Below, piece by piece: positions 1 through 64,000 of a stretch of 64,000 bases of DNA (position 1 is its first letter; each line of letters opens with the position of its first letter). The translations under genes and the position numbers were made by a program. The notes beneath the pieces are model-generated. The model was not told where the DNA came from. It did not search any database and saw only the letters and a program-made list of their open reading frames with translations. The stretch covers positions 3,247,501-3,311,500 of the forward strand of contig FP929003.1 in NCBI GenBank assembly GCA_000196815.1, in the 5' to 3' direction. The stretch comes from Nitrospira defluvii. Lineage in GTDB: Bacteria; Nitrospirota; Nitrospiria; Nitrospirales; Nitrospiraceae.

Positions 1-889
1 ACCGTCCCTGGTGAGCCATCTCCCTTAGATCATCCGTGGACGCACACACGATCCGGACGTCCACCTCGATGGGTTCGCGCCCACCGACGCGTTCGAATCG
101 CCGCTCCTGCAGCACGCGCCACACCCTGGCCTGCACAGTTGGAGAGACCGCATCGATATCGTGAATCAGCAGGGTTCCCTTGTGGGCCAATTCGAACCGT
201 CCACGTCGTTGGCGCAGCGCCGCGGGAAACGCGCCCTTTTCATGACCGAACAACTCTGCCTCCAGGAGCGCCTCGGGAAGGTCCGCGCAACAGACCTTGA
301 TCAGGGGCTGATCGCGCCGGGGACTATTCAAATGAATGGCATGCGCCACCAACTCCTTGCCCGTTCCGCGCTCCCCGACAATCGACACCGGCGAATCGGT
401 TGCGGCCACTAACTTGATCTTTTCCAGCAGGGCCCGCATCTGATGATTGCGCCCGAGGATCCCGCCGAAACTGAACCGGTCTTCCAGCACCTCTTTCAAT
501 TCAAGATTTTCCCGTCGCAACCCAAGAATTTTCCCGACACGCTCGACGATCAGCAACAGCTCGTCCATTTGAAACGGCTTGGTGATGTAGTCGTATGCCC
601 CCAGCTTGATCGCACCGACCGCCGTATCCACCGACCCATGGGCGGTAATCAGGATGACTTCCGTCGTCGGACTTCGCTCCTTGCAGGCCTTCAAAATCGT
701 CAGGCCGTCGGCGCCGGGGAGGCGCAAATCGGTAATCACGATATCGAACTGACGCGTCCCCAGGATCGTCAGGCCTTCCGTTCCGGTGGCGGCCGCCATG
801 ACTTCGCAGCCGATGCCTTCCAAGGCATCCAGCATGGACAACCGCATTAACGGCTCATCATCAACGATCAGTACTTTGAGGCCCTTCAC
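1..889 (-). CDS. NtrC-family response regulator with degenerate AAA+ core (3' end beyond window)
   Basis: Partial gene. The first 296 residues are visible and the C-terminal DNA-binding part lies outside the window. A receiver domain (about 4-118) has the acidic pocket D10/D11, phosphoacceptor D54 and K104. A sigma54-type AAA+ domain starts near 142 with Walker A GERGTGKE (172-179). Two catalytic signatures deviate: the sigma54-contact loop GAFTGA reads GAFPAA (219-224), and the Walker B DE pair reads HD (243-244). From family knowledge, these changes should impair ATP hydrolysis and sigma54 remodelling, so it may act as a non-sigma54 regulator. The start is GTG at 889, overlapping the kinase stop by four bases (GTGA), so the pair is translationally coupled. 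Its kinase partner is the gene directly upstream. Confidence 0.9.
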   Translation of the reverse strand, partial: MKGLKVLIVDDEPLMRLSMLDALEGIGCEVMAAATGTEGLTILGTRQFDIVITDLRLPGADGLTILKACKERSPTTEVILITAHGSVDTAVGAIKLGAYDYITKPFQMDELLLIVERVGKILGLRRENLELKEVLEDRFSFGGILGRNHQMRALLEKIKLVAATDSPVSIVGERGTGKELVAHAIHLNSPRRDQPLIKVCCADLPEALLEAELFGHEKGAFPAALRQRRGRFELAHKGTLLIHDIDAVSPTVQARVWRVLQERRFERVGGREPIEVDVRIVCASTDDLREMAHQGR

Positions 890-3800
890 GAAAACCTCCC
901 GATGGCGTGTCGTTCCGTCGCAAGCGGAATTGAGACGGTAAAGGTGGTTCCTTTCCCGACTTCGCTCTCGACAAAAATCCTCCCGCCATGCCGCTCCACA
1001 ATGCCCAGGCTGACGGACAGGCCAAGCCCGGTGCCCTCTCCTTCATTTTTTGTGGTGAAGAACGGGTCGAAAATCCGCGGCAACACGGAGGACGAAATGC
1101 CGCAACCCGAATCCTGAATTCGAACCAGGCAGTGGGCCTCGTCCATCGACGTGCGAATGGTCAGGACTCCACCGGTCCGCATCGCTTGAATGGCATTCAA
1201 CACAAGATTCATCAACACCTGCTCCATCATATGCCGATCGATCATCAACTCCGGGATGTCGGGAGAAAGCGCCGTCTCCAGCTGTACTCGATGGGGGACA
1301 AACAGATGGTCCGTCAGAAGCAATACCCGATTGACGACTTGGTTAATATCAGCCAACGCAAGTTCCGGGTTGTGTTGCTGCGAGAAATCGAGCAGTTGCC
1401 GGACGATCCGCTGCACCCGGCGCAATCCGTCTTCCATCGACGCCAGGTACTCCTCCTGCCGGGACGGCGACAGGGTTCCCTTACGCATATTGTACAGACA
1501 ATTGAGAATACCCCCGAGTGGGTTGTTGATCTCGTGCGCAACCCCCGCAGCCAGTTTTCCGACCGACGCCAGCTTCTCGGAGTTTCTGATTTGTTGCTCC
1601 AGCTTCTTGGTCTCCGTCATATCGCGGGCGATTCCCAGCACGCCCAGGATCTCCCCCTCTACGCCATGAAGCGGGGAGACGCTGACCATCACGGAACGCG
1701 GCTCGCCAGACTTCGTCAACACTTCGACCTCATAGACCTGTTTCACTCCGATATCCAGCGTGGATTTCAACCGACGCCCGCGATGCCGTTTCGACAGTAA
1801 CCCCAGATACGGCCGCCCCAACAGATCTTCCTTGGCATACCCCCAAGCCAGCACCTTGCTGTTCACATACGTGAAACACTGCTCGCTATCGAGCGTGTAA
1901 ATGACGTCATTGGCGTTCTCTAGGAGGTTCTCCAGGTACTGTTTGGTTTCTTCGATCTCGCGGGTTCGCTCGCCGACCTTCGCCTCCAGCTCCTGCTGGT
2001 AGGTATGCATCTGCCGCTCAAGACGTTTCCGGTCGGTGATGTCGCGCAACTGAACCATGACCCAGGTATGATCGCTGCCGCGCACCAGAATCAGGTCCAT
2101 CTCCACCGGCGTTTCCCTGCCGGTAGCATCGCGCACGGTGATTTCCTGAGTCGGCACCTGGCGCTCACCCGCGCGGATCTTTTCCAGCAGCACCCGCATC
2201 TCGTCATGGTGAAGCGGTTCGACCACGTTGAGAATGCTGCTTCCGACGACCTGTTGCTCCGAGTAGCCCAGCGCCTGCTCTTCCCGTTTATTGACGGCCA
2301 CAATCACGCCGTCTTCCCCTACCATAAACACCGAATCCGCCACCAGGTCGAACAAGGCCTTATACCGTTCTTGCGAGGCCACCAGTTGTCGTGTGCGCTC
2401 GTTGACCGCCAGTTCCAGCCTGGTCGTGTACTGATGGATTTGCGCCTCCAACAGGCGCCGTTCCGTGACATCTCGGACAAACGCGCGCGAGTGAACCAGA
2501 CCGCCCCCGCTTTCGAATAGGGCCGTCGCATGAATTTCCACGTCGATCGGGTGGCCGTCCCCGGCCACAAACACCGTCTCTATCGTGCTGCGCCCCTGCG
2601 AGACCAACCGCTCCAGATAGGCCAACACCTCCGCCTCGCGGCCTTTGGGAACGAGATCCCAAAGGCGCATCTGAAGCATCTCCTCCAAGGAATAACCGAG
2701 CTTGTCCAGGCCGGTCTTATTCACGTGCACAAACTGGCCGGCTTTGTTCAACTGATAGATCATCTCGGGGGAATGTTCGATGAGATCGCGATACCGCGCC
2801 TCCAGCCGGCGGACATCTTCCATCCGCTGCTCGATCTGTTCGAACGAGGTACGCAGATTCGCCGCCATCTTATTGAAGGCGTCCGCCAGTTGCTCGATTT
2901 CATCGCCGGTCTTGAGATCCAACTGCTGATCCAACCGCCCGCTTCCGATCCGCTGCACTCCTTCGTGCAACAGTCCGATCGGACGGGCGATACGTCGCGC
3001 GACGGTCAGACCCGTGAGTAACAGCACGCCGAACACCCCTAGCCCGTACACCGTCACTTGCACGACGAGCCGCGAGAGCGGCGCATAGGACTCGGCCGGG
3101 TCCTGCCGTACGAATGTCACCCACCGCTTGCCACCCAGACTGTCCGGCGTCAGTTCAGCTCCCAGCCGGACCGGCGCAAACCCCACGATCGAATCCTGTC
3201 CCCCGTGCGAATCATTGGCCAGCGTGGTCCATCCCGCGGGACTCGCGCTGATAGCGCTCACCAGCTCAGGCTTCACCGCATGTTCTTCCGGTGCCAGAAC
3301 CGGACAAATCAATGGGACCCCGTCAGAATTGAACAACATGGCATGCCCCGTCTGCCCCACCGTGGCTTCCGACACCGAATGAAACAGGGTGTCCCGCCGC
3401 AACAGCACGGTGACCGCACCGATCGTCACATGCTGGTCATCGTCGATGATCGGGGCCGACACATTGACGACGTGGGTGCCGAAAGCAGGGTCGAAGAAAA
3501 TATCGCTGACAAACACCTTCCCCGTTCCGCGCTTCATGACCGCCTGCCACCAGGCCGCCTTGCCATGGTAATACTCAACCTGCGGGATCGAACTCACCAC
3601 CAGAGCGCCGCGATTGTCTGTGACAAAGATCCCCACGTAGTCGGCCTTGCGGATATCATGCCAACGAATCAAATAGTTGGTCACAATCCGGTTGATGAAC
3701 AACGGAAACTCGCTCTGCTTATCCCGTTGACGCCACCGCTGTTGCCAGGCTTTGATCATGGACTGGACGGTTTTTTCGTCCTTGTCCAGGTAGGTGCGAT

Positions 3801-4062
3801 TGGATTCGGTCACCGAGGTGCGCAGGAAGGGTGTGGCGGCGAGTTGCTGCGCCTCGTTGACGCCCCGCGTCACTTGCATCTCAATTCGCCGGGCAGCCTC
3901 GACCGCCACCTCTTTAAAGTTGGCCCCGATCGTTTCCCGAAGCGCCCGGCGTTCTTCGATATAGGTGAGGACGAGTGAGAGGCACAACGGCAGGAGGCCG
4001 ACCATCACGATCGCCGTGATGATCTTTCGCTGGAGACTGTGAGATCGGCTCCAGAACAGCAT
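886..4062 (-). CDS. Membrane sensor histidine kinase (Cache-HAMP-PAS3-HisKA-HATPase)
   Basis: 1058-residue sensor kinase. It has an N-terminal membrane segment (about 13-33), a roughly 290-residue periplasmic region of Cache type, and a second membrane helix (about 330-352). These are followed by HAMP and three PAS domains beginning with ERYRDLI-like sequences (about 425, 570 and 705). The dimerisation/phosphoacceptor helix carries H843 in HEINNPLGG. The ATPase domain shows an N box (NLVLNAIQAM), G1 (DSGCGIS), F box (FDPFFTTK) and G2 (GTGLGL). All motifs for activity are present, in contrast to the damaged ATPase of its partner regulator. It overlaps that regulator by four bases. A perfect TATAAT box sits just upstream, so the pair probably has its own promoter. 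The stimulus is unknown; Cache domains usually bind small molecules. Confidence 0.93.
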   Translation of the reverse strand: MLFWSRSHSLQRKIITAIVMVGLLPLCLSLVLTYIEERRALRETIGANFKEVAVEAARRIEMQVTRGVNEAQQLAATPFLRTSVTESNRTYLDKDEKTVQSMIKAWQQRWRQRDKQSEFPLFINRIVTNYLIRWHDIRKADYVGIFVTDNRGALVVSSIPQVEYYHGKAAWWQAVMKRGTGKVFVSDIFFDPAFGTHVVNVSAPIIDDDQHVTIGAVTVLLRRDTLFHSVSEATVGQTGHAMLFNSDGVPLICPVLAPEEHAVKPELVSAISASPAGWTTLANDSHGGQDSIVGFAPVRLGAELTPDSLGGKRWVTFVRQDPAESYAPLSRLVVQVTVYGLGVFGVLLLTGLTVARRIARPIGLLHEGVQRIGSGRLDQQLDLKTGDEIEQLADAFNKMAANLRTSFEQIEQRMEDVRRLEARYRDLIEHSPEMIYQLNKAGQFVHVNKTGLDKLGYSLEEMLQMRLWDLVPKGREAEVLAYLERLVSQGRSTIETVFVAGDGHPIDVEIHATALFESGGGLVHSRAFVRDVTERRLLEAQIHQYTTRLELAVNERTRQLVASQERYKALFDLVADSVFMVGEDGVIVAVNKREEQALGYSEQQVVGSSILNVVEPLHHDEMRVLLEKIRAGERQVPTQEITVRDATGRETPVEMDLILVRGSDHTWVMVQLRDITDRKRLERQMHTYQQELEAKVGERTREIEETKQYLENLLENANDVIYTLDSEQCFTYVNSKVLAWGYAKEDLLGRPYLGLLSKRHRGRRLKSTLDIGVKQVYEVEVLTKSGEPRSVMVSVSPLHGVEGEILGVLGIARDMTETKKLEQQIRNSEKLASVGKLAAGVAHEINNPLGGILNCLYNMRKGTLSPSRQEEYLASMEDGLRRVQRIVRQLLDFSQQHNPELALADINQVVNRVLLLTDHLFVPHRVQLETALSPDIPELMIDRHMMEQVLMNLVLNAIQAMRTGGVLTIRTSMDEAHCLVRIQDSGCGISSSVLPRIFDPFFTTKNEGEGTGLGLSVSLGIVERHGGRIFVESEVGKGTTFTVSIPLATERHAIGRFS

Positions 4063-4099
4063 GGGTGCGACGTACCCCGACTAACGGCCCTCTCACATG

Positions 4100-4105
4100 A
4101 TTATA
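4100..4105 (-). promoter_or_regulatory. Candidate -10 box for the kinase-regulator pair
   Basis: Read on the minus strand this is a perfect TATAAT, 38 bases before the kinase start codon in the 76-base gap after secF. No good -35 hexamer lies 16-18 bases upstream (the sequence there is GC-rich). The promoter is either activator-dependent or fortuitous. Confidence 0.4.
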
Positions 4106-4138
4106 TAGGGTTTCGGCCAAGGCCCGGACGACCCGAGC

Positions 4139-5056
4139 TTAGCGACGCTTCATGAGCCCCCCGGCACTGCCAGGCCACAGCAGCAACAACGGGCTCGCCA
4201 CGAAGACCGATGAATAGGTTCCGAACATCACGCCCCCGAGCAACGCCAGGGAGAAATCGTGCAAGACCTCGGCGCCTGCGAGCACCAGCGGAATGAGCAC
4301 GATGACCACGGTCAAACTGGTGACGATGGTGCGGCTCAACACCTGATTGATGGCCTGGTTGATGATCGTTTCTTCATCCTCACGCCGGCGCGTCCGCAAA
4401 TTCTCACGGATACGATCGAAGACGACCACGGTGTCCGTCAACGAATACCCGGCCAAGGTCAGCAACGCCGTGATCACCAGCAACGTGATCTCTTTATCCA
4501 GTAGATAGAATACCCCGAGCACGGCCAGCACATCATGGAATGTCGCCAGGGCGGCGGCTACACCGAACCGCAACTCAAACCGGACCGCAATATAGAGCAC
4601 GATCCCGACGAACGAAATCAGGACCGCAATCATGGCATCTTCCTGGAGCTTCTTCCCGATCGTCGGACCGATTTCCATGCTGGAATCGACCACAAACTTG
4701 TTGGCGGGGAATTCCTTACTGAACACTGCCATGACCCGTTCGGCCACTTTCTCCTCAATCGTCGTCGACGCCTTCACACGAATGAGCAACTTGTTGTCTT
4801 GCGTAAACTCCTGCAACTCCGCCGACCCCAGACCGTTATTTTCCAGAGCACGTCTCGCTTCGTCGATCTTCATCGCTTGCTCGAACTTCAACTGCACCGC
4901 CGTCCCGCCGGCGAAGTCGATTCCCAGATTCGCTGCGCCGCGCGCAATTTGAAGCACCGCGATGAGACCCAGAAAGGCAAGGATGCCGGAGATCACAAAT
5001 GTGATCGACCGCTTCCCCATGAAATCGATATTCGTCTTCCCCAAAATCTCGAACAT
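4139..5056 (-). CDS. secF: Protein translocase subunit SecF
   Basis: 305 residues, a normal length for SecF. With SecD and YajC it forms the membrane accessory complex that uses the proton gradient to pull proteins out of the SecYEG channel on the periplasmic side. It shows the SecF N-terminal helix, the first periplasmic domain with DFAGGTAVQLKF (compare the family's DFxGGT), and five further helices including YSLTDTVVVFDRIRE and a glycine-rich C-terminal helix. It follows secD with a 12-base gap, in the common yajC-secD-secF order. The start ATG at 5056 follows a GGAGCC-type ribosome site. Confidence 0.97.
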   Translation of the reverse strand: MFEILGKTNIDFMGKRSITFVISGILAFLGLIAVLQIARGAANLGIDFAGGTAVQLKFEQAMKIDEARRALENNGLGSAELQEFTQDNKLLIRVKASTTIEEKVAERVMAVFSKEFPANKFVVDSSMEIGPTIGKKLQEDAMIAVLISFVGIVLYIAVRFELRFGVAAALATFHDVLAVLGVFYLLDKEITLLVITALLTLAGYSLTDTVVVFDRIRENLRTRRREDEETIINQAINQVLSRTIVTSLTVVIVLIPLVLAGAEVLHDFSLALLGGVMFGTYSSVFVASPLLLLWPGSAGGLMKRR

Positions 5057-5068
5057 GCTGGCTCCTTC

Positions 5069-6718
5069 CTAGATACTGAGCTGCTCAATTTTTCTGCGCT
5101 GATTGAACAGGTCGAACACCACTTTGGTCCCGACCAGCGCCGTAAAGAGGTTGATCGCGATACCGAGGCAGAGCGTCACGGCAAAGCCTTTGATCGGCCC
5201 GGTACCGAAGAGAAACAGGGCGAACCCGGTAATCAACGTCGTCACGTGCGAGTCCACGATCGTCAGCAACGCCTTGTCGTATCCCGCATCGATCGCAACC
5301 CGAACAGCCTTTCCCTGGCGCAGCTCTTCGCGGATGCGCTCGAAAATCAACACGTTCGAGTCCACACCCATACCGATTGTCAGAATGATACCGGCAATGC
5401 CCGGCAGGGTCAGCGTGGCGTTCAGGCCGGCGAGCGCCCCGATCAGACAAATCAGGTTCAGCAACAGCGCGAAGTTTGCGATCACGCCGGACAGGCGGTA
5501 ATACAGCGCCATAAACACGATCACAAGGAGGCCCGCAAAGAGAGTGGCCTTCACACCTTTTTCAATGGAGTCCTGCCCGAGAGACGGACCAACGGTCAGG
5601 TCCTGGATGATCTTGAGCGGTGCAGGCAGGGCCCCGGCGCGCAACACGATCGACAGGTTGTTCGCTTCTTCCATCGAAAACGTCCCGGTGATCTGCGCTC
5701 GCCCGCCGCTGATTCGTTCCTGAATGACCGGCGCTGAATAAATCGTATTGTCGAGCACGATCGCCATGCGCTTCTTCACGTTCTCGCCCGTGATGCGGTC
5801 GAATTCCCGGGCGCCTTTCGCATCGAACGTCACGGACACGTAGGGTTCATTGAACTGGCCGATGGAGACCCGCGCATCGCTCAACACGTCGCCGGCCAGC
5901 ATCACCCGTTTTTTCACCAGATAGGGCGCAAGCCATTCCTGCCCGCTCTCTTTTTCGACGATCCGCTCGAACAGGATCTGGTCGCCTTCCGGCACTTTCC
6001 CCTCAACCTGCTTCAGGAACGCGTCCTCGCGCTCTTTACCCTTCTGAATTCGGCCGGGCAGATCCAGCTTGAGCTGATTCTCATCGTCCAGCAATTTGAA
6101 CTCGAGCAGCGCAGTCTGTTTGATCAGATCCTTGGCAAGCTTGGCATCCTTGATACCGGGCAACTGGACGACCACCTGCTTGAGCCCCTGTCGCTGGATC
6201 AACGGCTCTGCCACACCGAACTGGTCAATGCGATTCCGGATCGTTTCCAACGCCTGATTGATGGCGGAGTCCTTGATGCGCTTGATTTCCGCATCCCGCA
6301 ACTCCCAGACGACCTTGTTGGCGGACCCAGCCGACTCCACCTCCACATAGGTCGGGAAATCGTCCAACATCTTCTGGACCTGCGCCTTCAATTCGGCATT
6401 TTGAAATCCAATGGTGATCTGCGACGAGCCGGTACGTTTCACCGACTCCGCTGGAATTTTCTTTTCAACCAGCAAATCCTGGAGCCCCGCCGCCGTCCGC
6501 TCTACGGCAATCTCGACAGCCCGATCTTCCTCCACCTCCAGCACCAGATGAATGCCGCCCTGCAAATCCAACCCCAGGGTGATGCCCTTATCCGGCAGGA
6601 CCTCACGCACCCACCGCGGCAGTTCCTTGTACAGAGGTTGATATGAGGGCAGGAAAAAGATGATCGAGGCGACCACCATTGTTACGAGGGCCAATAACCG
6701 TCCGCCGACTTTTTTCAT
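5069..6718 (-). CDS. secD: Protein translocase subunit SecD
   Basis: 549 residues with six predicted membrane helices and a large periplasmic P1 region. Family signatures are visible: GLDLQGGIHLVLEV near the N terminus, a head-domain sequence with EPYVSVTFDAKG, and MGVDSNVLIFERIRE in the conserved C-terminal membrane region. It partners SecF in the proton-driven late steps of Sec export. It lies between yajC and secF in one minus-strand train. Length and motifs are ordinary and I see no sign of truncation. Confidence 0.97.
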   Translation of the reverse strand: MKKVGGRLLALVTMVVASIIFFLPSYQPLYKELPRWVREVLPDKGITLGLDLQGGIHLVLEVEEDRAVEIAVERTAAGLQDLLVEKKIPAESVKRTGSSQITIGFQNAELKAQVQKMLDDFPTYVEVESAGSANKVVWELRDAEIKRIKDSAINQALETIRNRIDQFGVAEPLIQRQGLKQVVVQLPGIKDAKLAKDLIKQTALLEFKLLDDENQLKLDLPGRIQKGKEREDAFLKQVEGKVPEGDQILFERIVEKESGQEWLAPYLVKKRVMLAGDVLSDARVSIGQFNEPYVSVTFDAKGAREFDRITGENVKKRMAIVLDNTIYSAPVIQERISGGRAQITGTFSMEEANNLSIVLRAGALPAPLKIIQDLTVGPSLGQDSIEKGVKATLFAGLLVIVFMALYYRLSGVIANFALLLNLICLIGALAGLNATLTLPGIAGIILTIGMGVDSNVLIFERIREELRQGKAVRVAIDAGYDKALLTIVDSHVTTLITGFALFLFGTGPIKGFAVTLCLGIAINLFTALVGTKVVFDLFNQRRKIEQLSI

Positions 6719-6753
6719 ACGTGCGCCAATCCTTCCCGTCTCCGTCGCGTGCG

Positions 6754-7074
6754 TCAGTCTTCTTCTTCACCGCGCAGCCGAGCGATATGCTCTTTCTGGA
6801 TTTTGATTTTGGTCGTGTCCGCGATCTGGAGCGTCACCGTGTCTTTCCCTAAATTGGTAATGGTCCCCCAGATGCCGGAGGCCGTGACCACCTTGTCGCC
6901 CTTCTTCAAGGTTTCCATCATCGTCTTCAACTGCTTCTGGCGTTTTTGCTGCGGCAGAATCAGCATGAAATAGAAAATGACGAAAATCAGGACGAACGGA
7001 ACCAGCGAGAGGAGACCACCTCCTGCGCCTGTGCTCCCCGATGTTCCCTGCGCCCATGCCACAGAATCCCACAT
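6754..7074 (-). CDS. yajC: Preprotein translocase subunit YajC
   Basis: 106 residues with one N-terminal membrane helix (about 22-43), the family signature MLILPQQKRQKQ following it, and a small cytosolic domain with GDKVVTASGIWGTI, typical of YajC. It sits directly upstream of secD and downstream of tgt, the widespread tgt-yajC-secD-secF arrangement. The short N-terminal stretch before the helix (WAQGTSGSTG) is slightly long for the family. The start at 7074 fits the alignment with the helix. Confidence 0.95.
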   Translation of the reverse strand: MWDSVAWAQGTSGSTGAGGGLLSLVPFVLIFVIFYFMLILPQQKRQKQLKTMMETLKKGDKVVTASGIWGTITNLGKDTVTLQIADTTKIKIQKEHIARLRGEEED

Positions 7075-7097
7075 AATGTCCCCCGCCTGTGCCGCCG

Positions 7098-8255
7098 TTA
7101 AGACCCGTTCGTATTCTGACTGGCCGATCGACCATCATCGGCCGGCCGATCCACGACATACGTCCGATGAAACTCACGGCGAAACTCCTGAAAGGTTCCG
7201 CCTCGCACGGCGCTCCGGATCTCCTCCATCAACTTCGCGAAAAACCATAAGTTGTGAATCGTATTCAGCCGGGCGCCCAACATTTCTTTTACGCCGAACA
7301 AGTGATGCAAGTACGCCCGGGTGTACCGCGTACACACCGGACACCGACAAGCCGGATCGATAGGCTGCTCATCACGCGCATACCGAGCCTGCTTAATCAC
7401 CACACGTCCGAACGAGGTAAACAACCAACCTGTGCGTCCGTGACGGGACGGCACAACACAATCGAACATATCGATCCCGCGCGCCACCCCTTCAACCAGA
7501 TCCTCGGGCATGCCCACACCCATCAAATAGCGAGGCTTGGCGGACGGCAACTCGGGCACCGTGACATCCAACATGCCGTACATGTCGGCCTTGTCCTCGC
7601 CCACCGACAACCCACCGACGGCATATCCGTCAAACCCCACCGAGACCAGATCACGCGCCGATTCCACCCGCAAGCCGGCGTCCAGGCCGCCCTGAACGAT
7701 TCCGAACAACGATTGATCCGTCCGCCGTTTGGCACTGACACACCGTCGCGCCCACAGCGACGTCCGCTTCGAAGCCTCACGAACCTGATCGAGGGAGGAC
7801 GGCAATGCCACCACATGATCGAACGCCATAATGATGTCCGCACCTAAGGCTTCCTGAATTTCAATGGAGGTTTCAGGACTGATAAACCGCGACGACCCAT
7901 CGATATGGGATTGGAACATCACCCCTTCATCGGAGATCTTGCAAAACTTCGCCAAACTAAAAACCTGGAATCCCCCACTATCGGTGAGAATCGCGCCGGG
8001 CCAGGCTGTGAATCCATGCACCCCACCCAACTCCTCCACCACTTTATGGCCGGGGCGAAGATATAAGTGATAGGCGTTATTCAAGATGAGGCCATACCCC
8101 ATCTTGAGCAGTTCCTCCCCATCCACGCTTCGCACGTTACCCAGCGAACCGACCGGCATAAACGCCGGTGTCGCGATCTCACTGCGTGCAGTGGTCAACA
8201 CACCGACGCGCGCACGGCCGCCGGATTCTTCATGGGTGATGCGGAAGGTCAACAT
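7098..8255 (-). CDS. tgt: tRNA-guanine transglycosylase
   Basis: 385 residues, the normal length. The enzyme exchanges the wobble guanine of GUN-anticodon tRNAs for preQ1, the first tRNA-bound step of queuosine synthesis. Visible signatures are DSGGFQVFSL (nucleophile/base-pocket region), GGLSVGE, the aspartate motif MFDCVVPSRHGR, and the zinc site CRCPVCTRYTRAYLHHL near residues 310-335. It lies 13 bases after argS and before yajC-secDF, so it is probably co-transcribed. The roughly 20-residue C-terminal tail rich in R, D and S after the last helix is not conserved in the family. Confidence 0.96.
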   Translation of the reverse strand: MLTFRITHEESGGRARVGVLTTARSEIATPAFMPVGSLGNVRSVDGEELLKMGYGLILNNAYHLYLRPGHKVVEELGGVHGFTAWPGAILTDSGGFQVFSLAKFCKISDEGVMFQSHIDGSSRFISPETSIEIQEALGADIIMAFDHVVALPSSLDQVREASKRTSLWARRCVSAKRRTDQSLFGIVQGGLDAGLRVESARDLVSVGFDGYAVGGLSVGEDKADMYGMLDVTVPELPSAKPRYLMGVGMPEDLVEGVARGIDMFDCVVPSRHGRTGWLFTSFGRVVIKQARYARDEQPIDPACRCPVCTRYTRAYLHHLFGVKEMLGARLNTIHNLWFFAKLMEEIRSAVRGGTFQEFRREFHRTYVVDRPADDGRSASQNTNGS

Positions 8256-8268
8256 GGGATCGGCGGTC

Positions 8269-10023
8269 CTACATCTGCTCGGGGGCTGACACGCCCAACA
8301 CGTTCAACCCGTTTCGGACCACCTGCTGCACGGCCCACATCAATGCCAGCCTGGCACCCGTCAGGCCCGGCGTCATCGCCTCAGCCGTCCGGGCTGAGGG
8401 GGCGACCTGCTCGGTCGAGGCTGCGGTGACCGCCTCACTGTCCGGTGCCGGAGGTAAAATCCGGTGCTTGTTATAAAAGGGGTGCACCATACCGGCCAAC
8501 TCACGAAGATAGTAGGCCATTCGATGCGGCTCTAATTCCACGGCACTCGCCTGCAATACCACCGGGAACGCCGACAGTTTCCGAATGAGCGCGAGTTCAT
8601 CAGGGTCTTCCAATACATTGAGATCGGCTTGACTCGGAAGGGGACAGGCAATGCCCCGCGAAGCCGCCACACGCCGAAGGCTGGCAATTCGCGCATGCAC
8701 ATATTGCACGTAATAGACCGGGTTCTCCTGCGATTGTTGCTTGGCCAATTCCAAATCGAAATCCAAATGCGTACTGGAATCCCGCATGAGAAAGAAAAAT
8801 TTGGCGGCATCCGCACCGACCTCGTCCATCACCTCGCGCAGCGTGATGAACTCTCCGGACCGCTTGGACATTTCGACCTTCTGCCCTCCGCGTAGGAGAT
8901 TCACCATCTGCACCAACACGACCCTCAATCGTTCCTTCGGGTATCCGTAGGCCTGCACCACCGCCTGCATCCGTGGAATATATCCATGATGATCGGCGCC
9001 CCACACATCAACCAGGAGATCAAAGCCGCGCCGTAGTTTATCTCGGTGATAGGCAATGTCGGACGCCAGATAGGTATAGTCCCCCTCCTGCTTCCGAACC
9101 ACCCGATCCTTTTCATCACCGAACGCGGAGGATCGAAACCACTGCGCGCCCTCCTGATCGAACAAGAGGTCCCTGGCTCTCAGTTCACTCAGTACCTGCT
9201 CCACGGCGCCGGACGACAACAACGAAGCTTCACTGAACCAGGACTCAAAAGCGATCCCGAACGTCTCCAGATCCTGACGAATGAGTGCCAGCAATTCCCG
9301 GTACGCGAAATCCCTACTCCGCTGTTCCGCATCAGCGGCGGGAAGCGAGAGCAGCACCACGCCCTGTTCCGCCTTCACATGCTCGGCAACTGTGCGAATG
9401 TACCCGCCATGATACCCGTCCTCAGGAAAGGACACCGGCTGCCCACAAGCCTCCCGGTACCGCGCCAGAACCGACAGGCCCAGCAACTTCATCTGCCGGC
9501 CAGCATCGTTGATGTAGTACTCACTGACGACATCATGTCCGGTAGCGCGCAAGAGACGGACTAAGGCCTGCCCCACAGCGGCACCGCGGCCATGCCCGAC
9601 ATGCAACGGCCCGGTCGGATTGGCGCTAACATACTCCACGAGCACTCGCCGTCCCCGCCCCACTAGGCTGTGGCCATACCGCTCGCCCTGCGCTTCAATC
9701 TCGCGCAGAACATCCATCCAGAGCTCCCGCTTGACCGTCAGATTCAGAAAGCCCGGTCGCGCGATTTCTGCACGGCTGAACAGTGCGTCGCGCTGCTCGA
9801 TGTGATCGACAATAATTTGGGCGATTTCAAACGGAGGGCGGCGCTCCGATGCAGATAGAGACATGGCGACGGTGCACGACACATCACCCCACTCGGGCCG
9901 CTTCGGTGCCTCCAGATTGATCGTCGGCATCTGCTCAAGCTTGAGCATCCCTCGTTGTTGCGCCGATCGAAGGGCTCCGACCAACGCCTGGCTGACCTTG
10001 TCTTGCACCACACCCTGAGTCAC
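8269..10023 (-). CDS. argS: Arginyl-tRNA synthetase
   Basis: 584 residues, class I synthetase. The HIGH signature is present as ANPTGPLHVGHGRGA, the KMSKS-like loop as VEMSKRSGEF, and the C-terminal anticodon-binding (DALR) domain ends in the family-typical LGVSAPEQM. An N-terminal Arg-specific (Add-1) domain is recognisable. A roughly 25-residue low-complexity insertion rich in A, S, T and E occurs near residue 525 inside the C-terminal domain. Essential housekeeping gene, placed between the GT9 gene and tgt on the same strand. Confidence 0.96.
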   Translation of the reverse strand: MTQGVVQDKVSQALVGALRSAQQRGMLKLEQMPTINLEAPKRPEWGDVSCTVAMSLSASERRPPFEIAQIIVDHIEQRDALFSRAEIARPGFLNLTVKRELWMDVLREIEAQGERYGHSLVGRGRRVLVEYVSANPTGPLHVGHGRGAAVGQALVRLLRATGHDVVSEYYINDAGRQMKLLGLSVLARYREACGQPVSFPEDGYHGGYIRTVAEHVKAEQGVVLLSLPAADAEQRSRDFAYRELLALIRQDLETFGIAFESWFSEASLLSSGAVEQVLSELRARDLLFDQEGAQWFRSSAFGDEKDRVVRKQEGDYTYLASDIAYHRDKLRRGFDLLVDVWGADHHGYIPRMQAVVQAYGYPKERLRVVLVQMVNLLRGGQKVEMSKRSGEFITLREVMDEVGADAAKFFFLMRDSSTHLDFDLELAKQQSQENPVYYVQYVHARIASLRRVAASRGIACPLPSQADLNVLEDPDELALIRKLSAFPVVLQASAVELEPHRMAYYLRELAGMVHPFYNKHRILPPAPDSEAVTAASTEQVAPSARTAEAMTPGLTGARLALMWAVQQVVRNGLNVLGVSAPEQM

Positions 10024-10106
10024 AAAACCCCTCTAAGTCTGCGTGGAAACAGCGAAAATCAAACTGGGAATCTAACACACCATGACATGAGAGACAAGAT
10101 CGCGAG

Positions 10107-11141
10107 TTAGGTGGCAGGAACCGTCCGTCGCTCTGCCAATAATCGTTGGCAGGCCTCAATGATGCGCTCCGGAGCAATCTGAAGACACACGCGCTCACGA
10201 CACTCTGCAATGGCGCTCCAACCGCGGCACGTACAGGGCGCTCCAGCGACAATCGACACGGCGCGACCAAGCGGAGCCCAGCGACGCGAATCGGTGGGTC
10301 CGAAACAGGCAATCGTGGGAACCGACAAGGCAGCCGCAAGATGGGTCATACCGGAATCATGTCCCACATAGAGTTCTGCATGCGACAGCACCCCTGCCAC
10401 CGTGGACAAATCCAGCCCACGGATGACCGGAACATCCAGCTTTGCAGTCTCGAGGACGCGCTCCACAGCCTCGCAATCAGCCGGGCCTTCCAGCAATAGG
10501 GGAGCCATGTCAGCCTGAAGTAACGACTCGATCACAGACACGAGAAGCCGTGCATCTAAACACTTATGGGGGCTCCCGCTCCCGGGATGAATCACCACCA
10601 CCTTGTGCCGACTCTCTTGAATGAGTCTCTCAACAATGAGCCTACCGCGTTCACGAATAACTGGTGAGAGAGGGAGTGGAGTGCCGGCTATCTGATGAAT
10701 GTCACTAACCTGAATGGCATCAAGATACCGAGACGCCTGGTGTCCGGTGCACAGGTCGGCAGATGAAGCAGACTTCAGAGAAATAGACCGCACACCCGAG
10801 GCACGCAGTGTAGCCGAGAGGGCCCCCTCAGCGTCCGACAGCCACCCAACCGCAGTATCGCAGTTTCCGAGCCAGGCTCTAAAATCTGAACAAAGACTAT
10901 CTGGCCCAGCCCAAAGCCCAGTCAAATAGGACGATTCAAGAGGGAACACTCGATCAACTTCCCGAGCTTCGCACAAGAGCGCTCCCACGGACTCACCGGC
11001 CAGGAATGCAATCTCATGCTGTGGAAACCGACATCGAACTGCGAATAACCCAGGGCGGGACAAGAGTACATCGCCTATGGCCCCGGGATGAATCACAAGC
11101 ACCCCGCGCCTACTGCCGCCCTGTGGTACCTCGCTCATCAC
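10107..11141 (-). CDS. Glycosyltransferase family 9 (heptosyltransferase-like)
   Basis: 344 residues with the GT-B fold of LPS heptosyltransferases. An N-terminal HPGAIGDVLLSRPGL motif, a central HPGSGSPHKC stretch (donor phosphate binding) and a C-terminal GHDSGMTHLAAAL..ACFGPTDSRRW motif are all characteristic of GT9. Members transfer ADP-heptose or related sugars to the inner core of lipopolysaccharide at the inner face of the cytoplasmic membrane; the exact acceptor cannot be read here. Its start overlaps the mobA stop by four bases (ATGA), so the two are co-translated although functionally unrelated. Confidence 0.85.
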   Translation of the reverse strand: MMSEVPQGGSRRGVLVIHPGAIGDVLLSRPGLFAVRCRFPQHEIAFLAGESVGALLCEAREVDRVFPLESSYLTGLWAGPDSLCSDFRAWLGNCDTAVGWLSDAEGALSATLRASGVRSISLKSASSADLCTGHQASRYLDAIQVSDIHQIAGTPLPLSPVIRERGRLIVERLIQESRHKVVVIHPGSGSPHKCLDARLLVSVIESLLQADMAPLLLEGPADCEAVERVLETAKLDVPVIRGLDLSTVAGVLSHAELYVGHDSGMTHLAAALSVPTIACFGPTDSRRWAPLGRAVSIVAGAPCTCRGWSAIAECRERVCLQIAPERIIEACQRLLAERRTVPAT

Positions 11142-11758
11142 GGTGTATCGGATATCGCCGAATCGGCCAGAGTCAAATCGTCGGGCGTATTGATATTCTG
11201 GAATGAACGAAGACCACCACCAAGAGATGACAGGTCATTCGCTCCGACCACCGCAACTCGTAGTGCTTCCGTTCGATACAGTGCCTGGATCTTCAGATCA
11301 TGACGCTCAGCCATCGCCTTGAGAAATTCGGCGCACCGTTTGGAATACATGGCGTGCATAGGTTGAAACTGTCCCTGGAGTTTCGCAACAACGACATCAG
11401 CCGTGTTATCGAAATAGGCCATGAAGCGAATCACCTCGGGCTCAAGAAACGGCATATCACAGGCTACGGCAAATATCCTCGGCTGAGACGCCGCCAATAG
11501 CCCGGTATACAAACCTCCCAAACTGCCTGCATTCGGAATCACATCATAGACGACTCGGCAGCCACGAACCTCCAGGGAGTCGATGGGTTCAGCCAAGACA
11601 ACAACGGTCTCCACGAAAGTACCCATCAAGAGAGAAAGCGTCCGGTCGAAAACACTCTTCCCACCTACCTTCAGGAAGCGTTTATCACGCCCCATCCGCC
11701 GGCTCTTCCCACCGGCAACGAGGACTCCCGTGGCATTGACTAGGGCGCGCTCACTCAT
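11138..11758 (-). CDS. mobA: Molybdenum cofactor guanylyltransferase
   Basis: 206 residues. The N-terminal nucleotide-binding motif LVAGGKSRRMGRDKRFLKVGG matches the LAGGxSxRMGxDK signature of MobA/IspD-type nucleotidyltransferases, and AVACDMPFLEPEVI is the MobA-type metal-binding loop. It attaches GMP to molybdopterin to make the bis-MGD cofactor, needed by DMSO-reductase-family enzymes such as nitrite oxidoreductase. Nearby is an NxrC-like cytochrome gene, whose family partners such molybdoenzymes. The gene begins just downstream of the terminator of that operon. Confidence 0.88.
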   Translation of the reverse strand: MSERALVNATGVLVAGGKSRRMGRDKRFLKVGGKSVFDRTLSLLMGTFVETVVVLAEPIDSLEVRGCRVVYDVIPNAGSLGGLYTGLLAASQPRIFAVACDMPFLEPEVIRFMAYFDNTADVVVAKLQGQFQPMHAMYSKRCAEFLKAMAERHDLKIQALYRTEALRVAVVGANDLSSLGGGLRSFQNINTPDDLTLADSAISDTP

Positions 11759-11787
11759 CCAAATTTAGTCCCAGATCCTAATCATAT

Positions 11788-11822
11788 AAAAAAACGAGGG
11801 GGTGAGTTTCCCCACCCCCTCG
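11788..11822 (-). terminator. Rho-independent terminator of the bd-like oxidase operon
   Basis: On the minus strand a perfect 10-bp stem (CGAGGGGGTG with CACCCCCTCG, arms 11813-11822 and 11795-11804, 8-base loop) is followed directly by seven T residues (11788-11794). It lies 28 bases after the stop of the last cytochrome gene. Confidence 0.93.
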
Positions 11823-11850
11823 CGACACCACCTCTAGCTCGAGTATCGAC

Positions 11851-13635
11851 TTAGAGGACCTTGCCCTTCTTCTTGTTGGCTCGGCGGGTCAGCATCCACC
11901 CTTCCAAAAACACCACGCCAACTGCAATAACCGCTGGGTAAATGTACACTTCCTGCGGAATCGGAGGCTGCAAGATCGTGTAGTAGAAGGCCGACACGGC
12001 CATCTTCCGTCCCGCATCTCCGTTGTGTCCGTCCCAGGCAAAGAAGACCATCGGAATGTACTTACCGATGTCGAATCGCGTGTACTCATCATAATCATCC
12101 TTGTCGCCCTTGAGCGGACGGGAGATCATGACAGTCCACTGCCCGTTCTTCCATTCTGACTTCAACAACTTAACTTTTTCTTCGAAGTCATCGCGTTCTT
12201 CGAAGTCCTGATCCCAACCGGTTCCCTTAAAGGACCGGAGGGAACCGTCCGCCTCCCACTTCAGAATGTCGGCGTTGAACTTCGCATCACCCCACAGGTA
12301 TCGCGGCTTGAACGGAGCAGGAATCTCCTGCCACTTGATGGGGAATTGGAATGCGATACCATCGTTATAAACGGAATAGTTATTCTGAGCAGCAGCAATT
12401 GACCCTTCTTCTCCGGTCTTAGGTGCCTGCTCCTTCACACCAAAGTTCTCAACATTGACTTGAGTGGGTGCCCAAGGAAGTTTCCCCTCGGCAACACTCT
12501 TCGTCCGGTCATCCCACTGGATCAGGTACACCACGTTCTTTTCGTTGTACAGTGACTTGACCCAGATATCATCGATTCGATTGACGAAGTTACGAGGCTT
12601 GTGGGTGATCTGGCCGCCCATCGCCACATAACGACGGCCCTGCTTCTTCCACATCTCATTTTCTGGGTCGTCGGAAATCTCACCCTCGACTGGAGCAGAA
12701 GGAACAACGAAGTTGATCTTCGGCTTGTCGGTCAAAGGATCAATACCAAGAGGCTTACCCTCGGCATCGCGCTCACACAACGAGTTTACGAAGTTCGCGA
12801 TGCTCCAACGGTCTTCTACCGACGTGCTATCCGCGAATGACGGCATTGGCGTCCCGTTTACGCCAGTTGAGAACGTACGGAAAATGTTCCGCACATTATA
12901 GGGGTCTTGACGGCTTCCGCGGAAATTCCAACACTTGTGCCAATCGGCCGGTTGAATTGAAAAGCCCCAGTCATCTTTCAAATTGAAGGCATTCCCATCC
13001 CCACGCCCTTCCACACCATGGCACTCAATACATTTCTTGTCGACAATCAGCTGGGCACCCTTCTTAATGCTCTCTTCAGTCGGCTCAGCAGGTTTGATGG
13101 TGCCAAGTTGAAGAATCGTCTGGGTCTCAGACTGCTTGTCAGTAAACTTTCGATCCTTAACCAACTGGGTCGTGACAAATGACAACACCTGAAGCCGCTG
13201 TTCCTCGGTCAAGATACCTTCCCAAGGTGGCATGGCAGAACCGGGGAGACCATGCGTGACCGTATCGAGCAGGTCATTCTTCCCAGAATCAGGAGTCTTC
13301 TCGTTGTAATTGAACAGGGGCAACTCTCCGCTCGCTGTGTGACGGATTTTAAATGTGCCCTGGTTGAAATTTCTCGGTCGTGGCCACAGACGATCAGCAC
13401 CTGGCCCATCACCAGCACCATCCACGCCGTGACACCAGACGCACTTGGTGAAATAGACACGCTTTCCGGCTTCGATCATCTCGGCTGGCGGAGCCGGCGC
13501 TAACTCGCCCTTGGCAAAGCCTTCCGGAAGATCTCCAGCATGGCCCAGCCCCACCGCAGTTGCGGAAAGGATGAGGGCACCTAAGGCCGCTCCGATAATG
13601 GGCGTCGCCTTTACGTTCATACGAAGTTTGCTCAT
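11851..13635 (-). CDS. Dihaem cytochrome c with ethylbenzene-dehydrogenase-type haem b domain (NxrC-like), membrane-anchored
   Basis: 594 residues when started at ATG 13635, which has a clear AGGT ribosome site and begins a signal peptide; upstream in-frame codons lack one. Two cytochrome c domains carry CVWCH (65-69) and CIECH (202-206). Residues about 320-560 resemble the ethylbenzene dehydrogenase/NxrC/DMSO dehydrogenase gamma family, which binds haem b through Met/Lys-type ligands. A single helix (about 565-585) followed by a basic tail anchors the protein with its haems outside the cell membrane. It is the last gene of the bd-like oxidase operon. This fusion could carry electrons from a periplasmic molybdoenzyme to the oxidase (inference). 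Confidence 0.85.
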   Translation of the reverse strand: MSKLRMNVKATPIIGAALGALILSATAVGLGHAGDLPEGFAKGELAPAPPAEMIEAGKRVYFTKCVWCHGVDGAGDGPGADRLWPRPRNFNQGTFKIRHTASGELPLFNYNEKTPDSGKNDLLDTVTHGLPGSAMPPWEGILTEEQRLQVLSFVTTQLVKDRKFTDKQSETQTILQLGTIKPAEPTEESIKKGAQLIVDKKCIECHGVEGRGDGNAFNLKDDWGFSIQPADWHKCWNFRGSRQDPYNVRNIFRTFSTGVNGTPMPSFADSTSVEDRWSIANFVNSLCERDAEGKPLGIDPLTDKPKINFVVPSAPVEGEISDDPENEMWKKQGRRYVAMGGQITHKPRNFVNRIDDIWVKSLYNEKNVVYLIQWDDRTKSVAEGKLPWAPTQVNVENFGVKEQAPKTGEEGSIAAAQNNYSVYNDGIAFQFPIKWQEIPAPFKPRYLWGDAKFNADILKWEADGSLRSFKGTGWDQDFEERDDFEEKVKLLKSEWKNGQWTVMISRPLKGDKDDYDEYTRFDIGKYIPMVFFAWDGHNGDAGRKMAVSAFYYTILQPPIPQEVYIYPAVIAVGVVFLEGWMLTRRANKKKGKVL

Positions 13636-13682
13636 TGTTAACCTCACCACCTGTTCTCCCAGGTTGTTTGTAAGATTCAGGA

Positions 13683-14720
13683 TTAGTCCCATGTCCGAGG
13701 ATAGTATCCCGTGTGCCAATACTCGAACAGGATCACCTTCCAAATTTCATCCGTTGTCAGGTGCTGTTCCCATGGTGGCATAACCGAGGCCCAAGGGAAT
13801 CCTTCGTTCGGCAAACCGATGCCGCCCTTAGCTACGCGCCAGAAAATGAAGGTTTCCTGCAACTGTGCAATCGTTCCCGGGTCTGTGAAGTTAGCGGGAA
13901 TCGGATTGAACGCAAAGGCGTGGAGACCGCGGCCGTTCAGATTGTCACCGTGACAGAAGTGACAATTCTGGAAGAATATTTCGCCACCTTCCCGAACGTA
14001 CTTCAGATACCCTTCAGCCTTGTCATCCCATGGGTTGGCATTGGGCGCCATCAGTCGTCCCATACCCTGTTCGACGATCAGCTTATTGCTGTATGCCTGG
14101 TCAAACTTCCCCTCGAGATTAACCCGGTAAGGATTCTGTGACGTTTGCAGGGTGTAGGTCTTGCCGTGCACCTTCGTGCTAGCGGGTGGTGCAGGATGCA
14201 CGGTCCGCAACTCAATCGGCTCATCGACACTCGGCTTCATCGTCAGGAATGAGAAGCCGCCGATGAGTAACGGAAGAAGAATCAAGTACATCGTGCGTAG
14301 CGCCTTGTGGAAGCCAGTGTTGGCGTCCAAGACATTGAGAATTGGTTGACGAAACTTCTTCCAATCCTCTTCATTGGCTGACACCCACATAAATACGGCT
14401 ACGAACGATACGGTCCCGTACATCGCACGCACGCTGAATGGAATCGGCGGATAGATACGGAACTTGAGATAGGTTTGGATAAAGGCCCAAAACAACACAC
14501 CCTGCCAAAACCGAGGGAAGGCAACTCCCATCGAGTTGGCCAGATAACTCAGGCCGGTGAAGCCAGCCACGAATACGGCCAGCTCACTTAAGACCTGCAT
14601 GGGCATGTAGCCCTCAACGAGCCTGACGGTGTTCGAGGGAATCACTCCGAAGATCATTCCGATCAACATGAGCAGTCCCAGGACGCCGATCAATGCCCCG
14701 ACTGACATTAATGCTTTCAT
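13683..14720 (-). CDS. Membrane-bound monohaem cytochrome c
   Basis: 345 residues from ATG 14720, chosen because a GGGAG/GAGGA ribosome site precedes it; an upstream in-frame extension to 14768 would overlap the previous gene's end. About four hydrophobic segments lie in the first 160 residues, followed by a periplasmic part with one haem motif CHFCH (253-257). The C-terminal MPPWEQHLTTDEIWKVI sequence is typical of class I cytochromes and supplies a likely methionine ligand. It sits between two other cytochrome genes in the bd-like oxidase operon and is probably a structural subunit of that complex. I do not recognise a specific named family for the membrane part. Confidence 0.8.
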   Translation of the reverse strand: MKALMSVGALIGVLGLLMLIGMIFGVIPSNTVRLVEGYMPMQVLSELAVFVAGFTGLSYLANSMGVAFPRFWQGVLFWAFIQTYLKFRIYPPIPFSVRAMYGTVSFVAVFMWVSANEEDWKKFRQPILNVLDANTGFHKALRTMYLILLPLLIGGFSFLTMKPSVDEPIELRTVHPAPPASTKVHGKTYTLQTSQNPYRVNLEGKFDQAYSNKLIVEQGMGRLMAPNANPWDDKAEGYLKYVREGGEIFFQNCHFCHGDNLNGRGLHAFAFNPIPANFTDPGTIAQLQETFIFWRVAKGGIGLPNEGFPWASVMPPWEQHLTTDEIWKVILFEYWHTGYYPRTWD

Positions 14721-14768
14721 GTCCTCATCTCCCTTTCTTCCGCAATAGCAACCAGATACCCATCGCAA

Positions 14769-16088
14769 CTAGGAGGCTTTTGGTGGCTCTTTCCCCTCCT
14801 GGACCTGCGAGAGGTAATCTACAAGTTTCTTGAGCGCGCCAGCACTAAGCTTTTGACCGAACACCTTAGGCATGGTGTTGTCGGGGAAGCCTTTCACAAC
14901 ATATGCGCTCGGCTCGACGATGGACTCCATAATATAGTCGGGAACGCTCTTGGCTTTCCCTTTGTAGTCCTTGTCCTTGATCCGTAGTGGGGCATTGGTG
15001 CCCTCGACCAATTTCGGACCGATCGTACCAGTCGCGCCAGCAATTCCAGGGATCGTATGGCACGCCACACATTGCCCCTTCGCGAAAATCTGATCGACAG
15101 GCTCTGTCCCGTCCGCCATGAGCGCGGATGCACCACCGCCAGCTGCCTTGTCGCCTTCTGTTGGCGGCTTTGGACGCTCAGAATCCGGGATGAACTTTTC
15201 ATAGGACTTCACAATTTCATCAAAGCTCGGCGCCTCACGCCCTTCACGCACATAGAGCCAGGTGTCGACAGCCGCTAACTCGGGCAAGGACAAAGAGATC
15301 GGCGGCTTATGGATGGATGGCATCGGGCTGACTTTGTCATTGGTACCCTTCACACCGTAACCAGCCACGACGAAACAGCTCGGACAGGCATGGGATTCAG
15401 CAATGTATTCCTGTCCATTTTCAGCCGTTCCAGATCCAGGGAATGCTTCCTTCTGGTCTGAATCACGCGCAGCAGCATTTCCCTTATGATAGCGAGGATC
15501 TTCGATCTGCGTTCCCGCACGCTCTGGCAATCCATCGAGGTTCGGCGCACGCTCGCCCAACATTCCCTTGTGGAAAGCATGGCAGAGTGGACACTGCCCC
15601 TTACCGATCGCTCCCTGAACTTTATTCTGACCAACTCCGCCAAAGATAATCTTCTCGCCTTCGTCGGCAAGCTCCGTCTGGGGCATGTTGCTGAAGTCTT
15701 TCTTTTCTTCGATGGGCGGAAATCCACCTTCCACCTGAGGCAACCAGTTACCGTAACCGGAGAGTGCGGCGGCGATGAAAAACATGAAGCCGCCGATTTT
15801 CAGCAAGGCGCTGATGTTCGTAAAATACAGCGCCATCATGAACGTCATCGATGTAATAAGAACCAGAGACACCGGCAAGAGCCGTGACTCTTCGAAGAAG
15901 TTCATCTTGTAATTGGCGATTGCCATAAAAAGTAGCACCGCGCCAATAATGCCGATGAACGTCTTGAACACCGCACGCTTGTTGGCAACTGGGTCTGAAA
16001 TGGAGGCCTTGAAATAAAACATTAGGCCAACCAGGATGCCTAATGCTGGCCAGCCCATCGCTAAGGCCGCTTTAATGAGTTCAATCAC
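14769..16088 (-). CDS. Membrane cytochrome c with two haem motifs and one degenerate CxxC
   Basis: 439 residues from GTG 16088, preceded by a strong AGGAGGT site. Three to four N-terminal membrane helices (to about 110) precede a periplasmic cytochrome region. CPLCH (166-170) and CVACH (340-344) are complete haem c sites, the latter with KGFPDNTMP providing a likely Met ligand (M406). A third, CPSC followed by F (235-239), lacks the haem-binding histidine, so it is a structural disulphide, a metal site or a lost haem. It lies between the bd-like oxidase gene and another cytochrome gene and is likely part of the same complex, delivering electrons from the periplasm. Confidence 0.82.
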   Translation of the reverse strand: MIELIKAALAMGWPALGILVGLMFYFKASISDPVANKRAVFKTFIGIIGAVLLFMAIANYKMNFFEESRLLPVSLVLITSMTFMMALYFTNISALLKIGGFMFFIAAALSGYGNWLPQVEGGFPPIEEKKDFSNMPQTELADEGEKIIFGGVGQNKVQGAIGKGQCPLCHAFHKGMLGERAPNLDGLPERAGTQIEDPRYHKGNAAARDSDQKEAFPGSGTAENGQEYIAESHACPSCFVVAGYGVKGTNDKVSPMPSIHKPPISLSLPELAAVDTWLYVREGREAPSFDEIVKSYEKFIPDSERPKPPTEGDKAAGGGASALMADGTEPVDQIFAKGQCVACHTIPGIAGATGTIGPKLVEGTNAPLRIKDKDYKGKAKSVPDYIMESIVEPSAYVVKGFPDNTMPKVFGQKLSAGALKKLVDYLSQVQEGKEPPKAS

Positions 16089-16174
16089 AGCTCAAACCTC
16101 CTGCAGGAGGGGAAGGCGCTGGCCACCGATACAGCCAGACACCCTCCCTCATTGATTCATTTCTTGCGTTTTGA

Positions 16175-18094
16175 CTAGTGACCCACTGCCGGCGCAGCCG
16201 CACGACCAGGCACGGCTGCCTTCGCCTCGACTGGCGCTTTCTTAGCACCAAGGGCTCCCAACCAAAACACGAACATAATTGAAATCCAAAAGAACAGTAC
16301 GTTCGCAGAAATCATGTTCGCGGCAAAACCCACCGTGTGAGTATAGGCCCACGGTGAATTGTCACGCATGATTTCGTTGACGTGCCAGAATAAGCGGACA
16401 GAGGACCTGATGTATCCCATCAGACCCATCATCCACGTGAAGGCCGTGGCCAACATGATGAGCGCATATTGAGACCGGGCAGAAATCTTACCCCACTCAA
16501 TCGGTCCCATCTGCTTGGCCCCCTTCATCATGACGCTGTTAAGCGCGAACATGAAGAACAGGCACGACAGCGTGGTAGCCACCTGCGGAACGGACAAGCC
16601 AACCCGTACGTTCGCCGGAATGTAGTAACCGTACACAGCCAACATAATGATGTTGAGATACGCAAAGAAGAAAAAACAGCCCATGAAGATATTGCCGAAC
16701 TTTGACCACGATACCGTGGACACCTTGTTGCCTCGCATGTACCACACGAAGCTCAAGACCGTGGTCGTAATGATGACGTTGATCCCACCGTTTTTGGCTG
16801 ACATCACGCCATAGTTACCCAGCACTGGATGCTGCTGGCCACCCATTGCTTTCAGTTCGGCGGGAGTCATAACGATGGTATGGGGCGTAATAAACACCAG
16901 ATATCCGCATGTAAGCAGGAACACAAGATACTTGATGTAGCGCTGATATTTTTCCGCACCCCGCATCCGTCCGAGAGCTTGCCAAAGATAGTAATTCGTG
17001 CTCAAGAACAGAATTCCAATCATGGTGGCCTGAATGATGAACAACCAAGCCAACAAGCCGCCCATCAAGGTAATGCCCATCTGCTGCCGATAGGCATAGA
17101 CTTCGCGCATCAGCCAGTATCCGGCGAACGGCAACGGAATCAAGAACGCGACGCCGAGAGCCATGGCGATGTAACCCATCCAATCGTAATGGGCGCGCTC
17201 CTCATCGGTCTTAGCCGACAAGAAACGATAGGCGGCATAGGCTGCCACGACGCCACCACCGAAGGCCATGTTGCCAAGAATACGATGGAGATTGAGCGGG
17301 TTCCACAACGCGGTGTGGATCACGTGCCAGATGTTACCAAGATACCGGCCTTGCTCATCAACGCCGGCCGGAGACATCATGAAACCGATCCATGAATTCG
17401 CCAGGAACATCAAGATTGTACCGATGACGTTCAGGACGACCGACATGCTGAGGTGAATCCACTTCAGGAATCCCTCCTTCATCTTGTCCCAGCCGTAGTA
17501 GTAGATGTAGAGGGTTCCGCTTTCGGCCACGAACATCAATGCATAGATATGCATGACCGGCCTAAAGATACCCGAGAGATACTGGAAGAAGGCCGGATAG
17601 AGAGTCAGGAATGTAAAGATCAGAATTCCGCCCAAAATGGCCGTCAGAGAGTACGCCGTCAGACTGATCTTAATAAAGTCATAGGCCAACTGATCATAGC
17701 GCTTGGCCATAGCCTTATCCTTGGTCACGACTCCCATAAATTCGATGACCATACAGAAAATGGGAACAGCCAAAACGAAGCTGCCATAATAAAGGTGCTG
17801 CTGATTGGCAAACCAGAGCAGGACGCGACTTTCAAAGTTGTATCGCGGGTAGTCCTTCTCGCTGTCCGTCGTCTTAGGAGCCGGTGGGCCCGAGACAATA
17901 CCTTCCGTCTTGTAATAAACGTCCTTACCCTTCTCAACCTTTGCGTCACCACCCTCTTTTTTCACGCCGGCAGCGGGAGCGCCACCGTCGCTAGCAAGGG
18001 CAGGGATCGCAACCAGAATAGGCAAGAGGAGGAGGCCGATCATCGCGCCAAGCGCCATGATCGACATCAACTTCGTGCGGGTTACAGAGCCCAT
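16175..18094 (-). CDS. Cytochrome bd-like terminal oxidase subunit
   Basis: 639 residues with a signal-like first helix, a roughly 50-residue periplasmic stretch and about 13-14 membrane helices. It is distantly related to CydA but lacks the canonical quinol-loop and GRQPW signatures. It corresponds to the unusual bd-like oxidase proposed as terminal oxidase of Nitrospira (from memory). Candidate haem, metal or proton residues in helices are H100 (in QQHLYYG), H182, E191, H214, H257, H260, H270 (NLHR), E331, H405 (TPHT) and H422 (QQHP). It has an AAGGAGG ribosome site. It is preceded by two small membrane-protein genes and followed by three cytochrome c genes, which suggests a complex that takes electrons from cytochrome c rather than quinol. 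Confidence 0.85.
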   Translation of the reverse strand: MGSVTRTKLMSIMALGAMIGLLLLPILVAIPALASDGGAPAAGVKKEGGDAKVEKGKDVYYKTEGIVSGPPAPKTTDSEKDYPRYNFESRVLLWFANQQHLYYGSFVLAVPIFCMVIEFMGVVTKDKAMAKRYDQLAYDFIKISLTAYSLTAILGGILIFTFLTLYPAFFQYLSGIFRPVMHIYALMFVAESGTLYIYYYGWDKMKEGFLKWIHLSMSVVLNVIGTILMFLANSWIGFMMSPAGVDEQGRYLGNIWHVIHTALWNPLNLHRILGNMAFGGGVVAAYAAYRFLSAKTDEERAHYDWMGYIAMALGVAFLIPLPFAGYWLMREVYAYRQQMGITLMGGLLAWLFIIQATMIGILFLSTNYYLWQALGRMRGAEKYQRYIKYLVFLLTCGYLVFITPHTIVMTPAELKAMGGQQHPVLGNYGVMSAKNGGINVIITTTVLSFVWYMRGNKVSTVSWSKFGNIFMGCFFFFAYLNIIMLAVYGYYIPANVRVGLSVPQVATTLSCLFFMFALNSVMMKGAKQMGPIEWGKISARSQYALIMLATAFTWMMGLMGYIRSSVRLFWHVNEIMRDNSPWAYTHTVGFAANMISANVLFFWISIMFVFWLGALGAKKAPVEAKAAVPGRAAAPAVGH

Positions 18095-18156
18095 GGGTTA
18101 CCTCCTTGATACATCGCGTATGTGAACAACAAGCTCAAAGCGCTACCTCCGAATGA

Positions 18157-18279
18157 TTACTTTCGAAGGAGATACCAAAAGTCCAAACCTTGCGCATCCA
18201 TCAGAAAATGATCGACCGCTGCAAAAAACGAGACGCAGATCACCACAGAGACGACGACATACACAATTGTTTGGCCCAT
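18157..18279 (-). CDS. Small single-helix membrane protein, candidate oxidase subunit
   Basis: A 40-residue protein starting at ATG 18279 behind a GAGGGGGG ribosome site. It has one hydrophobic helix (about residues 5-27: IVYVVVSVVICVSFFAAV) and a short tail ending FWYLLRK. It lies about 60 bases before the bd-like oxidase gene and is read in the same direction. Tiny single-helix subunits such as CydX and CcoQ are standard in terminal oxidases, so this is a plausible structural subunit. No sequence family is recognised. Confidence 0.7.
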   Translation of the reverse strand: MGQTIVYVVVSVVICVSFFAAVDHFLMDAQGLDFWYLLRK

Positions 18280-18329
18280 CTCAAACCCCCCTCAACTTGG
18301 TAAACAATCTTCCAGGTCAGAATACCGGA

Positions 18330-18446
18330 TCAGCAAGGGCACTGAATCCCGCCGAACCAGTAAAAAAACCAAAGGCTCACTGCCAGGGTGATGTAGAAAA
18401 TCATTTTGCCGATCTTAATCTGGACGTCATCCTGAGCAGCTTCCAT
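18330..18446 (-). CDS. Small single-helix membrane protein, candidate oxidase subunit
   Basis: A 38-residue protein from ATG 18446 with a GGGAG ribosome site. A short charged N terminus (EAAQDDVQIKIGK) is followed by a helix (about 15-34) with several aromatics and a C-terminal CPC motif. It is the first gene of the bd-like oxidase operon; the next small gene begins 50 bases on. The terminal Cys-x-Cys could bind metal or form a disulphide on the far side of the membrane (inference). No family is recognised. Confidence 0.7.
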   Translation of the reverse strand: MEAAQDDVQIKIGKMIFYITLAVSLWFFYWFGGIQCPC

Positions 18447-18482
18447 CTTGATTCTCCCAACGGTTTAAGTACGTATTTTGAA

Positions 18483-18508
18483 TTGACACACCAACTACGC
18501 TGTGTTAA
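18483..18508. promoter_or_regulatory. Dyad-symmetric element in the divergent promoter region of the oxidase operon
   Basis: TTGACACA (18483-18490) and TGTGTTAA (18501-18508) form an inverted repeat with 7 of 8 matches around a 10-base centre. It lies midway in the AT-rich 101-base gap between the oxidase operon (minus) and a small plus-strand gene. TTGACA at 18483 could serve as a plus-strand -35 box. The spacing suits a dimeric regulator, but no known consensus is matched exactly. Confidence 0.45.
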
Positions 18509-18547
18509 TCAAAATCCCTCACGCACATGATTTTTAAAGGGATTTTT

Positions 18548-18652
18548 ATGGCTAAAAATTCAAAAGTGTTCGACATTATAGTTTTGGCTGGAATGGTTGT
18601 CAATATCATTTTGGCCGTGTTTCTGATCCTCTACTACTTCGATTTCCTGTGA
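18548..18652 (+). CDS. Divergent 34-residue membrane protein
   Basis: ATG 18548 to TGA 18652. A basic N terminus (MAKNSK) is followed by one hydrophobic helix (about 8-31) ending in YYFDFL. A weak AAAGGGA ribosome site lies before the start. It is transcribed away from the oxidase operon and its 3' end overlaps the convergent FGE-domain gene by 47 bases. Charge distribution and helix length look genuine for a small membrane subunit, but coding status is unproven and no homologue is recognised. Confidence 0.5.
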   Translation: MAKNSKVFDIIVLAGMVVNIILAVFLILYYFDFL

Positions 18653-19559
18653 TTTTCTCCGGCCCCACGCCCCCAGACGACCGGCCATTTTCTGCACTGG
18701 ATTGAGCGCAACGAAAGCCGATTGTTTCATCCCGAAAATCCTGCATCATCTTGCTGCGCGCGGTAATGCGTAAATCAGAGCCCGAACTGGTATACGCAGC
18801 CCCGCGCAGCACTTTATAGGTTCCGTACTCAGGACTTTCAGGATTCCGCTCTGAAGCCGCAGCATACGCCCCCTCAAGGTACCAATCGTTCACCCATTCC
18901 ATCACATTGCCCGCACCGTCCATGACACCATAGGGACTGGCGTCACTCTTCACACGCCCCACCGGCGCCGCCACGTCAAACCCATCGTCCACGCGAGCCC
19001 AATTCGCCGCGTTCGGCACTTCCACGTTTCCCCACGGCCATAGGCGACCATCAGGCCCGCGCATGGCCTTCTCCCACTCCGCCTCGGAGGGCAACCGCCT
19101 TCCGCGCCACTCGCAGTAGGCTTTCGCATCCTCCCAGGAGACATAGACGGCCGGCTGATTCACGCCTCGCATACGCAGCGTATTTTTCGCATACCGTGAG
19201 GGCGGTCCTGACTTTCGATGTCCCGTTGCCTTCACAAACGCGGCATACTGCGCGTTCGTCACCTCGTAACGATCAATCAGAAACTGGTCGAGGTAAATCG
19301 TCCGCTCGGGCTGCTCGTCGAACCCGCCCCGATTGGTCCCGAACACAAACGGCCCCGCAGGAATCACAACGAGCTCCTCTTCAAGGGGTTCTTCAGCGGA
19401 GGCCGGCTCAGGATTAGAGCCCCCCTGATTCTGCTCGGCCGATTGAGGCTCAGCTTCGAACGGGGTGGATATCGTCCCGCGAAGAATCGCGATGATGGGT
19501 AAGCTGGCGGCAAACAACACCACCAGAAGGAAGATCACTTTGAATCGCGTTTCGAGCAT
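18606..19559 (-). CDS. Membrane-anchored formylglycine-generating-enzyme-type (SUMF1) domain protein
   Basis: 317 residues: an N-terminal helix (about 7-27), a linker rich in E, S and P, then an FGE-sulfatase domain (about 65-285). Landmarks are PAGPFVFGTNRGG, YVSWEDAKAYCEWRGRRLPSEAEWEKAMRG, GVMDGAGNVMEWVNDWY, VLRGAAYTS and IGFRCAQ. True FGEs use Cys/Cu to oxidise a sulfatase cysteine; many relatives are structural or have other roles, and no sulfatase is seen here. The C-terminal 35 residues are polar and low complexity. It is the last gene of the train that includes a second FGE protein and the bd-like paralogue. Confidence 0.85.
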   Translation of the reverse strand: MLETRFKVIFLLVVLFAASLPIIAILRGTISTPFEAEPQSAEQNQGGSNPEPASAEEPLEEELVVIPAGPFVFGTNRGGFDEQPERTIYLDQFLIDRYEVTNAQYAAFVKATGHRKSGPPSRYAKNTLRMRGVNQPAVYVSWEDAKAYCEWRGRRLPSEAEWEKAMRGPDGRLWPWGNVEVPNAANWARVDDGFDVAAPVGRVKSDASPYGVMDGAGNVMEWVNDWYLEGAYAAASERNPESPEYGTYKVLRGAAYTSSGSDLRITARSKMMQDFRDETIGFRCAQSSAENGRSSGGVGPEKITGNRSSRGSETRPK

Positions 19560-19570
19560 GATGCAACCGA

Positions 19571-20485
19571 CTACTTAACGACCACATCAGCCTCGATATC
19601 TTTGGCACAGCGAAAGCCAACCGTTATGTCATGCCGCCACGGCTTTGCCTGGAATCGCTTTGACGCACGCACGTTTCGCTTGGTCTCCCGCCAGGAACCG
19701 CCACGAATAACACGCTGCTCGCCCTGGTCAGGCCCCTTTGGGTCACGATACGGAGAGCCCCGATACGAATTTTCGTCGTAAACATCCGCGACCCATTCAC
19801 CGACGTTGCCCGTCATATCGTAGATTCCGTAGGGACTGCGTCCCGACTCGAACGACCCCGGCGGAGCGAGGTAGCGAAACCCATCCTCATTTCCATCGAT
19901 GTTCGCGTAGCCCACCACGAACTCCTCACCCCAGGCGTAGCGTCGCTTCCCCTCTCCGCGAGCGGCTTTCTCCCACTCCGCTTCCGTCGGTAACCTCTTC
20001 CCGGCCCATTTGCAATAAGCCTCTGCATCGTCCCACGTCACGGCAATCATCGGATATTCCGGCTTCAGTAATTTGGCAGGGTCCTCTTCGAACACTTCGA
20101 TCTTTCGCTTGATTCGCTTCGTCATCCTGGCAAAGCGATCATAGGCATCCTGCGTGACCTCATGCCTATCCAGAAAATACGATTTCAAGTAGACCTGATG
20201 CTCCGGCTTTTCATCCGGATCACTATCGTTGTCCCGACTGCCCATCACAAACGGCCCCTCAGAAACTTGCACCATGTCACGGCCGTCATCGCCGACAAGC
20301 GTCTTATACATCGAGAAGTCCTGCGCGGCGGCCGCGGCAACCGGCTTGACCTCCGTGGTGATCGACAGTGCCAGTTGCCGCATCTGCTTGGCCTTATAGG
20401 ATTCGTAGACCAAGCCACCAATCATCAGGATAAACGATCCGAACACAAAGATAATCGACCCGATCAATACACCCCTGTTTTCCAT
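19571..20485 (-). CDS. Membrane-anchored formylglycine-generating-enzyme-type domain protein (second copy)
   Basis: 304 residues with an N-terminal membrane helix (about 6-29), a short linker, and an FGE-sulfatase domain (about 70-300). Landmarks are SEGPFVMGSRDND, KSYFLDRHEVTQDAYDRF, AVTWDDAEAYCKWAGKRLPTEAEWEKAARG, IYDMTGNVGEWVADVY, VIRGGSWRE and VGFRCAKD. It is a tandem relative of the next gene (11-base gap). Both are anchored with the domain outside the cytoplasm. The pairing with electron-transfer genes suggests a periplasmic complex role rather than sulfatase activation (inference). Confidence 0.87.
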   Translation of the reverse strand: MENRGVLIGSIIFVFGSFILMIGGLVYESYKAKQMRQLALSITTEVKPVAAAAAQDFSMYKTLVGDDGRDMVQVSEGPFVMGSRDNDSDPDEKPEHQVYLKSYFLDRHEVTQDAYDRFARMTKRIKRKIEVFEEDPAKLLKPEYPMIAVTWDDAEAYCKWAGKRLPTEAEWEKAARGEGKRRYAWGEEFVVGYANIDGNEDGFRYLAPPGSFESGRSPYGIYDMTGNVGEWVADVYDENSYRGSPYRDPKGPDQGEQRVIRGGSWRETKRNVRASKRFQAKPWRHDITVGFRCAKDIEADVVVK

Positions 20486-20500
20486 TGCGTTACTCGCACC

Positions 20501-20902
20501 TCATGATTTGGTGACCGCGGAATGCGCCGCGGTTGAGTCATCACCCGCTTCCAGCGCTGCAGCTTTCCGCGCCGCACGCATGTCCAACAACATGGAAATC
20601 TGCACGCCGAGGAATCCTCCCATCGCCGCGCCGGCTCCCGCCCCAAACGAGACCTTTTCGAATCCCGCAACCAGCCACGCCAGCAGTCCGCCCAGCACCG
20701 TCCCGACTAAAATGCTGACCAGGAACCGACGCCCGCCAAGAAAACCAACCACCGCACCAAGCGCCAATCCCAATCCGGACGCCAAGGGAATAGACGAGCC
20801 GCCCAAAATGGTGCCAATCAAGGCACCGACGGTGCCCATGACCACGACGCCGAACACGACGTCGAACAGCGCACTGGTCGAAGGTCGGCTCAACGCTGAC
20901 AT
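20501..20902 (-). CDS. Glycine-rich small membrane protein, function unknown
   Basis: 133 residues from ATG 20902 (GAGGT ribosome site; an in-frame upstream start at 20932 lacks one). It has three or four hydrophobic glycine-rich segments (VVFGVVVMGTVGALIGTILGG, LALGAVVGFLGG, VGTVLGGLLAWLVAGF, GAGAGAAMGGFLGV) resembling glycine-zipper helices, then a polar tail. No recognised family. It lies between the DUF3047 gene and the FGE genes with gaps of 15-35 bases, so it is probably part of the same transcript. Confidence 0.65.
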   Translation of the reverse strand: MSALSRPSTSALFDVVFGVVVMGTVGALIGTILGGSSIPLASGLGLALGAVVGFLGGRRFLVSILVGTVLGGLLAWLVAGFEKVSFGAGAGAAMGGFLGVQISMLLDMRAARKAAALEAGDDSTAAHSAVTKS

Positions 20903-20936
20903 GAAGACCTCATCGTCGCAGAAAACGCGCAAACAC

Positions 20937-21614
20937 TCACTTGGCCTGACTCACCGTAACTGCGCCAAAATCGATCTCAACACCGGGGCCGGCAAACAGC
21001 GAGATTCCCCACGCTTTCTCTGCGGGCTCATGCTTATGAATACGCTTGAAGTCCTCATAGACATTCACGCGTTCTTCAACCCATTCCCCGACCGGAAGCA
21101 CTCCGCTCTGCACGACCAACTCGGATCCACTGAACATCCCCCCCTCGACAAACGTCCCTTCCGGCTTTCCGGCGCTCCAGATGTATTTCGTAAATACCGG
21201 GATAAACATCAAATCTGTATCCAGCGAGGCATAGAGCGCAGCAATCGGCTCCGACCCGGTGGGTGCCTTATGGAGACGCCATCGCCAGGTTAGTACCGGG
21301 TAGACCTTCGGATCCCAGTCGATTTTGCGTTTTTTCACACGCTGGCCCGCATCCTTGGCAGCGAGAAACTTTTTCCCGTCCTGTGACTGAATTTTGTAGG
21401 CATCTCGCCCCTTTGCCTGACTACGCTGGTTCTCATGCTGCCAATCGATCGGAAACCCATCCTGATCCGCCGACTGAAAATCCTCCAACACCAACACACC
21501 GGCTTCACCGGCATAAACCGGGACATCAGCTCCCATCGCACCGCACAAGTTCGCCAAACCCCACAATCCGATCGCCGCGACAAACATCCTCATAGCCATC
21601 TCACATTCCTTCAT
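20937..21614 (-). CDS. DUF3047-type exported protein
   Basis: 225 residues with an N-terminal signal sequence (to about residue 28). The body matches the DUF3047 pattern: VLVLEDFQS, GFPIDWQ, YPVLTWRWRLHKAPTG, ALYASLDTDLMFIP, KYIWSA, EWVEERVNVYEDFKRIH and a C-terminal IDFGAVTVSQ. These are beta-rich periplasmic proteins of unknown function. The start could be ATG 21614 or ATG 21599, since both have AAGGA-type sites. It directly follows the bd-like paralogue (8-base gap). Confidence 0.75.
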   Translation of the reverse strand: MKECEMAMRMFVAAIGLWGLANLCGAMGADVPVYAGEAGVLVLEDFQSADQDGFPIDWQHENQRSQAKGRDAYKIQSQDGKKFLAAKDAGQRVKKRKIDWDPKVYPVLTWRWRLHKAPTGSEPIAALYASLDTDLMFIPVFTKYIWSAGKPEGTFVEGGMFSGSELVVQSGVLPVGEWVEERVNVYEDFKRIHKHEPAEKAWGISLFAGPGVEIDFGAVTVSQAK

Positions 21615-21622
21615 CCACGTCC

Positions 21623-23488
21623 TTATGCCTCATGAGACGGAGACGGCAGAAAGCCTGCCTCCTTCTCCGCACTCACATCTTCATGCATCACCGGCTGCTG
21701 CCCGCGCTGACAGACCCAGAACAGGAAAAATACCGCCCCCCAAAACAGGACCATGTTGATCGTGACCATTTTGGCAGCGAATCCAAGCGATGGCGTAAAC
21801 GCCCAGGGAGACGTATCCGGCATCAACTCGTTGACATGCCAGGCCAACCGTCCGGAAGAGCGGATGTACCCCATCAACCCCATCACCCAGGTAAATGCCG
21901 CAGCCAATCCGAATAGGCCGACCATGCCGCGGACCGAAATCTGCCCCCATTGCACAGGACCGTGAATCATGGCACCTCGCAACATGCGCCGGTTCAGCAA
22001 CAGGCCCAGCGTGACCACGAGCAACGTGGTGACGGCCTGCGGACCTGACAGCCCGACGCGGAGACTGGCGGGAAGATAAAATCCATAGACCGACAAACCG
22101 ATGATGTGCGCCGCTCCGAGGCCGAACAGGGCCCCGAGGATGACATTCCCTGCTTTAGCCCAGGAGATCGTCATGGTTCGATTTGCGCGTCGATAAAAGA
22201 TGTAACTCAAGGCGGTGATGCAAATCATCACGTTGACCGCGCCGTTCTTCGACGACATGACGCCGTAGTTTCCGATGACCGGATGCTGCGCCCCGCCCAT
22301 GGCTTTCACCTCTGTCCCGGTCATCAAAATAGTATGAGGCGTCAGCCAGATAAACAGACAACCCGTCAGCGCGAGCAGCAAATATTGATAGTAGGGCTGA
22401 TAGCGCTCACCGCCGCGAATCCGCCCCATGCTCTGCCAGAGATAGTAATTCACCCCGAGAAAAAGGGCGCCGATCAACAACGCCTGCACTACGAAGAGCC
22501 AGGTCAGCAGCCCGCCCATCATCGTGACGCCCATGCTTTGACTATACGCATAGACGGAACGCATCAGCCAATAACCGGCGAACGGCATCGGCAAGAGGGC
22601 ACAGACGGTTACAAACAAGAACACGTAGCCGACCCAATCGTAATAGGCCCGCTCTTCCTGACTCTTGCCGGAAAAAAACCGATAACAGGCATAGGCCAGG
22701 ACGACCGCCCCACCCGACATGATGTCTGCAAGGAATCGATGCAAGTTCAACGGATTCCAGAGTGCCGAGCGGAGCAGATGCCAGGGATTCCCCAAATACC
22801 GTCCCTGGCCGTCGACGCCGGACGGCGCCATCATGAAGGCGGACCAAGCGTTGGCCAATAACAACAGCGATGTGCCGAACACCACCGCCAGCACACCGAT
22901 CGACAGGTGGACCCACTTCGATCCCGGGGCTGCCATCCGATCCCAACTGTAGTAGTACGCAATCGTCAGAAACGTCGTGCCGACAAACACCAGTGCATAG
23001 AGGGGCATCATGACCTTGAAGGTGCCGCCCATGTACTGCATGAAGCTGGGATACAGGGTGATAAACATCGTGAGCATCACGCTCCCGACCGCCGCGGTCA
23101 CAGACAGTGCCAGCAGCGCCACCTTCAACAGATCTTGCGCCAACCCGTCATAACGCAAGGCCATCGCGGGATTTTTCGCAACCAACCCCAGAAATTCCAA
23201 GAGGACGCAAAAGATCGGCAAGGCTAGAACGAAACCACCGAAGTACGTATGCTGCTGAATGATAAACCACATCAGCAACCGGCTATCGAGTGACCCGACT
23301 TGCGGGTAGTGGTTCTCATTCGCCGTCGGCGCCGAGGGACCGTCCGGAACCCCGGGCGTATGGAAATAGACATCTGCGGAGGGGTCGGCAGCCACCAGCA
23401 ACGATGGACTCAGCAGCAGAACACTCACGGCCACCAGCAACCCGCATAACAACAGCATCACGGACGGAAGCGGAAGGCGTTTGATCAT
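21623..23488 (-). CDS. Second cytochrome bd-like protein, lacking several candidate ligand residues
   Basis: 621 residues, clearly paralogous over its whole length to the 639-residue bd-like oxidase, with the same helices and shared motifs (QQHxYxGxFVLAxPIF, GVDxQGRYLGN, NPLNLHR, TPHTI, KAMGGxQHPVxGNYGVMS, WHVNE). H80, H194, H237, H250, H385 and H402 are kept. However, the positions matching H182, E191, H260 and E331 of the oxidase are P162, T171, R240 and S311. It is therefore probably not an equivalent oxygen reductase; an electron-transfer or scaffold role is possible. The start overlaps the upstream membrane-protein gene by four bases (ATGA). Confidence 0.8.
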   Translation of the reverse strand: MIKRLPLPSVMLLLCGLLVAVSVLLLSPSLLVAADPSADVYFHTPGVPDGPSAPTANENHYPQVGSLDSRLLMWFIIQQHTYFGGFVLALPIFCVLLEFLGLVAKNPAMALRYDGLAQDLLKVALLALSVTAAVGSVMLTMFITLYPSFMQYMGGTFKVMMPLYALVFVGTTFLTIAYYYSWDRMAAPGSKWVHLSIGVLAVVFGTSLLLLANAWSAFMMAPSGVDGQGRYLGNPWHLLRSALWNPLNLHRFLADIMSGGAVVLAYACYRFFSGKSQEERAYYDWVGYVFLFVTVCALLPMPFAGYWLMRSVYAYSQSMGVTMMGGLLTWLFVVQALLIGALFLGVNYYLWQSMGRIRGGERYQPYYQYLLLALTGCLFIWLTPHTILMTGTEVKAMGGAQHPVIGNYGVMSSKNGAVNVMICITALSYIFYRRANRTMTISWAKAGNVILGALFGLGAAHIIGLSVYGFYLPASLRVGLSGPQAVTTLLVVTLGLLLNRRMLRGAMIHGPVQWGQISVRGMVGLFGLAAAFTWVMGLMGYIRSSGRLAWHVNELMPDTSPWAFTPSLGFAAKMVTINMVLFWGAVFFLFWVCQRGQQPVMHEDVSAEKEAGFLPSPSHEA

Positions 23489-24570
23489 GACGACGCTCTC
23501 TGGCTGTTCTTGTCAAAGACAGCCGCAGATTCAGTCAATGCCGTACCAGCAATGGCTTCGCGGGACTTGCCGAGAATGCCCATGACGAATGGGCAGCGCA
23601 ACAAGGCGCTGGGCACTCCTCCAGGCTGACGATTTTCAATCTCCCGCCGATGTCCCAGGTAATAGCAGTACAGCGCCATCACGCCACCGACAAGGCCGGC
23701 GACGCCAGCGAAGAGTCCGGGTGAACTCATCGGCTGTTTCAACACATACAGACAACCGCCGACCAACACCAGATAGTAGGTCGAGGCAAAGGCCAACCCG
23801 GGCCACCACCAAAACTTCACCAATTCAGTCCAGCGGGTCGAGGACAATCCGGTCATCCAGGCTGCCCCAGCTCCTTGCCCGGCGAAAAACGCCAGGAGAC
23901 CAACCGTTCCCGCCGCCATCGTCACGACCGCGCCTTGCGCCAACACGGCCATGTCGCCACTGACAACCGCCGCCAGAAGCATTGAGAGACCCACGCAACT
24001 GACCGCTCCCGCCGCCACCCACCCCGCCAGTGCGGGCGTGACTCGTGCCAGCAGAGCACGAAGCCCCGCGCCATCAGGAAACGTGACGAACGGCCGCCCG
24101 CTGGCTTCAAGCCATCGCACATACCCGATCTCAAATGCATCGCGCGCGACCGCCGTACTGGGAATAATCATCGCCATCATGGCCGGGCCATCGGGATGCT
24201 TGGCATAGTCATATCCAACCAGCCAGAGTAGCGCCAGCACGAGCAGCGACAACTGCACTCCGTACACAAAACCGATCCAGGCTAGAATCCATCCGATACG
24301 TCTGGCTCCATCCGCGCTCGCTAATTGCGCAAACGGCACCCCTCGACCGACGCGATAGGCACAGATCGCCGTCACCAGCGACACCAGGCCGCTCAGGAGC
24401 AGCAGCGTCACCGGCTCTGCCAGCGACATGCCATGCTTCGCCGACCGGTATACCGCAAACGCCACCAGCCCCGGGACAAACATGACCAGGCGCTTTCTTG
24501 TTCGAACCGAATCTTCGGTGACGGCCAGCGTCAAACTTGGAAGGACTCGTAATGCCAATCGGTGCAACAT
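23485..24570 (-). CDS. Polytopic membrane protein of unknown family
   Basis: About 361 residues from ATG 24570; an in-frame TTG at 24591 is less convincing and neither has a strong ribosome site. Eight to nine hydrophobic helices cover the length, with a polar cytosolic-type segment (GRPFVTFPDGAGLRALLARV) in the middle and a polar C-terminal tail. Intramembrane motifs such as WIGFVYGVQ and KFWWWPGLAF are visible, but no family is recognised. The stop overlaps the start of the bd-like paralogue by four bases, strongly suggesting joint production and perhaps a shared complex. Confidence 0.7.
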   Translation of the reverse strand: MLHRLALRVLPSLTLAVTEDSVRTRKRLVMFVPGLVAFAVYRSAKHGMSLAEPVTLLLLSGLVSLVTAICAYRVGRGVPFAQLASADGARRIGWILAWIGFVYGVQLSLLVLALLWLVGYDYAKHPDGPAMMAMIIPSTAVARDAFEIGYVRWLEASGRPFVTFPDGAGLRALLARVTPALAGWVAAGAVSCVGLSMLLAAVVSGDMAVLAQGAVVTMAAGTVGLLAFFAGQGAGAAWMTGLSSTRWTELVKFWWWPGLAFASTYYLVLVGGCLYVLKQPMSSPGLFAGVAGLVGGVMALYCYYLGHRREIENRQPGGVPSALLRCPFVMGILGKSREAIAGTALTESAAVFDKNSQRASS

Positions 24571-24646
24571 GTTGTCAGTCGCCAAGCACAATGATAGGGG
24601 GCGCTAGAACGACGCCGGGGACTCTGCGCAAGAGCTGCCTCAGCAT

Positions 24647-25147
24647 TTACGCATCATCACGCTGAGCCGCCATGCCGAAATATCGCGCCTTCACTTCTTC
24701 CATCAGCGCGACGGTCACAGCGCGTTCACCACGATCCACCGCCGTTCGTTCCAACTCAACCCGGGCCATGGCCCGAACCGGCGCCGGCACATTGGCGAGG
24801 CGCTGCTCTGCATCCGAGTCCCATGAGACCATATCGCCCGTTTTCGCCTGATCGATCAAATCGTAGGTAATCACTCGTTGCCGTCTGGTCCGGGCAAACC
24901 CTTCCACCAGTTCACGCAGGACTGGAACGGCATAGGGAGGAACACGATCCAGCCGATGCCGGGCATCATCAGTCCACATCAGGCGATCGACTAACCCGTC
25001 GACCTGCCCCACCGGCACATCGACCCCCACTACCCACTGGCAGGGCCGACACTCCGAACGGACAAACCACGTGGGATCGCCCTCACGGGAGATACGCTCC
25101 TCAACACCCTCGGTATGCATCCATCCGCCGCACCCGCACACAAGCAT
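24647..25147 (-). CDS. Protein with Cys-rich N terminus and two PCP_red-like domains
   Basis: 166 residues from ATG 25147 (GAGGG site); upstream in-frame sequence is a shadow of the DUF420 gene. The first 45 residues hold four cysteines (CGC then CRPC), like a zinc ribbon. Two repeats follow that resemble the PCP_red domain of light-independent protochlorophyllide reductase: one beginning WTDDARHRLDRVPPY and one beginning WDSDAEQRLANVPAP, each ending in an alpha-helical ERT/ITYDLIDQA-type segment. PCP_red is also known outside phototrophs, with unclear function. It is placed between a DUF420 gene and membrane-protein genes of the bd-like paralogue train. Confidence 0.65.
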   Translation of the reverse strand: MLVCGCGGWMHTEGVEERISREGDPTWFVRSECRPCQWVVGVDVPVGQVDGLVDRLMWTDDARHRLDRVPPYAVPVLRELVEGFARTRRQRVITYDLIDQAKTGDMVSWDSDAEQRLANVPAPVRAMARVELERTAVDRGERAVTVALMEEVKARYFGMAAQRDDA

Positions 25148-25182
25148 ATCGGCCCTCAGCGCTTTATCTCCGCTCGACGTTC

Positions 25183-25899
25183 TTACCCGATTTTCCCAGG
25201 ATACAGGATGTACAACATGGCATACGTAAAGGTTCCGGTCAGAAAGAGGATGCAGTAGACGATCATGGTGAACCGGCCGAGGGCGCGGTGCCGCTGCCCG
25301 CCATCGGGCCAGATCCGTTGGATACCCATCTCCACTGCAAACACGATCGCGACCAGGGTGAGAAACCCGATATAGACCTCCAGCTTGCGCATGGAAAACC
25401 CGGCGGACATGACCCGTGCCCCGAATAACAGCATCACCACTGCCAGGAGCGCCGCAAATATCAGGCTCACCTTTTTCCACGATGTCTGCAACCGAGCTAC
25501 GCTCAGCACCCGTGCGCCGCTCAGAAATTGCTGCGAACGGAACCCCAGCACAATCATGTACACGGCCATGACCAACCCGATGATCACCAGAATGATATGG
25601 ATTGTCAGCACAGGGATGAACACGTAGTCATACAGGGCCTGGGACCCCCCGAATCCTTCTTTTCCTTCGAACGCCAACACCCCCAACTGCCGAAACAAAT
25701 AGTAGGCGGTGAAGAATCCGACCATGGTCACCATCCCGCCCAACATGAGCCAGTGATGGTGGTGCCCACGATGCTGCTTGGCCTGCAACCATCCGATGAT
25801 GAAGAGGCCGGTAAACAGCGTGGCCATCAACTGACTGAGATCGGCCCCCATTGTGGCGTGGGTGCCGAAGAATCCCGGCTGACGCAAAAATTCAAACAT
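25183..25899 (-). CDS. DUF420 membrane protein
   Basis: 238 residues with six to seven helices. Its core resembles the DUF420 (YozB/CtaM-like) family linked to cytochrome oxidase assembly: a histidine cluster after helix 1 (KQHRGHHHHWLM), YDYVFIPVLTIHIILVIIGL, and HRALGRFTMIVYCILFLTGTFTYAMLYILYP at the C terminus. Conserved histidines in helices could bind haem or copper. It lies eight bases after the methyltransferase gene and upstream of the bd-like paralogue. A role in assembly or electron transfer is inferred from the family. Confidence 0.72.
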   Translation of the reverse strand: MFEFLRQPGFFGTHATMGADLSQLMATLFTGLFIIGWLQAKQHRGHHHHWLMLGGMVTMVGFFTAYYLFRQLGVLAFEGKEGFGGSQALYDYVFIPVLTIHIILVIIGLVMAVYMIVLGFRSQQFLSGARVLSVARLQTSWKKVSLIFAALLAVVMLLFGARVMSAGFSMRKLEVYIGFLTLVAIVFAVEMGIQRIWPDGGQRHRALGRFTMIVYCILFLTGTFTYAMLYILYPGKIG

Positions 25900-25907
25900 G
25901 GTCCATC

Positions 25908-26897
25908 TTACCCAACACTGGGCCTGAAACCCTGCACCACTGCCGTCCGCTCGATTTCCTCAACCGAGACATAGCCCCCATCGTGCATCCACTGCATGGC
26001 TTCTGCGGTGCGGTAGCAGGCGCCTTGTTCCGTATTGACGAGAATATGAACGGCAAACGCCGCCGTCCAGGCAGGGCTCGTACCCGACGCATCCAAGAAC
26101 CGGTCTTTGATGATCAAGCGCCCGCCGGGATTCAGGTGGCTATAGATTTTCTTCACCAGGGCGGCATTGGTGGCCAGATCCTGATAGTGCAGGATGTCCG
26201 ACATCAACACCACGTCATAGGGGCCGCCCAACGAATCGCGGTTGAAGTCCCCGGCCTTCAGGAAAATCCTGCCCTCCAGCCCCGCGTCCTTCACCGTCCG
26301 TTCGGTCAATGGGAGCGTCGTCTGCAAATCGAAGACCGTCGCCGAAAGTTGCGGGTACACTTGGCAAAACGCAATGGCATTGGTCCCGGCTCCGCCCCCG
26401 AGATCGAGCATCGTTCGCGCCTGGCCGAGCGCAAGCCGTTTCGCCAAGTCCGGACCACTTTGCTGCCCGATCCGGTGCAACACGGACAACACATTGGCGC
26501 CAAGCGCTGGATCCGTCTCGAAGACATGTTGCGTCACCGGCGAGCGACCGGTTTTCACGGCCTCCTCCAGCTTGCCCCAATTGCCCCATTCGGCATCATG
26601 CAACAACAGCAAGTGCCCGATATATTGCGGCCCGTGCTTGACCAGGTGCGTCCTGGCGACCGGCGTATTGGCATAGAGATCGCCGCTCTTCGACAGAAGC
26701 CTGATCGCCACCAGCGCATTCAGGAGTAACTCCAGCGCACGCACATCGGCACCGAGTTTTTCGGCCGCTTCAGAGGCGGTACGGCCTCGTCCATCCAGCA
26801 CCGAAAAGACGTCTAACTTGACGGCAGTCAAAAGGATTTTTGTTTCCCAGTAGTAGCCCAGCTGGAAGACTTCGGCGAGAGACAATTCACGAGGCAC
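25908..26897 (-). CDS. SAM-dependent methyltransferase (acetylserotonin O-methyltransferase-like)
   Basis: 329 residues from GTG 26897. An N-terminal winged-helix dimerisation region (about 5-90, KLDVFSVLDGRGRTASEAAEKLGA) is followed by a Rossmann methyltransferase domain with motif I MLDLGGGAGTNAI (about 165-177), DVVLMSDILHY and GGRLIIKDRFL. The architecture is shared with hydroxyneurosporene, BchU and small-molecule O- or C-methyltransferases. The substrate is unknown; its neighbours (PCP_red, bd-like protein) make a quinone or tetrapyrrole conceivable. First gene of the train running down to the FGE genes. Confidence 0.8.
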   Translation of the reverse strand: MPRELSLAEVFQLGYYWETKILLTAVKLDVFSVLDGRGRTASEAAEKLGADVRALELLLNALVAIRLLSKSGDLYANTPVARTHLVKHGPQYIGHLLLLHDAEWGNWGKLEEAVKTGRSPVTQHVFETDPALGANVLSVLHRIGQQSGPDLAKRLALGQARTMLDLGGGAGTNAIAFCQVYPQLSATVFDLQTTLPLTERTVKDAGLEGRIFLKAGDFNRDSLGGPYDVVLMSDILHYQDLATNAALVKKIYSHLNPGGRLIIKDRFLDASGTSPAWTAAFAVHILVNTEQGACYRTAEAMQWMHDGGYVSVEEIERTAVVQGFRPSVG

Positions 26898-26947
26898 AGA
26901 TCACCCACTCAGATAATGTGGTGTTGAAATTTGGCATCTTACCCAGT

Positions 26948-27106
26948 TCAGAAAGGGAAACGCAAGGCGAGGAGCGGGCAGTAAAGAACCTCTGAACACC
27001 AATAACGACGCGGGTCGGCCGACACGATCTTCCGGATGGAATCGATGAAGTCAATGGGGGGACAGATGCCGAGATCGAACGGATGGTCGAACACGAGGCG
27101 GCACAA
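26948..27106 (-). pseudogene. Possible small ORF or gene remnant between operons
   Basis: A minus-strand frame with strong coding-type codon use (mostly G/C in third position) runs to a TGA at 26948-26950 and contains FDHPFDLGICPPIDFIDSIR and VSADPRRYWCSEVLY. The frame is open back to the stop of the preceding gene but has no ATG. Only TTG 27106 or GTG 27094 are available and neither has a ribosome site. It may be the tail of a decayed gene or an unusual small protein. Confidence 0.3.
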
Positions 27107-27111
27107 ACGAA

Positions 27112-27144
27112 AGGGGCAGTGATCCGATTCGGACCACTGCCCCT
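27112..27144 (-). terminator. Long hairpin terminator after the cupredoxin-like gene
   Basis: Arms 27129-27144 and 27112-27127 pair at 15 of 16 positions around a single-base loop (stem begins AGGGGCAGTG). On the minus strand it is followed by TTTCGTTTG, a modest T-rich run. It lies 35 bases after the stop of the upstream gene. Confidence 0.7.
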
Positions 27145-27178
27145 CAGTCAGCGGGCTATCCCGCCGTGGTAAGCGAAC

Positions 27179-27976
27179 CTACTTGATCTCGGCCTTCAAC
27201 GTGGCCGATCCACCCTCTGCAACCTCGACTTCAAATTCATTCAGCTTGCCCTTGCCGACAAACGGGTGCCAAACCACCACTTTGTGCTTTCCGGCAGGAA
27301 CGCCCTGAATCTCGAACGATCCATCGTCCTTCACCACTGCATGGTACGGATTCCAGACAGGGAGGAAGAAAGACTGCATGAACTCGTGCTGGTCGCACTG
27401 CAAACGATAGAAACCCTGCTTTTCCGCGCCGCCACGGAACGTCACCGGCTTCTCCAACTTGTCGCCCTTCTTTGCCAAACCGATATTGAAACCGGTGGCC
27501 GAGCTGGATCCCTTCACCACGAAGCTGTGCGGATTGTGCAACACGCCCAAGGTCGACTTGGGATCATCGGGATCGGCATCCTTATTCTCCGCACGGAAGT
27601 TCTTGTTGTTCACAACCACGCCGCTGAAGGGCAAGAATTCGCAGAATTCCGCCGTCACATCGGTTCCCTTGAACCCATCCTGGAACGCCTGATCTTCGAT
27701 ATCGACCACGGAGACGATCGCACCCTTCAGACCGCCATCCTTGGCAACTTCAATGGTCTTGAGGAAGCGCTTGTCGCCATCCATGAGGCTCTTGTTCGGG
27801 TTCTTCGGGCAGAACTTCGGGTTCGGGAACTTGGAGAAGGAGAACTCCTTCTGCTCGGCCTTCCCGGCATAGGTCACTTTCCCGGCAATCGTGCCTCCGG
27901 CAAACGAGACGAGGGGCGCAGCCAAAAATGCTGCGGCCGCAACGCCGAATACTGCTTTCATCGCACCCTTCTTCAT
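27179..27976 (-). CDS. Periplasmic cupredoxin-like / carboxypeptidase-regulatory-type protein
   Basis: 265 residues with a signal peptide (cleavage likely after SFA). The N-terminal beta domain carries FPNPKFC and FCEFLPF cysteines and a conserved H150 (LHNPHSF). A C-x2-H-x2-M motif (C194, H197, M200) then leads straight into a carboxypeptidase-regulatory-like fold (NPYHAVVKDDGSFEIQGVPAGKHKVVVWHP). The spacing of His, Cys, His and Met recalls a type 1 copper site, so copper binding or electron transfer is likely but unproven. It belongs to the same family as the proteins at 30251 and 31207 but is more diverged. It has its own promoter and a roughly 150-base leader. Confidence 0.75.
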   Translation of the reverse strand: MKKGAMKAVFGVAAAAFLAAPLVSFAGGTIAGKVTYAGKAEQKEFSFSKFPNPKFCPKNPNKSLMDGDKRFLKTIEVAKDGGLKGAIVSVVDIEDQAFQDGFKGTDVTAEFCEFLPFSGVVVNNKNFRAENKDADPDDPKSTLGVLHNPHSFVVKGSSSATGFNIGLAKKGDKLEKPVTFRGGAEKQGFYRLQCDQHEFMQSFFLPVWNPYHAVVKDDGSFEIQGVPAGKHKVVVWHPFVGKGKLNEFEVEVAEGGSATLKAEIK

Positions 27977-28131
27977 GTCACTGCCTCCTTAGTAATGAAC
28001 ATTAACCGAAACCGAACACCTACTCCGTCACCACTCAATCACAAGGGCTGGTGACCCGTACCCCTTGTTATAACAGTCGCATTCACTTGACGTGACTCCA
28101 CGTCGACTACGTTTAGGCCTCTGAACATTTC

Positions 28132-28161
28132 TCTATACTGGAATCATACTCACACTGTCAA
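28132..28161 (-). promoter_or_regulatory. Sigma70-type promoter for the 27179-27976 gene
   Basis: On the minus strand a perfect TTGACA (28156-28161) is separated by 18 bases from TATAGA (28132-28137). The predicted transcript start leaves a leader of about 150 bases that contains a 6-bp inverted repeat, GACGTG/CACGTC, at 28089-28104 and another, ACAAGGG/CCCTTGT, nearer the start codon. Confidence 0.6.
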
Positions 28162-28186
28162 CTTGAAATCCAGCCGCCGAAGCCTC

Positions 28187-29584
28187 CTAGGATTTCGCCT
28201 GATTAGGGGATGACTTGGCACGAGCGAGAATGCGAGCAATCGACCCTCCCACGGTAGCCCGAACGGCATCGTCTTCGTCATGCAGGGCCAGCTTCAACAT
28301 CGGCAACAGGTCCACCCCTCCGATCTGCCCGAGCGCCCGGGCCGCAGCGATCCGAGGGCGCGGAATGGGATCCTTCAACATGCCCGAAAGAAACTCAATC
28401 GCGGCCTTCGTATTGGCGCCATGAGCCCTCCCTGCGGCCTTACCGGCTGCGGAGCGGGTTCCGGGATCGTGATTCTGAGCCAATTCATACAGTGCCTCAC
28501 CAACGGACTCAAACGGTTCCTCAACCCGCAGCAGCGCCGACACAACCGCCGCCTTAACCACCGCGTTCGGGTCGGCCAGCGCCTTCCTCAATGCACCCAG
28601 CGAATCTTTCACGCCTAATTCGCCCAGACTGATCGCCGCCGAAGTTTTCACGGCCGGAATCTTATCTTGCAGTGCATGCTCCAACGCAGGGATACCCTGC
28701 ACTTTACCGAGCTCCCCTAACGCCGACGCTGCGGCCCCGCGCACAGAAGGCTGTGTGTTGGTGATGGCCTCCAGCAGAACCGACAATCCGCGCGCATCCT
28801 TCAACTCCCCCACCATCCGCAGCGCTGTGGCGCGCTCTTCCGGATTCGAAGCGGAGGCAGCCTTCAGTATCGTATCCCACATCGCCGTCTGCCCCGTATG
28901 GTACAACGCTCCCGCCGCCGCGAGCCGCACCGCCGGCTGTTCGTCCTTCAGGGCCTTCTCAAGTAGCGGAATCACCGAGCGGTCTCCACTCTTCCCCAGG
29001 ACCTTCAGTACAGTGGCCTTGACCAGCCCGGCCTGATCTTCCAAGGCATTACGCAAGCGCGGCGAACGCCGCCCCGCCTCCAGCTTTCCCAGAGCTTCTG
29101 CCGCCAAAGCGCGTACCAGCCCGGATCCGTCACTTAATCCGTCCTCGAGCGCAGGAATCGTCTCCGGAGAATCCACGTCTTTCAGCGCCGTATAGGCCGC
29201 CCCACGCATCTGCTCCCGCATGTCTTTAATCAGTACGTACACGAAGCCCAGCGCCACGTCTTTCAACAGCGTCCGGTCCTCCTGTTTCAAGTCCTGCTCC
29301 AGACGCTCATACTCGACTAGTGCGTCCTTGGGCTTTCCTAAAAAAATCAATGAACGAGTCTTGAGCCGCCGGGCCTCCGGTTGAGGGCCCTGGTCCTTAG
29401 TCAGCTGCTCAACAAGGTCCAGGGCCTCCTGGTACTGCTTCTTGTCGAACGCCGCCTGCGCCTCCTTCAGCGAACGCGCGGATGCAGCCGACGGCCACAG
29501 GCAGAGAAGCACCCCGGACGCAACCGCCACTGCCATCCATCCACTTACTGTTCGACGCCGATGCGACTCACCGTGCAATGCCAT
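28187..29584 (-). CDS. Exported HEAT-repeat protein
   Basis: 465 residues from ATG 29584 (GGAAGGGA site). A signal sequence ends near ASA (about residue 37). A short TPR-like unit (LKEAQAAFDKKQYQEALDLVEQL) follows, then roughly ten HEAT/PBS-lyase-type repeats with recurring VRAxAAxALGxLG patterns to the C terminus. Such solenoids act as protein-binding scaffolds; no enzyme motif is present. It lies just after the LolA-like small protein gene and within a run of periplasmic protein genes, so a role in assembling the copper proteins or other exported complexes is possible (inference). Confidence 0.82.
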   Translation of the reverse strand: MALHGESHRRRTVSGWMAVAVASGVLLCLWPSAASARSLKEAQAAFDKKQYQEALDLVEQLTKDQGPQPEARRLKTRSLIFLGKPKDALVEYERLEQDLKQEDRTLLKDVALGFVYVLIKDMREQMRGAAYTALKDVDSPETIPALEDGLSDGSGLVRALAAEALGKLEAGRRSPRLRNALEDQAGLVKATVLKVLGKSGDRSVIPLLEKALKDEQPAVRLAAAGALYHTGQTAMWDTILKAASASNPEERATALRMVGELKDARGLSVLLEAITNTQPSVRGAAASALGELGKVQGIPALEHALQDKIPAVKTSAAISLGELGVKDSLGALRKALADPNAVVKAAVVSALLRVEEPFESVGEALYELAQNHDPGTRSAAGKAAGRAHGANTKAAIEFLSGMLKDPIPRPRIAAARALGQIGGVDLLPMLKLALHDEDDAVRATVGGSIARILARAKSSPNQAKS

Positions 29585-29613
29585 GAAATCCCTTCCTGGT
29601 CGTACCACGAACG

Positions 29614-30219
29614 CTACCCTCTCTCTTGTGTTGCGGATGCCGGGGCCCAGCGTCGATATCCCGTCGGTTCTTCAAAATAGTAATCCGGCTGCGGAGAGAA
29701 CCGGATCCGCGAATACTCAATGGACCAATCCCGGTCTTGGCTGACCAATTTCAGGACCACTCCGGTCTCAGCATCCACCCATTCGTAAAACCGTTCATCC
29801 CGGCCGTTATAGTCCACCCGCACCTCATAGAGCTTGGATGCGCGCCCGATCGTCGTGGCATCGCCCACTAACGTCCGGCTCTTTTCTCCCGGAAGGCTGG
29901 GTTGAATCGGCAGGATTTCTTCGGGCTTGACGGGAACCGGAAGAATTTGCCGGCGCTGGGCCAGCAAGAACCACGACTCGTGCTTATCCAATCGAACGAT
30001 TTCTATACTGGAATAGCCGAGCTCAGTCTTGACCGCATACTTATACTCCAGTCGGATACGGTCGCCCTTTGCAAACACCTGAGCCTCGAAACGACGCCCT
30101 TCCACCCGCTTCGTCAACGACGCGGAAAATTCAGACGGAGCAGCGGGGAATGCAGCATTTGTGTCCGAGGCCTCACTGACACCGGACCAACAAAGGAACG
30201 CCGAAAGAGAAACTCCCAC
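29614..30219 (-). CDS. Exported LolA-fold-like protein of unknown function
   Basis: 201 residues from GTG 30219; no ATG is available upstream in frame. A short signal-like N terminus is followed by a beta-rich domain with FEAQVFAKGDRIRLEYKY, SSIEIVRLDKHESWFL, YEWVDAETGVVLKLVSQD and SRIRFSPQPDYYFEEPTGYR. This pattern (anti-parallel sheet with metal- or lipid-carrier-like turns) resembles the LolA/LppX-like fold or DUF4412 proteins, but identity is uncertain. It sits 31 bases after the cupredoxin-like gene and before the HEAT gene. Confidence 0.6.
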   Translation of the reverse strand: MGVSLSAFLCWSGVSEASDTNAAFPAAPSEFSASLTKRVEGRRFEAQVFAKGDRIRLEYKYAVKTELGYSSIEIVRLDKHESWFLLAQRRQILPVPVKPEEILPIQPSLPGEKSRTLVGDATTIGRASKLYEVRVDYNGRDERFYEWVDAETGVVLKLVSQDRDWSIEYSRIRFSPQPDYYFEEPTGYRRWAPASATQERG

Positions 30220-30250
30220 GCACCACCGTGAGAGGTGCTCCCACCTGGGC

Positions 30251-31177
30251 TTAGTGCTGATGCTCCACCAGGGGCTCGATCTCCACGGGATGGCCGAGGG
30301 ACTCCAGACCGAAACGGGGGTTGTCCATGACCCGGTAGGCCGTTCTGGTTCCCCTGGGAGCGGGCAGTGCCACGTGCTCCACCGTCATCCCGTCCGGACC
30401 GACCGTGATCGTCCGCGTCACCCCAGGCCCTGCCTGCGGATGCCAGACCACCATCTGATACGTCCCCGGCGGGACATTGTCGATCTTGAACGCGCCCTGG
30501 TCGTCGGTCACCGCATAGTACGGATTGTTCACGGCCATCGCCCAGCTTTCCATGTAGGCGTGAAAGCCGCACTGCATGTAGAACGTCCGCCGCCCCTTGT
30601 TCAGATAGACCGGCCCCACCAGAGATTTTCCCGGCGCATGGTTGTGAATCGCATGCATGTTTCCGCGTTGATGCTGTTGATTCAAGATCAGGGGCGTATT
30701 AAACAGCACCCGGGCCCCGGCCTCGGGAGAGGTTTCATAGCCCTGAATGTCGTGCATCACCGGATCCATATTCACCACTTCCACCGCGTGCCCGTTGCGC
30801 ACGATCGTCATCCAGGGACCGAACATGCAATCCCGCGCCTCGATGAGTGGCACCGAAAGATCAAACGGCTTCCCCGACTCGACCCCTTCAAGCAGCACAA
30901 CGGCATTTTTCAATCCGCTTTCGCTGTTCACGATGAAGTCGCGCAGCAGACGCCAACCCTTCCCATTCGAGATCCTTCCACAATAGGTGGGGTCCGGGAA
31001 GGTGATGAGATTGAACGCCTTCGGATCCGGAACGGCGCCCGACAAGGTGACTCGTCCTTCTAGCGTCCCGCCATGCTGAACGTCGACAATCTCATAGGCA
31101 GAGAGCGGGGGCACAACCTGAGACAACCAGACGACAAGTGCAAGACAACGGAGCAGGCTGGAACGAGTCAACCTCAT
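30251..31177 (-). CDS. Periplasmic cupredoxin-like / carboxypeptidase-regulatory-type protein
   Basis: 308 residues with a signal peptide and a GGGAG ribosome site. It is closely related to the next protein. Shared features are an N-terminal GTLEGRVTLSG beta strand, FPDPTYCGRIS and EARDCMFG cysteines, VNMDPVMHDIQ with H142 (the usual first His ligand position of cupredoxins), a His-rich stretch (MHAIHNH), then MQCGFHAYM with C203, H206 and M209, and a carboxypeptidase-regulatory-like tail (GAFKIDNVPPGTYQMVVWHP). A mononuclear copper site is the simplest reading. It follows its paralogue by 29 bases. Confidence 0.75.
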   Translation of the reverse strand: MRLTRSSLLRCLALVVWLSQVVPPLSAYEIVDVQHGGTLEGRVTLSGAVPDPKAFNLITFPDPTYCGRISNGKGWRLLRDFIVNSESGLKNAVVLLEGVESGKPFDLSVPLIEARDCMFGPWMTIVRNGHAVEVVNMDPVMHDIQGYETSPEAGARVLFNTPLILNQQHQRGNMHAIHNHAPGKSLVGPVYLNKGRRTFYMQCGFHAYMESWAMAVNNPYYAVTDDQGAFKIDNVPPGTYQMVVWHPQAGPGVTRTITVGPDGMTVEHVALPAPRGTRTAYRVMDNPRFGLESLGHPVEIEPLVEHQH

Positions 31178-31206
31178 AATCTCCCTCTTTCTTCGTCGAA
31201 GAGCTC

Positions 31207-32115
31207 TTAGGGAACCTGACGCTGCAATGTCGGACGAATATCCACAACCTTTCCAAGCGACTCGGGGCCGTAATGCGGATTCTGCTCGATCTCATGCACA
31301 CTTCGACGTCCTTGCGGTGCCTTGAAGTCGAAATCGACGGTCGAGAGGCCCTTTTCCGTCACGATCACTTTCTTTTGCAACATCGTGCCGACCCCGGGAT
31401 GCCAGACCATCAGCGTATAGTCGCCGGGCGGAACATCCGTCAAATTAAAGGTGCCGTCATCACCCGTCAGGGCGAAATAGGGGTTATCGACGGCGAATCC
31501 CCAGCTTTCCATATAGGCATGGAATCCGCACTGCATCAGAAAAATTCTCCGCCCCTTAGTCATATGAATCACTTCCGTAACCGGCTCGCCCGCCAGATGC
31601 TCATGACTTTCCGCGCTCACGAGACGTTTGTGATGGGGATTCATCGGCAACGGGGTATTGAATAGGACGCGAGGGCCGAGTTGGGAGGTCTCATAGGCCT
31701 GGATATCGTGCATGACCGGATCCATGTTCATGACCGCCACGTCAGAACCATCTTTCACAACCGTGACGAAAGGAAGGAACCGGCAATCCCTCGCTTCGAT
31801 GGTCAAGGGTTCGAACTTGAACGGCTTCCCCTTCGTCACATCGGTCAGCACGACCACCACATCTTTCAGACCTTGGCCGGAAGCCAGGGAAAACTCATCG
31901 AGAATTCGCCACCCCGTTCCAGTGGAAATGCGCCCGCAATAGACCGGATCCGGAAAGGTGATCAGGTTATATCCCTTCGGGGTTGGCTTTCCCCCGGTCA
32001 TAGTGACAGTTCCTTTTATGGTACCGCCATCCGTGACCGCGATCTCCTCATAAGCCCACGATGGAGACCAGCAGACACTGACAGCGCAGAGCACGGCAAG
32101 GCCGACTAATCGCAT
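31207..32115 (-). CDS. Periplasmic cupredoxin-like / carboxypeptidase-regulatory-type protein
   Basis: 302 residues from ATG 32115 (GGAGGG site), with a signal peptide ending SWA; upstream in-frame sequence is Cys-rich nonsense. It has H136 (MDPVMHDIQ), a His-rich loop (HHKRLVSAESHEH), C196/H199/M202 in MQCGFHAYM, and a regulatory-like tail (GTFNLTDVPPGDYTLMVWHP). It is nearly a duplicate in layout of the 30251 protein. Located between that gene and the terminator of the giant multicopper oxidase, it likely belongs to the same copper-dependent periplasmic system (inference). Confidence 0.76.
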   Translation of the reverse strand: MRLVGLAVLCAVSVCWSPSWAYEEIAVTDGGTIKGTVTMTGGKPTPKGYNLITFPDPVYCGRISTGTGWRILDEFSLASGQGLKDVVVVLTDVTKGKPFKFEPLTIEARDCRFLPFVTVVKDGSDVAVMNMDPVMHDIQAYETSQLGPRVLFNTPLPMNPHHKRLVSAESHEHLAGEPVTEVIHMTKGRRIFLMQCGFHAYMESWGFAVDNPYFALTGDDGTFNLTDVPPGDYTLMVWHPGVGTMLQKKVIVTEKGLSTVDFDFKAPQGRRSVHEIEQNPHYGPESLGKVVDIRPTLQRQVP

Positions 32116-32207
32116 GTCATCCCTCCAGCAATAAGTATGATGTCGATACAAACAGCAGCAAAAAACCGGACGTATCCGCTCATCATACACAATCCCCGGC
32201 GGACAAC

Positions 32208-32237
32208 AAAAGGGGGGAGCCCTTTCAGGCTCCCCCC
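32208..32237 (-). terminator. Rho-independent terminator of the multicopper oxidase gene
   Basis: A perfect 10-bp stem (GGGGGGAGCC with GGCTCCCCCC, arms 32228-32237 and 32212-32221, 6-base loop) is followed on the minus strand by TTTTGTTG. It lies 34 bases after the stop codon. Confidence 0.93.
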
Positions 32238-32270
32238 TCCTCACCTCATCTCCCGAGAGATGCGATCAGT

Positions 32271-35200
32271 CTACTTGGCCGCGACAGGAATCGCGTGCGC
32301 AACCGGCTGCTCGACCTCGGCACTCTTCATACCGGCGCTTGCCCCAGCCAATGGCAGCAGTCGTGTATCGCCGGACGGCAATACCCGCACATATCCCCAC
32401 TGACCGGACTGCGAGTACGGCAAGCGCTGGTTGCTGTACACATAATCCCCGGGGAGACGATACATTCCACCCGCCGAGGGGAGGAACGCGTCGATCGTCT
32501 CAGAACCGGAGAACTCCACGACACTGATCAGGTCAGCGCCCCGCATAAACGGCTCGATCGGCCATTCGTGCTTCTCAACGCTGAACATACCGTTCTGCTC
32601 GTTGCTGACACCCAACACATGAATACGCACCGGATCGCCGGCATGCGCTTCGATGAGCGGGGTCGCCGGATCTTCCGGCTTGTCGGCCTTACAAGGCTGG
32701 AACACCTTGCCGAGCGAGCAACCCTGCTCTTCACGGAACTTGTACGGTTCCGACCGGTAATTGACGCCGGTCAAACCCGCCACGTTCTGCACGTAGGGCA
32801 TGAAACTCGTGCCGATGATGTTGTCTTCATCCTGGAAGAACAACGCCACGTCACGATAATTCGCCCGCATTTCATTGCCCGGCACCGAGCGATCGATGAT
32901 GACATCGGCTGCCCAGGCATTCTTGTTGGACAAATCCGCGCCGGTCTTGGGATCACGATACTTCGATCCTTTGGGTCCGACGACGACGGCGCCGAACAAC
33001 CCGTTCCGAGGATTGGTCATCACATTGCCCCAATCCCACACCAACGAAGTCGTCTCGCCGTTAAACGGATCGGCGTAATAGGTGTAGTCCCGCTCACCTC
33101 CCGGGGCCACGGTCTGGTCTCCCGGATTGTTCCCCACGTTCGCGCCCATGGAATCCTTCGGATCGAAGGCCAGGCCGATCGCAGAGAAGGAGGCTTTGCT
33201 GTCCTTCATCTTGTTCTTCAAATGGACCTTGACGCAATCACCGCTGTTCACACGGAGCGTCAACGGCATCGGATGCGCACCACCGGCGACTTTCGCAGTG
33301 TCCTCTTCCAATGCATAGATCTTGGCTTCGGCATTGGTCATGAGGATCCGTCGCTCAAAGTCCACTTCGATGGATTCCGGTGCCTTGGCATTGAACTTCA
33401 TGCCGGCATAGTCCATCGCCACCACGTTGAACTGCTTGACGGGAGCATCGGCGGGACACACCGGCAGAGGCTTCGGCATCTCGCCCTTGTTGGAGAAGCC
33501 CGCGGGCAGCTTCTTCAAATCAGACTGCTCCTTGTCCAACACCCGAATGATTCCCCAGCCACCCTCGGAGAACTTCGAGGAGCGGCCGTTGAAATGGATG
33601 TAGTCGCCGGCCTGGTGCCGTGATCCACCCGCCTCTGGAACCACCAGATCATACCGCTCGGCAATACCGATATGGATCGAGTTCTTTCGATTGGCATCCG
33701 AGGCATACCGCTCAGTCCAGAACGTGTGGCCGGACAGGGTCCAGACCATCGACTCGTTCATGAGGGTGTGCAGCAGACGGAAGACCATCGTGTCACCGAC
33801 ATAGGCGCGCAAGGTGGGCGTGTACGGATCGCCGTGCACCAGGCTGCTGAAAATCTGTGACGAATCAGGATTGGTCGCCAACCGCTGCGCAACCGGCGCC
33901 GCCCTGAAGTTCAAGCCGCTGCCGGTGGTGTGCGTGCCACCGTTCAGGAACGGCATCGGCGTCATGTAGATCTTCTCCGGCATCATGAAGGAGACGGTCT
34001 TTCCCGCCTCGAGCGCCACTTCAATCGGCTGCCCGGGAGGATTGCCAGCCGTCACGATGTTGACGGTATGCGGCACGGTATCGTGCACTTGCACCATCAA
34101 TTCACGGAAGCTGTTGTTCACGCCATGACCAACCGGCTCATTCGTGTGAATGTCCGCAATCGGTCCGCTACGGATCAACTTTCCGGTCTTCGGGTCATGA
34201 TACGTCGATCCGACCGGCTCGGCGATGAAGGTGCCGAAGCCGCCGTGCGGCCAGGTGGTCGCACCGAACGCGTGATCGTGCCAGAACACGGTCCCCACGT
34301 CCGCATCGACCCAGAACCGCTGACGCACGAACTCAACCGTGACGATGTCATTGGCCGGGTGATCGTTCTTCAGCCCTTTGGCCAATGTAATCGTATTGCC
34401 GTTGATGGCCTTGATGCGGGAGATTTCATTCCCCTTCACATTGTCGGCACCGACAAGCAGCAGGGTCCCGACATGGAACTGCTTGGCATTCTTCACCGTG
34501 ATCGTATTCGCGCCCTTCTTGGCTGGCGCGGTCACGACGGTGTTCATCGGGACAGGAAGTCCCTTCGCGTTCTTCTTCTCCAGCATCGTGAACGGACGCA
34601 CCGATTGCTCATAGGAGAATCCGGTGATCACGCCGTCGGACGCCTGGTTGTCGAACTGCAGGAAATGCCAGTGGGTGTTGATCTTCGACGACTGGAAGTT
34701 GGTGTAGTCATCGTCGTCCCACTCGCTGGTCAAGGTCCAGTCCACGCAATCGTAGATGTTGCCGCGGACGACCAACGGATACTTCAGATCATCGTTTTTC
34801 CGAATCTCCGCCTCTTCTTCGTGCAAGACATAGATCAAGCCGTTCGGATCGATGACCGGCGGCTCCTTGCCCGTTTTCTTGGCGATGGTGATCGGGAGCT
34901 TAATGAAGTGGACATTGTAGTGCTTCCGTCCGGCATTCTCCGGGCAGAGACTCCAATTGCCGTTTTCACCAGGCAGGGCCTGATCGACGCTTTCCTCACC
35001 GTTGGCATCCCGGCGGATCATCTCCAACCAGGGCGCACCCACGTGGTTCGGAGAGAACATCACGCGTCTCCCGAAATGCGGGGTGAGGTGAGGCCAGGCC
35101 ACTTTACCGGTCAACGGCTCGAACGTGATCGGATGCCGCTTGCCCGGATGGGTCGACTTATACTTCGGATTGTCGATCGCACTTTCCGGTTCGCTCAATG

Positions 35201-37136
35201 CACGGGTGCCTTCCCAGGCCCAATCCAACACCGTGGCATCGTAGGACACGGTCTGTCCCTTTTCGTCGTTCTTGTGTCCCGGCTTGCCCATCGTCGGGAG
35301 CTGCATTTCGACCCAGTCCTTGATTGTGATCGTGGCCGGATTGGACTTCCAATCACTCTTGCCCTTCTCGACGATCTTGAAGGACTTACCGAACCAATCC
35401 ACAGTCTGACCGACTAACTTATCCGAAGTGATCGGACCCCTGATACGACCTTTCCGATCGGGCAACTCAAGCAGATCCGGCATGACGTCATTACGCATGT
35501 CGCCCTGTTGAAGAGTGTTGTACACCCGCCAATATCCCCACATGCCCGCCACATAATGGTGCGCCACGTGGCAATGGAACAGGAAATCGCCGGCCAACTG
35601 CTGGCAGAGGCCGGAGCCGCACTCCGTCTCGAGGTCCAACGCTTCCGACGGCCCGATGACTTCGACGTCGACGCGATCCGTCTTGGCACGGATCACCGGA
35701 TACTTGACCGGTCCGTTTCCGGCGGTCGTCCACAGATTCATGTCATCAATGGCGCGCGGACTGCGCGGCCACCGGATGGTGCCGCCATGCGGATGGTGGC
35801 TATGGAACACTTCCGATCCGCCGTGGACCAGGCGGAACTTCGCCGGGTCGCCCATGTAGGAGCGCGGGATCGTGGGAGACGGATCGCCGAAGGTGTACGA
35901 GCTGTACCCCATCGACTCGTCTTCGAATCCGAAGTACTCGTGTTGCACGTGCATGTTGTTGATTCCGAACGGCTCGCTTCGATAGTTGATCGCACGACCG
36001 CCCGGGCGATAGGCGTCGGTCAGCGGGTCACGCTGAGGAAGAAAGTCGCCTTTCTTATTGACGGGGCGGAAAGCTTCGTCGCCGACCTCGTGATAGTACA
36101 GCACGAATTCACGGAAGTCCGGACCGGTCCCGTTCTTGATCATCACCTGCCAGCCGCTCGAGGCTGGCGTGGGCGCCCCGCTCCCCAACGCTTCCAGGTA
36201 TTCGGATCCGCGCGGCTCGACGACAAAGGACCCGAAGAGGCCCATCACGGTCAACTCGCGGTCATTGGCGAACGTGTGGAACTGCCGGACGCCTTCCTGG
36301 GTGCTCGGATGAATGTACCACTCGAACTCTCCGCTCTTATCCTTCTGGACGATGCTGTCGGAGTTCGTCGTGGCGGCTGCGGCACCGGTGGCGCTCACCA
36401 CCATGCTGGAGCCATGGATGTGAAGGCTGACGTCTTCGCCACCTTCCAACTTGTTGCTCAACTTGATCTTGACGCAATCCCCCTGGTTGCCGCGAATCGT
36501 CAACGGCTGAATCCACTGAGCTTGCACACCGGGAATCACCGCGCCGGGATCAAAGCCTTCCTTGTCTCGGGCTTCCCGATTCTTCGTTTCTTCCGCTCGA
36601 ACCTTGTCGAGATTTTCGTCCAGCGTGTACATGTAGCCGGGATAAAAATCGAGCCACTGGTTCAGCGTGATCTCGACGTTGATCGCCGACACATTGTACT
36701 GCCTGACCGGCGCGGAGGCCGGGCACTTCCCGCCTCCCGCAAGTGCCACTGGCTCCACTCGTGGGTCGGACATCAACAGGAGATCCTGACCGCCTGCTCC
36801 ATATTGGTGCATCATGGTCTGGGTATTGAACATACCCGTATTGACCTGCTGCGCCTGCGGATCATGAGTTAAATGCTCCATGATCCGTTGGTGCTGCTGC
36901 TCAACCATCGCAGAACGCTCCGGCTTTCCAGCCATCGCATCTTCGACGATCGTCTGCCCCTTCAACTTCTCCGCCCAGGACGGGAGTTGATGAGACATCG
37001 CTGTTTGTTGCGGCGCCGCATGGTCCACATGCGGCTGAGTTTCAGCCGATGCGGCTAGCGGAAGACACACAAGCGCACCACCAGCGATGACGCTGAGGGC
37101 GCGCGATGTGACACGAGTGAACCAATGACAATCCAT
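32271..37136 (-). CDS. Giant three-unit multicopper oxidase
   Basis: 1621 residues with a signal peptide (to about 31) and an AAGGAGG ribosome site. Three homologous units each begin CPAxAP/CPENA followed by a NVxxxx strand and NxGDCVK. Unit 1 (about 138-550) has a full copper set: HIH (239-241), H276 and H287, HSHHPH (445-450) and HCHVAHHYVAGM (521-532), the last giving type 1 and type 3 ligands. Unit 2 (about 731-1200) has THWH (821-824) and WHDHAF (952-957), with a roughly 80-residue insert (865-940). Unit 3 (about 1227-1590) keeps the frame but has lost the copper histidines. Bacterial three-domain oxidases are about 500 residues, so this is a tandem fusion. The substrate is unknown. Confidence 0.88.
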   Translation of the reverse strand: MDCHWFTRVTSRALSVIAGGALVCLPLAASAETQPHVDHAAPQQTAMSHQLPSWAEKLKGQTIVEDAMAGKPERSAMVEQQHQRIMEHLTHDPQAQQVNTGMFNTQTMMHQYGAGGQDLLLMSDPRVEPVALAGGGKCPASAPVRQYNVSAINVEITLNQWLDFYPGYMYTLDENLDKVRAEETKNREARDKEGFDPGAVIPGVQAQWIQPLTIRGNQGDCVKIKLSNKLEGGEDVSLHIHGSSMVVSATGAAAATTNSDSIVQKDKSGEFEWYIHPSTQEGVRQFHTFANDRELTVMGLFGSFVVEPRGSEYLEALGSGAPTPASSGWQVMIKNGTGPDFREFVLYYHEVGDEAFRPVNKKGDFLPQRDPLTDAYRPGGRAINYRSEPFGINNMHVQHEYFGFEDESMGYSSYTFGDPSPTIPRSYMGDPAKFRLVHGGSEVFHSHHPHGGTIRWPRSPRAIDDMNLWTTAGNGPVKYPVIRAKTDRVDVEVIGPSEALDLETECGSGLCQQLAGDFLFHCHVAHHYVAGMWGYWRVYNTLQQGDMRNDVMPDLLELPDRKGRIRGPITSDKLVGQTVDWFGKSFKIVEKGKSDWKSNPATITIKDWVEMQLPTMGKPGHKNDEKGQTVSYDATVLDWAWEGTRALSEPESAIDNPKYKSTHPGKRHPITFEPLTGKVAWPHLTPHFGRRVMFSPNHVGAPWLEMIRRDANGEESVDQALPGENGNWSLCPENAGRKHYNVHFIKLPITIAKKTGKEPPVIDPNGLIYVLHEEEAEIRKNDDLKYPLVVRGNIYDCVDWTLTSEWDDDDYTNFQSSKINTHWHFLQFDNQASDGVITGFSYEQSVRPFTMLEKKNAKGLPVPMNTVVTAPAKKGANTITVKNAKQFHVGTLLLVGADNVKGNEISRIKAINGNTITLAKGLKNDHPANDIVTVEFVRQRFWVDADVGTVFWHDHAFGATTWPHGGFGTFIAEPVGSTYHDPKTGKLIRSGPIADIHTNEPVGHGVNNSFRELMVQVHDTVPHTVNIVTAGNPPGQPIEVALEAGKTVSFMMPEKIYMTPMPFLNGGTHTTGSGLNFRAAPVAQRLATNPDSSQIFSSLVHGDPYTPTLRAYVGDTMVFRLLHTLMNESMVWTLSGHTFWTERYASDANRKNSIHIGIAERYDLVVPEAGGSRHQAGDYIHFNGRSSKFSEGGWGIIRVLDKEQSDLKKLPAGFSNKGEMPKPLPVCPADAPVKQFNVVAMDYAGMKFNAKAPESIEVDFERRILMTNAEAKIYALEEDTAKVAGGAHPMPLTLRVNSGDCVKVHLKNKMKDSKASFSAIGLAFDPKDSMGANVGNNPGDQTVAPGGERDYTYYADPFNGETTSLVWDWGNVMTNPRNGLFGAVVVGPKGSKYRDPKTGADLSNKNAWAADVIIDRSVPGNEMRANYRDVALFFQDEDNIIGTSFMPYVQNVAGLTGVNYRSEPYKFREEQGCSLGKVFQPCKADKPEDPATPLIEAHAGDPVRIHVLGVSNEQNGMFSVEKHEWPIEPFMRGADLISVVEFSGSETIDAFLPSAGGMYRLPGDYVYSNQRLPYSQSGQWGYVRVLPSGDTRLLPLAGASAGMKSAEVEQPVAHAIPVAAK

Positions 37137-37293
37137 GGACCGGCCTCCTTGGATAGAGTTTGGAAAGAAACAGATGAGAAGTTATGAGCGCTTACGATCA
37201 GAACATGACATCCTCAACACTGGAGATACGCATTCTGGCTGTAATCCTACGGCATCACGCACGCAGGGCACTCCTTTAGAAAACAAGTGCCGG

Positions 37294-37322
37294 AGATTAC
37301 TGAACTCATCCGCCTCTGTCAA
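37294..37322 (-). promoter_or_regulatory. Sigma70-type promoter for the multicopper oxidase
   Basis: On the minus strand a perfect TTGACA (37317-37322) and TAATCT (37294-37299) are separated by 17 bases. The predicted transcript has a leader of about 150 bases before the start codon at 37136. Confidence 0.6.
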
Positions 37323-37456
37323 CCCCCTCACCTGCTCGCATAACAGATGATGCCGAGCGGTCGGGCGCTCACTTGATCCACTTCAATACGCGTTCTCCCC
37401 AGAGCGAACTCTGAGGTTGCCGCGCCTTCCCACAGCCAACAACATTTCCCAGTCCA

Positions 37457-37486
37457 TTGTCTCTCTTCCGCGACTTGGGGCATAAT
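37457..37486 (+). promoter_or_regulatory. Promoter of the KimA-like transporter, implying a leaderless transcript
   Basis: TTGTCT (37457-37462) and CATAAT (37481-37486) are separated by 18 bases. The ATG at 37492 lies five bases past the -10 box, where transcription would begin, and no ribosome site is visible in the remaining bases. Confidence 0.45.
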
Positions 37487-37491
37487 GACCC

Positions 37492-39306
37492 ATGATCTTG
37501 AAACGCTGGCTTGTCGGCCTGCCACTCAAGACGAAGGAAGCCGCTCACGAACGCCTTTCTAAGCGACTCGCCCTAGCCGTCTTTTCCTCCGATGCCTTGT
37601 CCTCGGTGGCCTATGCCACGGAGGAAATTCTGCTCGTCCTGACCCTGGCCGGAACAGCCATGGTCGGCTACTCCATCCCGCTCAGCCTCTCGATCATCGG
37701 CCTACTGATCATTCTGACGATGTCCTATCGGCAGATTATTTTCGAGTATCCGGAGGGCGGCGGCGCCTACATTGTGGGCAAGTCGAACCTCGGCGAATGG
37801 CCGGGACTGGTCGCCGCAGCAGCCTTGATGATCGACTATGTCTTGACCGTCGCCGTCAGCGTCGCGGCCGGAATGGCCGCGCTCACCTCAGCCGTCCCGG
37901 CGCTCCTTCCCCATCGTGAAGCCCTCTGCGTCGCCGCGATCCTTCTGGTGACCGTCGTCAACTTGCGAGGTGTCCGCGAGTCGGGGCAGATCTTCGCCGT
38001 GCCGACCTACATCTTCATTGCTACCATCGCGGCCATGCTCGGCGTCGGCGCCGTCCAGATTCTGTTCGGCCATGCGGTACGTGTCGAACCGCTTCCCAGC
38101 ATGGCGCCCGCGGAGCCGTTGACGCTGTTTCTCCTGCTTCGTGCCTTTTCTTCCGGCTGTACCGCGCTCACCGGCGTCGAGGTCATCTCGAACGGGGTCT
38201 CCGCATTCAAGAAGCCTGAGCCGAAAAACGCCGCCTTTACCATGATCGGCATGGCGGCGATTCTCGGGACCATGTTCATCGGCATCAGCGCCATGGCCTA
38301 CTACTTCGGAATCGTGCCCAAAGGCGATGAGACCGTGGTCTCGCAGATCGCACACGCCACCTTCGGAACCGGCCCGCTTTACTTTCTTGTGCAGGCATCG
38401 ACCATGGTCATTTTGATTCTGGCCGCCAATAGCAGTTTCAACGGATTCCCGCGCCTGGCATCGATCCTGGCCCGCGACAGCTATATGCCGCACCAAATGT
38501 CCATGATGGGCGACCGGCTCGTCTTCTCGAACGGCGTCATCATTCTCGGCGTCTTCTCCTGCCTGCTGATCGTCCTGTTCAACGGCGACACCCATGCGCT
38601 GATCCCCCTCTATGCCGTCGGTGTGTTTCTCTCCTTCACAATCTCCCAGGCCGGAATGGTGAAACGCTGGCTCGTCAAGAAAGGACCGCACTGGGAAAAG
38701 AAGTTGTTGGTCAACGGCATCGGCGCCGTGACCACCGCCATCGCCACATTGATTATTGCCAGCACCAAGTTCGCCCATGGCGCGTGGATCGTCATCGTAC
38801 TCATCCCGCTGCTCATTACGTTTTTTCGCGCGATCCGCTCCCACTACAAGGCCGTCTCGGAACAGGTCGCGCTGTCCCGTGGACACCGCCCACCCATGCC
38901 CCGGCGGAACATCGTCGTCCTCCCGATCGGCGGGGTCAATCGGGCCGTTATTCGCGCCGTGGACTATGCGCGGAGCCGTTCCGGAGACATTCGTGCGGTT
39001 CTCGTCGATGTGGATCCGGAAGAGACCGCCCGGGTGGAAATCCAATGGGCCCAGTGGGGTTGCGGCGTACCGCTCACGGTGCTGCCCTCTCCTTACCGGT
39101 CGGTATTGAGTTCCCTACTCGACTATCTCGAACAGGTGTTGCAGAAAGATCAGGAATGCTGGGTCACGGTGGTGATCCCGGAAATTCTCCCCGCCCGTTG
39201 GTGGCAAAATATTCTGCACAATCAACGGGCCTTCATGCTGAAAGGCGCCCTCCTGTTTAAGGATCGCGTCATCCTAACCGACGTGCCCTACCACCTCACG
39301 AGGTGA
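37492..39306 (+). CDS. APC-superfamily transporter, KimA-like potassium importer
   Basis: 604 residues: twelve or so helices followed by a roughly 150-residue cytosolic C-terminal domain. The N terminus (FSSDALSSVAYATEEIL) and helix 3 region (YPEGGGAYIVGKSNLGEWPGLVAAAALMIDYVLTVAVSVAAG) match the KimA (YdaO)/KUP-like group of proton-potassium symporters within the APC superfamily. An amino-acid substrate cannot be ruled out from sequence alone. The C-terminal part (VVLPIGGVNRAVIRAVDYARS) looks like a USP-type regulatory domain. Its stop overlaps the next gene by four bases (GTGA). Confidence 0.8.
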   Translation: MILKRWLVGLPLKTKEAAHERLSKRLALAVFSSDALSSVAYATEEILLVLTLAGTAMVGYSIPLSLSIIGLLIILTMSYRQIIFEYPEGGGAYIVGKSNLGEWPGLVAAAALMIDYVLTVAVSVAAGMAALTSAVPALLPHREALCVAAILLVTVVNLRGVRESGQIFAVPTYIFIATIAAMLGVGAVQILFGHAVRVEPLPSMAPAEPLTLFLLLRAFSSGCTALTGVEVISNGVSAFKKPEPKNAAFTMIGMAAILGTMFIGISAMAYYFGIVPKGDETVVSQIAHATFGTGPLYFLVQASTMVILILAANSSFNGFPRLASILARDSYMPHQMSMMGDRLVFSNGVIILGVFSCLLIVLFNGDTHALIPLYAVGVFLSFTISQAGMVKRWLVKKGPHWEKKLLVNGIGAVTTAIATLIIASTKFAHGAWIVIVLIPLLITFFRAIRSHYKAVSEQVALSRGHRPPMPRRNIVVLPIGGVNRAVIRAVDYARSRSGDIRAVLVDVDPEETARVEIQWAQWGCGVPLTVLPSPYRSVLSSLLDYLEQVLQKDQECWVTVVIPEILPARWWQNILHNQRAFMLKGALLFKDRVILTDVPYHLTR

Positions 39307-40430
39307 GCATGCGACCAACACCATTCCGAGGCTCAGTGAACAGGCGGAATACCGGAACGTGCGTACTTGCGCTCACCCTTTTGCTGTGCGTGCCTGTAAG
39401 GCCGGCATTGGCATTTAAGATTGTCGCTCCGGCAGACGGTGCAATCTTGACCTCCGGCCAGGCAGTTCCTGTCGCGGTTGAAGCAGGGAGGGAGGCAGGC
39501 CTCGTCGAAGTCCGCTATTACTGGTATCCGGAGCAGACCGAGGCCCTGGTGGAACAGGGAGAAGATCGAGGAGGGAAAGCTTCCCAGGGAAGCATGGCCA
39601 CAGAGAAGTATTGGCAGAAAGACAGCATCACCGGCGCGCCGGTGGTCGCGTTGCCGGCACTGACTTCAACGGTGGACCGGGTGCCGCCTTATGGTGGCGC
39701 CTTACCTGTCCCGTCAGACGCCATCGGCCGCATGCGACTCCTGGCCATCGCCGATATTTCACAAGGCCGGCTTGGCCGCAAGACCGTCTTCGATGAGGTC
39801 TTTATCACCGTTCAGCCAGCAGCCGATCTCCTCTCCATCGACTTTGAAACGGAAAAACCGCTGCAACTCGGCCGAACCGGGCAATCCTCCGCATACGGCC
39901 ACGTCGATTCGCTCGGAAAAATCTTCGAACTCCCCGTGGTCGGCGAATTCGCGGATGGTATCAGCCGCCCCCTCTCATCGCCCAGTACCGGCACCATTTA
40001 CACTTCCGCCAACGACCAAATCCTTAAGGTGCTACCCGACGGTCTGTTGCAGATAGTGGGAATCGGCAAGACCTCGCTCACCGTGACGAACCGCGGCAAA
40101 CAAGCGACGCTCGACGTGCGCGTGGAGGTCAACCCCGAGGCAAACGAACCCCCGATTGCTTACGCCGGCGCCGCCAAAACGGTCAAGGCCGGCACGAAGG
40201 TGCGCTTGAACGGATTGCAGAGTCGCGACCCTGAGGGCGAAGCCCTATTTTATGCTTGGAGTCAGGTGCGCGGAAGCAAAGTCGCGATGCTCGATGTCAA
40301 CATGGCCGAACCCTCGTTTACCGCGCCTTATGTCTCAGAAACCCGCACCTTTCGCTTTAAGCTGCGCGTGACGGATAAAAAGGGTGCCGATAGTGTGCCG
40401 GCATTTGTGGACGTCACTGTCGAACCGTGA
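39303..40430 (+). CDS. Secreted protein with bacterial Ig-like and PKD-type domains
   Basis: 375 residues from GTG 39303 (or ATG 39309). A signal peptide ends near ALA. An N-terminal beta domain (FKIVAPADGAILTSGQAVPVAVEA) is followed by a Big2-like region (about 180-280, DGLLQIVGIGKTSLTVTNRGKQATLDVRV) and a PKD/cadherin-like domain (about 285-375, PPIAYAGAAKTVKAGTKVRLNGLQSRDPEGEALFYAWSQV). No enzyme motif. It is translationally coupled to the transporter gene, an odd pairing. The repeat element begins one base after its stop codon. Confidence 0.75.
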   Translation: MSMRPTPFRGSVNRRNTGTCVLALTLLLCVPVRPALAFKIVAPADGAILTSGQAVPVAVEAGREAGLVEVRYYWYPEQTEALVEQGEDRGGKASQGSMATEKYWQKDSITGAPVVALPALTSTVDRVPPYGGALPVPSDAIGRMRLLAIADISQGRLGRKTVFDEVFITVQPAADLLSIDFETEKPLQLGRTGQSSAYGHVDSLGKIFELPVVGEFADGISRPLSSPSTGTIYTSANDQILKVLPDGLLQIVGIGKTSLTVTNRGKQATLDVRVEVNPEANEPPIAYAGAAKTVKAGTKVRLNGLQSRDPEGEALFYAWSQVRGSKVAMLDVNMAEPSFTAPYVSETRTFRFKLRVTDKKGADSVPAFVDVTVEP

Positions 40431-40431
40431 C

Positions 40432-40551
40432 GGCTGCTGAAAAAGGCCCCCACCTTCGTTCTCGGCTCGAATCAATCCTCAACGTAGCCAGAGGCTACGC
40501 CTCCGGTTTCTTTTCGCCTGCGGCCTCATTGGTTGACCTTTTTGAGCAGCC
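40432..40551. repeat. Imperfect palindromic interspersed element (120 bp)
   Basis: Ends are inverted: GGCTGCTGAAAAAGG (40432-40446) and CCTTTTTGAGCAGCC (40537-40551) pair at 14 of 15 positions. The interior also has palindromic stretches (GTAGCC.AGAGGCTAC). It matches the type of dispersed element I remember from Nitrospira genomes. It lies immediately after a stop codon, where it could end transcription, and encodes nothing convincing. Confidence 0.7.
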
Positions 40552-40638
40552 TGGAGAGAACGCAAGATTCCTGTTATCCACCAGGAGCCCTCGCGAAACT
40601 TGGGAGACATGTCTGAAGTGCGCCGAGCGGCAGGCACC

Positions 40639-40680
40639 GTATCTTCTTGGATACTCCTCGTATCTTGCTGGATACGAGGA
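40639..40680. repeat. Tandem GTATC..GATAC palindromes with a perfect hairpin
   Basis: Two 16-base imperfect palindromes (40639-40654 and 40660-40675, two mismatches between copies) are spaced 21 bases apart, two helical turns. TCCTCGTATC (40655-40664) and GATACGAGGA (40671-40680) also form a perfect 10-bp stem with a 6-base loop. No T run follows on either strand. The rest of the 40552-40827 gap holds nothing else I recognise. Confidence 0.5.
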
Positions 40681-40827
40681 CTGGAAATATGACGGGACAA
40701 TCTGCTCGAATCACGTCCATCGCGCGGCGGCGGAAACCCATATCGCACTGCCGCATGCACAGAACTGATTCTCCACACGAGATACCATGCCGTTAGCAGT
40801 CACGCCTGGCAGGCGACATGACAGTGC

Positions 40828-42375
40828 TTAGACCAGACTAAACAGCTCCCGCGCACGGGCCAACTCGGCTCGATGGCGGCGCAAGGCAGGACCGAACGAC
40901 GACCGGTCCACATCTTTCTCCTGTGGCAACATCTGTCGTTCAATGTGTGCCAACGCATCGGCTAATTGCGTCACCACTTGTTTGCCTCCGCGAGTCAGCC
41001 ATTTGAAATGGCCGCCCGCAAGATCGAGATCCTTCAACGAGTACCGCACCGAATCGATTTCTTCGAGACAGCGATAGCGGGCCCGCTCAAGATCGCGCGG
41101 GCTGAGGCCAGCCCTTTTCCATCGTGCATTCCCTGCCCGACCGGACCCCCAGGTCACCAACCTCTCGAACAGCATCGCCCCCATGGTGAACGTGAAGGTC
41201 GCGTGAAGAATCCCTCTCAGCGGCCGCAGACTGCGCCGCCAGGGCGAATAAAAAATCTCCTGGTTGTGATCGTGTTGATACATCACGTCTTTGCGCAGCA
41301 GCAAATTGAGGTGATGGTGGCTGTTCTCGTGGATCAGATCGTCGATCAAGTCGAGCCGGTCACGGTCAAAACAATTGATGGCCGACAGCCCGGGGCGATG
41401 CCGGTAGCTGAAGCTCACCACACCGGAGGCGTTGAGCGGTACGACACGCGAGGTCAATAACGCGAGCAACCGATCCCCCTCCGGCCAAGCCGACGCAATA
41501 ACAGACAGTGCCCGTCGCATGCGTGCGGCAACCTCCGACCTCGTCGGCCGCACCGCCACCGGCGTCTTGTCCTTCCCATAGACCAGTGTCGGCCCGAGCC
41601 GCAGCGAGCCATATCGGCTCTCCCTGAGGCAAAGGGGCTCGATACGGAGCCAGTGCCAACGCTCCCGCTTGCCGTAGGCAACCATGGCATAGTTTTGATC
41701 GCCGACCAGCAGATCGATTCCGATCGGCTTGATCAGAAATTCCCCCTGCCCTCCTGCCCGTTTGAGCGCCGATCGAACCGGGCCCGGAGCCACATAGGAC
41801 AAGCCCGCCGTGCCGACCGCACAGACCCAGGGCAATTCGACACGTTCCACATTCGCATTCAAATCACAGGGCACCAGCCACGCGTCCTTACCCTGCCCGG
41901 CTACCCACGCACAAGCCAGCTGGGGAGCAAGGCAGACAGACTCTTGCGTGATTTCCCGCGCCAACCGCTGACAGAAGGCGGTCAGTCGGGAAAGTAGGAG
42001 GCGAGGCTCAGGCTTGCCGTTGGGGAAAATCTCATCGGCATACCCGTGCTCGTAGAACTTTTCCCTAAACTCCGCGCGGAGCTGCGCGGCAATCTCTCCG
42101 CGAGATCGCTCCTGCCGCACCTGCACCAGGATGTCGACGAAATACAGCAAGTCGTTCAGCGACTCGATCCACCCGACCACCTTCCAATTGCTGTAGTCCT
42201 CTGATTCGAGCGATTGTCCCAACGTACGAAACCAATCGAGCGGCAACCCGAAGGTGCAGACGGCGTCGGCATAATTCCGTTCAAGATCCTGGCATACTTC
42301 CTTGAGCAACCCTCGCATCGAGCGCCGGAATTCCGATATCAACTGTTCGAGTACCCGCGCATCTAATAACGTCAT
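40828..42375 (-). CDS. HExxH-motif protein of the peptide beta-hydroxylase-like group
   Basis: 515 residues from ATG 42375 (AAAGG upstream); an in-frame GTG at 42483 has no ribosome site. The central-to-C-terminal part carries IHENSHHHLN, an HExxH site (H349, E350, H353) with further histidines (YQHDHNQE) and a downstream EEID acidic pair. The placement resembles the HEXXH-motif family (mod_HExxH) described in RiPP-modifying contexts as peptide hydroxylases. No precursor peptide or radical SAM gene is seen nearby, so the substrate is unknown; a conventional zinc peptidase is the alternative. A hairpin lies just upstream in the leader. Confidence 0.6.
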   Translation of the reverse strand: MTLLDARVLEQLISEFRRSMRGLLKEVCQDLERNYADAVCTFGLPLDWFRTLGQSLESEDYSNWKVVGWIESLNDLLYFVDILVQVRQERSRGEIAAQLRAEFREKFYEHGYADEIFPNGKPEPRLLLSRLTAFCQRLAREITQESVCLAPQLACAWVAGQGKDAWLVPCDLNANVERVELPWVCAVGTAGLSYVAPGPVRSALKRAGGQGEFLIKPIGIDLLVGDQNYAMVAYGKRERWHWLRIEPLCLRESRYGSLRLGPTLVYGKDKTPVAVRPTRSEVAARMRRALSVIASAWPEGDRLLALLTSRVVPLNASGVVSFSYRHRPGLSAINCFDRDRLDLIDDLIHENSHHHLNLLLRKDVMYQHDHNQEIFYSPWRRSLRPLRGILHATFTFTMGAMLFERLVTWGSGRAGNARWKRAGLSPRDLERARYRCLEEIDSVRYSLKDLDLAGGHFKWLTRGGKQVVTQLADALAHIERQMLPQEKDVDRSSFGPALRRHRAELARARELFSLV

Positions 42376-42410
42376 CGGCTGCAGCCTTTCTTGATCACAT
42401 AGGGTGTCGC

Positions 42411-42435
42411 GCGGGCACTCTACGCGAGTGCCCGC
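42411..42435. promoter_or_regulatory. Perfect stem-loop in the leader of the HExxH gene
   Basis: GCGGGCACTC (42411-42420) and GAGTGCCCGC (42426-42435) pair perfectly with a 5-base loop, 35-60 bases upstream of the chosen start. No T run follows, so it is more likely an operator or RNA structural element than a terminator. Confidence 0.45.
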
Positions 42436-42581
42436 CGACTGACAAGCCAGCGGAATGGCGACTGACTGCGGGAATGAAGTCACCTGCGATAAAGCGATGG
42501 AAACAGCAGGACAGAACGGTCGGGAGAGCGGGCAAGCCTGGCGGAGGACGATTCGTCGAAGCTGCTGCGTCGGCGGAACAA

Positions 42582-42611
42582 CCCCGCGAAACCGGCGCCG
42601 GTTTCGCGGGG
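42582..42611 (-). terminator. Perfect 15-bp palindrome acting as terminator
   Basis: CCCCGCGAAACCGGC and its exact complement form a 30-base palindrome. On the minus strand it begins 5 bases after the zinc-ribbon gene stop and is followed by TTGTTCC, a weak T-rich run. Confidence 0.6.
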
Positions 42612-42616
42612 AAGAC

Positions 42617-42844
42617 CTACGCCGTCAGCTTGATGAGATCAAAGAGGAACGGCTTCTCGGGAGCCGAGGCCGGAACAGGATGGAGATGAGAATTCTGCAC
42701 CATCCGATGGCGCTGGATCAGCGAATCGACCACATTGCCGCAGCTCAGGCACCGGTGCGCACTCAGCCGCATGGGGTGATAACTTTCCTGCAGATCGATT
42801 AAATCATCCGTGACCATCAGACCTTCACAGCGCGTGCACGTCAT
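42617..42844 (-). CDS. Small zinc-ribbon protein
   Basis: 75 residues from ATG 42844 (AAGGGAGG site). CTRC (3-6) and CLSC (about 31-34) form a four-cysteine zinc ribbon enclosing LMVTDDLIDLQESY, followed by a basic and proline-rich tail. Similar small ribbons are common in Nitrospira-type genomes (memory). Function is unknown; nucleic-acid or protein contact is typical of the fold. It is monocistronic, with a terminator directly after it. Confidence 0.72.
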   Translation of the reverse strand: MTCTRCEGLMVTDDLIDLQESYHPMRLSAHRCLSCGNVVDSLIQRHRMVQNSHLHPVPASAPEKPFLFDLIKLTA

Positions 42845-43163
42845 GAGTCGCCTCCCTTCGGACAGCTGGTGAGATCTCCCGTCCTGTCCGGAAGATCTGG
42901 TGCCCATGTGAACAACTCAACACCATCAGTTCTGAGAAGAAGCAATGTGGATGCCACCGATCGCACCGGGGCATTTTTTCACCTGGCCGAAGGATGCGAT
43001 CACACAAAAATCGATCCTCTCGCGCCTAATTGACTCGGCTGTGACCGAATTGGTCTCATGGGAGAAAAATGGGTAGAATCGACTAACTCCGCCGAAAACC
43101 TATCTACCCCTGCTGAATCAGGGGACAGATCTATTCCTGCGGACCGGGAGCAACGTACCGAAA
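42845..43163. other. Divergent intergenic region
   Basis: 319 bases between the zinc-ribbon gene and the NFACT gene. It contains the candidate NFACT promoter and no convincing coding frame; the frame open from 43058 is a shadow of the NFACT gene. Confidence 0.5.
43050..43079 (+). promoter_or_regulatory. Candidate promoter of the NFACT gene
   Basis: TTGGTC (43050-43055) and TAGAAT (43074-43079) are separated by 18 bases. The start codon lies about 85 bases downstream. Confidence 0.4.
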
Positions 43164-44627
43164 ATGGCGCTCAGCGCGACAGAAATTGGTTCCATTGTTC
43201 ACGAACTGGCGCCGGCCCTGGCCGACGGGTGGATCCAGAAGATCTCCCAACCGCTACCCGATTGCCTGTTGTTGGAGGTTCGTGTGCCCGGCCACACTCG
43301 TCGATTGCTCTGTTCCCTGCGCGACGGAACGGCACGGATACACCTCGTGCGCGAGAGCCTTCCCAACCCGCCGACCCCGCCCTCGTTTTGCCAACTGCTG
43401 CGGGCACGCATACAAGGCGCGCGTATCGACGGCATCACACATATCCCAGGCGATCGGATCGTTCGAATGGACCTGACAAGCCGGGATGGACCGGTGACCT
43501 TGATCGCGGAACTGTTCGGTCGAAACGCAGACCTGTTATTTCTGGATGGAGAGACACGCGTGCTGGCCACGCTTCGTCACAATAGAGACCGGGTGGGCCA
43601 GGTCTACCAGGCGCCGGCCCCGGCCCCATTTCGATCATCGTCCTCAGAAACAGCGACTCCGGCGTCGGAACCTCAGCCTCCGACGGAGGCTGATCCATTC
43701 CCGCTCTCATCCGGACTGGAAATCCTCTATCGGGAGCGCGAAGCAGAGCTGTCGCATGTCGCCCAGGTCCGCCAGCGCGAATCCGCACTACGAAAAACCC
43801 TCAAGAAACTTCTGCGTCGCATGGAGGGGCTCCGTCGCGACCTCGAACAGGCTGGACGCTACGAGCCCTACGCACGATATGGAGAACTGTTGAAAGCCAA
43901 TCTCGGATTACTGAAGAAAGGCATGACCGCCGTCTCGGTGGTGGACTATTACGATGAGCGCCTACCGGAATTGACGATTCCGCTCGATGCCACCAAGGGT
44001 CCGCAGGCCAACATGGATGCGTACTTCGCCAAATATCGGAAATTCGTCTCTGCCCAGCGCGAAATTGCACCGCGCATAGCGGCCATCGAGACGGAAGTCC
44101 AGCAACTTCAGGCCGAATTAGAGACCATCAAACATGGAAGCTGGCAGGCGCCGAGTGGTGAGCACCGAGCGACCACCGGGACACTGTCTCGGCAGGTCCG
44201 GAAGCGAGGCGCAGACGAGGAACGCCGGGGGCCGTTTCGACGCTTTATTTCATCGGACGGCCATCCGATCTTTGTCGGGCGCAACGCCCGCGAAAATGAC
44301 GAACTCACGTTCGGCCTCGCCAAAAGCGAGGACCTCTGGCTCCATGCGCGCGGCACGCCGGGCTCGCATGTCGTTGTGCGCTTGGAGAAGGGTACCGATC
44401 CGCCGCCTGAGACGATACGCGACGCCGCCACGCTCGCCCTGTTGTATAGCGATCTAAAAAAAAGCGGGAAGGGCGATGTCATTTACACTCGCCGCAAATG
44501 GGTCAAGAAATCCAAGGGCCAGGCACCCGGAGCGGTGACCGTTACCCAAGAGAAAACCATCTACATCACCCTCGACAAAACGCGTCTCGCGGCCCTCAAA
44601 GCGAGAAACACCGAAGGAAGGCCCTAG
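43164..44627 (+). CDS. NFACT-family protein (RqcH-like ribosome quality control factor)
   Basis: 487 residues, shorter than the roughly 570-residue Bacillus RqcH. The NFACT-N domain (about 1-170) opens with an LxxELxPxLxxGxIQKIxQP pattern; a helical coiled-coil middle (about 190-310, KTLKKLLRRMEGLRRDLEQ) follows; the NFACT-R (DUF814) domain carries FISSDGHPIFVGRNARENDELTF and DLWLHARGTPGSHVVVR. RqcH binds the 60S/50S-peptidyl-tRNA complex and adds alanine tails to stalled chains. The C-terminal NFACT-C part seems absent. Alternative name: fibronectin-binding protein FbpA-like. Confidence 0.87.
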   Translation: MALSATEIGSIVHELAPALADGWIQKISQPLPDCLLLEVRVPGHTRRLLCSLRDGTARIHLVRESLPNPPTPPSFCQLLRARIQGARIDGITHIPGDRIVRMDLTSRDGPVTLIAELFGRNADLLFLDGETRVLATLRHNRDRVGQVYQAPAPAPFRSSSSETATPASEPQPPTEADPFPLSSGLEILYREREAELSHVAQVRQRESALRKTLKKLLRRMEGLRRDLEQAGRYEPYARYGELLKANLGLLKKGMTAVSVVDYYDERLPELTIPLDATKGPQANMDAYFAKYRKFVSAQREIAPRIAAIETEVQQLQAELETIKHGSWQAPSGEHRATTGTLSRQVRKRGADEERRGPFRRFISSDGHPIFVGRNARENDELTFGLAKSEDLWLHARGTPGSHVVVRLEKGTDPPPETIRDAATLALLYSDLKKSGKGDVIYTRRKWVKKSKGQAPGAVTVTQEKTIYITLDKTRLAALKARNTEGRP

Positions 44628-44686
44628 ACGAAACACTTCAGCCTGCTCCGCGCCGCCTTTCCCTCACTGTTCGAGAAATGATAGAG

Positions 44687-44702
44687 TGCCCACATATGGG
44701 CA
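44687..44702. promoter_or_regulatory. 16-bp palindrome at the regulator start codon (site 1)
   Basis: TGCCCACATATGGGCA, extending to a perfect 18-bp palindrome (44686-44703), contains the regulator's ATG at 44696. The same motif recurs after the gene with 15 of 16 matches. It suits autorepression by the encoded regulator. Confidence 0.65.
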
Positions 44703-46738
44703 CCAGCACGGACAGACGAGATCGATTTCGTATTCTCAGTGCGCTGCTCCAAGCAAAAACGCTTCGGCAGTTCGATGAACGTCTTCAGCAGGAACTGGCG
44801 CCCCTCCTAGGCTGCGAGATCATCGGCCTCTACTTGTATAGTGAAAGCACGGCGGCCTTCTCGCCCGTCTCGGAAAGCCTCCGCACGCCGGCGTCGCCCG
44901 CCTATCCGATCGATCAGTTGCCCGCCGCCGGTACCATCAAAGAAGCCGCCGTGCTCGCCGGGCAGGCCATCTTCACACACGACTTGAGTGCCTCGCCTTG
45001 GGCCGAGGCACAGGCCATCGACCTCCGATCCTGCCAAGCCACCTCGGTCCTGGTGTCCCCGATCAGGATACCGGCTGAATCCCGGCCCTGCGCAACCGCC
45101 AAGACCCTGGCCGTCATGGTAGCCATCTCGCCGGGAAGGCCCGGTCTCTTTTCTGAAGAGGACCGGGTGTTTCTCGACATGCTCGGCCTTCACATCGCAC
45201 CGGTCCTGACTGCGGTCCTGGCGGCCGAAGAACGCGACACCCTGGTCGCCATCAACAGCCAGGTCGTACTGGGCACCATGACCCTGGATAATCTCCTGAG
45301 TTCGATACAACCCATTCTCCGTGAGGTCATTCCTCACGACACGACCGGCCTCGTTCGATTCATCGGCGCTCCCCACGGCCCCTGGTTCGAAATCGTGTCC
45401 TGTGAAGGCGTCGCCGTCGATCAGGAGGCGCTGAGACAATTTCCCTTCGAGCGGATGGCGCCGGCCGAAATCCTGGCCACCGGAAAGCCCCTGCTGCTCA
45501 CCGGATACAACCAGGAACGATTTGCGGAGCATACGTATTTCGAGTCACTCGGCGTGTTCTCCGCCATGCTCTGCCCGCTGCTCGTCCGCGGAACGCCGTA
45601 CGGCTTTCTGGCGATCGGAAGCAGACGGCGGAACGCCTTCTCCGAACGCGACCTGGCGCTGGCCGAACAGATCGGCTTTCACCTGTCCCACGCCATCGCC
45701 AATCTCTCAGCCTACGACCAGATCCGTCAGCTCAAGGACCAGCTGGAACAGGAAAATGTCTATCTGCGTGAGGAGATGGGCGCCTCTCTGGACCTGAAAA
45801 GCCTGATCGGCAACAGCGCCGCGCTGCAGAAATCGCTCAAGGCCATTGAGCAGGTGGCACCGACCGACTCCACGGTGCTCATCACCGGGGAAACCGGGAC
45901 AGGCAAGGAGCTGGTGGCTCAAGCCATTTATCGACTCTCGCCGCGCCAACACAAGGCGCTGATTACCGTGAACTGCGCCGCGCTCCCGCCCACACTCATC
46001 GAATCCGAACTCTTTGGTCACGAACGGGGCGCCTTCACCAACGCCACATCCCGCAAATTGGGGCGCTTTGAACTGGCGCACGGCGGCACGATTTTCCTCG
46101 ACGAAGTGGGAGAACTTCCGATCGACCTACAAATGAAACTCCTGCGCGTGCTGGAGGCCCAGGAATTCAACCGGGTCGGGGGAAGCCACACCATTCGAGT
46201 CGATGTACGCGTGCTTGCCGCCACCAACGTCGATCTGGATCAGGCCATCAAACGGGGCTCGTTTCGGGCCGATCTCTTCTATCGCCTCAACGTCTTCCCG
46301 CTGCGTCTTCCGACCTTGCGCGAACGCCGCGAGGACATCCCGCTTTTGGCCCGCCACTTTGTGAAGAAATACGGGCTGCGCCACCGGAAGCCGGTCACAC
46401 GGATTCACGGCGCGGCGTTGAATGCCCTGTCCGCCTATGACTGGCCGGGGAATGTCCGGGAGCTGGAACATGTGATCGAGCGCGCCGTCATCGTAAGCCA
46501 AGGCTCGACGATCACCGTCAATGAACTGGATGGATTGGGCCGCGGACAAGACCCGTCCCCCGGGCCGCGGACGCTCGCAGAAGCTGAACGTGCGCACATC
46601 GTTGAGACACTCTCTCGAACCAATTGGATCCTGGCGGGCAAACAAGGAGCGGCGGAGAAATTGGGACTGAAACGGTCCACGCTCCAACACCGCATGAAAA
46701 AACTCGACATCAGCCGCCCGCCTCGACAGGCCTCGTGA
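44696..46738 (+). CDS. GAF-domain sigma54-dependent transcriptional activator (Fis-type)
   Basis: 680 residues from ATG 44696 (ATG 44678 is an alternative; neither has a strong ribosome site). Two GAF domains (about 15-170 and 185-340) precede a coiled linker and an intact AAA+ domain: Walker A GETGTGKE, the sigma54 loop as GAFTNA, Walker B GGTIFLDEVGE, and the R-finger region NVFPLRLPTLRERREDIP. A Fis-type HTH (GAAEKLGLKRSTLQHRMKKL) ends the protein. It resembles FhlA/NorR-like activators; the GAF ligand is unknown. It is flanked by two copies of a palindrome and lies just upstream of an efflux operon with a sigma54 promoter, its probable target. Confidence 0.92.
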   Translation: MGTSTDRRDRFRILSALLQAKTLRQFDERLQQELAPLLGCEIIGLYLYSESTAAFSPVSESLRTPASPAYPIDQLPAAGTIKEAAVLAGQAIFTHDLSASPWAEAQAIDLRSCQATSVLVSPIRIPAESRPCATAKTLAVMVAISPGRPGLFSEEDRVFLDMLGLHIAPVLTAVLAAEERDTLVAINSQVVLGTMTLDNLLSSIQPILREVIPHDTTGLVRFIGAPHGPWFEIVSCEGVAVDQEALRQFPFERMAPAEILATGKPLLLTGYNQERFAEHTYFESLGVFSAMLCPLLVRGTPYGFLAIGSRRRNAFSERDLALAEQIGFHLSHAIANLSAYDQIRQLKDQLEQENVYLREEMGASLDLKSLIGNSAALQKSLKAIEQVAPTDSTVLITGETGTGKELVAQAIYRLSPRQHKALITVNCAALPPTLIESELFGHERGAFTNATSRKLGRFELAHGGTIFLDEVGELPIDLQMKLLRVLEAQEFNRVGGSHTIRVDVRVLAATNVDLDQAIKRGSFRADLFYRLNVFPLRLPTLRERREDIPLLARHFVKKYGLRHRKPVTRIHGAALNALSAYDWPGNVRELEHVIERAVIVSQGSTITVNELDGLGRGQDPSPGPRTLAEAERAHIVETLSRTNWILAGKQGAAEKLGLKRSTLQHRMKKLDISRPPRQAS

Positions 46739-46739
46739 G

Positions 46740-46755
46740 TGCCCGTATGTGGGCA
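46740..46755. promoter_or_regulatory. 16-bp palindrome upstream of the efflux operon (site 2, candidate enhancer)
   Basis: TGCCCGTATGTGGGCA on the plus strand; its reverse complement differs from site 1 at one base. It lies about 145 bases upstream of the -24/-12 promoter, a usual distance for sigma54 enhancer sites, with a very AT-rich stretch (46814-46855) between them where a bend could form. Confidence 0.65.
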
Positions 46756-46883
46756 TGCACCCCCACTCCTTGCCGAACTCTCGGCACTTCTCCCTAATCA
46801 TCTACTTCCGACACATTTTTTATTTATTCTCTTTCTCCTTAATTTTCAGTGACTTGTTCGTCTTTCTGACTTCCACCTGTCGC

Positions 46884-46899
46884 TGGCATCCCCCCTGCT
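46884..46899 (+). promoter_or_regulatory. Sigma54 (-24/-12) promoter of the efflux operon
   Basis: TGGCATCCCCCCTGCT matches TGGCACG-N4-TTGCT with the GG and GC dinucleotides at the exact required spacing (46885-46886 and 46897-46898). Transcription should start near 46910, only about three bases before the first ATG. Confidence 0.7.
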
Positions 46900-46912
46900 C
46901 TAGTATGCCGGC

Positions 46913-47329
46913 ATGAAGATCGTCGCTTCAGGACTGACACCAGCCACCGTGAGCCGTGACATCGAGGCCTATGTCGCCGCGAGACAGGCCGAATTGCTCC
47001 CGTCGGGCGAGGCAAGCAAAGACGGGCGCCGGTTCTCCTGGTGCGGGGAAATTCTGGACTTTCTGACCGAAGGACTGGCGGAACGATTCGCCGCTAACGG
47101 CATTACCTTCACCGATGCCTTTCCAGGCCCCTTACGGCTGATGGATGAAGACCAACAGCCGAACGGGCAACATGTGCGGCGTTTCTGGACCATCGCCCTG
47201 CACCATGGCTGTCCCGTCGCCAGGATCTGCACCTATTTTTTCCATCGACATGATCAAGTGAGCCTTCCGCAATTGCCACGCGTGGTGGCCTATGCCCCGA
47301 CCAGCCCGGCTCAGGAAGAGCAGGAATGA
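46913..47329 (+). CDS. Small protein of unknown function, first in the efflux operon
   Basis: 138 residues, no signal peptide or membrane helix. No family recognised. It has a mixed alpha/beta composition with RRFSWCGEILDFLTEGL, FWTIALHHGCPVARICTYFFHRHD and a polar tail; the Cys/His-rich centre could bind a metal. No ribosome site precedes ATG 46913 and the predicted sigma54 start is at about 46910, so the message may be leaderless or the true start may be internal. The stop overlaps the permease start by four bases. Confidence 0.6.
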   Translation: MKIVASGLTPATVSRDIEAYVAARQAELLPSGEASKDGRRFSWCGEILDFLTEGLAERFAANGITFTDAFPGPLRLMDEDQQPNGQHVRRFWTIALHHGCPVARICTYFFHRHDQVSLPQLPRVVAYAPTSPAQEEQE

Positions 47330-48456
47330 ATTACATCGCCCTCAGAATGCTCTTTGGCGATCGGGCGAAATACCTCATGCTGCTGTGCGGTCTCACCTTT
47401 GCGGTCATGTTGATCGTTCAACAAGGCTCAATTTTTTGGGGGCTCATGATCTGGTCCCAATCCAGTATCAGCAATCTCAACGTGCCGATCTGGGTCACGG
47501 ATCCAGGCATCGCGCAGGTCGATGAAGTCAAACCGATCGCCGATACCACGGTCGATCGCGTGCGCAGCATCCCCGGTGTGGAATGGGCCGTGCCTCTGTA
47601 TAAAGGGCTCTTACGGGCCAGGCTTGAGAACGGCGAGTATCACCAAATCACCTTGACAGGCCTGGACGCCGCCACCTTGATCGGCCGTCCGGCAGAAGTG
47701 CTGGAGGGCCGATTCGAAGACCTCCGGCAACCTGACGCCGTGGCCCTCGATCAATGGGCCGTCGAACGCATGGGTGGGCCAACAGTCATCACGGTCGGCA
47801 CGGTCTTCGAACTCAACGACAAGCTGGCCCGCGTCGTCGCCATTGCCAAGACGCAAAAGACCTTCACCAACATTCCGGTCGTCTACACCACCTACGAGCG
47901 CGCCTTGCGCTATGTCCCGCGAGAACGGCGCACCCTCTCGTACGTCCTCGCAAAAGCCAAAGACAGCGCGCCGGTGGACGAGGTGATCCAACGTATTCGC
48001 GACCACACTGGACTGGGCGCCTTCACCGCCGACGCGTTCGGATGGAAAACGATCGGCTGGGTGCTGAAGAACACCGGCATCGGAATCAATTTCGGCACCA
48101 CGATTCTGTTGGGCTTCGTGGTCGGGATGGCCATCGCAGGGCAAACGTTTTACCTCTTTACGGTCGAAAACCTGCGGCAGTTCGGCGCGCTCAAAGCCAT
48201 GGGCGCTTCCACCGCGACTCTGGCCCGCATGATTCTCCTGCAAGCATTCACCGTAGGAGTCACAGGGTATGGGGTCGGAATCGGACTCGCCACCGTCTTC
48301 GGGCTACTGACGGCACAAGAGGGTCAGCTCCCGTTCCTGGAAACCTGGCCACTGCTCCTGTTGGTCTTTGTTGCCCTGCTCATGATCTGCACATTGTCGG
48401 CGCTGATCAGCATCATCAAACTCGCCCGGCTTGAGCCGGCGATTGTGTTCCGATGA
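47326..48456 (+). CDS. ABC transporter permease (MacB/FtsX type)
   Basis: 376 residues. One N-terminal helix, a roughly 220-residue periplasmic domain (MacB-PCD-like, with WVTDPGIAQVDEVKPI), and three C-terminal helices (about 255-370) with the FtsX pattern VENLRQFGALKAMGASTATLARMILLQ. Such permeases work as mechanotransducers that move substrate within the periplasm through an adaptor and TolC-like channel. It overlaps the genes on both sides by four bases (ATGA) and pairs with the following ATPase. Confidence 0.88.
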   Translation: MNYIALRMLFGDRAKYLMLLCGLTFAVMLIVQQGSIFWGLMIWSQSSISNLNVPIWVTDPGIAQVDEVKPIADTTVDRVRSIPGVEWAVPLYKGLLRARLENGEYHQITLTGLDAATLIGRPAEVLEGRFEDLRQPDAVALDQWAVERMGGPTVITVGTVFELNDKLARVVAIAKTQKTFTNIPVVYTTYERALRYVPRERRTLSYVLAKAKDSAPVDEVIQRIRDHTGLGAFTADAFGWKTIGWVLKNTGIGINFGTTILLGFVVGMAIAGQTFYLFTVENLRQFGALKAMGASTATLARMILLQAFTVGVTGYGVGIGLATVFGLLTAQEGQLPFLETWPLLLLVFVALLMICTLSALISIIKLARLEPAIVFR

Positions 48457-49220
48457 CCGCCATGGATGGTTCGTCACAGTCACAGGGCCGCACAGCGGAA
48501 GGCAACGGAGCCGAGCAAGCCATCGCCGTGCAGGTCCGAGGACTCGTCAAGTCGTTCGGGTCCGGCGAGACTGCGGTCACAGTGCTCAAGGGCATCGATC
48601 TCAACGTATATTTCGGCGAACTGCTGCTGCTCGTCGGAGAATCGGGGGGAGGCAAGACGACCCTGCTGTCGGCGATCGCCGGAATCCTCGATATTGATGC
48701 CGGCGACCTCGATGTGCTGGGATCCTCGCTGACCAACATGTCGCCCGGCACGCGCACCCGTTTTCGTGGGCGAACCATGGGATTTATCTATCAACAGTTC
48801 AATCTCCTGCCCGCCTTGACGGCGGCCGAGAATGTCGCCGTTCCGCTCTTGATCCAAGGCACTCGGAAGAAGGAGGCGCTCTCACGAGGGCGGCTGATGC
48901 TTGAACGTGTCGGGCTCGGCGACCGGACCGAGTTTTTACCGCGCAACCTCTCCGGTGGCCAGCAGCAGCGCGTCGCCATTGCCCGGGCGTTGGTCAATGA
49001 GCCGCAGCTGCTGGTGTGCGACGAGCCGACCGCCGCCCTGGACGGGCCCAATGGGCAGAAGATCATGGAATTGATTCGAGATGTGGGGCGTGCCCCTGAT
49101 CGTTGCGTCATCGTCGTCACCCATGACAGCCGGATTTTTCAGTTCGGTGATCGCATGGCGGAATTGACCGACGGCCGCATTGTCGGCATTCACCCGATTC
49201 AGAGAGAGGCCACCGCATGA
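48453..49220 (+). CDS. ABC transporter ATP-binding protein (MacB/LolD type)
   Basis: 255 residues. Walker A GESGGGKTT (about 67-75), Q-loop YQQFNLLPALTAAENV, signature LSGGQQQRVAIARAL, Walker B LLVCDEPTAALD and H-switch VTHDSR are complete. The Q-loop wording is typical of the LolD/MacB/FtsE group. A roughly 25-residue polar extension precedes the domain. It energises the adjacent permease and is translationally coupled on both sides. Confidence 0.92.
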   Translation: MTAMDGSSQSQGRTAEGNGAEQAIAVQVRGLVKSFGSGETAVTVLKGIDLNVYFGELLLLVGESGGGKTTLLSAIAGILDIDAGDLDVLGSSLTNMSPGTRTRFRGRTMGFIYQQFNLLPALTAAENVAVPLLIQGTRKKEALSRGRLMLERVGLGDRTEFLPRNLSGGQQQRVAIARALVNEPQLLVCDEPTAALDGPNGQKIMELIRDVGRAPDRCVIVVTHDSRIFQFGDRMAELTDGRIVGIHPIQREATA

Positions 49221-50209
49221 CCATTCTCAACCGCGTTAGTGTCTGGCTCGCCATCGCAGGCGCGATGCTGGCGGCCTGGGTTGTCCTGACTGCCGGCAAG
49301 AACCAGCCTATGCCGACGCCGCTAGTAGAGCCACCCCGGTCTCCCTATGAAACGACCGTCGCCGCGACCGGTATTATTGAAGCCGCCAACGAAAACGTCC
49401 GTATAGGGCCGCCGATGGCAGGACTGGTGACGAACGTGTTCGTGACGGTCGGCGACCGGGTTCGTGAGGGCGATCCCCTACTTCAATTGGACGATCGAGA
49501 CCTTCGCGCGCAACTGGTGGCCCGCCAGGCCGCGATTCCACCGGCGGAAGCCCAAGTCGAAGAGCAGAAATATCGCATCGGCGATCTCGACACGCAGCTC
49601 AAGCGACTGAAATCGGTTCGGGACAGCCGGGCGGTCAGCGAAGACGACGTGAAGCGTACCTGGTACGCCTCGGAAATGGCAAAACGCGCGCTGAACCGCT
49701 ACGAGGCCACCCTCAAACAAGTCATCGCCCAGCGCGACGAAACACAGATGCTGCTGGACCGCCTGACAGTCCGCGCACCGCGGGCCGCGACGATTTTGCA
49801 GGTCAATGTCCGGGCCGGTGAATTCGCCCTGACCACCGGTGCCACCGAGCCGCTCATGCTCCTGGGCGACATACAGCAACTGCAAGTCCGCGCAGAGGTC
49901 GATGAGGTCAATGCTCCGTTGGTGGCTCCCAACCGACCCGGGATCGCCTACCTGAAGGGCAATACTGCCCAGGCCATTCCGCTGACATTCGTGCGCATCG
50001 AGCCTTATATTGTCCCCAAAAAATCCCTGACCGGAGACAACAGCGAACGGGTCGATACGCGGGTCCTCCAGATCATCTACCGCTTCGAACGGCCGGCGTT
50101 TCCGATCTATGCCGGACAGCAGGTCGATGTGTTCATCGAACGCGCACCGGACGGACCACCGGCACCAGCACCCGGCAGCGCACGTTCCGCTGAGGAACCG
50201 ACCAAATGA
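49217..50209 (+). CDS. Periplasmic adaptor (HlyD/MacA-type) of the efflux system
   Basis: 330 residues. One N-terminal helix (about 8-28) anchors the protein. A lipoyl half-motif (ATGIIEAANENVRIGPPMAGLVTNVFVTVGDRVREGDPLLQLDDRDL), a coiled-coil hairpin (about 95-180) and the second half-motif (LTVRAPRAATILQVNVRAGEFA) follow, then beta-barrel and membrane-proximal domains. It bridges the inner-membrane ABC transporter to the outer-membrane channel encoded next. It overlaps both neighbours by four bases. The C-terminal tail is rich in P and A. Confidence 0.9.
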   Translation: MTILNRVSVWLAIAGAMLAAWVVLTAGKNQPMPTPLVEPPRSPYETTVAATGIIEAANENVRIGPPMAGLVTNVFVTVGDRVREGDPLLQLDDRDLRAQLVARQAAIPPAEAQVEEQKYRIGDLDTQLKRLKSVRDSRAVSEDDVKRTWYASEMAKRALNRYEATLKQVIAQRDETQMLLDRLTVRAPRAATILQVNVRAGEFALTTGATEPLMLLGDIQQLQVRAEVDEVNAPLVAPNRPGIAYLKGNTAQAIPLTFVRIEPYIVPKKSLTGDNSERVDTRVLQIIYRFERPAFPIYAGQQVDVFIERAPDGPPAPAPGSARSAEEPTK

Positions 50210-51726
50210 AACGAGTCACGTCGCGCCGACAGCTCGCCATTTCCACCGTCCTCGTGATGTTGTCGCTGTCCGCCAGCGGGTGCCTGCAAGGCCCGAATTA
50301 CCATCGTCCACCGGTCGACACACCGGCCGACTGGACACGCATGGCTTCCGGCCCATTGGCTGCCGGAGCGACCGAGACGATGCCGGAAGCGGACTGGTGG
50401 CAGGCCTTCCACAACCAGGAGTTGACGCAGTTCGTGGAACGCGCGCTCGCACAAAACCACGACGTCCGCCGCGCCGTGTCTCGCGTGCTGGAGGGACGGG
50501 CCTCTGTCACTACCGCCGGTGCCGGCCTCTATCCACAGCTGAATGTGCAGGGCAGCTACAGCAATATCGTGGTGTCGAAAAACACCCTGGCAGGATTGGG
50601 CTTAGCCACCGGCCAACAACCGGGGCCACAGGTCTTTGCCAAGCCCGGAAGCAGTTTCGATCTCTGGAACGGGGCGGCGGACCTCCGATGGGAGCTGGAT
50701 GTGTGGGGTCGCATCCGTCGCGGGATGGAAGCCGCCTCGGCAGACGCGCAGGCGATCGAGCAGGACGCCCGCGCGATTGCGCTCACCTTGGTCGGCGATG
50801 TCGGGCAGTCGTACTTTCGAATTCGTGAGTTGGATGAGCAGATTGAAATCGCCCAACGCGCCCTCACGCTCCGACGGGACTCACTCGACATCATCACCAA
50901 GCGGGCATCAGTGGGCCTGGCTTCCGATCTGGATGTGAAACGAACGGAAGTCCTCGTCGCGGAAAGCGCGGGGCAGATCCCGGATCTGACTCGTCTGCGC
51001 GCCGTCGAATTACACCGGTTGGAGGTGTTGACGGGATCGGCGCCGGGCAGCGTAGTCTTGGCGCCGACCTCCTTGCGGAAAGTCATCGTGCAGCCGGAAA
51101 TTCCCGTCGGCCTTCCGTCGCAATTATTGGAACGGCGCCCCGACATCCTTCAGGCGGAGGCGTCACTCGTGGCCGCGAATGCCCGGATCGGTCAGGCGCG
51201 GGCCTATTTCTTCCCCACATTGTCCATCACGGGGCAAGGCGGCCTACAAAGCGCCGAGTTCGTAAACTGGTTCTCGGGAAACAGCGCGAATTTCAGTATC
51301 GGTCCATCGGTCACACTCCCCATTTTCCTGGGCGGGACCAACGTCGCGAGACTGGAGGCGGCCGAATCCCGATATCAACAAATGTTGGAAGGTTACCAAC
51401 AGACGATTTTGCTCGCCTTCCGTGAAGTGGCGGATCTGCTGGTGTCGATACAATCGCGTTCGGAACAACTTGCACGACAACGTGAGCAGGCGACGGCAGC
51501 CACGGCGGCCGTCGGACTGGCGGAGGTGCGTTATCGCAAGGGATTGGTCAACTACCTTGACGTTCTCGACGCACAACGAACGATGCTGGCCGCAGAAACA
51601 CAGCTTGCGCAAACCGAACGCGCCCGCCTCACCGACATGGTCGGCCTTTACAAAGCCCTCGGCGGCGGATGGCAGACGCCCGGCGACAATCCTCTTGCAA
51701 TGCCAACCGGCTCCGCCGCGCATTAA
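50206..51726 (+). CDS. Outer membrane efflux channel lipoprotein (NodT/TolC family)
   Basis: 506 residues. The signal peptide ends in a lipobox (LSASGC, lipidated Cys near residue 26), followed by LQGPNYHRPPVDTPADW, typical of NodT-type factors. Two outer-membrane-efflux repeats (about 75-270 and 290-490) supply the TolC-like helical barrel, including LLERRPDILQAEASLVAANARIGQARAYFFPTLSITG. It completes a tripartite efflux system with the preceding adaptor and ABC genes. Confidence 0.93.
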   Translation: MKRVTSRRQLAISTVLVMLSLSASGCLQGPNYHRPPVDTPADWTRMASGPLAAGATETMPEADWWQAFHNQELTQFVERALAQNHDVRRAVSRVLEGRASVTTAGAGLYPQLNVQGSYSNIVVSKNTLAGLGLATGQQPGPQVFAKPGSSFDLWNGAADLRWELDVWGRIRRGMEAASADAQAIEQDARAIALTLVGDVGQSYFRIRELDEQIEIAQRALTLRRDSLDIITKRASVGLASDLDVKRTEVLVAESAGQIPDLTRLRAVELHRLEVLTGSAPGSVVLAPTSLRKVIVQPEIPVGLPSQLLERRPDILQAEASLVAANARIGQARAYFFPTLSITGQGGLQSAEFVNWFSGNSANFSIGPSVTLPIFLGGTNVARLEAAESRYQQMLEGYQQTILLAFREVADLLVSIQSRSEQLARQREQATAATAAVGLAEVRYRKGLVNYLDVLDAQRTMLAAETQLAQTERARLTDMVGLYKALGGGWQTPGDNPLAMPTGSAAH

Positions 51727-51955
51727 CTCATCCACACGGCCAGTGGCAGTCCCTCCTCCGGAGCGGTCAACGCTCGCATCGCCGGCCGCCTCACAGTCGC
51801 ACCGCCACAACAGCACGGACTTTCAACTTGAATTTTTCGCACGGATAGGGCTATTTGACGGAATGCAATCCGAATTCCTCAATAGAGTTGCGGACCAGAC
51901 ACCGGTCTCGCTCTCTCGCCGAATTGTTCGTGCGACTTCTCGGAAGGAGCCTTTC

Positions 51956-52852
51956 ATGCAAGACGGTGTCCGCGGCCGGTCCCTGGCACGCCGGGTTTCT
52001 CCTGCGCTCATGCTTCTGATACTCGGGCTCACGACGTCCTTCGCAACAGAGCTGCTGGCTGCCCCCCTCGATAAACCGGCCTCCAAACCCGCGATGGACG
52101 ACAAGCCGGGGCTTGCAGAAGAACAGATTCTTTCGACTACAGACAAAATCACGCAGCCGGTAGACACAGACGCGGAGGCGATGCGCCACAACGATCTCGG
52201 CGTGGCGTTTGTGTTCAAGGGCGACCTGGGGCAAGCCATCGATGAATTCAAACACGCGCTCCGACTCCAGCCCAACTACTTTGCCGCCCACCTTAACTTG
52301 GCCAACACCCTGCTCGATGTCGGACGGAACGACGCGGCGATGGTTGAATTCAAAGAAGCCCTGCGCCTCAAACCCGACGACCCCAAAACCCACAATGATC
52401 TGGGAGTCGCGCTCAAGGAAATGGGGAACCTGGAAGGCGCCATTGCGGAGTTTCGAGCAGTCTTGCGCCATAACCCCAGCGATGTGAATGCGCACAACAA
52501 TCTCGGCGTGACGCTCAAAGCCATGGGTGATCTCGATGGAGCCATCGCCGAGTATCGCACCGCTGCGAGCCTCCAACCGAACGACGTGAACGCGCACTTT
52601 AATTTAGGGTTGGGACTGATGGAAAAACGCCAGCCGGAAGCGGCCGTCAGCGAGTTCCGCACCGCGTTGCACCTTCGGCCCAACGATGCGAAGATCCGTC
52701 TCAACCTCGGCAATGCCCTGGCGGGCATGGGACAGCGGATGGAAGCGGCTCAGGAATTGAGACAGTACCTTCGCCTTGAACTTGATACGCCCGCCAATCG
52801 TCGGTGGTTGGAACAGGCGGAAGCGAAACTCCGTGAACTTGAGATGCCATAA
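51956..52852 (+). CDS. Exported TPR-repeat protein
   Basis: 298 residues from ATG 51956 (AAGGAG site). A signal peptide ends near LLA; a linker leads into about six TPR units (about 80-285) with repeated NNLGVxxKxMGDLDGAIAEYRxAxxLxPNDxxAHxNLG patterns. Such proteins are docking scaffolds; no catalytic motif is present. It stands 229 bases after the efflux operon and may be transcribed separately. Confidence 0.85.
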   Translation: MQDGVRGRSLARRVSPALMLLILGLTTSFATELLAAPLDKPASKPAMDDKPGLAEEQILSTTDKITQPVDTDAEAMRHNDLGVAFVFKGDLGQAIDEFKHALRLQPNYFAAHLNLANTLLDVGRNDAAMVEFKEALRLKPDDPKTHNDLGVALKEMGNLEGAIAEFRAVLRHNPSDVNAHNNLGVTLKAMGDLDGAIAEYRTAASLQPNDVNAHFNLGLGLMEKRQPEAAVSEFRTALHLRPNDAKIRLNLGNALAGMGQRMEAAQELRQYLRLELDTPANRRWLEQAEAKLRELEMP

Positions 52853-52999
52853 CCCGCACCTCGAATGCCGATCCGGCGAGGCCGGAATCTCTATCCTGGA
52901 GTCATCGCCGATCTGACTGAATGGCCTCACTCCCCTCTCGCCGATCCCAGCCCATTTAGTGTAGAGTCCTCCATGCTTCCGTTCAGACGGGGTACCTTG

Positions 53000-53719
53000 A
53001 TGCACAACCATTTGACCGGGCCCGCCATCGGCAGATTCACGCACGTGAGAAGCTGGATCCTGGCCGTCCTGTGCTCGATAACACTGTGGCCCGGCCAATC
53101 CCTTCCGGCAGAGCAGGAAGATCCGGAGACATCCCATACCAGGCAATGGGATTTTGACTCCATCGCTCCGGGAACGCTCCCCGGTTCGTTCGTGATCGGC
53201 ACACTCTTCGACGGCCGCCCGGCCGGCGAGTGGAAAATTCTCATCACCGACCGCGCGAAGAGCCCCTCTCAAGTGCTCGCGCAGCTGCAGCCGAAAGGAA
53301 CAGATCAGGCGCACAAGCTGCTGCTCATGGAGGGAACCGACAGCGGCAATATTGATGTCGAGGTCTCGTATTTGGCCGTGGCAGGGAAAGCCGATTTCGG
53401 CGGCGGACTGGTATGGCATGCCACGGATGACCGCAATTACTACCTCCTGAGGGCCAGCTCGGTTGAACAGAAGGTCAGGCTCTATCGCGTCGTGAAGGGG
53501 GTCCAGCAAATCGTCAAGCAGCTCGACCGCCCGCTCCCCGCAAACGGGTGGCACAAATTGCGCATTGTGCAACGTGGATGCGAGATCAAGGGCCTCTATG
53601 ACGATGCCGTGCTTTTTCGAGTGTGCGACCAGACGTTCTCGAATGGACGGATCGGACTCTGGACGAAATCCGATGCCGTGACCTATTTCGACGACCTGCT
53701 TCTTCGGCGCCTCGACTAA
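53000..53719 (+). CDS. Exported LamG/concanavalin-like domain protein
   Basis: About 239 residues from ATG 53000 (GGGG upstream; in-frame ATG 52973 is an alternative). A signal sequence ends near LPA. The single domain (about 45-238) has the jelly-roll pattern of 3-keto-disaccharide hydrolase-like (DUF1080)/LamG proteins: WDFDSIAPGTLPGSF, GGGLVWHATDDRNYYLLRAS, VRLYRVVKG, NGWHKLRIVQRG, NGRIGLWTKSDAVTYFDDLLL. Such domains often bind glycans. It follows the TPR gene. Confidence 0.72.
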   Translation: MHNHLTGPAIGRFTHVRSWILAVLCSITLWPGQSLPAEQEDPETSHTRQWDFDSIAPGTLPGSFVIGTLFDGRPAGEWKILITDRAKSPSQVLAQLQPKGTDQAHKLLLMEGTDSGNIDVEVSYLAVAGKADFGGGLVWHATDDRNYYLLRASSVEQKVRLYRVVKGVQQIVKQLDRPLPANGWHKLRIVQRGCEIKGLYDDAVLFRVCDQTFSNGRIGLWTKSDAVTYFDDLLLRRLD

Positions 53720-53782
53720 CCTCCGTTGATCACCATTTTTCGAACGGCCTGACCTTTACCGCATCACCCTCTCTCCGCAAAT

Positions 53783-53816
53783 AAAAAAAGGGCAGCCACC
53801 ACAAGGATGACTGCCC
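53783..53816 (-). terminator. Rho-independent terminator of the RRM gene
   Basis: On the minus strand, GGGCAG (53811-53816) pairs with CTGCCC (53790-53795), with extra weak pairing inside, followed directly by seven T residues (53783-53789). Confidence 0.88.
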
Positions 53817-53840
53817 CGGAAGCTGATACGAAATTAGGCG

Positions 53841-54167
53841 TTACCAGCGATCGCGCTTGCCCCCGCGATCGTTGAATCCCCCGCCGCCGCTCCGCCCAGG
53901 TCCACCGCCAGATCGGGGCTCCTGAGGACGCGCTTCATTGACCGTCAATGTCCGGCCACCCATGTCCGTCCCATTGAGAGCCGAAATCGCCTTCTGCGCC
54001 TCGTCTGAAGAGGCCATTTCGACGAATCCGAAACCTCTCGATTGGCCGGTAAACTTGTCCGTGATGATACGGGCCGATTCAACCGCCCCGTGCACCGCGA
54101 ACAAATCGCTTAACTGCTGTTCGGTTGCCGAATAGGGCAACCCGCCAACATAAATTTTAGAACCCAT
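53841..54167 (-). CDS. RRM-domain RNA-binding protein
   Basis: 108 residues from ATG 54167 (GAGGAGG site). It is a single RNA-recognition motif with RNP2 (IYVGGLP) and RNP1 (RGFGFVEM) intact, followed by a short glycine/arginine-rich tail. This is the usual form of bacterial and cyanobacterial RRM proteins, often cold-inducible and thought to act as RNA chaperones. Monocistronic, with its own terminator. Confidence 0.9.
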   Translation of the reverse strand: MGSKIYVGGLPYSATEQQLSDLFAVHGAVESARIITDKFTGQSRGFGFVEMASSDEAQKAISALNGTDMGGRTLTVNEARPQEPRSGGGPGRSGGGGFNDRGGKRDRW

Positions 54168-54622
54168 GTGGGTCCTCCTCTTGGGTAGTGACATTGTCTT
54201 GAACGAAGGAAAGAAAGGGAAAGGACGGGCCGAAGACGCTAGACAACGGGGCGACTTGGGTCTGGCTTTCGATTAGATTCCCGGGCAAGGCAACATCGAG
54301 TCAGGCCTGAACTATTTCAACGCATCTCTCACCAGGCCCCAGCGGGAGACGCGGAATAGTACCACGCGTCCCCCTGCCATACAAGCCATGAAATAGGCCT
54401 ACTAAGGTGCTGGTCTACCGTCTCGACCGGGATTGACGGTCACATCACAATCGACAACTCGCCATAAAAAGAACGACGGCCGAACCTGACAGAGAGGTCG
54501 TGGTGAACCCGGAAACCGACCGCCCCAAAAACGCACACAACAATACAGCACATTCCTTATTCCTCACCCGCATGGCTGTTTTTTCTTGTCCAGTATTACT
54601 GGACATATGCTAAGATACGCCC
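54168..54622. other. Intergenic region upstream of the RRM gene and envelope cluster
   Basis: About 450 bases without a convincing gene. Sequence is mixed in composition, with an AT-rich patch before the palindrome at 54587. I see no other repeat or RNA-like fold. Confidence 0.4.
54587..54616 (+). promoter_or_regulatory. 19-bp perfect palindrome overlapping a promoter of the envelope cluster
   Basis: TGTCCAGTA-T-TACTGGACA (54587-54605) is an exact 9-bp inverted repeat. It is followed by TGCTAAGAT, an extended -10 box (TAAGAT at 54611-54616). The palindrome covers the -35 area, an arrangement typical of an operator for a dimeric regulator. Confidence 0.55.
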
Positions 54623-54725
54623 ATGCATTCAACACGGAGTATCAGGCCTGAAGTCCGGCTCTCGCCGAATGGAACTATGCCGAGCGCCTTCGCCTGCGCC
54701 CACTCGTTAGCACAGCTACCGGATC

Positions 54726-54881
54726 ATGACGCCTAGCGCCCTGCTCGAAGAATTCTCCACAACTCGCGAAGCCCCACTGATCATAGCTCACGCGGTTGGA
54801 TCCCCAGCCGCTTCGCTGGCTGCTCAGATTTCGTCGGGCTCCTCACCTGCGAAGACTCAGCGACAAGACAGCACCACATGA
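54726..54881 (+). CDS. Possible 51-residue leader ORF
   Basis: ATG 54726 to a TGA that overlaps the acetyltransferase start by four bases (ATGA). A still shorter ORF (54623-54736) precedes and overlaps it. Codon use is only weakly coding-like and no family is recognised. The stepwise overlaps suggest translational coupling from the palindromic promoter, but either ORF may be chance. Confidence 0.25.
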   Translation: MTPSALLEEFSTTREAPLIIAHAVGSPAASLAAQISSGSSPAKTQRQDSTT

Positions 54882-55498
54882 GCGTTCGATCCATACTCAT
54901 ACACGTGACCGAGGTGCCGATGCTGGGGACACTCGTCAGGCTCTATCGAGGCATACAGGAATTAAGAAACCAGGTCATTGAAGACTGGATCGCGAACAGC
55001 CGCGACTGGACGATGCCTGGCTTTCGAGCGATCGCCGTGCATCGTCTCGGTACCTGGCTCGCGAACCGGCGCAGCGGCGTGGTCAAGTCCGGACTGCTCG
55101 CCGTGTACCGTGCGCTATATCGCTATGTGCGGAATCATTACGGGATTGAAATTCCATTGACGGTCACAATCGGCCGGAGACTCTGGCTTGTCCATCAACA
55201 TGGGATCGTCTTTCACTGGAAATCAGAAATTGGAGATGACTGCCTGATCCGCCACGGCGCCACAATCGGGGCGGGATATGGCGGGAAAAAGACATTGCAC
55301 AAGGGTCCCAAACTTGGACAACGGGTGGAAGTGGGCCCCGGCGCGGTGATCTTTGCCGGAGTCAAAATCGGCGACGATGCGGTCATCGGCCCGAATGCGG
55401 TGGTGATGTCGGATGTTCCGGCCGGCGCAAGAGTGTTTGCCGAGGCGCCTCGGGTCATACATTTGCCGACCGCTCATCAGGCAGCCATTAAGAAATAG
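54878..55498 (+). CDS. Serine acetyltransferase-like (left-handed beta-helix) protein
   Basis: 206 residues. An N-terminal helical part (NQVIEDWIANSRDWTMPGFRAIAVHRLGTWLANRRSG) and a C-terminal hexapeptide-repeat domain (IPLTVTIGRRLWLVHQHGIVFHWKSEIGDDCLIRHGATIGAG) resemble CysE and the CysE-like acetyltransferases of capsule clusters. The gene context (FkbH, ACP, Wzt-like ATPase) favours sugar or lipid O-acetylation over cysteine synthesis. The start may be ATG 54920, which has GAGG upstream. Confidence 0.8.
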   Translation: MSVRSILIHVTEVPMLGTLVRLYRGIQELRNQVIEDWIANSRDWTMPGFRAIAVHRLGTWLANRRSGVVKSGLLAVYRALYRYVRNHYGIEIPLTVTIGRRLWLVHQHGIVFHWKSEIGDDCLIRHGATIGAGYGGKKTLHKGPKLGQRVEVGPGAVIFAGVKIGDDAVIGPNAVVMSDVPAGARVFAEAPRVIHLPTAHQAAIKK

Positions 55499-55622
55499 CG
55501 ACCTACAGCCGGAGAATGAATACGAAGGAATCTCGCGCGATACACCGTCCAGGGATCGACTCGGCTACAGACGCCTCTTATCCGGTGAGTGCACTGCGTA
55601 TGGAAATGACAGGCTGTCCCCC

Positions 55623-57620
55623 ATGAATATTGCCCGGGCACAATGCGCCGCTTCATCTATCACGCCTGAGACACGTGGCGACGACTTCCGTAGGAAAGGG
55701 CAGATCGAACAGGCGATCGAGGCCTATCTGGATGGTGTGGCAGCTCCCCCATCGGCTGCGCTGTGCCTGAAACTTGCGCGATGTTACGAGCAGATGGCGA
55801 ACTATGCGGAGGCCTGTCGATGGGCTCTTTCCATCGTCGATGCAGGCGATGATTTTACGTCCTGGCAAGCAGGCTGGGCATTGTTTCAGCGCAATGCACA
55901 GAAAGCCCGGAGACCGGCAGCCAGGTCGGTCAAAGTCGCGCTCCTTGGGAGCTACACCACAACCCAACTGGGCCCGATGTTGTGCCTTGCGGCGGGAAGA
56001 CTCGGCATCCATATCGACCTGTATGAAAGCCGATACGGGCAATACCAGCAGGACATTCTCGACCACAAGAGCGGGCTTTATGCGTTTAGCCCGAATATCG
56101 TCGTCCTTGCGGTTCACGAAGGTGACCTCCATCTTCCTGAATACAGCCAGCGTCCCGAAGAGGAGATTCGCAAAGAAGTGAGTCGTTGGACCGGCCTCTG
56201 GCGGATGGTGACTGAACGCTCCCGCGCCCGAATCGTGCAACATAACTTTGCACTGCCTTGCGAGGTCCCCACAGGCCACCTGACCACAAGGCTGTCGGGC
56301 TCTCGATACATGATGACGCAGGCCGTCAATATGAGGCTGGGGGAAGCGGCTGCCAACGCCGTCTCTCTTGTAGATTGCGAGCGTCTTTCGGCACTCATTG
56401 GAAAGCAGCGATGGTGCGATCCACGCTATTGGAATATGTCGAAACAAGCGGTCGCACTGGAGGCCCTGCCTCTGCTCGGAAGACATACCGCGGCTGTGAT
56501 TGCTGCGGATCTCGGGCTCAGCCGTAAATGCCTGGTGCTGGATTTAGACAACACCTTGTGGGGCGGTGTCATTGCGGAAGACGGATTGGGGGGCATCAAA
56601 TTGGGGCAAGGGCCGGATGGCGAAGCGTTTGTGGCGTTTCAGGAATATCTACTGAAACTCAAACGCAAAGGCGTGATCCTGACGGTCTGCTCGAAGAATA
56701 ACCACGCCGATGCCATACAACCCTTTGAAAAGCATCCGGAGATGCGACTGAAGCTGCAGGACATCGCCCTCTTCGTTGCCAATTGGGAGTCCAAGCCCGA
56801 CAACATCCGCGCCATCGCCAAGACGCTGCAAATCGGTTTGGAGGCCTTGGTCTTCGTCGATGATAACCCTGTCGAACGCGAGATCGTCCGCAAGTTCTTG
56901 CCCGAAGTCGATGTCATCCCGCTGCCGGAAGACCCTTCCTATTACCTCAGAACTCTGTCGGACTATCTTCTGCTCGAGACGAGCTCATTGACTGCCGAAG
57001 ATACGGAGCGGACCGACCAATATCGGGCCAGAGCACAGATCATGGAGTTGGAAGCGGCTGCCGGTTCCATTGAAGATTTTTACCGTAGCCTTCGGATGCA
57101 GGCCATCGTAGTGCCGTTCGATGCATCACAGTTGCCACGCATTGCCCAACTCATCGGCAAAACCAATCAATTCAATCTCACCACTCGACGTCACGGCATG
57201 GCGCAGCTGGAAGCCTTCGTCCGGGACGACAGTTATGTCCATTTGGCGCTGCGGTTGCGTGATCGCTACACCGACCATGGACTAGTCAGTGTGATGATCG
57301 CGCGGAAACAGGGACACGTCCTCGATATCGACACGTGGCTCATGAGCTGCCGGGTCATCGGCCGGACCGTTGAGACGACGATGCTGGAACAGGTCTGTCG
57401 GCGCGCCGCACAGCTTGGATGCACTTCGCTGCGAGGCACCTACATTCCAACGCAAAAGAATGCGATGGCAGCAGACGCCTATGCCAAGCATGGCTTCGAG
57501 CGAGTCGGAGACAATGAAGGAACAGAAATCTGGACCTATGACCTGACGACCAAAGGCCTGATTGCCAATACGTTCGTGACACCTGTCGACTCCTGGGAGC
57601 TCGCGGATGACGCCTGCTGA
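55623..57620 (+). CDS. FkbH-like HAD-superfamily protein
   Basis: 665 residues from ATG 55623; upstream in-frame sequence is a shadow of the previous gene. An N-terminal TPR-like stretch (20-90), an SGNH-like middle (about 105-295), and a HAD domain with CLVLDLDNTLWGGVI (D307, D309) and FVDDNPVERE are followed by a GNAT-like C terminus (YTDHGLVSVMIA, RVIGRTVETTMLEQV). In known pathways FkbH dephosphorylates 1,3-bisphosphoglycerate and loads glycerate onto an acyl carrier protein. An ACP is encoded nearby, which fits. It overlaps the next gene by 14 bases. Confidence 0.87.
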   Translation: MNIARAQCAASSITPETRGDDFRRKGQIEQAIEAYLDGVAAPPSAALCLKLARCYEQMANYAEACRWALSIVDAGDDFTSWQAGWALFQRNAQKARRPAARSVKVALLGSYTTTQLGPMLCLAAGRLGIHIDLYESRYGQYQQDILDHKSGLYAFSPNIVVLAVHEGDLHLPEYSQRPEEEIRKEVSRWTGLWRMVTERSRARIVQHNFALPCEVPTGHLTTRLSGSRYMMTQAVNMRLGEAAANAVSLVDCERLSALIGKQRWCDPRYWNMSKQAVALEALPLLGRHTAAVIAADLGLSRKCLVLDLDNTLWGGVIAEDGLGGIKLGQGPDGEAFVAFQEYLLKLKRKGVILTVCSKNNHADAIQPFEKHPEMRLKLQDIALFVANWESKPDNIRAIAKTLQIGLEALVFVDDNPVEREIVRKFLPEVDVIPLPEDPSYYLRTLSDYLLLETSSLTAEDTERTDQYRARAQIMELEAAAGSIEDFYRSLRMQAIVVPFDASQLPRIAQLIGKTNQFNLTTRRHGMAQLEAFVRDDSYVHLALRLRDRYTDHGLVSVMIARKQGHVLDIDTWLMSCRVIGRTVETTMLEQVCRRAAQLGCTSLRGTYIPTQKNAMAADAYAKHGFERVGDNEGTEIWTYDLTTKGLIANTFVTPVDSWELADDAC

Positions 57621-59178
57621 AGCGCCGTCCGGGGCTCGTCCCTCCCCGCCACATGTCACCACAGTGTGTTTCACGAGGCAGGATCTTGCCCGGTTCAGCG
57701 CAGCCAGCGGAGATAGAAACCCCCTGCATCTCTCCGAAGAATATGCGCGAGCGACCCCCTACGGCGAGCCCGTGGTATTCGGCATGCTTGGCGTGCTGGC
57801 GGCCCTCGGCCATCTCGCCGACCGCCATGATCGGCGCCTGCAATGCCTCTCAGTCGAGTTTCGCAATCCCCTCTCCGTCGGCATACCTTATCGCCTGGAG
57901 GCGCTTGAAGCCTCGGCAGAACGGGCGTGTGTAAAACTCTATGACGCCACACGCCTGATGCTGAAGGCGACGTTCACATTTGTCCCTGGGTGTGAGAACG
58001 CATGTGAGACGCACGTCCCTGAAGCGGCCTGTCTCGCGGGAGCAGAGGACCGGAAGAAGGAGGACCTTCCGGCAGGCACCCGTGTAACCGGCGTCTACGG
58101 GCCGGCTACCAGCGAACTGGTACAACTGATCACTTGCTGGGGACTCTCCGAAAAAGGCGCCACAACGAGGCACCTCGCGGCGATGCTGTGGGCCAGCTTT
58201 GTCGTCGGAATGAAGCTCCCCGGCAAGCGCGCCGTTTTCTGGCGATTGGAACTCACCTTTCATCCTGAGAACGGACCACAGCACACTCCCCTTTCCTATG
58301 ACGTGACGGTTCAAGACTTCGACGAACGATTCGATCTCTTGCACAGTGCAGGCACTCTCTCGACAGCCGCCACCCGTTGTGCGACGGCCGATATGTGGGC
58401 TTTTGTACGACAGGATTCTCCGCGCCCCTCCCTTCGTCGGCTTACCGATCTGATACCGAGATCAGACCGGCTGAAGGGGAAGGTCGCGCTAGTCATCGGT
58501 GGGAGCCGGGGACTCGGTGCGGCAATCACTCAGGCGCTGGCGTTGCAGGGCTGCGCGGTGTTTCTGAACTACCATCAATGCAGGGCGGAGGCGGAACAGA
58601 TTCGGGCGAGCCTTGGAGACACCTCTAACCTCATTGAGTTGGCTCAGGGGGATGCGTCGGAGATCGAATGGTGCCGAACGTTACGGCAGAGAATTGTCGA
58701 GCGATACGGCGGACTTGATCTGCTGATAGGCAACGCATCGCCGCCCATTCGCCCGCTGTCGTTCGTGCCTGAGAAGCTCGCCCAGTTTCAGAATTTCCTC
58801 GCACAGAGTGTCGCGCTGGCCAGTGTGCCCATGTCCACGTTTCTCAACGACCTGTCCGAACGCTCCGGCTGGAACGTGCTTGTCTCTTCGGCGTTTGTGA
58901 ACGATCGTCCTGCGGAATGGCCACACTATGTCACTGCGAAATGTGCGATCGAGGGCCTGGCGCAGTGGGCGGCAGTTCACTCTCCGAAGGTCCATACCCT
59001 TATCGTTAGACCACCGAAGTTGTTGACGGATCAAACCAACACCACGGTGGGACGGCAGGGAGCGATGGAGATCGAACGCGCCGCGGCTGCGATCGTCGGA
59101 CGGATCTCTTGCCCCGATTCATCATCCACCGTACAGATACTCGAGACGTTTGAGATGAATCCTGATGCTTCGCAATGA
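57607..59178 (+). CDS. MaoC-type hotdog / short-chain dehydrogenase fusion
   Basis: 523 residues. An N-terminal MaoC hydratase-like domain with SGDRNPLHLSEEYA (the D-x4-H motif), a second diverged hotdog-like region (about 155-270), then a Rossmann SDR domain (about 285-515) with GGSRGLGAA, a serine region VLVSSAFVND and the catalytic Y-x3-K in HYVTAKCAIEG. Together these could dehydrate and reduce an acyl-thioester or ACP-bound intermediate. The fusion order is unusual. It lies between the FkbH-like and ACP genes, so a C3-unit or acyl modification of an envelope glycan is likely (inference). Confidence 0.82.
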   Translation: MTPAEAPSGARPSPPHVTTVCFTRQDLARFSAASGDRNPLHLSEEYARATPYGEPVVFGMLGVLAALGHLADRHDRRLQCLSVEFRNPLSVGIPYRLEALEASAERACVKLYDATRLMLKATFTFVPGCENACETHVPEAACLAGAEDRKKEDLPAGTRVTGVYGPATSELVQLITCWGLSEKGATTRHLAAMLWASFVVGMKLPGKRAVFWRLELTFHPENGPQHTPLSYDVTVQDFDERFDLLHSAGTLSTAATRCATADMWAFVRQDSPRPSLRRLTDLIPRSDRLKGKVALVIGGSRGLGAAITQALALQGCAVFLNYHQCRAEAEQIRASLGDTSNLIELAQGDASEIEWCRTLRQRIVERYGGLDLLIGNASPPIRPLSFVPEKLAQFQNFLAQSVALASVPMSTFLNDLSERSGWNVLVSSAFVNDRPAEWPHYVTAKCAIEGLAQWAAVHSPKVHTLIVRPPKLLTDQTNTTVGRQGAMEIERAAAAIVGRISCPDSSSTVQILETFEMNPDASQ

Positions 59179-59329
59179 ACCGCCGGGACCATTGCGCGAT
59201 GAAGCCGATCGACCTCGTGCCGCGGCGGCATGAAGCGGCTTCACGGAAGCAGGGGTTAGGGGAAGATGGTTTCCCGCCCACGACATGATGCTGGACATGT
59301 GACGACACCACTGCGAGTTGGGGGAATGA

Positions 59330-59566
59330 ATGGAGCTGCATGATCGACTTGAAGAAGTGTTTCGCCAGGTGTTCGACAATGAGGCCCTCACGCTGACCAA
59401 TGAGATGACGGCACCCGATATCGAAGGCTGGGACTCCGTCGCCCATATCAATCTGATGTTCGGCATCGAACAGGCGTTCGGAGTTCGTTTCAAGGGCAAT
59501 GAGTTGGCCGAAATGAAGAATATCGGCGAACTCAAGCAATTCCTGATCGGCAAGGGAGCCGGCTAA
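59330..59566 (+). CDS. Acyl carrier protein
   Basis: 78 residues. The phosphopantetheine serine is S36 in GWDSVAHINL, the DSL/DSV-type site of FkbH-associated carrier proteins. Acidic helices flank it. It is encoded just after the FkbH-like and MaoC-SDR genes, so it is the likely carrier of their intermediates rather than the fatty-acid ACP. Confidence 0.92.
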   Translation: MELHDRLEEVFRQVFDNEALTLTNEMTAPDIEGWDSVAHINLMFGIEQAFGVRFKGNELAEMKNIGELKQFLIGKGAG

Positions 59567-59681
59567 TTTACACCCCGGCTGCCTGGATACCGGCCGTTTC
59601 AGGCAAGCGATTTTCCACGCCTCCTTCGCAACGGGTCGATCAACAGACGAAGCAGCAGGAACCTTCACCGATCTGATTTAG

Positions 59682-60953
59682 ATGAGCAACATCGCTGTCA
59701 GCGTCACCGGGCTCTCCAAGCGCTATCGCCTGGGGACGACACATGCTCAAGACGGCTCTCTCGCCGGAGCCTTGACGCGTGGGCTCCGCCGCCTCATCGG
59801 TGGCCCGTCGGCTTCCCCCCAGCCCCAGGACACCCTGTGGGCACTACGCGATGTATCGTTTGAGATCAAAAAAGGCGAAGTCTTCGGAGTCATCGGCACC
59901 AACGGCTCGGGCAAGAGCACGCTCCTCAAGATCCTCTCGCGGGTGACGGAACCCACCCAAGGCCGTGCGCTCATCCACGGCCGATTTTGTGGCTTATTGG
60001 AAGTGGGCACGGGCTTTCATCCGGAACTGACCGGTCGCGACAACGTCTTCATGAGCGGCGCGATTCTCGGCATGAAGCGGCAGGAGATCGCCCGTAAGTT
60101 CGACGAGATCGTGGCGTTTGCCGAAGTGGAGCAGTTTATCGACACGCCGGTGAAACATTATTCCAGCGGCATGTATGTCCGGTTAGGGTTCTCCGTGCTG
60201 GCCCATATGGATCCGGACATTCTGATCGTCGATGAGGTGTTGGCGGTGGGGGACGTCCGATTTCAAAAGAAGTGCATGGGGAAGATGGAAGATGTGGGGC
60301 AGCACGGGCGGACGGTGATCCTCGTCTCCCACGACATGCCGGCGATTACCCGGATGTGTTCCCGCGCGATTCTGTTGAACAAGGGCGAGATCGTGCAAGC
60401 AGGGCCGGCGCATGAGGTGGTGAATCACTACCTCCATGCCGGACACATCCAGCCGGTAGTGGAATGGCCGGATCCGACCCAGGCTCCGGGCAATGAGGTC
60501 GTGCGCCTCCGCGCCGTGCGGGTCCTGACTGAGTCCGGCATCGTCACGGACCGCTTCGACATTCGAAAGCCGATCGACCTCGAAGTGGAATTTGATGTCG
60601 TCAAAGCCGGGCATGTCTTTGTACCGGTCTTCAACCTCTACAATGAGGAAGATGTCATTGTTTTTATCGCCCATGACCGGGATCCGAACTGGCAGCGGAC
60701 GCCTCGCCCGATCGGTCGATATACGTCCACGGCCAGAATTCCAGGAAACTGGCTTGCCGAAGGAATGATGTCGGTCTCATCCCTGATGATGACCGAAGAT
60801 CCTTTTCGTCTGCACGTCCATGCGCCCCGAGCGATTGGATTTCGTGTGGATGACAGCGGGACCGGAGATTCGGCGCGAGGCGACTTTCACGGTCGATGGC
60901 CGGGAGTCGTTCGGCCGTTGTTGGAGTGGAGAACCAAGTATCTGCCGGGATGA
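59682..60953 (+). CDS. Wzt-type polysaccharide ABC exporter ATPase with carbohydrate-binding tail
   Basis: 423 residues. The ATPase domain (about 1-250) has Walker A GTNGSGKSTLL, the signature KHYSSGMYVRLGFS (Wzt/TagH style), Walker B ILIVDEVLAVGD and H-loop VSHDM. The C-terminal part (about 270-423) is the Wzt_C-like beta-sandwich that recognises the glycan's terminal group, which can be a modified sugar. Its partner permease is not next to it; a separate ABC-2 permease and ATPase lie at the right edge on the other strand. Confidence 0.9.
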   Translation: MSNIAVSVTGLSKRYRLGTTHAQDGSLAGALTRGLRRLIGGPSASPQPQDTLWALRDVSFEIKKGEVFGVIGTNGSGKSTLLKILSRVTEPTQGRALIHGRFCGLLEVGTGFHPELTGRDNVFMSGAILGMKRQEIARKFDEIVAFAEVEQFIDTPVKHYSSGMYVRLGFSVLAHMDPDILIVDEVLAVGDVRFQKKCMGKMEDVGQHGRTVILVSHDMPAITRMCSRAILLNKGEIVQAGPAHEVVNHYLHAGHIQPVVEWPDPTQAPGNEVVRLRAVRVLTESGIVTDRFDIRKPIDLEVEFDVVKAGHVFVPVFNLYNEEDVIVFIAHDRDPNWQRTPRPIGRYTSTARIPGNWLAEGMMSVSSLMMTEDPFRLHVHAPRAIGFRVDDSGTGDSARGDFHGRWPGVVRPLLEWRTKYLPG

Positions 60954-61085
60954 GCGCCTCCCTACTGGGAGCCAACCGCCGAGATGTCTGCGAAGACTCC
61001 GCCCCTTCGGCCGGCTTGCGACAGACCCATAAACGTGCTACACCAACCGCGCAAGGCCTGGGTAAGCCTCAAAGGATAGGACGAG

Positions 61086-61694
61086 GTGGAGAAAAAGACC
61101 AAGAAAAAGTCCCCCGGGAAGAGCGTCGCAACGGAGGACCGGAAGAAAACGCATGTCGGCGACATCGTCCGCCGTCTCCGTAAAAGCCGACACCTCTCTG
61201 TCCGAACCCTAGCGGACAAATGCGGCTTCTCCCCTAGTTTTATCTCACAGGTCGAACTCCGGCAGGCCTCTCCGTCTATTGCCTCCACCGAGCGGATCGC
61301 GTCGGCGCTCGGCGTAACCCTCGGAGAATTTTTCCGAACGACCAGTCCATCACATGCGGCGGTCATCCGCGCCGATGCCCGGCCGGTAGTGGAAAGTGAA
61401 TGGTCTCGGGCCAGAATCGAAGCGATCGGGCCAATCAGCGAGGACAGTCAGCTGGAGCCCATGGTCATTACACTGGAGTCGGGTGGGGCCAGCGGATCAC
61501 GTCCATATGTACGGCGGGCGGAACAATTGGCAGTCGTGCTTCAGGGTACCGTGGAACTGACATTGGAAGAAAACACGTACAGCCTCAAACGAGGGGACGC
61601 CGCCTGCATTCCTTCCGACATCCATCATTGTTGGCGCAACACGAGCCGAAAACCGTCCCAAGTGCTCATCGTGACCGCCCATCGGCACTTGTAA
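61086..61694 (+). CDS. XRE-family regulator with cupin domain
   Basis: 202 residues from GTG 61086 (AGGA site). The HTH domain (about 22-76) reads VRRLRKSRHLSVRTLADKCGFSPSFISQVELRQASPSIASTERIASALGV; a cupin-2 domain (about 120-195) carries GGASGSRPYVRRAEQLAVVLQGTVELTLEENTY and GDAACIPSDIHHCWRNT. Such proteins sense small molecules. The N-terminal 20 residues are highly basic. It may control the surrounding envelope cluster. Confidence 0.88.
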   Translation: MEKKTKKKSPGKSVATEDRKKTHVGDIVRRLRKSRHLSVRTLADKCGFSPSFISQVELRQASPSIASTERIASALGVTLGEFFRTTSPSHAAVIRADARPVVESEWSRARIEAIGPISEDSQLEPMVITLESGGASGSRPYVRRAEQLAVVLQGTVELTLEENTYSLKRGDAACIPSDIHHCWRNTSRKPSQVLIVTAHRHL

Positions 61695-61812
61695 CCTCAC
61701 CACCCATCTCAACTTCTAAGACAGAGTTCGCCGTGCTTCGTCGGCTCGCAAACACACCACCCGGCGATCTCCCTTCACGCTGCACTCGATTGCTCCGCAA
61801 CAGGATGCATGC

Positions 61813-62487
61813 TCAGGCATGTTCGGTCATGAACCAGCCGGCAATGGAGAGGCGTTTGTGGTCACCCGCCGTTTGATCCACCCGGCATACCCGATGGAAC
61901 CGCGGCACGGTAAACATGACCAGTGACCCCGGATTGGGAGCGATGCAATGCGTAATGGCCAGATCCGGCTTTCCGTTCGTTGGTTCACCGGTCGCTGAGT
62001 AGATCATCAACTCTCCGCCCCAATCACATTCCCATTCTTCATGGAAATAACTGACCACTGCGAGACGGCGACGGGGAGCGGGCTTCCCACCGACCGGACG
62101 ACCTTGATCCGTATCATCGTGGGTCAGAAGACAGTCACCGACACCATAGGAGTAATAGCTGAAGCCCAAATGCCGCCTGGTGATGTTCGGAAATGACTCG
62201 ATATACTGCTGAATGCAAGGCATCTCCAAGCGGCTCAGCAGAAGCTGGCCTTGCGGCTGGGCGATCTCGGCCTTCGCCCAGTTCCCGGAATTGGGGAAGT
62301 CCTGCCGCACGTACGACATGTCCTGAAGTTGATTCCAATTCGCCCGGTTCATCGCCTGCCGAAACTGGGCCCGCTCCTCGGCGGACCAGAAATTCTCAAT
62401 GACGAGGACCGGCGTCTGATGAAACGAAAACGATTCGAGACCGACCGGCAGCAGTGCCTCCCTGACTTGCCCTGACTTGATATTCAT
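61813..62487 (-). CDS. 2-oxoglutarate/Fe(II) oxygenase-like protein
   Basis: 224 residues. The iron ligands H123 and D125 (LTHDDTD) and H198 (RFHRV) and the 2OG-binding R212 (KRLSIAGWF) are all in order, in a double-stranded beta-helix with WGGELMIY. It resembles the SM-20/PHD-like proline-4-hydroxylase group. The substrate is unknown; neighbours suggest an envelope sugar, lipid or protein. It is convergent with the XRE-cupin gene. Confidence 0.85.
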   Translation of the reverse strand: MNIKSGQVREALLPVGLESFSFHQTPVLVIENFWSAEERAQFRQAMNRANWNQLQDMSYVRQDFPNSGNWAKAEIAQPQGQLLLSRLEMPCIQQYIESFPNITRRHLGFSYYSYGVGDCLLTHDDTDQGRPVGGKPAPRRRLAVVSYFHEEWECDWGGELMIYSATGEPTNGKPDLAITHCIAPNPGSLVMFTVPRFHRVCRVDQTAGDHKRLSIAGWFMTEHA

Positions 62488-62521
62488 CCCGTTACTCCCA
62501 GGTTCCTTTCCGGTCGATCAC

Positions 62522-63313
62522 CTACTCACCGACCCGCACCAACGATCCACGGTCCTTGCACACACTGAAGGTGTGATGAAACCACAGGATGACCGCTCCA
62601 AGATACACAAGATTCAACCCGCTGGCCAGGCTCAGACTGCTCAGGGGAGCCGCATGGGTGGCCAACAGGCCACGCATGCCCTCAAACACATGCGCGGCCG
62701 GGTTGATTGAGGCTACCGCTCTCAGCCAGGACGGCAGGACCTCCATGGGATAAAATACGCAGGAGATCGGCTGAAACAGAAAGACCATGCTCCAGGCCAA
62801 CACTTCCGCCTCCTGCCCGAACCGCATGATCAGCGACGTCGTGAACACACCGATGATCCAGCCTGTCAGCACCAGATTCACGATGAACGGCATCAGCCAG
62901 AGCCCGATGATAAAGACGTTGTACCCGTAAAAGATCCAGGCGCAGACCGACATGACCATCGACACTGCGGTCACTTTAAACAAGCTCATCACCATGGTGG
63001 CTGCCAGAAATTCGCTCGGCGTGAGCGGACTGGCGAAGAGGTTCATCAGATTACGCGCCCAGATCTCTTCGAGAAACGAAATGGTAATACCCTGCTGCGA
63101 GCGAAATAACACGTCCCAGAGAATCAACGCCCCGAGGAGGAACGTGACTACCGCCGGCATCTGCCCTTGAAACGTCGCCAGATAGACGGTGATGAATCCC
63201 CAGACCACGAGGTCCAGAAACGGCCAGTAGATGATCTCCATCACCCGCGGGAGACTGCGACGGTAGAGATACAAATGGCGGATCACCAGGGCTGCAATGC
63301 GATGATAGGCCAT
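62522..63313 (-). CDS. ABC-2 type exporter permease
   Basis: 263 residues from ATG 63313, 8 bases after the previous gene's stop; upstream in-frame sequence is a low-complexity shadow of that gene. Six helices with the ABC-2 pattern: a polar N-terminal gate helix (RSLPRVMEIIYWPFLDLVVWGFI), LLGALILWDVLFRSQQGITISFLEEIWARNLMNLFASPLTPSEFL, and a C-terminal LPSWLRAVASINPAAHVFEGMR. It partners the ATPase encoded at the right edge. The Cys/His-tailed membrane protein lies between them. Confidence 0.85.
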   Translation of the reverse strand: MAYHRIAALVIRHLYLYRRSLPRVMEIIYWPFLDLVVWGFITVYLATFQGQMPAVVTFLLGALILWDVLFRSQQGITISFLEEIWARNLMNLFASPLTPSEFLAATMVMSLFKVTAVSMVMSVCAWIFYGYNVFIIGLWLMPFIVNLVLTGWIIGVFTTSLIMRFGQEAEVLAWSMVFLFQPISCVFYPMEVLPSWLRAVASINPAAHVFEGMRGLLATHAAPLSSLSLASGLNLVYLGAVILWFHHTFSVCKDRGSLVRVGE

Positions 63314-63320
63314 CGGCAAC

Positions 63321-63791
63321 TTAGAGCTTCCCCTCGCACGGCTTCTCGTGGCAGGACTGCTCGTAACAGGGTTTCTGGTGACAGGGGGGCTCCTCGGCAG
63401 GTTTCTCGTGGCAATGCCCGCACCCCTCGTCATGGCCGCCAAGCAGTTGATGCAACATGAGGCGGCTGCCTTCCAGGAAGGCCGGGCCGATCTGCCGTCC
63501 GTCCTCTAAACGGCAGAACCCTGCGACAAGCAGCGCCAGCGGAACCCCGGCCAGACCGCTATGCAGCGCAGAACTACCTAGCCTCGCCGAATCCACCATC
63601 CAGAATACTCCCGCCATCGACAACCCCGCGACGGCCGTGCTGCTGACGCTGCTCATGAAGATGGCCCATCCGCACGTCTGTCGTGCCAGGCCGATGGCGC
63701 CGACGACGAGCCACAACAATCCCCACCCCAACATCAGGCCCAACCCGCCGATGAGCAGGCCCACTCCGAACGACACTCCTGCGTCAACCAT
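63321..63791 (-). CDS. Membrane protein with Cys/His-rich C-terminal tail
   Basis: 156 residues. Three to four hydrophobic helices (about 8-33, 40-65, 78-93) precede a cytosolic or periplasmic tail (120-156) with six cysteines (124, 127, 137, 142, 147, 152) and five histidines (120, 126, 128, 138, 148) in a repeated CHEKP/CHQKP pattern. This strongly suggests metal binding. No family is recognised. It sits between the ATPase and permease of an ABC-2 exporter, and may be an accessory metal sensor or metallochaperone of that system (inference). Confidence 0.68.
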   Translation of the reverse strand: MVDAGVSFGVGLLIGGLGLMLGWGLLWLVVGAIGLARQTCGWAIFMSSVSSTAVAGLSMAGVFWMVDSARLGSSALHSGLAGVPLALLVAGFCRLEDGRQIGPAFLEGSRLMLHQLLGGHDEGCGHCHEKPAEEPPCHQKPCYEQSCHEKPCEGKL

Positions 63792-63836
63792 GACTGCCCG
63801 TACTCCCTTCCACGAAGCAACGATCCCGATCTGCCG

Positions 63837-64000
63837 CTACTGCTCACGAGCTAACTTGAGAAACACCTCTTCCAGATCGGCCTGTCCGAATCTGGCGACA
63901 ATGTCCTTCGCCGTGCCCTCCGCAACGATTTTGCCTCGCTGCAGGAAAATAATACGATCCGACATTTCCTCCATCTCCCGCATGTTGTGGGAGGTGTAGA
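63837..64000 (-). CDS. ABC transporter ATPase, C-terminal fragment (5' end beyond window)
   Basis: About 54 residues at the right edge, ending with TAG 63837-63839. The sequence YTSHNMREMEEMSDRIIFL contains the H-loop of an ABC-2 ATPase, followed by LQRGKIVAEGTAKDIVARFG and a family-typical C terminus (LEEVFLKLAREQ). It probably pairs with the permease at 62522-63313. Confidence 0.85.
   Translation of the reverse strand, partial: YTSHNMREMEEMSDRIIFLQRGKIVAEGTAKDIVARFGQADLEEVFLKLAREQ

Follow-up and report, generated by a model that had tools for sequence, protein, structure and literature searches.

Gene content and boundaries of the operon

Six genes run in one direction on the minus strand from position 18446 to 11851 of the window, the 64,000-nucleotide stretch of Nitrospira defluvii DNA that we analysed. 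Two of them specify single-helix microproteins, one a bd-like protein, and the remaining three membrane cytochromes. The microprotein genes come first: smA (18330..18446) specifies 38 amino acids with a C-terminal CPC, and smB (18157..18279) specifies 40 amino acids with a QGLDFWYLLRK-type end. The bd-like protein (16175..18094; 639 amino acids) is of the bd-like_3 type and is predicted to have a CydA fold with extra helices replacing the Q-loop. It is followed by diC (14769..16088), which has a GTG start and encodes a membrane-anchored diheme cytochrome c with a cytochrome c domain, by monoC (13683..14720), which encodes a membrane-anchored monoheme cytochrome c, and by altNxrC (about 11851..13635), in which a diheme cytochrome c is fused to an NxrC-like EB_dh domain and a C-terminal helix. 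The starts assigned to monoC and altNxrC by the ORF caller are too early, and conserved start codons were used instead; with these starts (14720 and ~13635), the overlap between the two genes disappears. No CydB gene was found within the operon.

A strong intrinsic terminator, composed of a 13-bp GC-rich hairpin and a T-run, lies past altNxrC on the same strand (11794..11823); among relatives, 71 of 75 likewise have a terminator after altNxrC. The first-pass annotation had described six co-directional genes with a single clear terminator, and the coordinates, the hairpin at 11823-11794, and the Pfam domains (Cyt_bd_oxida_I, cytochrome c, and EB_dh, all above gathering scores) bear this out. 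Its count of five complete haem c sites was also correct: there are exactly five CXXCH motifs, distributed as two in diC, one in monoC, and two in altNxrC. Nearly every Nitrospira locus on a contig long enough to cover it shows the same arrangement, smA-smB-bd-diC-monoC-altNxrC. Other Nitrospirota retain bd-diC-monoC-altNxrC, and the f25-f27 families have bd-diC-monoC.

Several neighboring genes lie on the same strand. A MobA-like gene (11138-11758) sits directly past the operon terminator and fits molybdenum cofactor supply for nitrite oxidoreductase (NXR) in the region. Upstream lies bd-like_4 (21623..23488), a paralogue of bd-like_3 (54% identical) and its possible partner. In the small Nitrospira group represented here and by locus L043, bd-like_4 has Thr at the position equivalent to CydA Glu107, a residue that nearly all relatives retain; the change may have altered or abolished its function. 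Between bd-like_4 and the operon (18606-20485) are two FGE-sulfatase (SUMF1-like) genes in tandem.

Microproteins and a promoter within a coding sequence

A third microprotein gene, smC (18548..18652, plus strand), is divergent from the operon and encodes a 34-amino-acid single-helix protein. The operon promoter (18575..18603, minus strand) lies within its coding sequence and is a perfect TTGACA-N17-TATAAT, matching the consensus at 12 of 12 positions; only 0.002 perfect matches would be expected by chance in 14 kb. It is present in 107 of 110 loci. Conservation of smC is similarly broad (105 of 110 loci), and a Shine-Dalgarno-like site precedes the gene in 96 of these 105. Outside the promoter, changes from codon 8 onward are nearly all synonymous: positions 26 and 34 use six Leu codons, and each of the three stop codons occurs. 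Within the promoter hexamers, the wobble bases of smC are invariant, while those downstream are variable (mean minor-allele frequency 0.205). For the two microprotein genes inside the operon, pN and pS are 0.058 versus 0.776 (smA) and 0.134 versus 0.811 (smB). These substitution patterns indicate that smA, smB, and smC are all under purifying selection. The new detail at this locus is a set of three tiny conserved membrane proteins beside the operon, one of whose genes (smC) houses the operon promoter. A predicted transcription start near 18568 would place the operon leader antisense to the start region of smC.

Small open reading frames resembling smA and smB also occur upstream of the bd gene in deep Nitrospirota loci, and in three loci (L126-L128) a smC-like frame is the first gene, co-directional with the operon. 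Position and short motifs suggest that these microproteins are homologous to those of Nitrospira. Tandem small open reading frames are absent from the loci of bd paralogues. The microproteins matter for purification, as constructs lacking smA, smB, or smC could destabilize the complex.

The bd-like protein and its cytochromes

The bd-like protein matches PF01654 (Cyt_bd_oxida_I) with 71.8 bits against a cut-off of 26.2. Superposed on CydA chains, its AlphaFold model (pLDDT 84.5) scores Z 31-35 across 338-356 residues (3.3-3.6 Å), well above background and above the matches to ActC/F of alternative complex III (ACIII; Z 20-22) and polysulfide reductase (Z 14.5). In the model, the Q-loop region is occupied by helices instead; these inserted helices (346-531) match ba3 oxidase at Z 6-7, which is background level.

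Residue equivalences were taken from a profile-profile alignment to CydA (E 6e-14), as MAFFT by itself misaligns portions of CydA's second half. In E. coli CydA, His19 is a haem ligand, and Lys252 and Glu257 are quinol residues. Haem-ligand roles in the same protein have been described for His186, Met393, Glu99, and Glu445 (PMC6853902). The bd-like protein keeps His19 (H100), His186 (H270), and Glu107 (E191), and the Arg and Trp of GRQPW correspond to R567 and W570. Both haem-ligand Glu residues are lost (Glu99 is Y184, Glu445 is S565), as are the quinol-binding positions (Lys252 is M339, Glu257 is M344). Across the family, H214, H270, H571, R271, R563, and R567 are invariant, and Y184 and H100 are nearly so. 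At two further positions, Q421 and F569 stand where a NIDE0901-like paralogue has His447 and His596. This is exactly the variant published for the cluster in Nitrospinae, Nitrospirae, and anammox bacteria, in which Gln and Phe replace two proposed cofactor His residues (PMC8026999).

Given that the quinol loop and the equivalents of Glu99 and Glu445 are missing and that the Gln/Phe variant is present, cytochrome c rather than quinol appears to be the better reading for the electron donor of the bd-like protein. A CydA-type domain and fold combined with loss of the quinol-binding site would place it in the OR-N branch, whose members have been classed as putative cytochrome c-oxidizing O2 reductases (PMC12342949, PMC10839748); no purified OR-N enzyme is reported in the papers cited here. 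The type proposed for NIDE0901, a haem-copper-like bd oxidase, would have a full His set for CuB and a high-spin haem, and Gln421 and Phe569 set the present protein apart from it. In our tree, the bd-like_3 clade largely tracks taxonomy, bd-like_4 forms its sister clade, and the NIDE0901-like protein lies apart.

Turning to the cytochromes, a fold search with monoC related its haem domain to ActE and c552 cytochromes; the match list was filled by this cytochrome domain, and the N-terminal helices were barely covered. In diC, residues 235-238 form a third Cys pair without His (CPSC, in the contexts CPSCF and CPSCY), which is conserved across Nitrospiria and not deeper. It is possibly a lost haem site or a metal site. 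In two deep Nitrospirota genomes (loci L129 and L130), a single gene encodes monoC and altNxrC as one triheme polypeptide of about 750-765 amino acids, a fusion that supports physical association of the two products.

The EB_dh domain of altNxrC scores 48.4 bits against a cut-off of 33.3, and its profile matches NXR-C (7b04_C) and EbdC (2ivf_C). The TIGR03477 cut-off is missed by altNxrC and also by the NxrC-like genes of the same genome, and hence says nothing for or against altNxrC. In Kuenenia NXR-C, haem b is ligated by Met155 and Lys305 (PMC8387239). Counting residues in the profile alignment, with numbering from the ORF start at 13743, Met155 corresponds to W484 and Lys305 to K580 in altNxrC. 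The Lys is present in 20 of 23 family members, and the Met column is varied among the 23 sequences (five Trp, nine Phe, five His, three Met, and one Asp); an NxrC-like protein from the same genome retains the Met. Since the Lys ligand is kept but the Met ligand is missing, binding of haem b by the NxrC-like domain of altNxrC is doubtful. Of the ethylbenzene-dehydrogenase-type haem domain claimed in the first-pass annotation, the domain thus stands, and the haem is not secure.

Occurrence and proposed role of the complex

The locus and the electron-donor idea are already published, and earlier work reports the cluster from Nitrospira, Nitrospina, and anammox bacteria. In N. moscoviensis, bd-like_3 is grouped with alt_NxrC_2 and a pair of membrane cytochromes c, bd-like_4 lies close by, and the genes of the cluster rank within the top 40 by transcription (PMC6606698). 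This locus (L069 in our set) has the same genes in the same order and represents the same system, except that the small open reading frames are not mentioned in the text of that paper. The Nitrospinae/anammox cluster, compared here from literature descriptions, shares the Gln and Phe substitutions, two cytochromes c, and a membrane alt-NxrC (PMC8026999, PMC3578206). One of its cytochromes is triheme according to PMC8026999, and the Q-loop is missing from its bd-like protein (PMC3578206).

Our new evidence, drawn from genome sequences, is that the complex would also occur in relatives without the nitrite-oxidizing enzyme. With N. defluvii NxrA as query (threshold E 1e-20), nxrA went undetected in nine operon-bearing Nitrospiria genomes outside Nitrospirales (94-99% complete); an assembly gap is possible in any single genome, but all nine agree. 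TIGR03479 had been considered as an NXR marker and was too broad, matching 50 of 50 genomes. Eight of the nine nxrA-negative genomes carry the full bd-diC-monoC-altNxrC set, and in the ninth (G183) the bd gene is the last one before the contig end. Within Nitrospirales, the operon does co-occur with NxrA. Because nine Nitrospiria genomes have the operon without detectable nxrA, the operon appears not to be tied to NXR. A bd-like terminal-oxidase cluster, TO_1, has been described in Nitrospiria lacking nitrification genes, Ca. Manganitrophaceae/Troglogloeales (PMC9040806), and is probably the same operon.

One of the nine genomes, G129, has no haem-copper oxidase and no PF01654 protein besides that of the operon, making the operon the only oxygen-reductase candidate found there. 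No match to superoxide dismutase was obtained in G129, nor in the genome of the window, which belongs to an aerobic genus, and this enzyme is thus uninformative as a marker of aerobic life for G129. The genome of the window likewise contains no haem-copper oxidase. How electrons travel from nitrite to oxygen in Nitrospira without such an enzyme is a long-standing open question, for which this operon is one of few candidates. Its presence in relatives without detectable NXR, one of them with no other oxygen-reductase gene detected, means that an oxidase role can be examined separately from nitrite oxidation.

We propose that the operon encodes a cytochrome c-linked OR-N membrane complex, in which c haems would take electrons from periplasmic cytochrome c and hand them on to b haems within the CydA fold, with reduction of O2; we give this reading roughly even credence. 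The electron source would be a periplasmic c-type cytochrome, supplied in Nitrospira ultimately by nitrite oxidation. Electrons would enter through the diheme cytochrome/NxrC-like protein altNxrC together with the anchored diC and monoC, and would then reach the b haems of the CydA-fold subunit, the most likely, putative site of O2 reduction. The two or three microproteins would serve as small structural subunits, like CydX and CydH in cytochrome bd. We infer complex formation, the direction of electron flow, O2 as the acceptor, and the subunit role of the microproteins. A complex fed by periplasmic cytochrome c rather than quinol had been predicted at first pass, and the conserved operon, the quinol-site loss, a layout pointing to c-haem input from the periplasm, and the monoC-altNxrC fusion agree with it; reduction of O2 stays putative, and haem b in the NxrC-like domain doubtful.

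Evidence for the oxidase reading includes a conserved Nitrospirota operon with its own promoter and terminator, the CydA fold, the quinol-site loss, and G129. Against it stand the loss of the two Glu residues that ligate the active-site haems in canonical enzymes and the replacement of two proposed cofactor His residues by Gln421 and Phe569. The cluster is also reported in strictly anaerobic anammox bacteria (PMC3578206, PMC8026999), an occurrence that weighs against an obligatory oxidase role, whereas the G129 genome weighs in its favor.

The anammox occurrence also agrees with reverse electron transport, proposed for the cluster in PMC6606698 and PMC3578206, in which proton motive force would drive nitrite-derived electrons from cytochrome c into the quinone pool by way of the bd-like protein, feeding CO2 fixation. 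A separate NIDE0901-type operon is the favored terminal oxidase, and structural similarity extends, at lower Z (14-22), to the quinone-reactive ActC/NrfD proteins. However, the known quinol-binding residues are absent from the bd-like protein, and in G129 the operon is the sole oxygen-reductase candidate found; we consider this direction of flow a serious but rather unlikely explanation. The same two papers suggest that altNxrC is an alternative gamma subunit docking periplasmic NXR at the membrane. The profile matches to NXR-C and EbdC point this way, as do NxrC-like genes 18-24 kb off on the same strand and the mobA gene adjoining the operon. Such an anchor is improbable given the nine genomes without an nxrA match, the replacement of the Met haem ligand by W484 here and by varied residues elsewhere, and expression of alt_nxrC_2 4-fold below nxrC (PMC6606698). 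A canonical quinol-oxidizing cytochrome bd (qOR) with accessory cytochromes would account for the PF01654 domain and CydA fold, but it is ruled out for practical purposes by Y184, S565, M339, and M344 at the E99, E445, K252, and E257 equivalents in the profile alignment, by the missing Q-loop, and by an operon without a CydB gene.

Returning to the cytochrome c-linked complex, we tentatively extend it to a joint picture, itself somewhat on the speculative side, in which it would contain three overlooked single-helix subunits phylum-wide, the smC-antisense leader of Nitrospira would tie subunit supply to operon transcription, and the whole would be a general cytochrome c oxidase predating its use in nitrite oxidation. 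Canonical cytochrome bd with CydX/CydH has in common with it the CydA fold and small single-helix companions. Unlike that enzyme, the system described here lacks CydB and a quinol loop, and it has additional helices and c-type cytochrome subunits.

The same genome also encodes a putative terminal oxidase of the NIDE0901 type (OR-N2) with a paralogous arrangement of bd-like, diC-like, monoC-like, and EB_dh proteins. It differs in having His at the Gln421 and Phe569 positions, no upstream microproteins that we could find, and an EB_dh protein unfused to cytochrome c. Some Nitrospirales carry second bd-like_3 copies (L134, L144, and L145; 76-80% identical) without adjoining microproteins or cytochromes. 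Genome G117 (L135, 7186-12265) has a second OR-N pair with Phe at the Glu107 equivalent and with a monoC-like protein that has lost its CXXCH; this pair is apparently degenerate or repurposed.

Follow-up and report, generated by a model that had tools for sequence, protein, structure and literature searches.

Conservation and stepwise residue change in a cytochrome bd-like paralogue of Nitrospira defluvii

The gene bd4 of Nitrospira defluvii encodes a real, conserved and diverged cytochrome bd-like paralogue, in which one near-invariant carboxylate has been lost clade-wide and another at the level of a single genus. In Nitrospira-type nitrite oxidisers, bd-like proteins are the leading candidates for carrying electrons from nitrite to O2 and, against the gradient, to quinone. 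Among them bd4 is a natural variant: haem ligands stay, carboxylates go, and the intermediates survive in living lineages.

The gene lies at positions 21623-23488 (minus strand) of the window, i.e. the whole stretch of 64,000 nucleotides that was analysed, and its frame of 621 codons is intact. The 621-residue product is a member of the CydA superfamily, as indicated by a match to PF01654 (4e-16), a CydA fold and orthologues in Nitrospirales. The match scores 59.1 bits at a cut-off of 26.2 and covers only the N-terminal 247 of the 418 model positions. Five proteins of the genome match PF01654: one canonical CydA and four bd-like proteins. bd4 and its neighbour bd3 (16175-18094, minus strand; 639 residues; PF01654 5e-20) are the published bd-like_4 and bd-like_3. 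The former is described as a copy located some genes downstream of the latter in all Nitrospira genomes (PMC6606698), and the bd-like_4 of Nitrospira moscoviensis in that paper is the same gene as bd4; its main text holds no residue-level analysis, gene-module account or expression statement for bd-like_4.

A sequence-only reading of this DNA held that bd4 aligns along its full length with the operonic bd-like protein, that four residues differ and that other histidines are kept. All of this is borne out. The two proteins are 53% identical over 587 residues, and in the full-length MAFFT alignment 324 of 618 aligned columns are identical. The four pairs (bd3/bd4) are exactly H182/P162, E191/T171, H260/R240 and E331/S311, the bd4 codons being found on the minus strand at 23003-23005, 22976-22978, 22769-22771 and 22556-22558, respectively. 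Eight of the twelve bd3 histidines are present in bd4, and the six family-invariant ones are all among these eight. Other bd3 residues are lost as well (E207, E247, H302, E533 and H586). In total 12 of the 28 aligned His and Glu of bd3 are replaced (43%), compared with 48% of all columns; since they are replaced no more than the average column, the choice of these four positions is, taken alone, unremarkable.

Conservation of the four positions

The family set contains 183 bd-like proteins from Nitrospirota, which were aligned and placed in a tree, with whole-genome searches made within the phylum. E191 is near-invariant among these proteins, and E331 is present in 130 of 130 bd3, N1, N2, basal and phylum-level sequences, i.e. 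in everything but bd4 and a single divergent group at class level. At the E331 position bd4 has Ser or Ala in 42 of 43 sequences from families f1 and f2, a single f2 protein still having Glu, and Ser in both f3 sequences. H182, in contrast, is a histidine only within the bd3 clade (53/54), and H260 is variable in the N1, N2 and basal groups. The proposed terminal oxidases, N2 (NIDE0901-like) and its neighbour N1, have mostly I, L, V, Y or F at 182 and W, N, Y or A at 260. The claim that four candidate redox or proton residues are lost can therefore be kept for E191 and E331, but not for H182 and H260, which are not general bd-like residues. Variability among bd-like oxidases, which would refute that claim, is found at the two histidines, while the two glutamates are near-invariant; the oxidases compared are themselves only proposed. 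Sorting the residues into family-wide ones (E191, E331 and six histidines) and others (H182, H260) guides mutagenesis and the choice of paralogue.

The family-invariant histidines are bd3 positions 100, 214, 270, 405, 422 and 571. As all six are kept in bd4, its haem-binding part looks maintained, with one or two carboxylates gone, and bd4 is likely haem-bearing. The family has 130 conserved columns; every bd4 has lost 18 of them, and the N. defluvii group a further five. Conserved columns of functional type are lost no more often than others: 49 of the 57 H/E/D/K/R/Y/W/M/Q/C columns are kept.

The class-level relatives have a divergent second bd-like paralogue at eight loci, with E331 kept in three of the eight, and for six of them a sister relationship to bd4 is possible (SH-aLRT 93). 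In one genome roughly 2.4 kb separates this paralogue from bd3, which is encoded on the other strand.

Next to the family set, 80 bd4 loci were fetched, giving 81 bd4 sequences with the window's own, together with 60 bd3 sequences. All 60 bd3 have H, E, H and E at the four positions. In Nitrospira bd4, P162 is found in 80/81 and S311 in 81/81. At position 171, 62 sequences carry E and 17 carry T; at position 240, 67 carry H and 14 carry R. T171 is confined to the N. defluvii group, i.e. the 17 bd4 sequences more than 88% identical to that of N. defluvii, and is present in all of them. It is always paired with a second loss in the next helix, where the invariant N222 has become V or I (17/17). 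R240 is nested within this group, in 14 of the 17 sequences with T171. Earlier, E191T and H260R had been read as traits of the paralogue; they are not, since among the 64 bd4 outside the N. defluvii group E171 is kept in 62, and H240, like the equivalent of N222, in all 64. Given these nested states, the "four losses" combine two changes found throughout the clade with two confined to one genus. The four substitutions are not a single loss of an active site. A mapping of N222 to E. coli S140 was dropped, as the alignments gave no support for it.

In E. coli CydA the haem ligands are H19, H186, M393 and E445, E107 is a residue of the proton channel, and K252 and E257 belong to the Q-loop. H80 and H250 of bd4 are the equivalents of H19 and H186 (bd3 100 and 270). 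bd3 E191 aligns with E107 by MAFFT and hhalign, and by phmmer with the same Glu of 9r2g, a solved CydA; this equivalent is absent from the N. defluvii bd4, which has T171 instead. The sequence alignment of bd4 and E. coli CydA is unreliable in the C-terminal half, where M393 and E445 fall. bd4 has W330 and Q335 at the aligned positions of K252 and E257 and lacks most of the Q-loop, in a region where the alignment is uncertain. To summarise the comparison with canonical cytochrome bd (CydA, E. coli bd-I), bd4 shares the fold and the equivalents of H19 and H186, and most bd4 share that of E107 too. As aligned, bd4 differs in lacking a quinol Q-loop and in having Y where E. coli has E99; it is also without an adjacent CydB and carries extra helices. 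Absence of the quinol-site residues from bd-like proteins has been reported before (PMC3578206).

The AF2 model of bd4 is of low-to-moderate confidence (pLDDT 65.7). It matches 7ose_A with Z 23.8 over 326 residues at 3.9 A (VIA), indicating a CydA fold over residues ~60-600, and its best ten structural matches are all CydA chains (Z 21.8-23.8). With Foldseek, CydB chains were also weakly matched. S311 is placed after TM6, where canonical CydA carries the Q-loop, in a segment where the model is weak and confidence is low. For bd3 the AF2 model is too poor (pLDDT 59).

Gene surroundings of bd4 and bd3

The start of bd4 overlaps by 4 bp with h368 (23485-24591, minus strand), an unclassified membrane protein with about seven predicted TM helices, which matched no family. 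It is found in 214 of 235 Nitrospirales genomes and in none of four from family f4. On the other side, 8 bp past bd4, follows a DUF3047 protein (20937-21614; PF11249), then h143, a small unclassified multi-TM protein (20501-20932), and two SUMF1/FGE-like domain proteins (PF03781), FGE2 (19571-20485) and FGE1 (18606-19559), all on the minus strand; the DUF3047 protein and h143 are supported also by synteny. No CydB is adjacent to bd4, as neither h368 nor the DUF3047 protein matches a CydB family; the idea that h368 is a relative of CydB was given up, having no sequence support. In three genomes h368 contains one in-frame stop, so that the partner of bd4 may there be lost or misassembled. Between DUF420 and h368, at 24647-25480 (minus strand), there is a frame with a C-terminal PCP_red domain of the protochlorophyllide reductase subunit B type, in a non-phototroph.

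In f1, f2 and f3 the genes consistently run DUF420-h368-bd4-DUF3047-h143-FGE2-FGE1-bd3-cyt c-cyt c, with h143 undetected in some cases. The view that bd4 is a second family member in a gene set of its own is thus supported, the module from h368 to FGE1 being syntenic through three families. Families f4, f5 and f6 have the bd3 cluster and FGE1 (f5 and f6 also FGE2), without bd4, h368, DUF3047 and h143. The Nitrospira-type NXR-A (at least 70% identity) is likewise found only in the three families with bd4, while bd3 occurs also in genomes without NXR. The distribution of bd4 is consistent with an arrival alongside nitrite oxidation; the co-occurrence is weak evidence, since one gain in the tree could account for it.

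In our family tree bd4 clusters with N1, N2 and bd3 and falls outside all bd3, which speaks against a recent duplication inside Nitrospirales; the AU test, however, does not reject a clade of bd4 and Nitrospirales bd3 (p 0.46). The split between bd3 and bd4 may thus be recent or older, and bd4 may accordingly have lost H182 or never had it.

bd3 is followed on the same strand by a dihaem c-type cytochrome (14769-16088; CPLCH, CVACH; PF00034) and a membrane monohaem c-type cytochrome (13683-14768; CHFCH; PF13442), whose true start is probably at ~14720. Next comes alt_NxrC_2 (11851-13743, minus strand), a dihaem cytochrome c with an EB_dh haem-b domain (PF00034, PF13442, PF09459), the true start of which is probably inside this frame; its size agrees with Table 2 of PMC6606698. 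It had been assumed that the operonic bd3 is an oxidase. This is not established: anammox bacteria, which are anaerobic, and Nitrospina share the conserved cluster (PMC3578206), and the function of bd3 has been termed enigmatic (PMC6606698).

Upstream of the bd3 operon there is a predicted perfect sigma-70 promoter, TTGACA-N17-TATAAT (18575-18603, minus strand; 12/12 consensus). Over 102 bd3 upstream regions in the class the match is 12/12 in 75 and 11/12 in 12 more (87/102), compared with at most 9/12 upstream of bd4. It is located ~500 bp before bd3, giving a leader of nearly 500 nt, in which an Rfam scan returned only a sub-threshold match. Between promoter and bd3 are two frames for single-TM peptides, each preceded by a Shine-Dalgarno sequence and conserved through Nitrospirales, with weaker counterparts in the class: sORF1 (18330-18446, minus strand; 38 residues, ending ..FFYWFGGIQCPC; pN/pS 0.06-0.21) and sORF2 (18157-18279, minus strand; 40 residues, ending ..MDAQGLDFWYLLRK; pN/pS 0-0.12). 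Neither matched a family in Pfam, and no such micro-proteins were found beside bd4, N1 or N2. By analogy with CydX in CydAB, they may be small subunits of a bd3 complex. In short, bd3 resembles bd4 in its fold, invariant histidines and identity over the full length, but differs in having E191, E331 and its own H182, a near-perfect promoter, two micro-proteins and an operon with c-type cytochromes.

Possible roles of bd4

Our preferred explanation, which we put at slightly less than an even chance, is that bd4 is a haem-bearing electron-transfer paralogue that probably does not reduce O2. Since histidines of the haem type are kept and one or more carboxylates are lost, bd4 probably moves electrons instead of reducing O2. 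As a diverged paralogue of bd3, the CydA-superfamily member encoded in the alt_NxrC_2 cluster, it would still bind haem b and would form a membrane electron-transfer subunit beside a complex of bd3, cytochrome c and alt_NxrC_2. There it would act between periplasmic cytochromes and the membrane, presumably with h368 as its nearest partner, and would not reduce O2 using protons through the usual CydA channel. Several observations count against this: most bd4 beyond the N. defluvii group retain E191, so the proton path is intact in most of the clade; E331 falls in a low-confidence segment of the model, and one f2 protein still has Glu there; the link with NXR may go back to one gain; and bd4, without a promoter like that of bd3, may be weakly expressed. 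The earlier description of bd4 as probably non-oxygen-reducing is in this sense plausible, but it cannot be concluded from the four positions alone.

The name of the OR-N bd-like family reportedly goes back to Murali et al. 2021. The pair OR-N1/OR-N2 (CydAA'; NIDE0901 and its neighbour), a putative cytochrome c-linked terminal oxidase, belongs to the same superfamily as bd4 and has the H19 and H186 equivalents, at 31-38% identity to bd4; the pair is without His at 182, and mostly also at 260, and keeps both Glu. Reduction of O2 by this family with cytochrome c as donor is putative and lacks experimental confirmation (PMC10839748). That bd4 has remained an OR-N-type oxygen reductase, with an altered entry path for protons or electrons, would agree with its CydA fold, its H19 and H186 equivalents and the E191 of most of its clade. 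We find it quite unlikely, given that the near-invariant E331 is lost clade-wide, that E191 and N222 are lost in one genus and that N1/N2 and the canonical CydA are better candidates in the same cell. The two Nitrospira paralogues of the OR-N pair are thought to work together as CydAA' (PMC12342949, PMC10839748), and bd4 could similarly be a CydA'-type partner, pairing with bd3 in a heterodimer in the way that CydA' (or CydB) pairs with CydA, and having mainly a structural role. The spacing of bd4 and bd3 (always ~5.5 kb in Nitrospira, and within ~6 kb in those f1-f3 loci that have enough flank) and the weak similarity to CydB chains point this way. However, bd3 needs no bd4, as it occurs without it in f4 and f6; bd4 keeps all family-invariant histidines, which a structural partner would not have to do; and the 511-bp gap and bd3's own strong predicted promoter make separate transcription likely. 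All in all such a partnership is rather unlikely.

The kept histidines and lost carboxylates would also fit haem sites without proton-coupled O2 chemistry, in a protein that handles another ligand (e.g. NO) or senses the redox state. With two FGE-like proteins and one DUF3047 protein as neighbours speaking in its favour, this is to us very unlikely. It is scarcely credible that bd4 is a decaying duplicate under relaxed constraint. Within the genus it evolves faster than bd3, whose dN it exceeds by a factor of 2-5, and the fact that one genus has lost conserved residues step by step might be taken as a sign of decay. However, dN/dS is 0.024-0.053 for bd4 (0.007-0.014 for bd3), and such strong purifying selection means that bd4 is not decaying; by this test the decaying duplicate was rejected. 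Further, the frames are intact in ~80 orthologues and synteny is kept across three families. bd4 is functional but less constrained than bd3.

A wider version of the electron-transfer reading, which we regard as doubtful, is that bd4 and h368 make up a haem-b membrane complex of their own, which appeared together with nitrite oxidoreductase in the common ancestor of the three Nitrospirales families. It would serve nitrite oxidation, for example as an electron injector for reverse electron transport that does not reduce O2, its proton channel having been lost in steps within the N. defluvii genus. As a separate observation, a very large multicopper-oxidase-like protein (1621 residues) is encoded near the cluster, at 32271-37136 on the minus strand.

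Follow-up and report, generated by a model that had tools for sequence, protein, structure and literature searches.

Candidate periplasmic electron carriers beside a giant MnxG-like multicopper oxidase in Nitrospira defluvii: predicted amicyanin-type cupredoxins nested in a carboxypeptidase-regulatory-like domain

The analysed stretch of the Nitrospira defluvii genome (64,000 nucleotides, FP929003.1:3247501-3311500, hereafter the window) carries on its minus strand three genes for exported proteins, here called A (302 aa, 31207-32115), B (308 aa, 30251-31177) and C (265 aa, 27179-27976), together spanning exactly the interval (27179-32115) that an earlier note on this DNA had given. The start codon of A is the ATG at 32115, and a longer GTG open reading frame extending to 32244 was discarded as a longest-ORF artefact. 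Sec-type signal peptides, assigned by eye, end in ...SWA/YEE, ...LSA/YEI and ...SFA/GGT in A, B and C, respectively, which points to a periplasmic location for all three. Judged by their alignment, A and B are tandem paralogues, yet with 49% identity they are not the near-duplicates they had been taken for; C shares 29% identity with A. The gene immediately upstream of A encodes a multicopper oxidase of 1621 aa (32271-37136, minus strand), so that the tandem pair does adjoin the giant oxidase, while C is separated from B by two genes on the same strand and in conserved positions, one for an exported PepSY-like small protein (29614-30219, a sub-threshold Pfam match) and one for an exported HEAT/TPR-repeat protein (28187-29608).

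All three proteins possess the cysteine pair, the upstream histidine and the C-x2-H-x2-M loop that were first noticed in them. The loop of A (C196-x2-H199-x2-M202) is encoded at 31510-31530 and its fourth ligand, H136, at 31708-31710; the corresponding positions are 30551-30571 and 30752-30754 in B (C203, H206, M209 and H142), and 27377-27397 and 27536-27538 in C (C194, H197, M200 and H147), all on the minus strand. An alignment of 33 relatives contains ten invariant columns, including C60, C111, H136, C196, H199 and M202 of A, and these six residues are also invariant in the wider homologue set (244/244), a degree of sequence conservation far beyond chance. The division of the upstream histidines into an HDIQ type in two proteins and an HSF type in the third did not survive alignment: the ligand of C occupies the same place as the others (VL-H147-N aligned with VM-H136-D), and the histidine of HSF, which we rejected as a motif specific to C, is the next one along, where A and B have glutamine.

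Searches of A, B and C against Pfam, NCBIfam and, with single sequences, the PDB gave no cupredoxin call, and a profile search was required. A profile of the cupredoxin segment of A (residues 101-209, 31489-31815, minus strand, with boundaries taken from the alignment) matched 5fc9, the cupredoxin Nmar1307, best among solved structures (E 1.6e-4), followed by amicyanin (E 0.002-0.04), and aligned H, C, H and M one for one with H53, C92, H95 and M98, the established ligands of amicyanin. AlphaFold2 models of A (pLDDT 89.7, pTM 0.86) and C (pLDDT 88.2, pTM 0.83) retrieved amicyanin, plastocyanin, the NirK-linked cupredoxin 6hbe and 5fc9 in Foldseek with probability 1.00 and E-values from 1e-5 to 1e-3. 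The models thus predict a Greek-key cupredoxin beta-barrel for A and C, and the alignment predicts the same fold for B. By sequence register the His-Cys-His(-Met) set falls on the canonical type-1 copper positions, and together with the fold match this register implies that the four ligands would cluster round one metal. A CuA site, which requires two cysteines in the loop, was rejected because the loop has only one. The original suspicion of a type-1 copper site has therefore passed the sequence and fold tests (amicyanin register, amicyanin-like predicted folds of A and C, ligand invariance), and A, B and C almost certainly each bear a predicted blue-copper electron-transfer site.

The C-terminal part of each protein matches the CarboxypepD_reg/fn3_3/EMC7 type of Pfam domain, the CarboxypepD_reg match extending over the second half of the profile only. 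In that half, the intact proteins score 34.2 (A), 31.9 (B) and 17.2 bits (C) against PF13620, whose curated cut-off of 32.3 bits is exceeded by A and not by B or C. When the cupredoxin was cut out in silico, joining the N-terminal strands directly to the C-terminal part, the scores rose from 35.0 to 45.6 bits for A, from 34.8 to 43.6 for B and from 20.6 to 29.4 for C, a gain of 9-11 bits in all three, and almost the full profile was covered. The shorter joins were picked by eye; the longer construct of A and its shuffled control were not. With the whole segment 30-92 of A kept, the score was 45.1 bits, and with that segment shuffled it was 34.8, i.e. the gain disappeared. Since excising the cupredoxin raises the score, it most likely lies inside a CarboxypepD_reg-type sandwich; a regulatory-like domain is indeed present at the C-terminus, but the copper domain is nested within it rather than followed by it. 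This architecture, together with the missing Pfam match, means that routine annotation overlooks this copper protein family. In Foldseek, the model of A could moreover be superposed through its C-terminal part on a small subunit of the hydrazine dehydrogenase complex of Kuenenia (6hif, chain Y; 53 columns, rmsd 1.2 A), a likeness that suggests a docking role.

The neighbouring oxidase contains one complete set of T1 and trinuclear ligands (H445/448/450, H521-C522-H523, H527, M532, H822/824 and H953/955). These ligands are invariant across 96 aligned oxidases, one of which has an undetermined sequence stretch over the HCH motif, so on sequence grounds the neighbour of A is a multicopper oxidase whose copper-binding residues are intact. 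In the PDB it matches only MnxG strongly (9bxa, E 6e-76). Direct membership in MnxG was rejected, and the protein is classed here by sequence as MnxG-like, because its score against the NCBIfam model NF041487 is 133 bits, far under the equivalog cut-off of 3100. Three such giant oxidases are found in this genome. The third copy (locus L071:8172-13085, 74% identical) is without a cupredoxin neighbour, as are its equivalents in six other sampled genomes.

Directly after C, and likewise on the minus strand, follow genes for an O-methyltransferase-type enzyme that is distantly BchU-like (25908-26897), a DUF420 membrane protein in conserved position (25183-25899), a PCP_red-domain protein (24647-25480, where the listed start overlaps the neighbouring gene and is probably too early), a membrane protein with no assigned family that is conserved in the cluster (23485-24591), and a cytochrome bd-like oxidase subunit I-type protein that marks the conserved cluster end (21623-23488). 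Across Nitrospirales, the order oxidase, A, B, PepSY-like, HEAT, C, methyltransferase, DUF420, PCP_red, membrane protein, bd-like oxidase, DUF3047 is conserved on one strand. The PCP_red neighbour of the methyltransferase hints at tetrapyrrole or quinone modification. A homologue of this methyltransferase also occurs elsewhere in the genome (L072:10023-11036), adjoining a distant cupredoxin paralogue. Beside the cluster, positions 16175-25899 hold two cytochrome bd-like oxidase genes, the DUF420 and PCP_red-domain genes and two FGE-sulfatase-type genes, and a heme-b/cytochrome c protein is encoded at 11851-13743. FGE-like genes recur beside oxidase-cupredoxin modules at other loci (L069, L088, L105, L150, L155). 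Upstream of the region, 40828-42483 encodes a protein of 551 aa with an aKG-HExxH-type peptide beta-hydroxylase domain (TIGR04267).

The earlier note had suggested that the proteins may be dedicated redox partners of the oxidase, in which case the two should be found together across genomes. In a sample of 296 Nitrospirota genomes, oxidase and cupredoxin family both occur in the same 114 genomes of the class Nitrospiria (114/114), in agreement with that expectation; outside the class, distant cupredoxins were detected in 30 of 182 genomes, nearly all of them without the oxidase, and weak oxidase matches in 3. Because possession of both is almost a trait of the class, adjacency tests the link better. 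Among loci chosen by cupredoxin A and having upstream sequence, an oxidase sequence lies directly upstream on the same strand in 77 of 77, and among loci chosen by the oxidase alone, an A/B-type gene lies directly downstream on the same strand in 43 of 51. Of the other eight loci, seven are paralogue copies (about 72-78% identical) and one is followed by a further oxidase gene; within this oxidase-selected set, one paralogue clade of about 74% identity lacks a neighbouring cupredoxin. Tree distances of the oxidase and of the neighbouring cupredoxin correlate at r = 0.85 (permutation maximum 0.19), to which shared species history contributes, and for four of the six pairs of modules that share a genome, the nearest oxidase and the nearest cupredoxin of the reference module belong to the same module, or to equivalent modules, in other genomes. 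Given the near class-wide occurrence of both genes and the species history contained in the correlation, neither co-occurrence nor correlation proves interaction. In class-level Nitrospiria genomes, the oxidase and the A/B-type cupredoxin or cupredoxins alone are left, without bd-like genes in the stretches read, and we therefore regard oxidase plus cupredoxin as the minimal conserved unit.

Seven members of the cupredoxin family were found in this genome. A close paralogue of A (54% identity) heads a complex-I/hydrogenase-4-like membrane gene set (L070:1-9686), with no oxidase in that stretch. Two distant paralogues adjoin putative porin-like genes (L072:7397-8881 and L073:10025-11470), whose products have one N-terminal CxxCH (AIPAFARKY...C-x2-CH) and no Pfam or NCBIfam match, and may resemble fused cytochrome-porins. 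A wide family profile proved too divergent to scan genomes with, and the best 80 matches of a narrower one were all of Nitrospirota type, two of them labelled Nitrospinota; the named relatives outside the phylum therefore come from plasmids only. These plasmid-encoded homologues (25-32% identity) occur in Sinorhizobium, Rhizobium, Phyllobacterium, Caballeronia and Comamonas, and are annotated as 'carboxypeptidase regulatory-like' in the rhizobia and as 'methylamine utilization protein' in Caballeronia and Comamonas; we found no functional work on them in the open-access literature. The one neighbourhood read, that of the Sinorhizobium homologue, has SCO and cbb3 oxidase genes instead of an MnxG-like oxidase. 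Taken together, A and B are linked to the oxidase class-wide, but one oxidase clade stands without a cupredoxin, a paralogue stands by complex-I/hydrogenase-4-like genes, C travels with the methyltransferase and the bd-like oxidase as part of a wider cluster, and the distant relatives outside the class nearly all lack the oxidase. 'Dedicated to the oxidase' is thus only partly supported, and too strong.

The same neighbourhoods raise the question of whether the main partner is instead a different respiratory complex, such as the cytochrome bd-like oxidase, the multicopper oxidase being only co-transcribed. The Nitrospirales cluster ends in the bd-like oxidase, one paralogue sits by complex-I-like genes, two distant ones sit by CxxCH-bearing putative porins, and the Sinorhizobium homologue sits by cbb3 oxidase genes. 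We nevertheless consider this quite unlikely, given that the class-level unit of oxidase and A/B-type cupredoxin persists without bd-like genes in the stretches read.

Among characterised proteins, amicyanin (PDB 1aac, 1sfd), the electron carrier of methylamine dehydrogenase, has the same predicted cupredoxin fold and the same H...C-x2-H-x2-M set in register. It is a free protein of about 105 residues, whereas in A, B and C a CarboxypepD_reg-like host encloses the domain and an additional pair of cysteines is invariant. Membership in amicyanin (the mauC product) was rejected: the neighbours here are a multicopper oxidase, a HEAT protein and a bd-like oxidase, not methylamine dehydrogenase genes. 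The purple cupredoxin Nmar1307 of Nitrosopumilus maritimus, the best solved-structure profile match, even shares the H-[DN]-I-Q motif, but is a single domain. Nmar1307 reportedly has an open copper site and is said to carry out one-electron oxidation of nitric oxide. The match, and the host's place in a nitrifier lineage, would suit a role of each cupredoxin as a small enzyme of this kind, a prospect that we regard as very improbable because methionine occupies the axial-ligand position in 244/244 members of the family, predicting a closed, amicyanin-type site.

Another possibility is that A, B and C hand copper to the giant oxidase, or serve it as non-redox accessory subunits. The giant oxidase needs several coppers. 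In Bacillus, the MnxG oxidase is likewise accompanied by two neighbouring copper-type proteins, MnxE and MnxF, which bind copper and are required for MnxG expression (PMC5622069); tandem copper-type genes beside an MnxG-like enzyme parallel mnxE/mnxF, and the 6hif_Y likeness of A and the SCO and cbb3 genes beside the distant Sinorhizobium homologue also fit copper delivery or assembly. MnxE/F are proteins of about 12 kDa, in contrast to the roughly 300-aa amicyanin-type cupredoxins A and B. They had in 2017 no similarity to any characterised protein (PMC5622069), and neither appeared among the matches of our solved-structure searches with A, B and C. Delivery seems doubtful to us: MnxE/F may themselves participate in electron transfer (PMC5622069). 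Moreover, an intact H-C-H-M type-1 set, invariant throughout the family, is of the electron-transfer type, unlike the sites of copper chaperones, which normally use exposed Met/His or CxxxC+His.

The oxidase has been in print since 2013, when Luecker et al. described in Nitrospina and N. defluvii an MnxG-like oxidase encoded near the genes for nitrite oxidoreductase and bd-like oxidase, proposed a role in ROS defence, and mentioned that the nitrite oxidoreductase cluster includes two cupredoxin-like proteins (PMC3578206). Those two probably differ from the present family, since some 30 kb or more separate the window from the best nitrite oxidoreductase alpha-type matches (3.19 and 3.217 Mb), where none of the seven detected members of the family is encoded. 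In the open-access literature we found no description of this cupredoxin family and no mention of A, B or C. Two novel multicopper oxidases were reported from Manganitrophaceae by Yu et al. in 2022, who reasoned that Mn(II) lithotrophy via such oxidases needs electrons to go to a periplasmic carrier instead of oxygen (PMC9040806).

The ligand set, the cupredoxin fold, the nesting, the gene linkage and the intact oxidase ligands are supported by computation. Our preferred reading, to which we assign a probability of roughly 0.6, is that A, B and C work in the periplasm as type-1 copper carriers of a conserved Nitrospiria respiratory module built on the MnxG-like multicopper oxidase and, in Nitrospirales, the cytochrome bd-like oxidase, with A and B serving the oxidase and C the membrane complex. 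Each protein would hold its amicyanin-type H-C-H-M copper site in a cupredoxin nested in the CarboxypepD_reg-like beta-sandwich. We infer copper loading, docking, electron direction and substrate: A and B would most likely bind to the oxidase and exchange single electrons with it, and the membrane complex encoded downstream would be linked to the same electron pool by C. Multicopper oxidases usually draw electrons directly from their substrate and require no carrier, which counts against assigning A, B and C this role, as do the oxidase clade without a cupredoxin neighbour and the close paralogue by complex-I-like genes. A more far-reaching version, which we hold to be unlikely, has the cupredoxins, nested in docking domains, exchange electrons as a periplasmic copper wire between the MnxG-like oxidase and the bd-like oxidase of the membrane; energy conservation would then be fed by the giant enzyme's oxidation of its substrate, or respiratory electrons would reach a soluble oxygen-reducing enzyme. 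If true, it would supply the periplasmic carrier called for by the authors on manganese-oxidizing Nitrospirota.

Nitrospira play a major part in nitrite oxidation and in complete ammonia oxidation, manganese-oxidizing autotrophs are found among their relatives, and both groups encode giant multicopper oxidases without an assigned role. As candidate electron carriers for the giant oxidase, A, B and C and the conserved cupredoxins that neighbour such enzymes offer concrete, expressible candidates for the periplasmic carrier of Yu et al. (PMC9040806), and an electron-transfer partner, if confirmed, would make the role of the oxidase directly testable.

Follow-up and report, generated by a model that had tools for sequence, protein, structure and literature searches.

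The 64,000-nucleotide window analysed here, part of the single-contig genome of Nitrospira defluvii (4,317,083 bases), very likely holds a local sigma54 circuit, in which a GAF-GAF-AAA-HTH protein would activate an exporter operon and repress its own promoter. The regulator adjoins the operon that it very probably switches on, and the genes follow one another on the plus strand in the order NFACT-domain gene, regulator, DUF6022 gene, permease, ATPase, adaptor and outer-membrane factor (Table 1). The candidate binding sites are unique in the genome, conserved in sequence and spacing, and co-inherited with the regulator and the DUF6022 gene.

The mechanism that we infer starts with binding of the regulator to TGCCCRYATRYGGGCA. 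Dimers bound at sites 2 and 3, which lie in tandem on the same face of the helix some 130-160 bp upstream of the -12 element, would nucleate a ring, which with the aid of an IHF-type bend would contact sigma54 polymerase at its promoter and open the promoter of the operon; the trigger would be a signal sensed by the GAF domains. At site 1, the regulator would lie across its own transcription start and ATG, next to the extended -10 element; judging by the position of this site, it very probably lowers its own expression. The sequence-only reading had proposed such a combination of autoregulation and enhancer-driven activation by the adjacent regulator, and it stands as the best reading: a comparison of 236 genomes shows the palindrome, the regulator and the DUF6022 gene occurring together, the putative enhancer stays with the operon promoter despite inserted DNA, and the genome encodes a single rpoN and IHF-type proteins. 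The footprint alignment comprised 21 loci of the genus and about 30 from other genera and contained five conserved elements; the automated site search was threshold-based, with four loci added by eye, and as the loci are related, counts across them are not independent.

Table 1. Genes and candidate regulatory elements of the locus, in window coordinates.
Feature	Position	Strand	Basis
NFACT-domain gene	43164-44627	+	
Conserved CTTTC(C), weak -35-like, 19 nt before -10 hexamer	44657-44662	+	Columns kept in 37-50 of 50 loci; putative role
Extended -10 TGATAGAGT, consensus TGnTAnnnT, predicted vegetative-type regulator promoter	44679-44687	+	Footprinting
Site 1 TGCCCACATATGGGCA, candidate operator over predicted +1 and regulator ATG	44687-44702	.	
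Regulator gene, 680 aa, GAF-GAF-AAA(sigma54)-HTH_8, loop GAFTNA, ATG at predicted +1/+2	44696-46738	+	Pfam
Site 2 TGCCCGTATGTGGGCA, distal candidate enhancer site, just after regulator stop codon	46740-46755	.	
Site 3 TGCCGAACTCTCGGCA, degenerate proximal candidate enhancer site, 31 bp (3 turns) from site 2	46771-46786	.	
IHF-like site TTTCAGTGACTTG, 2 mismatches to WATCAANNNNTTR	46844-46856	+	Fixed position in 43 loci
Predicted sigma54 -24/-12 promoter TGGCATCCCCCCTGCT, predicted +1 46910	46884-46899	+	GG-N10-GC in 47 loci
DUF6022 gene (PF19486), first of the operon, with its start codon at about +4 (predicted)	46913-47329	+	27.4 bits, cut-off 25
FtsX/MacB-type permease, DevC-like	47326-48456	+	TIGR01185 65.9 bits, below cut-off 290
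ABC ATPase, DevA/LolD-like	48453-49220	+	Profile models
Periplasmic adaptor, HlyD/RND-MFP type	49217-50209	+	Profile models
Outer-membrane factor, NodT family	50206-51726	+	TIGR01845 385 bits, above cut-off 210

Distribution of the palindrome

The shared form of sites 1 and 2, TGCCCRYATRYGGGCA, is its own reverse complement and was counted exactly twice in the whole genome, at these two sites, with zero matches to the reversed control pattern; TGCCCRNNNNYGGGCA has four exact places in the whole genome. These counts rule out a genome-wide motif and leave TGCCCRYATRYGGGCA confined to the locus; the sequence-only reading had named a palindrome common across the genome as grounds for refutation, and the search did not bear this out. 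As originally described, site 1 spans the regulator ATG, and site 2 differs at one position from the reverse complement of site 1.

Within the genus, the exact palindrome was found in 21 of 29 genomes, only at the regulator locus, and is absent from all 8 genomes without the regulator. Among 236 genomes of the order, the motif occurs in 49 and the DUF6022 gene in 47, with both in 42, neither in 182, the palindrome without DUF6022 in 7 and DUF6022 without the palindrome in 5 (Fisher P 1.6e-33, to be read as descriptive rather than as a strict probability, since the genomes are related). The regulator is present at the palindrome in the relatives retrieved, at identities down to 51-60%, and its close relatives all belong to Nitrospira. 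One palindrome match in another family (G230), with no circuit genes found nearby, was taken as chance.

It is highly improbable that the palindromes are operators of another regulator encoded elsewhere, with the adjacent enhancer-binding protein (EBP) using other sites or none. Co-inheritance is only a correlation, and TetR-type regulators before the same exporter in an outgroup family mean that non-EBP control of the operon probably exists; however, the sites are gone where the regulator was lost and the exporter kept, the palindromes flank the regulator gene itself, in genome G128 a diverged regulator copy carries these sites too, near another target, and tandem, helically phased sites about 130-160 bp before a -24/-12 element are typical of EBP enhancers.

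The G128 locus (L160, reverse-complement coordinates 2400-5300) encodes a regulator of 51% identity, and no exporter was found nearby. Behind the gene come a perfect palindrome, a tandem pair of sites spaced by 31 bp and the -24/-12 element CGGCACTTTTCGTGCT, with a PEP-CTERM-type gene downstream and, farther on, a gene resembling the nitrite oxidoreductase beta subunit; the same DNA code seems to be reused here for another target.

The regulator, its tandem sites and the sigma54 promoter

By domain content, the regulator is of the bEBP class, and by curated cut-offs it is neither FhlA nor NorR. Its Pfam matches are PF01590/PF13185, PF00158 and PF02954; the sigma54-interaction AAA+ domain (PF00158) scores 238 bits against 20.2 and carries the Walker A motif GETGTGKE, and the HTH is of the Fis type (HTH_8), with candidate enhancer sites upstream of the -24/-12 element. 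Of the earlier description as a GAF-AAA-HTH protein, the class holds and the single GAF domain does not, Pfam giving two. Both names are ruled out by the equivalog cut-offs, with 396 of 830 bits for the FhlA model NF011958 and 369 of 476 bits for the NorR model NF003451. In 41 regulator orthologs, M1-G2 and the HTH stretch LKRSTLQHR are nearly invariant, the constancy of the HTH paralleling that of its site. In one ortholog (L022, G010), from a draft metagenome assembly, a TAG at codon 342 interrupts the reading frame while sites and promoter are intact, which points to either a pseudogene or an assembly error.

The sigma54-contact loop reads GAFTNA, and GAFTNA or GAFTSA was found in 37 of 43 scored orthologs, with G in only 3 of the 43. 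Such a loop could mark a sigma54-independent EBP that, in the manner of TyrR, uses all three sites to repress or to regulate vegetative promoters; TyrR, DhaR and HupR are precedents for such proteins (PMC3162934). This is nevertheless very unlikely: the -24/-12 element occurs in 47 loci and is lacking from those without regulator and sites, and F and T of the loop are retained. At loop position 5, D is validated and functional in FlgR, N and S being listed only as putatively functional (PMC3162934); in NorR, where this position controls repression by the GAF domain, G266N escapes that domain, and both G266N and G266D open promoters (PMC2941729). For an EBP that acts with sigma54, the orthologs would represent a natural test of non-Gly GAFTGA loops. 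Among 29 full-length sigma54-activator domains of the same genome, loop residue 5 often varies (GSFTDA, GAFTDA, GAFTNA, GAYTSA); in two of these domains, including one that lies at the window's left edge, the pattern used recognised no loop motif.

Site 3, missed by the sequence-only reading, has five mismatches to the consensus in the genome of the window. It lies 29-31 bp from site 2 in 41 loci and 19-20 bp in 6, accounting for all 47, with no spacing of 21-28 bp among them; the spacing is thus three or two helical turns. Since the distance from site 3 to the -12 element is steady, at about 127-131 bp in nearly all loci, it is site 2 that sits one turn closer in the six, so that the spacing of the candidate enhancer varies naturally by a whole helical turn. 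That site 3 is of one kind with site 2 is shown by G004, which has near-perfect versions of both, with TGCCGATATGCGGGCA as site 3, 31 bp apart and immediately upstream of the permease promoter. In four genomes (G065, G069, G194, G004), extra DNA has come between regulator and operon, and there the tandem pair remains with the operon promoter, as expected of an enhancer. The G004 locus (L116) has an unrelated ORF in place of DUF6022, with tandem sites and -24/-12 element retained before the permease, and its regulator is spread over three frames by two apparent frameshifts, which may be real or assembly errors.

The AT-rich bend noted previously between these sites and the promoter exists here as an AT-rich stretch (62% AT between site 3 and the -24 element, 74% in 46815-46860) and is ruled out as a conserved element by a mean of 49% AT in 43 genomes; what is conserved is the IHF-like motif inside it. 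In 43 loci, this motif has on average 2.51 mismatches at its fixed position, versus 5.12 +/- 0.51 elsewhere, and in G027 it matches the consensus exactly. The genome encodes homologues of IhfA, above the equivalog cut-off, and IhfB, just below it.

The predicted -24/-12 promoter is canonical, occurring at the same place in the related loci, and rpoN is present in one copy (PF04552, 191 bits). In the window, 2 motifs of this kind were found against 0.58 expected, so that a single one is not significant by itself. The second, TGGCATCCACATTGCT, at 42941-42956 on the minus strand, lies about 100 bp before a small cysteine-rich ORF (MTCTRCEGLM...) and could be a chance match.

Downstream, the extent of the five-gene operon (46913-51726) was read correctly, each start meeting or overlapping the preceding stop. 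DevA, DevB and DevC models score 217/296, 47.5/129 and 66/290 bits, and all Dev and Mac models stay below cut-off, the NodT model alone being passed. DUF6022 has the conserved residues WCG, C and HRHD; it has no assigned function, and an assignment by fold was rejected, the best PDB match to the AlphaFold model of moderate quality (pLDDT 85) being not significant (E 0.013, TM about 0.35, SnoaL/NTF2-like). A literature search found no paper on this circuit or on any DUF6022 function, and no mention of DUF6022.

Predicted start points of regulator and operon

The extended -10 element before site 1, likewise overlooked at first, reads TGnTAnnnT in every one of the 27 loci from other genera, taken unfiltered, and is visible in all 21 loci of the genus. 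The last base of its hexamer is the first base of the palindrome, and with the start thus predicted on or beside the ATG, the regulator transcript probably lacks a leader, and the operator would lie over its start. Least likely of all, site 1 would be conserved as protein code, an in-frame ATG/GTG 18 nt upstream making the stretch potentially coding, or as an RNA hairpin formed by the arms of the palindrome, rather than as an operator; but in the in-frame alternative from 44678 the invariant A falls on third codon positions while a first position varies freely, which argues for a constraint on DNA and not protein, the same motif recurs at the noncoding sites 2 and 3, and site 3, whose spacing is nevertheless fixed by helical turns, is not perfect enough to form a stable hairpin.

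For the operon, the geometry of the promoter is in keeping with a start near 46910, as predicted. The first start codon lies 14-17 nt past the C of the -12 element in 44 of 47 loci, with a GTG at the same spot in G108, a replacement at a fixed place that supports the codon as the real start. It falls at about +3 to +6 across loci and about +4 here, which suggests a leaderless mRNA from the sigma54 promoter; a conserved start codon at +4 of such a promoter would be unusual. More tentatively, as a possibility well short of an even chance, these sigma54 promoters may form a family-wide class that yields leaderless mRNA, with start codons at +3 to +6. The EBP driving them would naturally have the loop residue that frees NorR from its GAF domain, and control would then be exerted not by loop capture but at another step, for instance when the protein oligomerises or represses its own leaderless start.

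Related systems and history of the operon

The circuit would represent a known kind of gene switch, with details that are possibly new: a leaderless sigma54 start, an operator over a leaderless start codon, and a non-Gly loop. Nitrospira are key nitrite oxidisers and genetically hard to manipulate; the circuit could be tested in a surrogate host, as a one-target regulon with defined operator, tandem enhancer, promoter and exporter. With PspF/pspA of E. coli it would share an EBP, two enhancer sites before a sigma54 operon, IHF assistance and negative control of the regulator's own expression, which PspF exerts via enhancer binding (PMC3709507) and which is read here from sequence. It differs in that PspF has no GAF sensor, and in that a separate site covers the start of the regulator here, with the genes in tandem and the enhancer behind the regulator. 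As in NorR/norVW, a GAF-AAA-HTH activator would act from enhancer sites before a neighbouring sigma54 operon; unlike NorR, the protein has two GAF domains, a score below the NorR cut-off, a different operator, a natural N/S in the loop, and two sites rather than three. FhlA, likewise a GAF-containing EBP, is the best-scoring named model, but the regulator adjoins an exporter and not formate hydrogenlyase genes. The operon resembles those of DevBCA and MacAB-TolC in uniting permease, ATPase, adaptor and outer-membrane factor, and differs by DUF6022 as first gene and by predicted sigma54 control, DevBCA in cyanobacteria being controlled by NtcA.

In five genomes of the genus, the exporter lies directly behind the NFACT gene, with a permease 94-95% identical, and regulator, DUF6022, palindromes and -24/-12 element are all absent. 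In the sister family of the order, a TetR-type gene, assigned by reading the sequence and not by model search, precedes the same exporter (L185, L188 and L190 in G057, G207 and G212), and its presence in the place of the EBP indicates that the operon changed regulator class. In the permease tree, the TetR group forms a single clade; within Nitrospiraceae, loci with the EBP branch at the base, and those without it are nested among them at three or more points. The cassette is thus ancestral to Nitrospiraceae and has been lost repeatedly. A recent gain of the regulator is ruled out by the basal EBP loci and by DUF6022 scars in EBP-less genomes (G138, G106, G114, G142 and G085, tblastn E 4e-9 to 4e-4; weaker in G094 and G096); no convincing match to EBP remnants was found in the gaps of EBP-less genomes. 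The natural series of TetR-type neighbour, EBP-controlled and EBP-lost loci would show how an operon changes its regulator. In G118, an internal deletion took most of the regulator and the three sites and the promoter are retained with slight decay, and G152 retains site 1, the -24/-12 element and shreds of the regulator.
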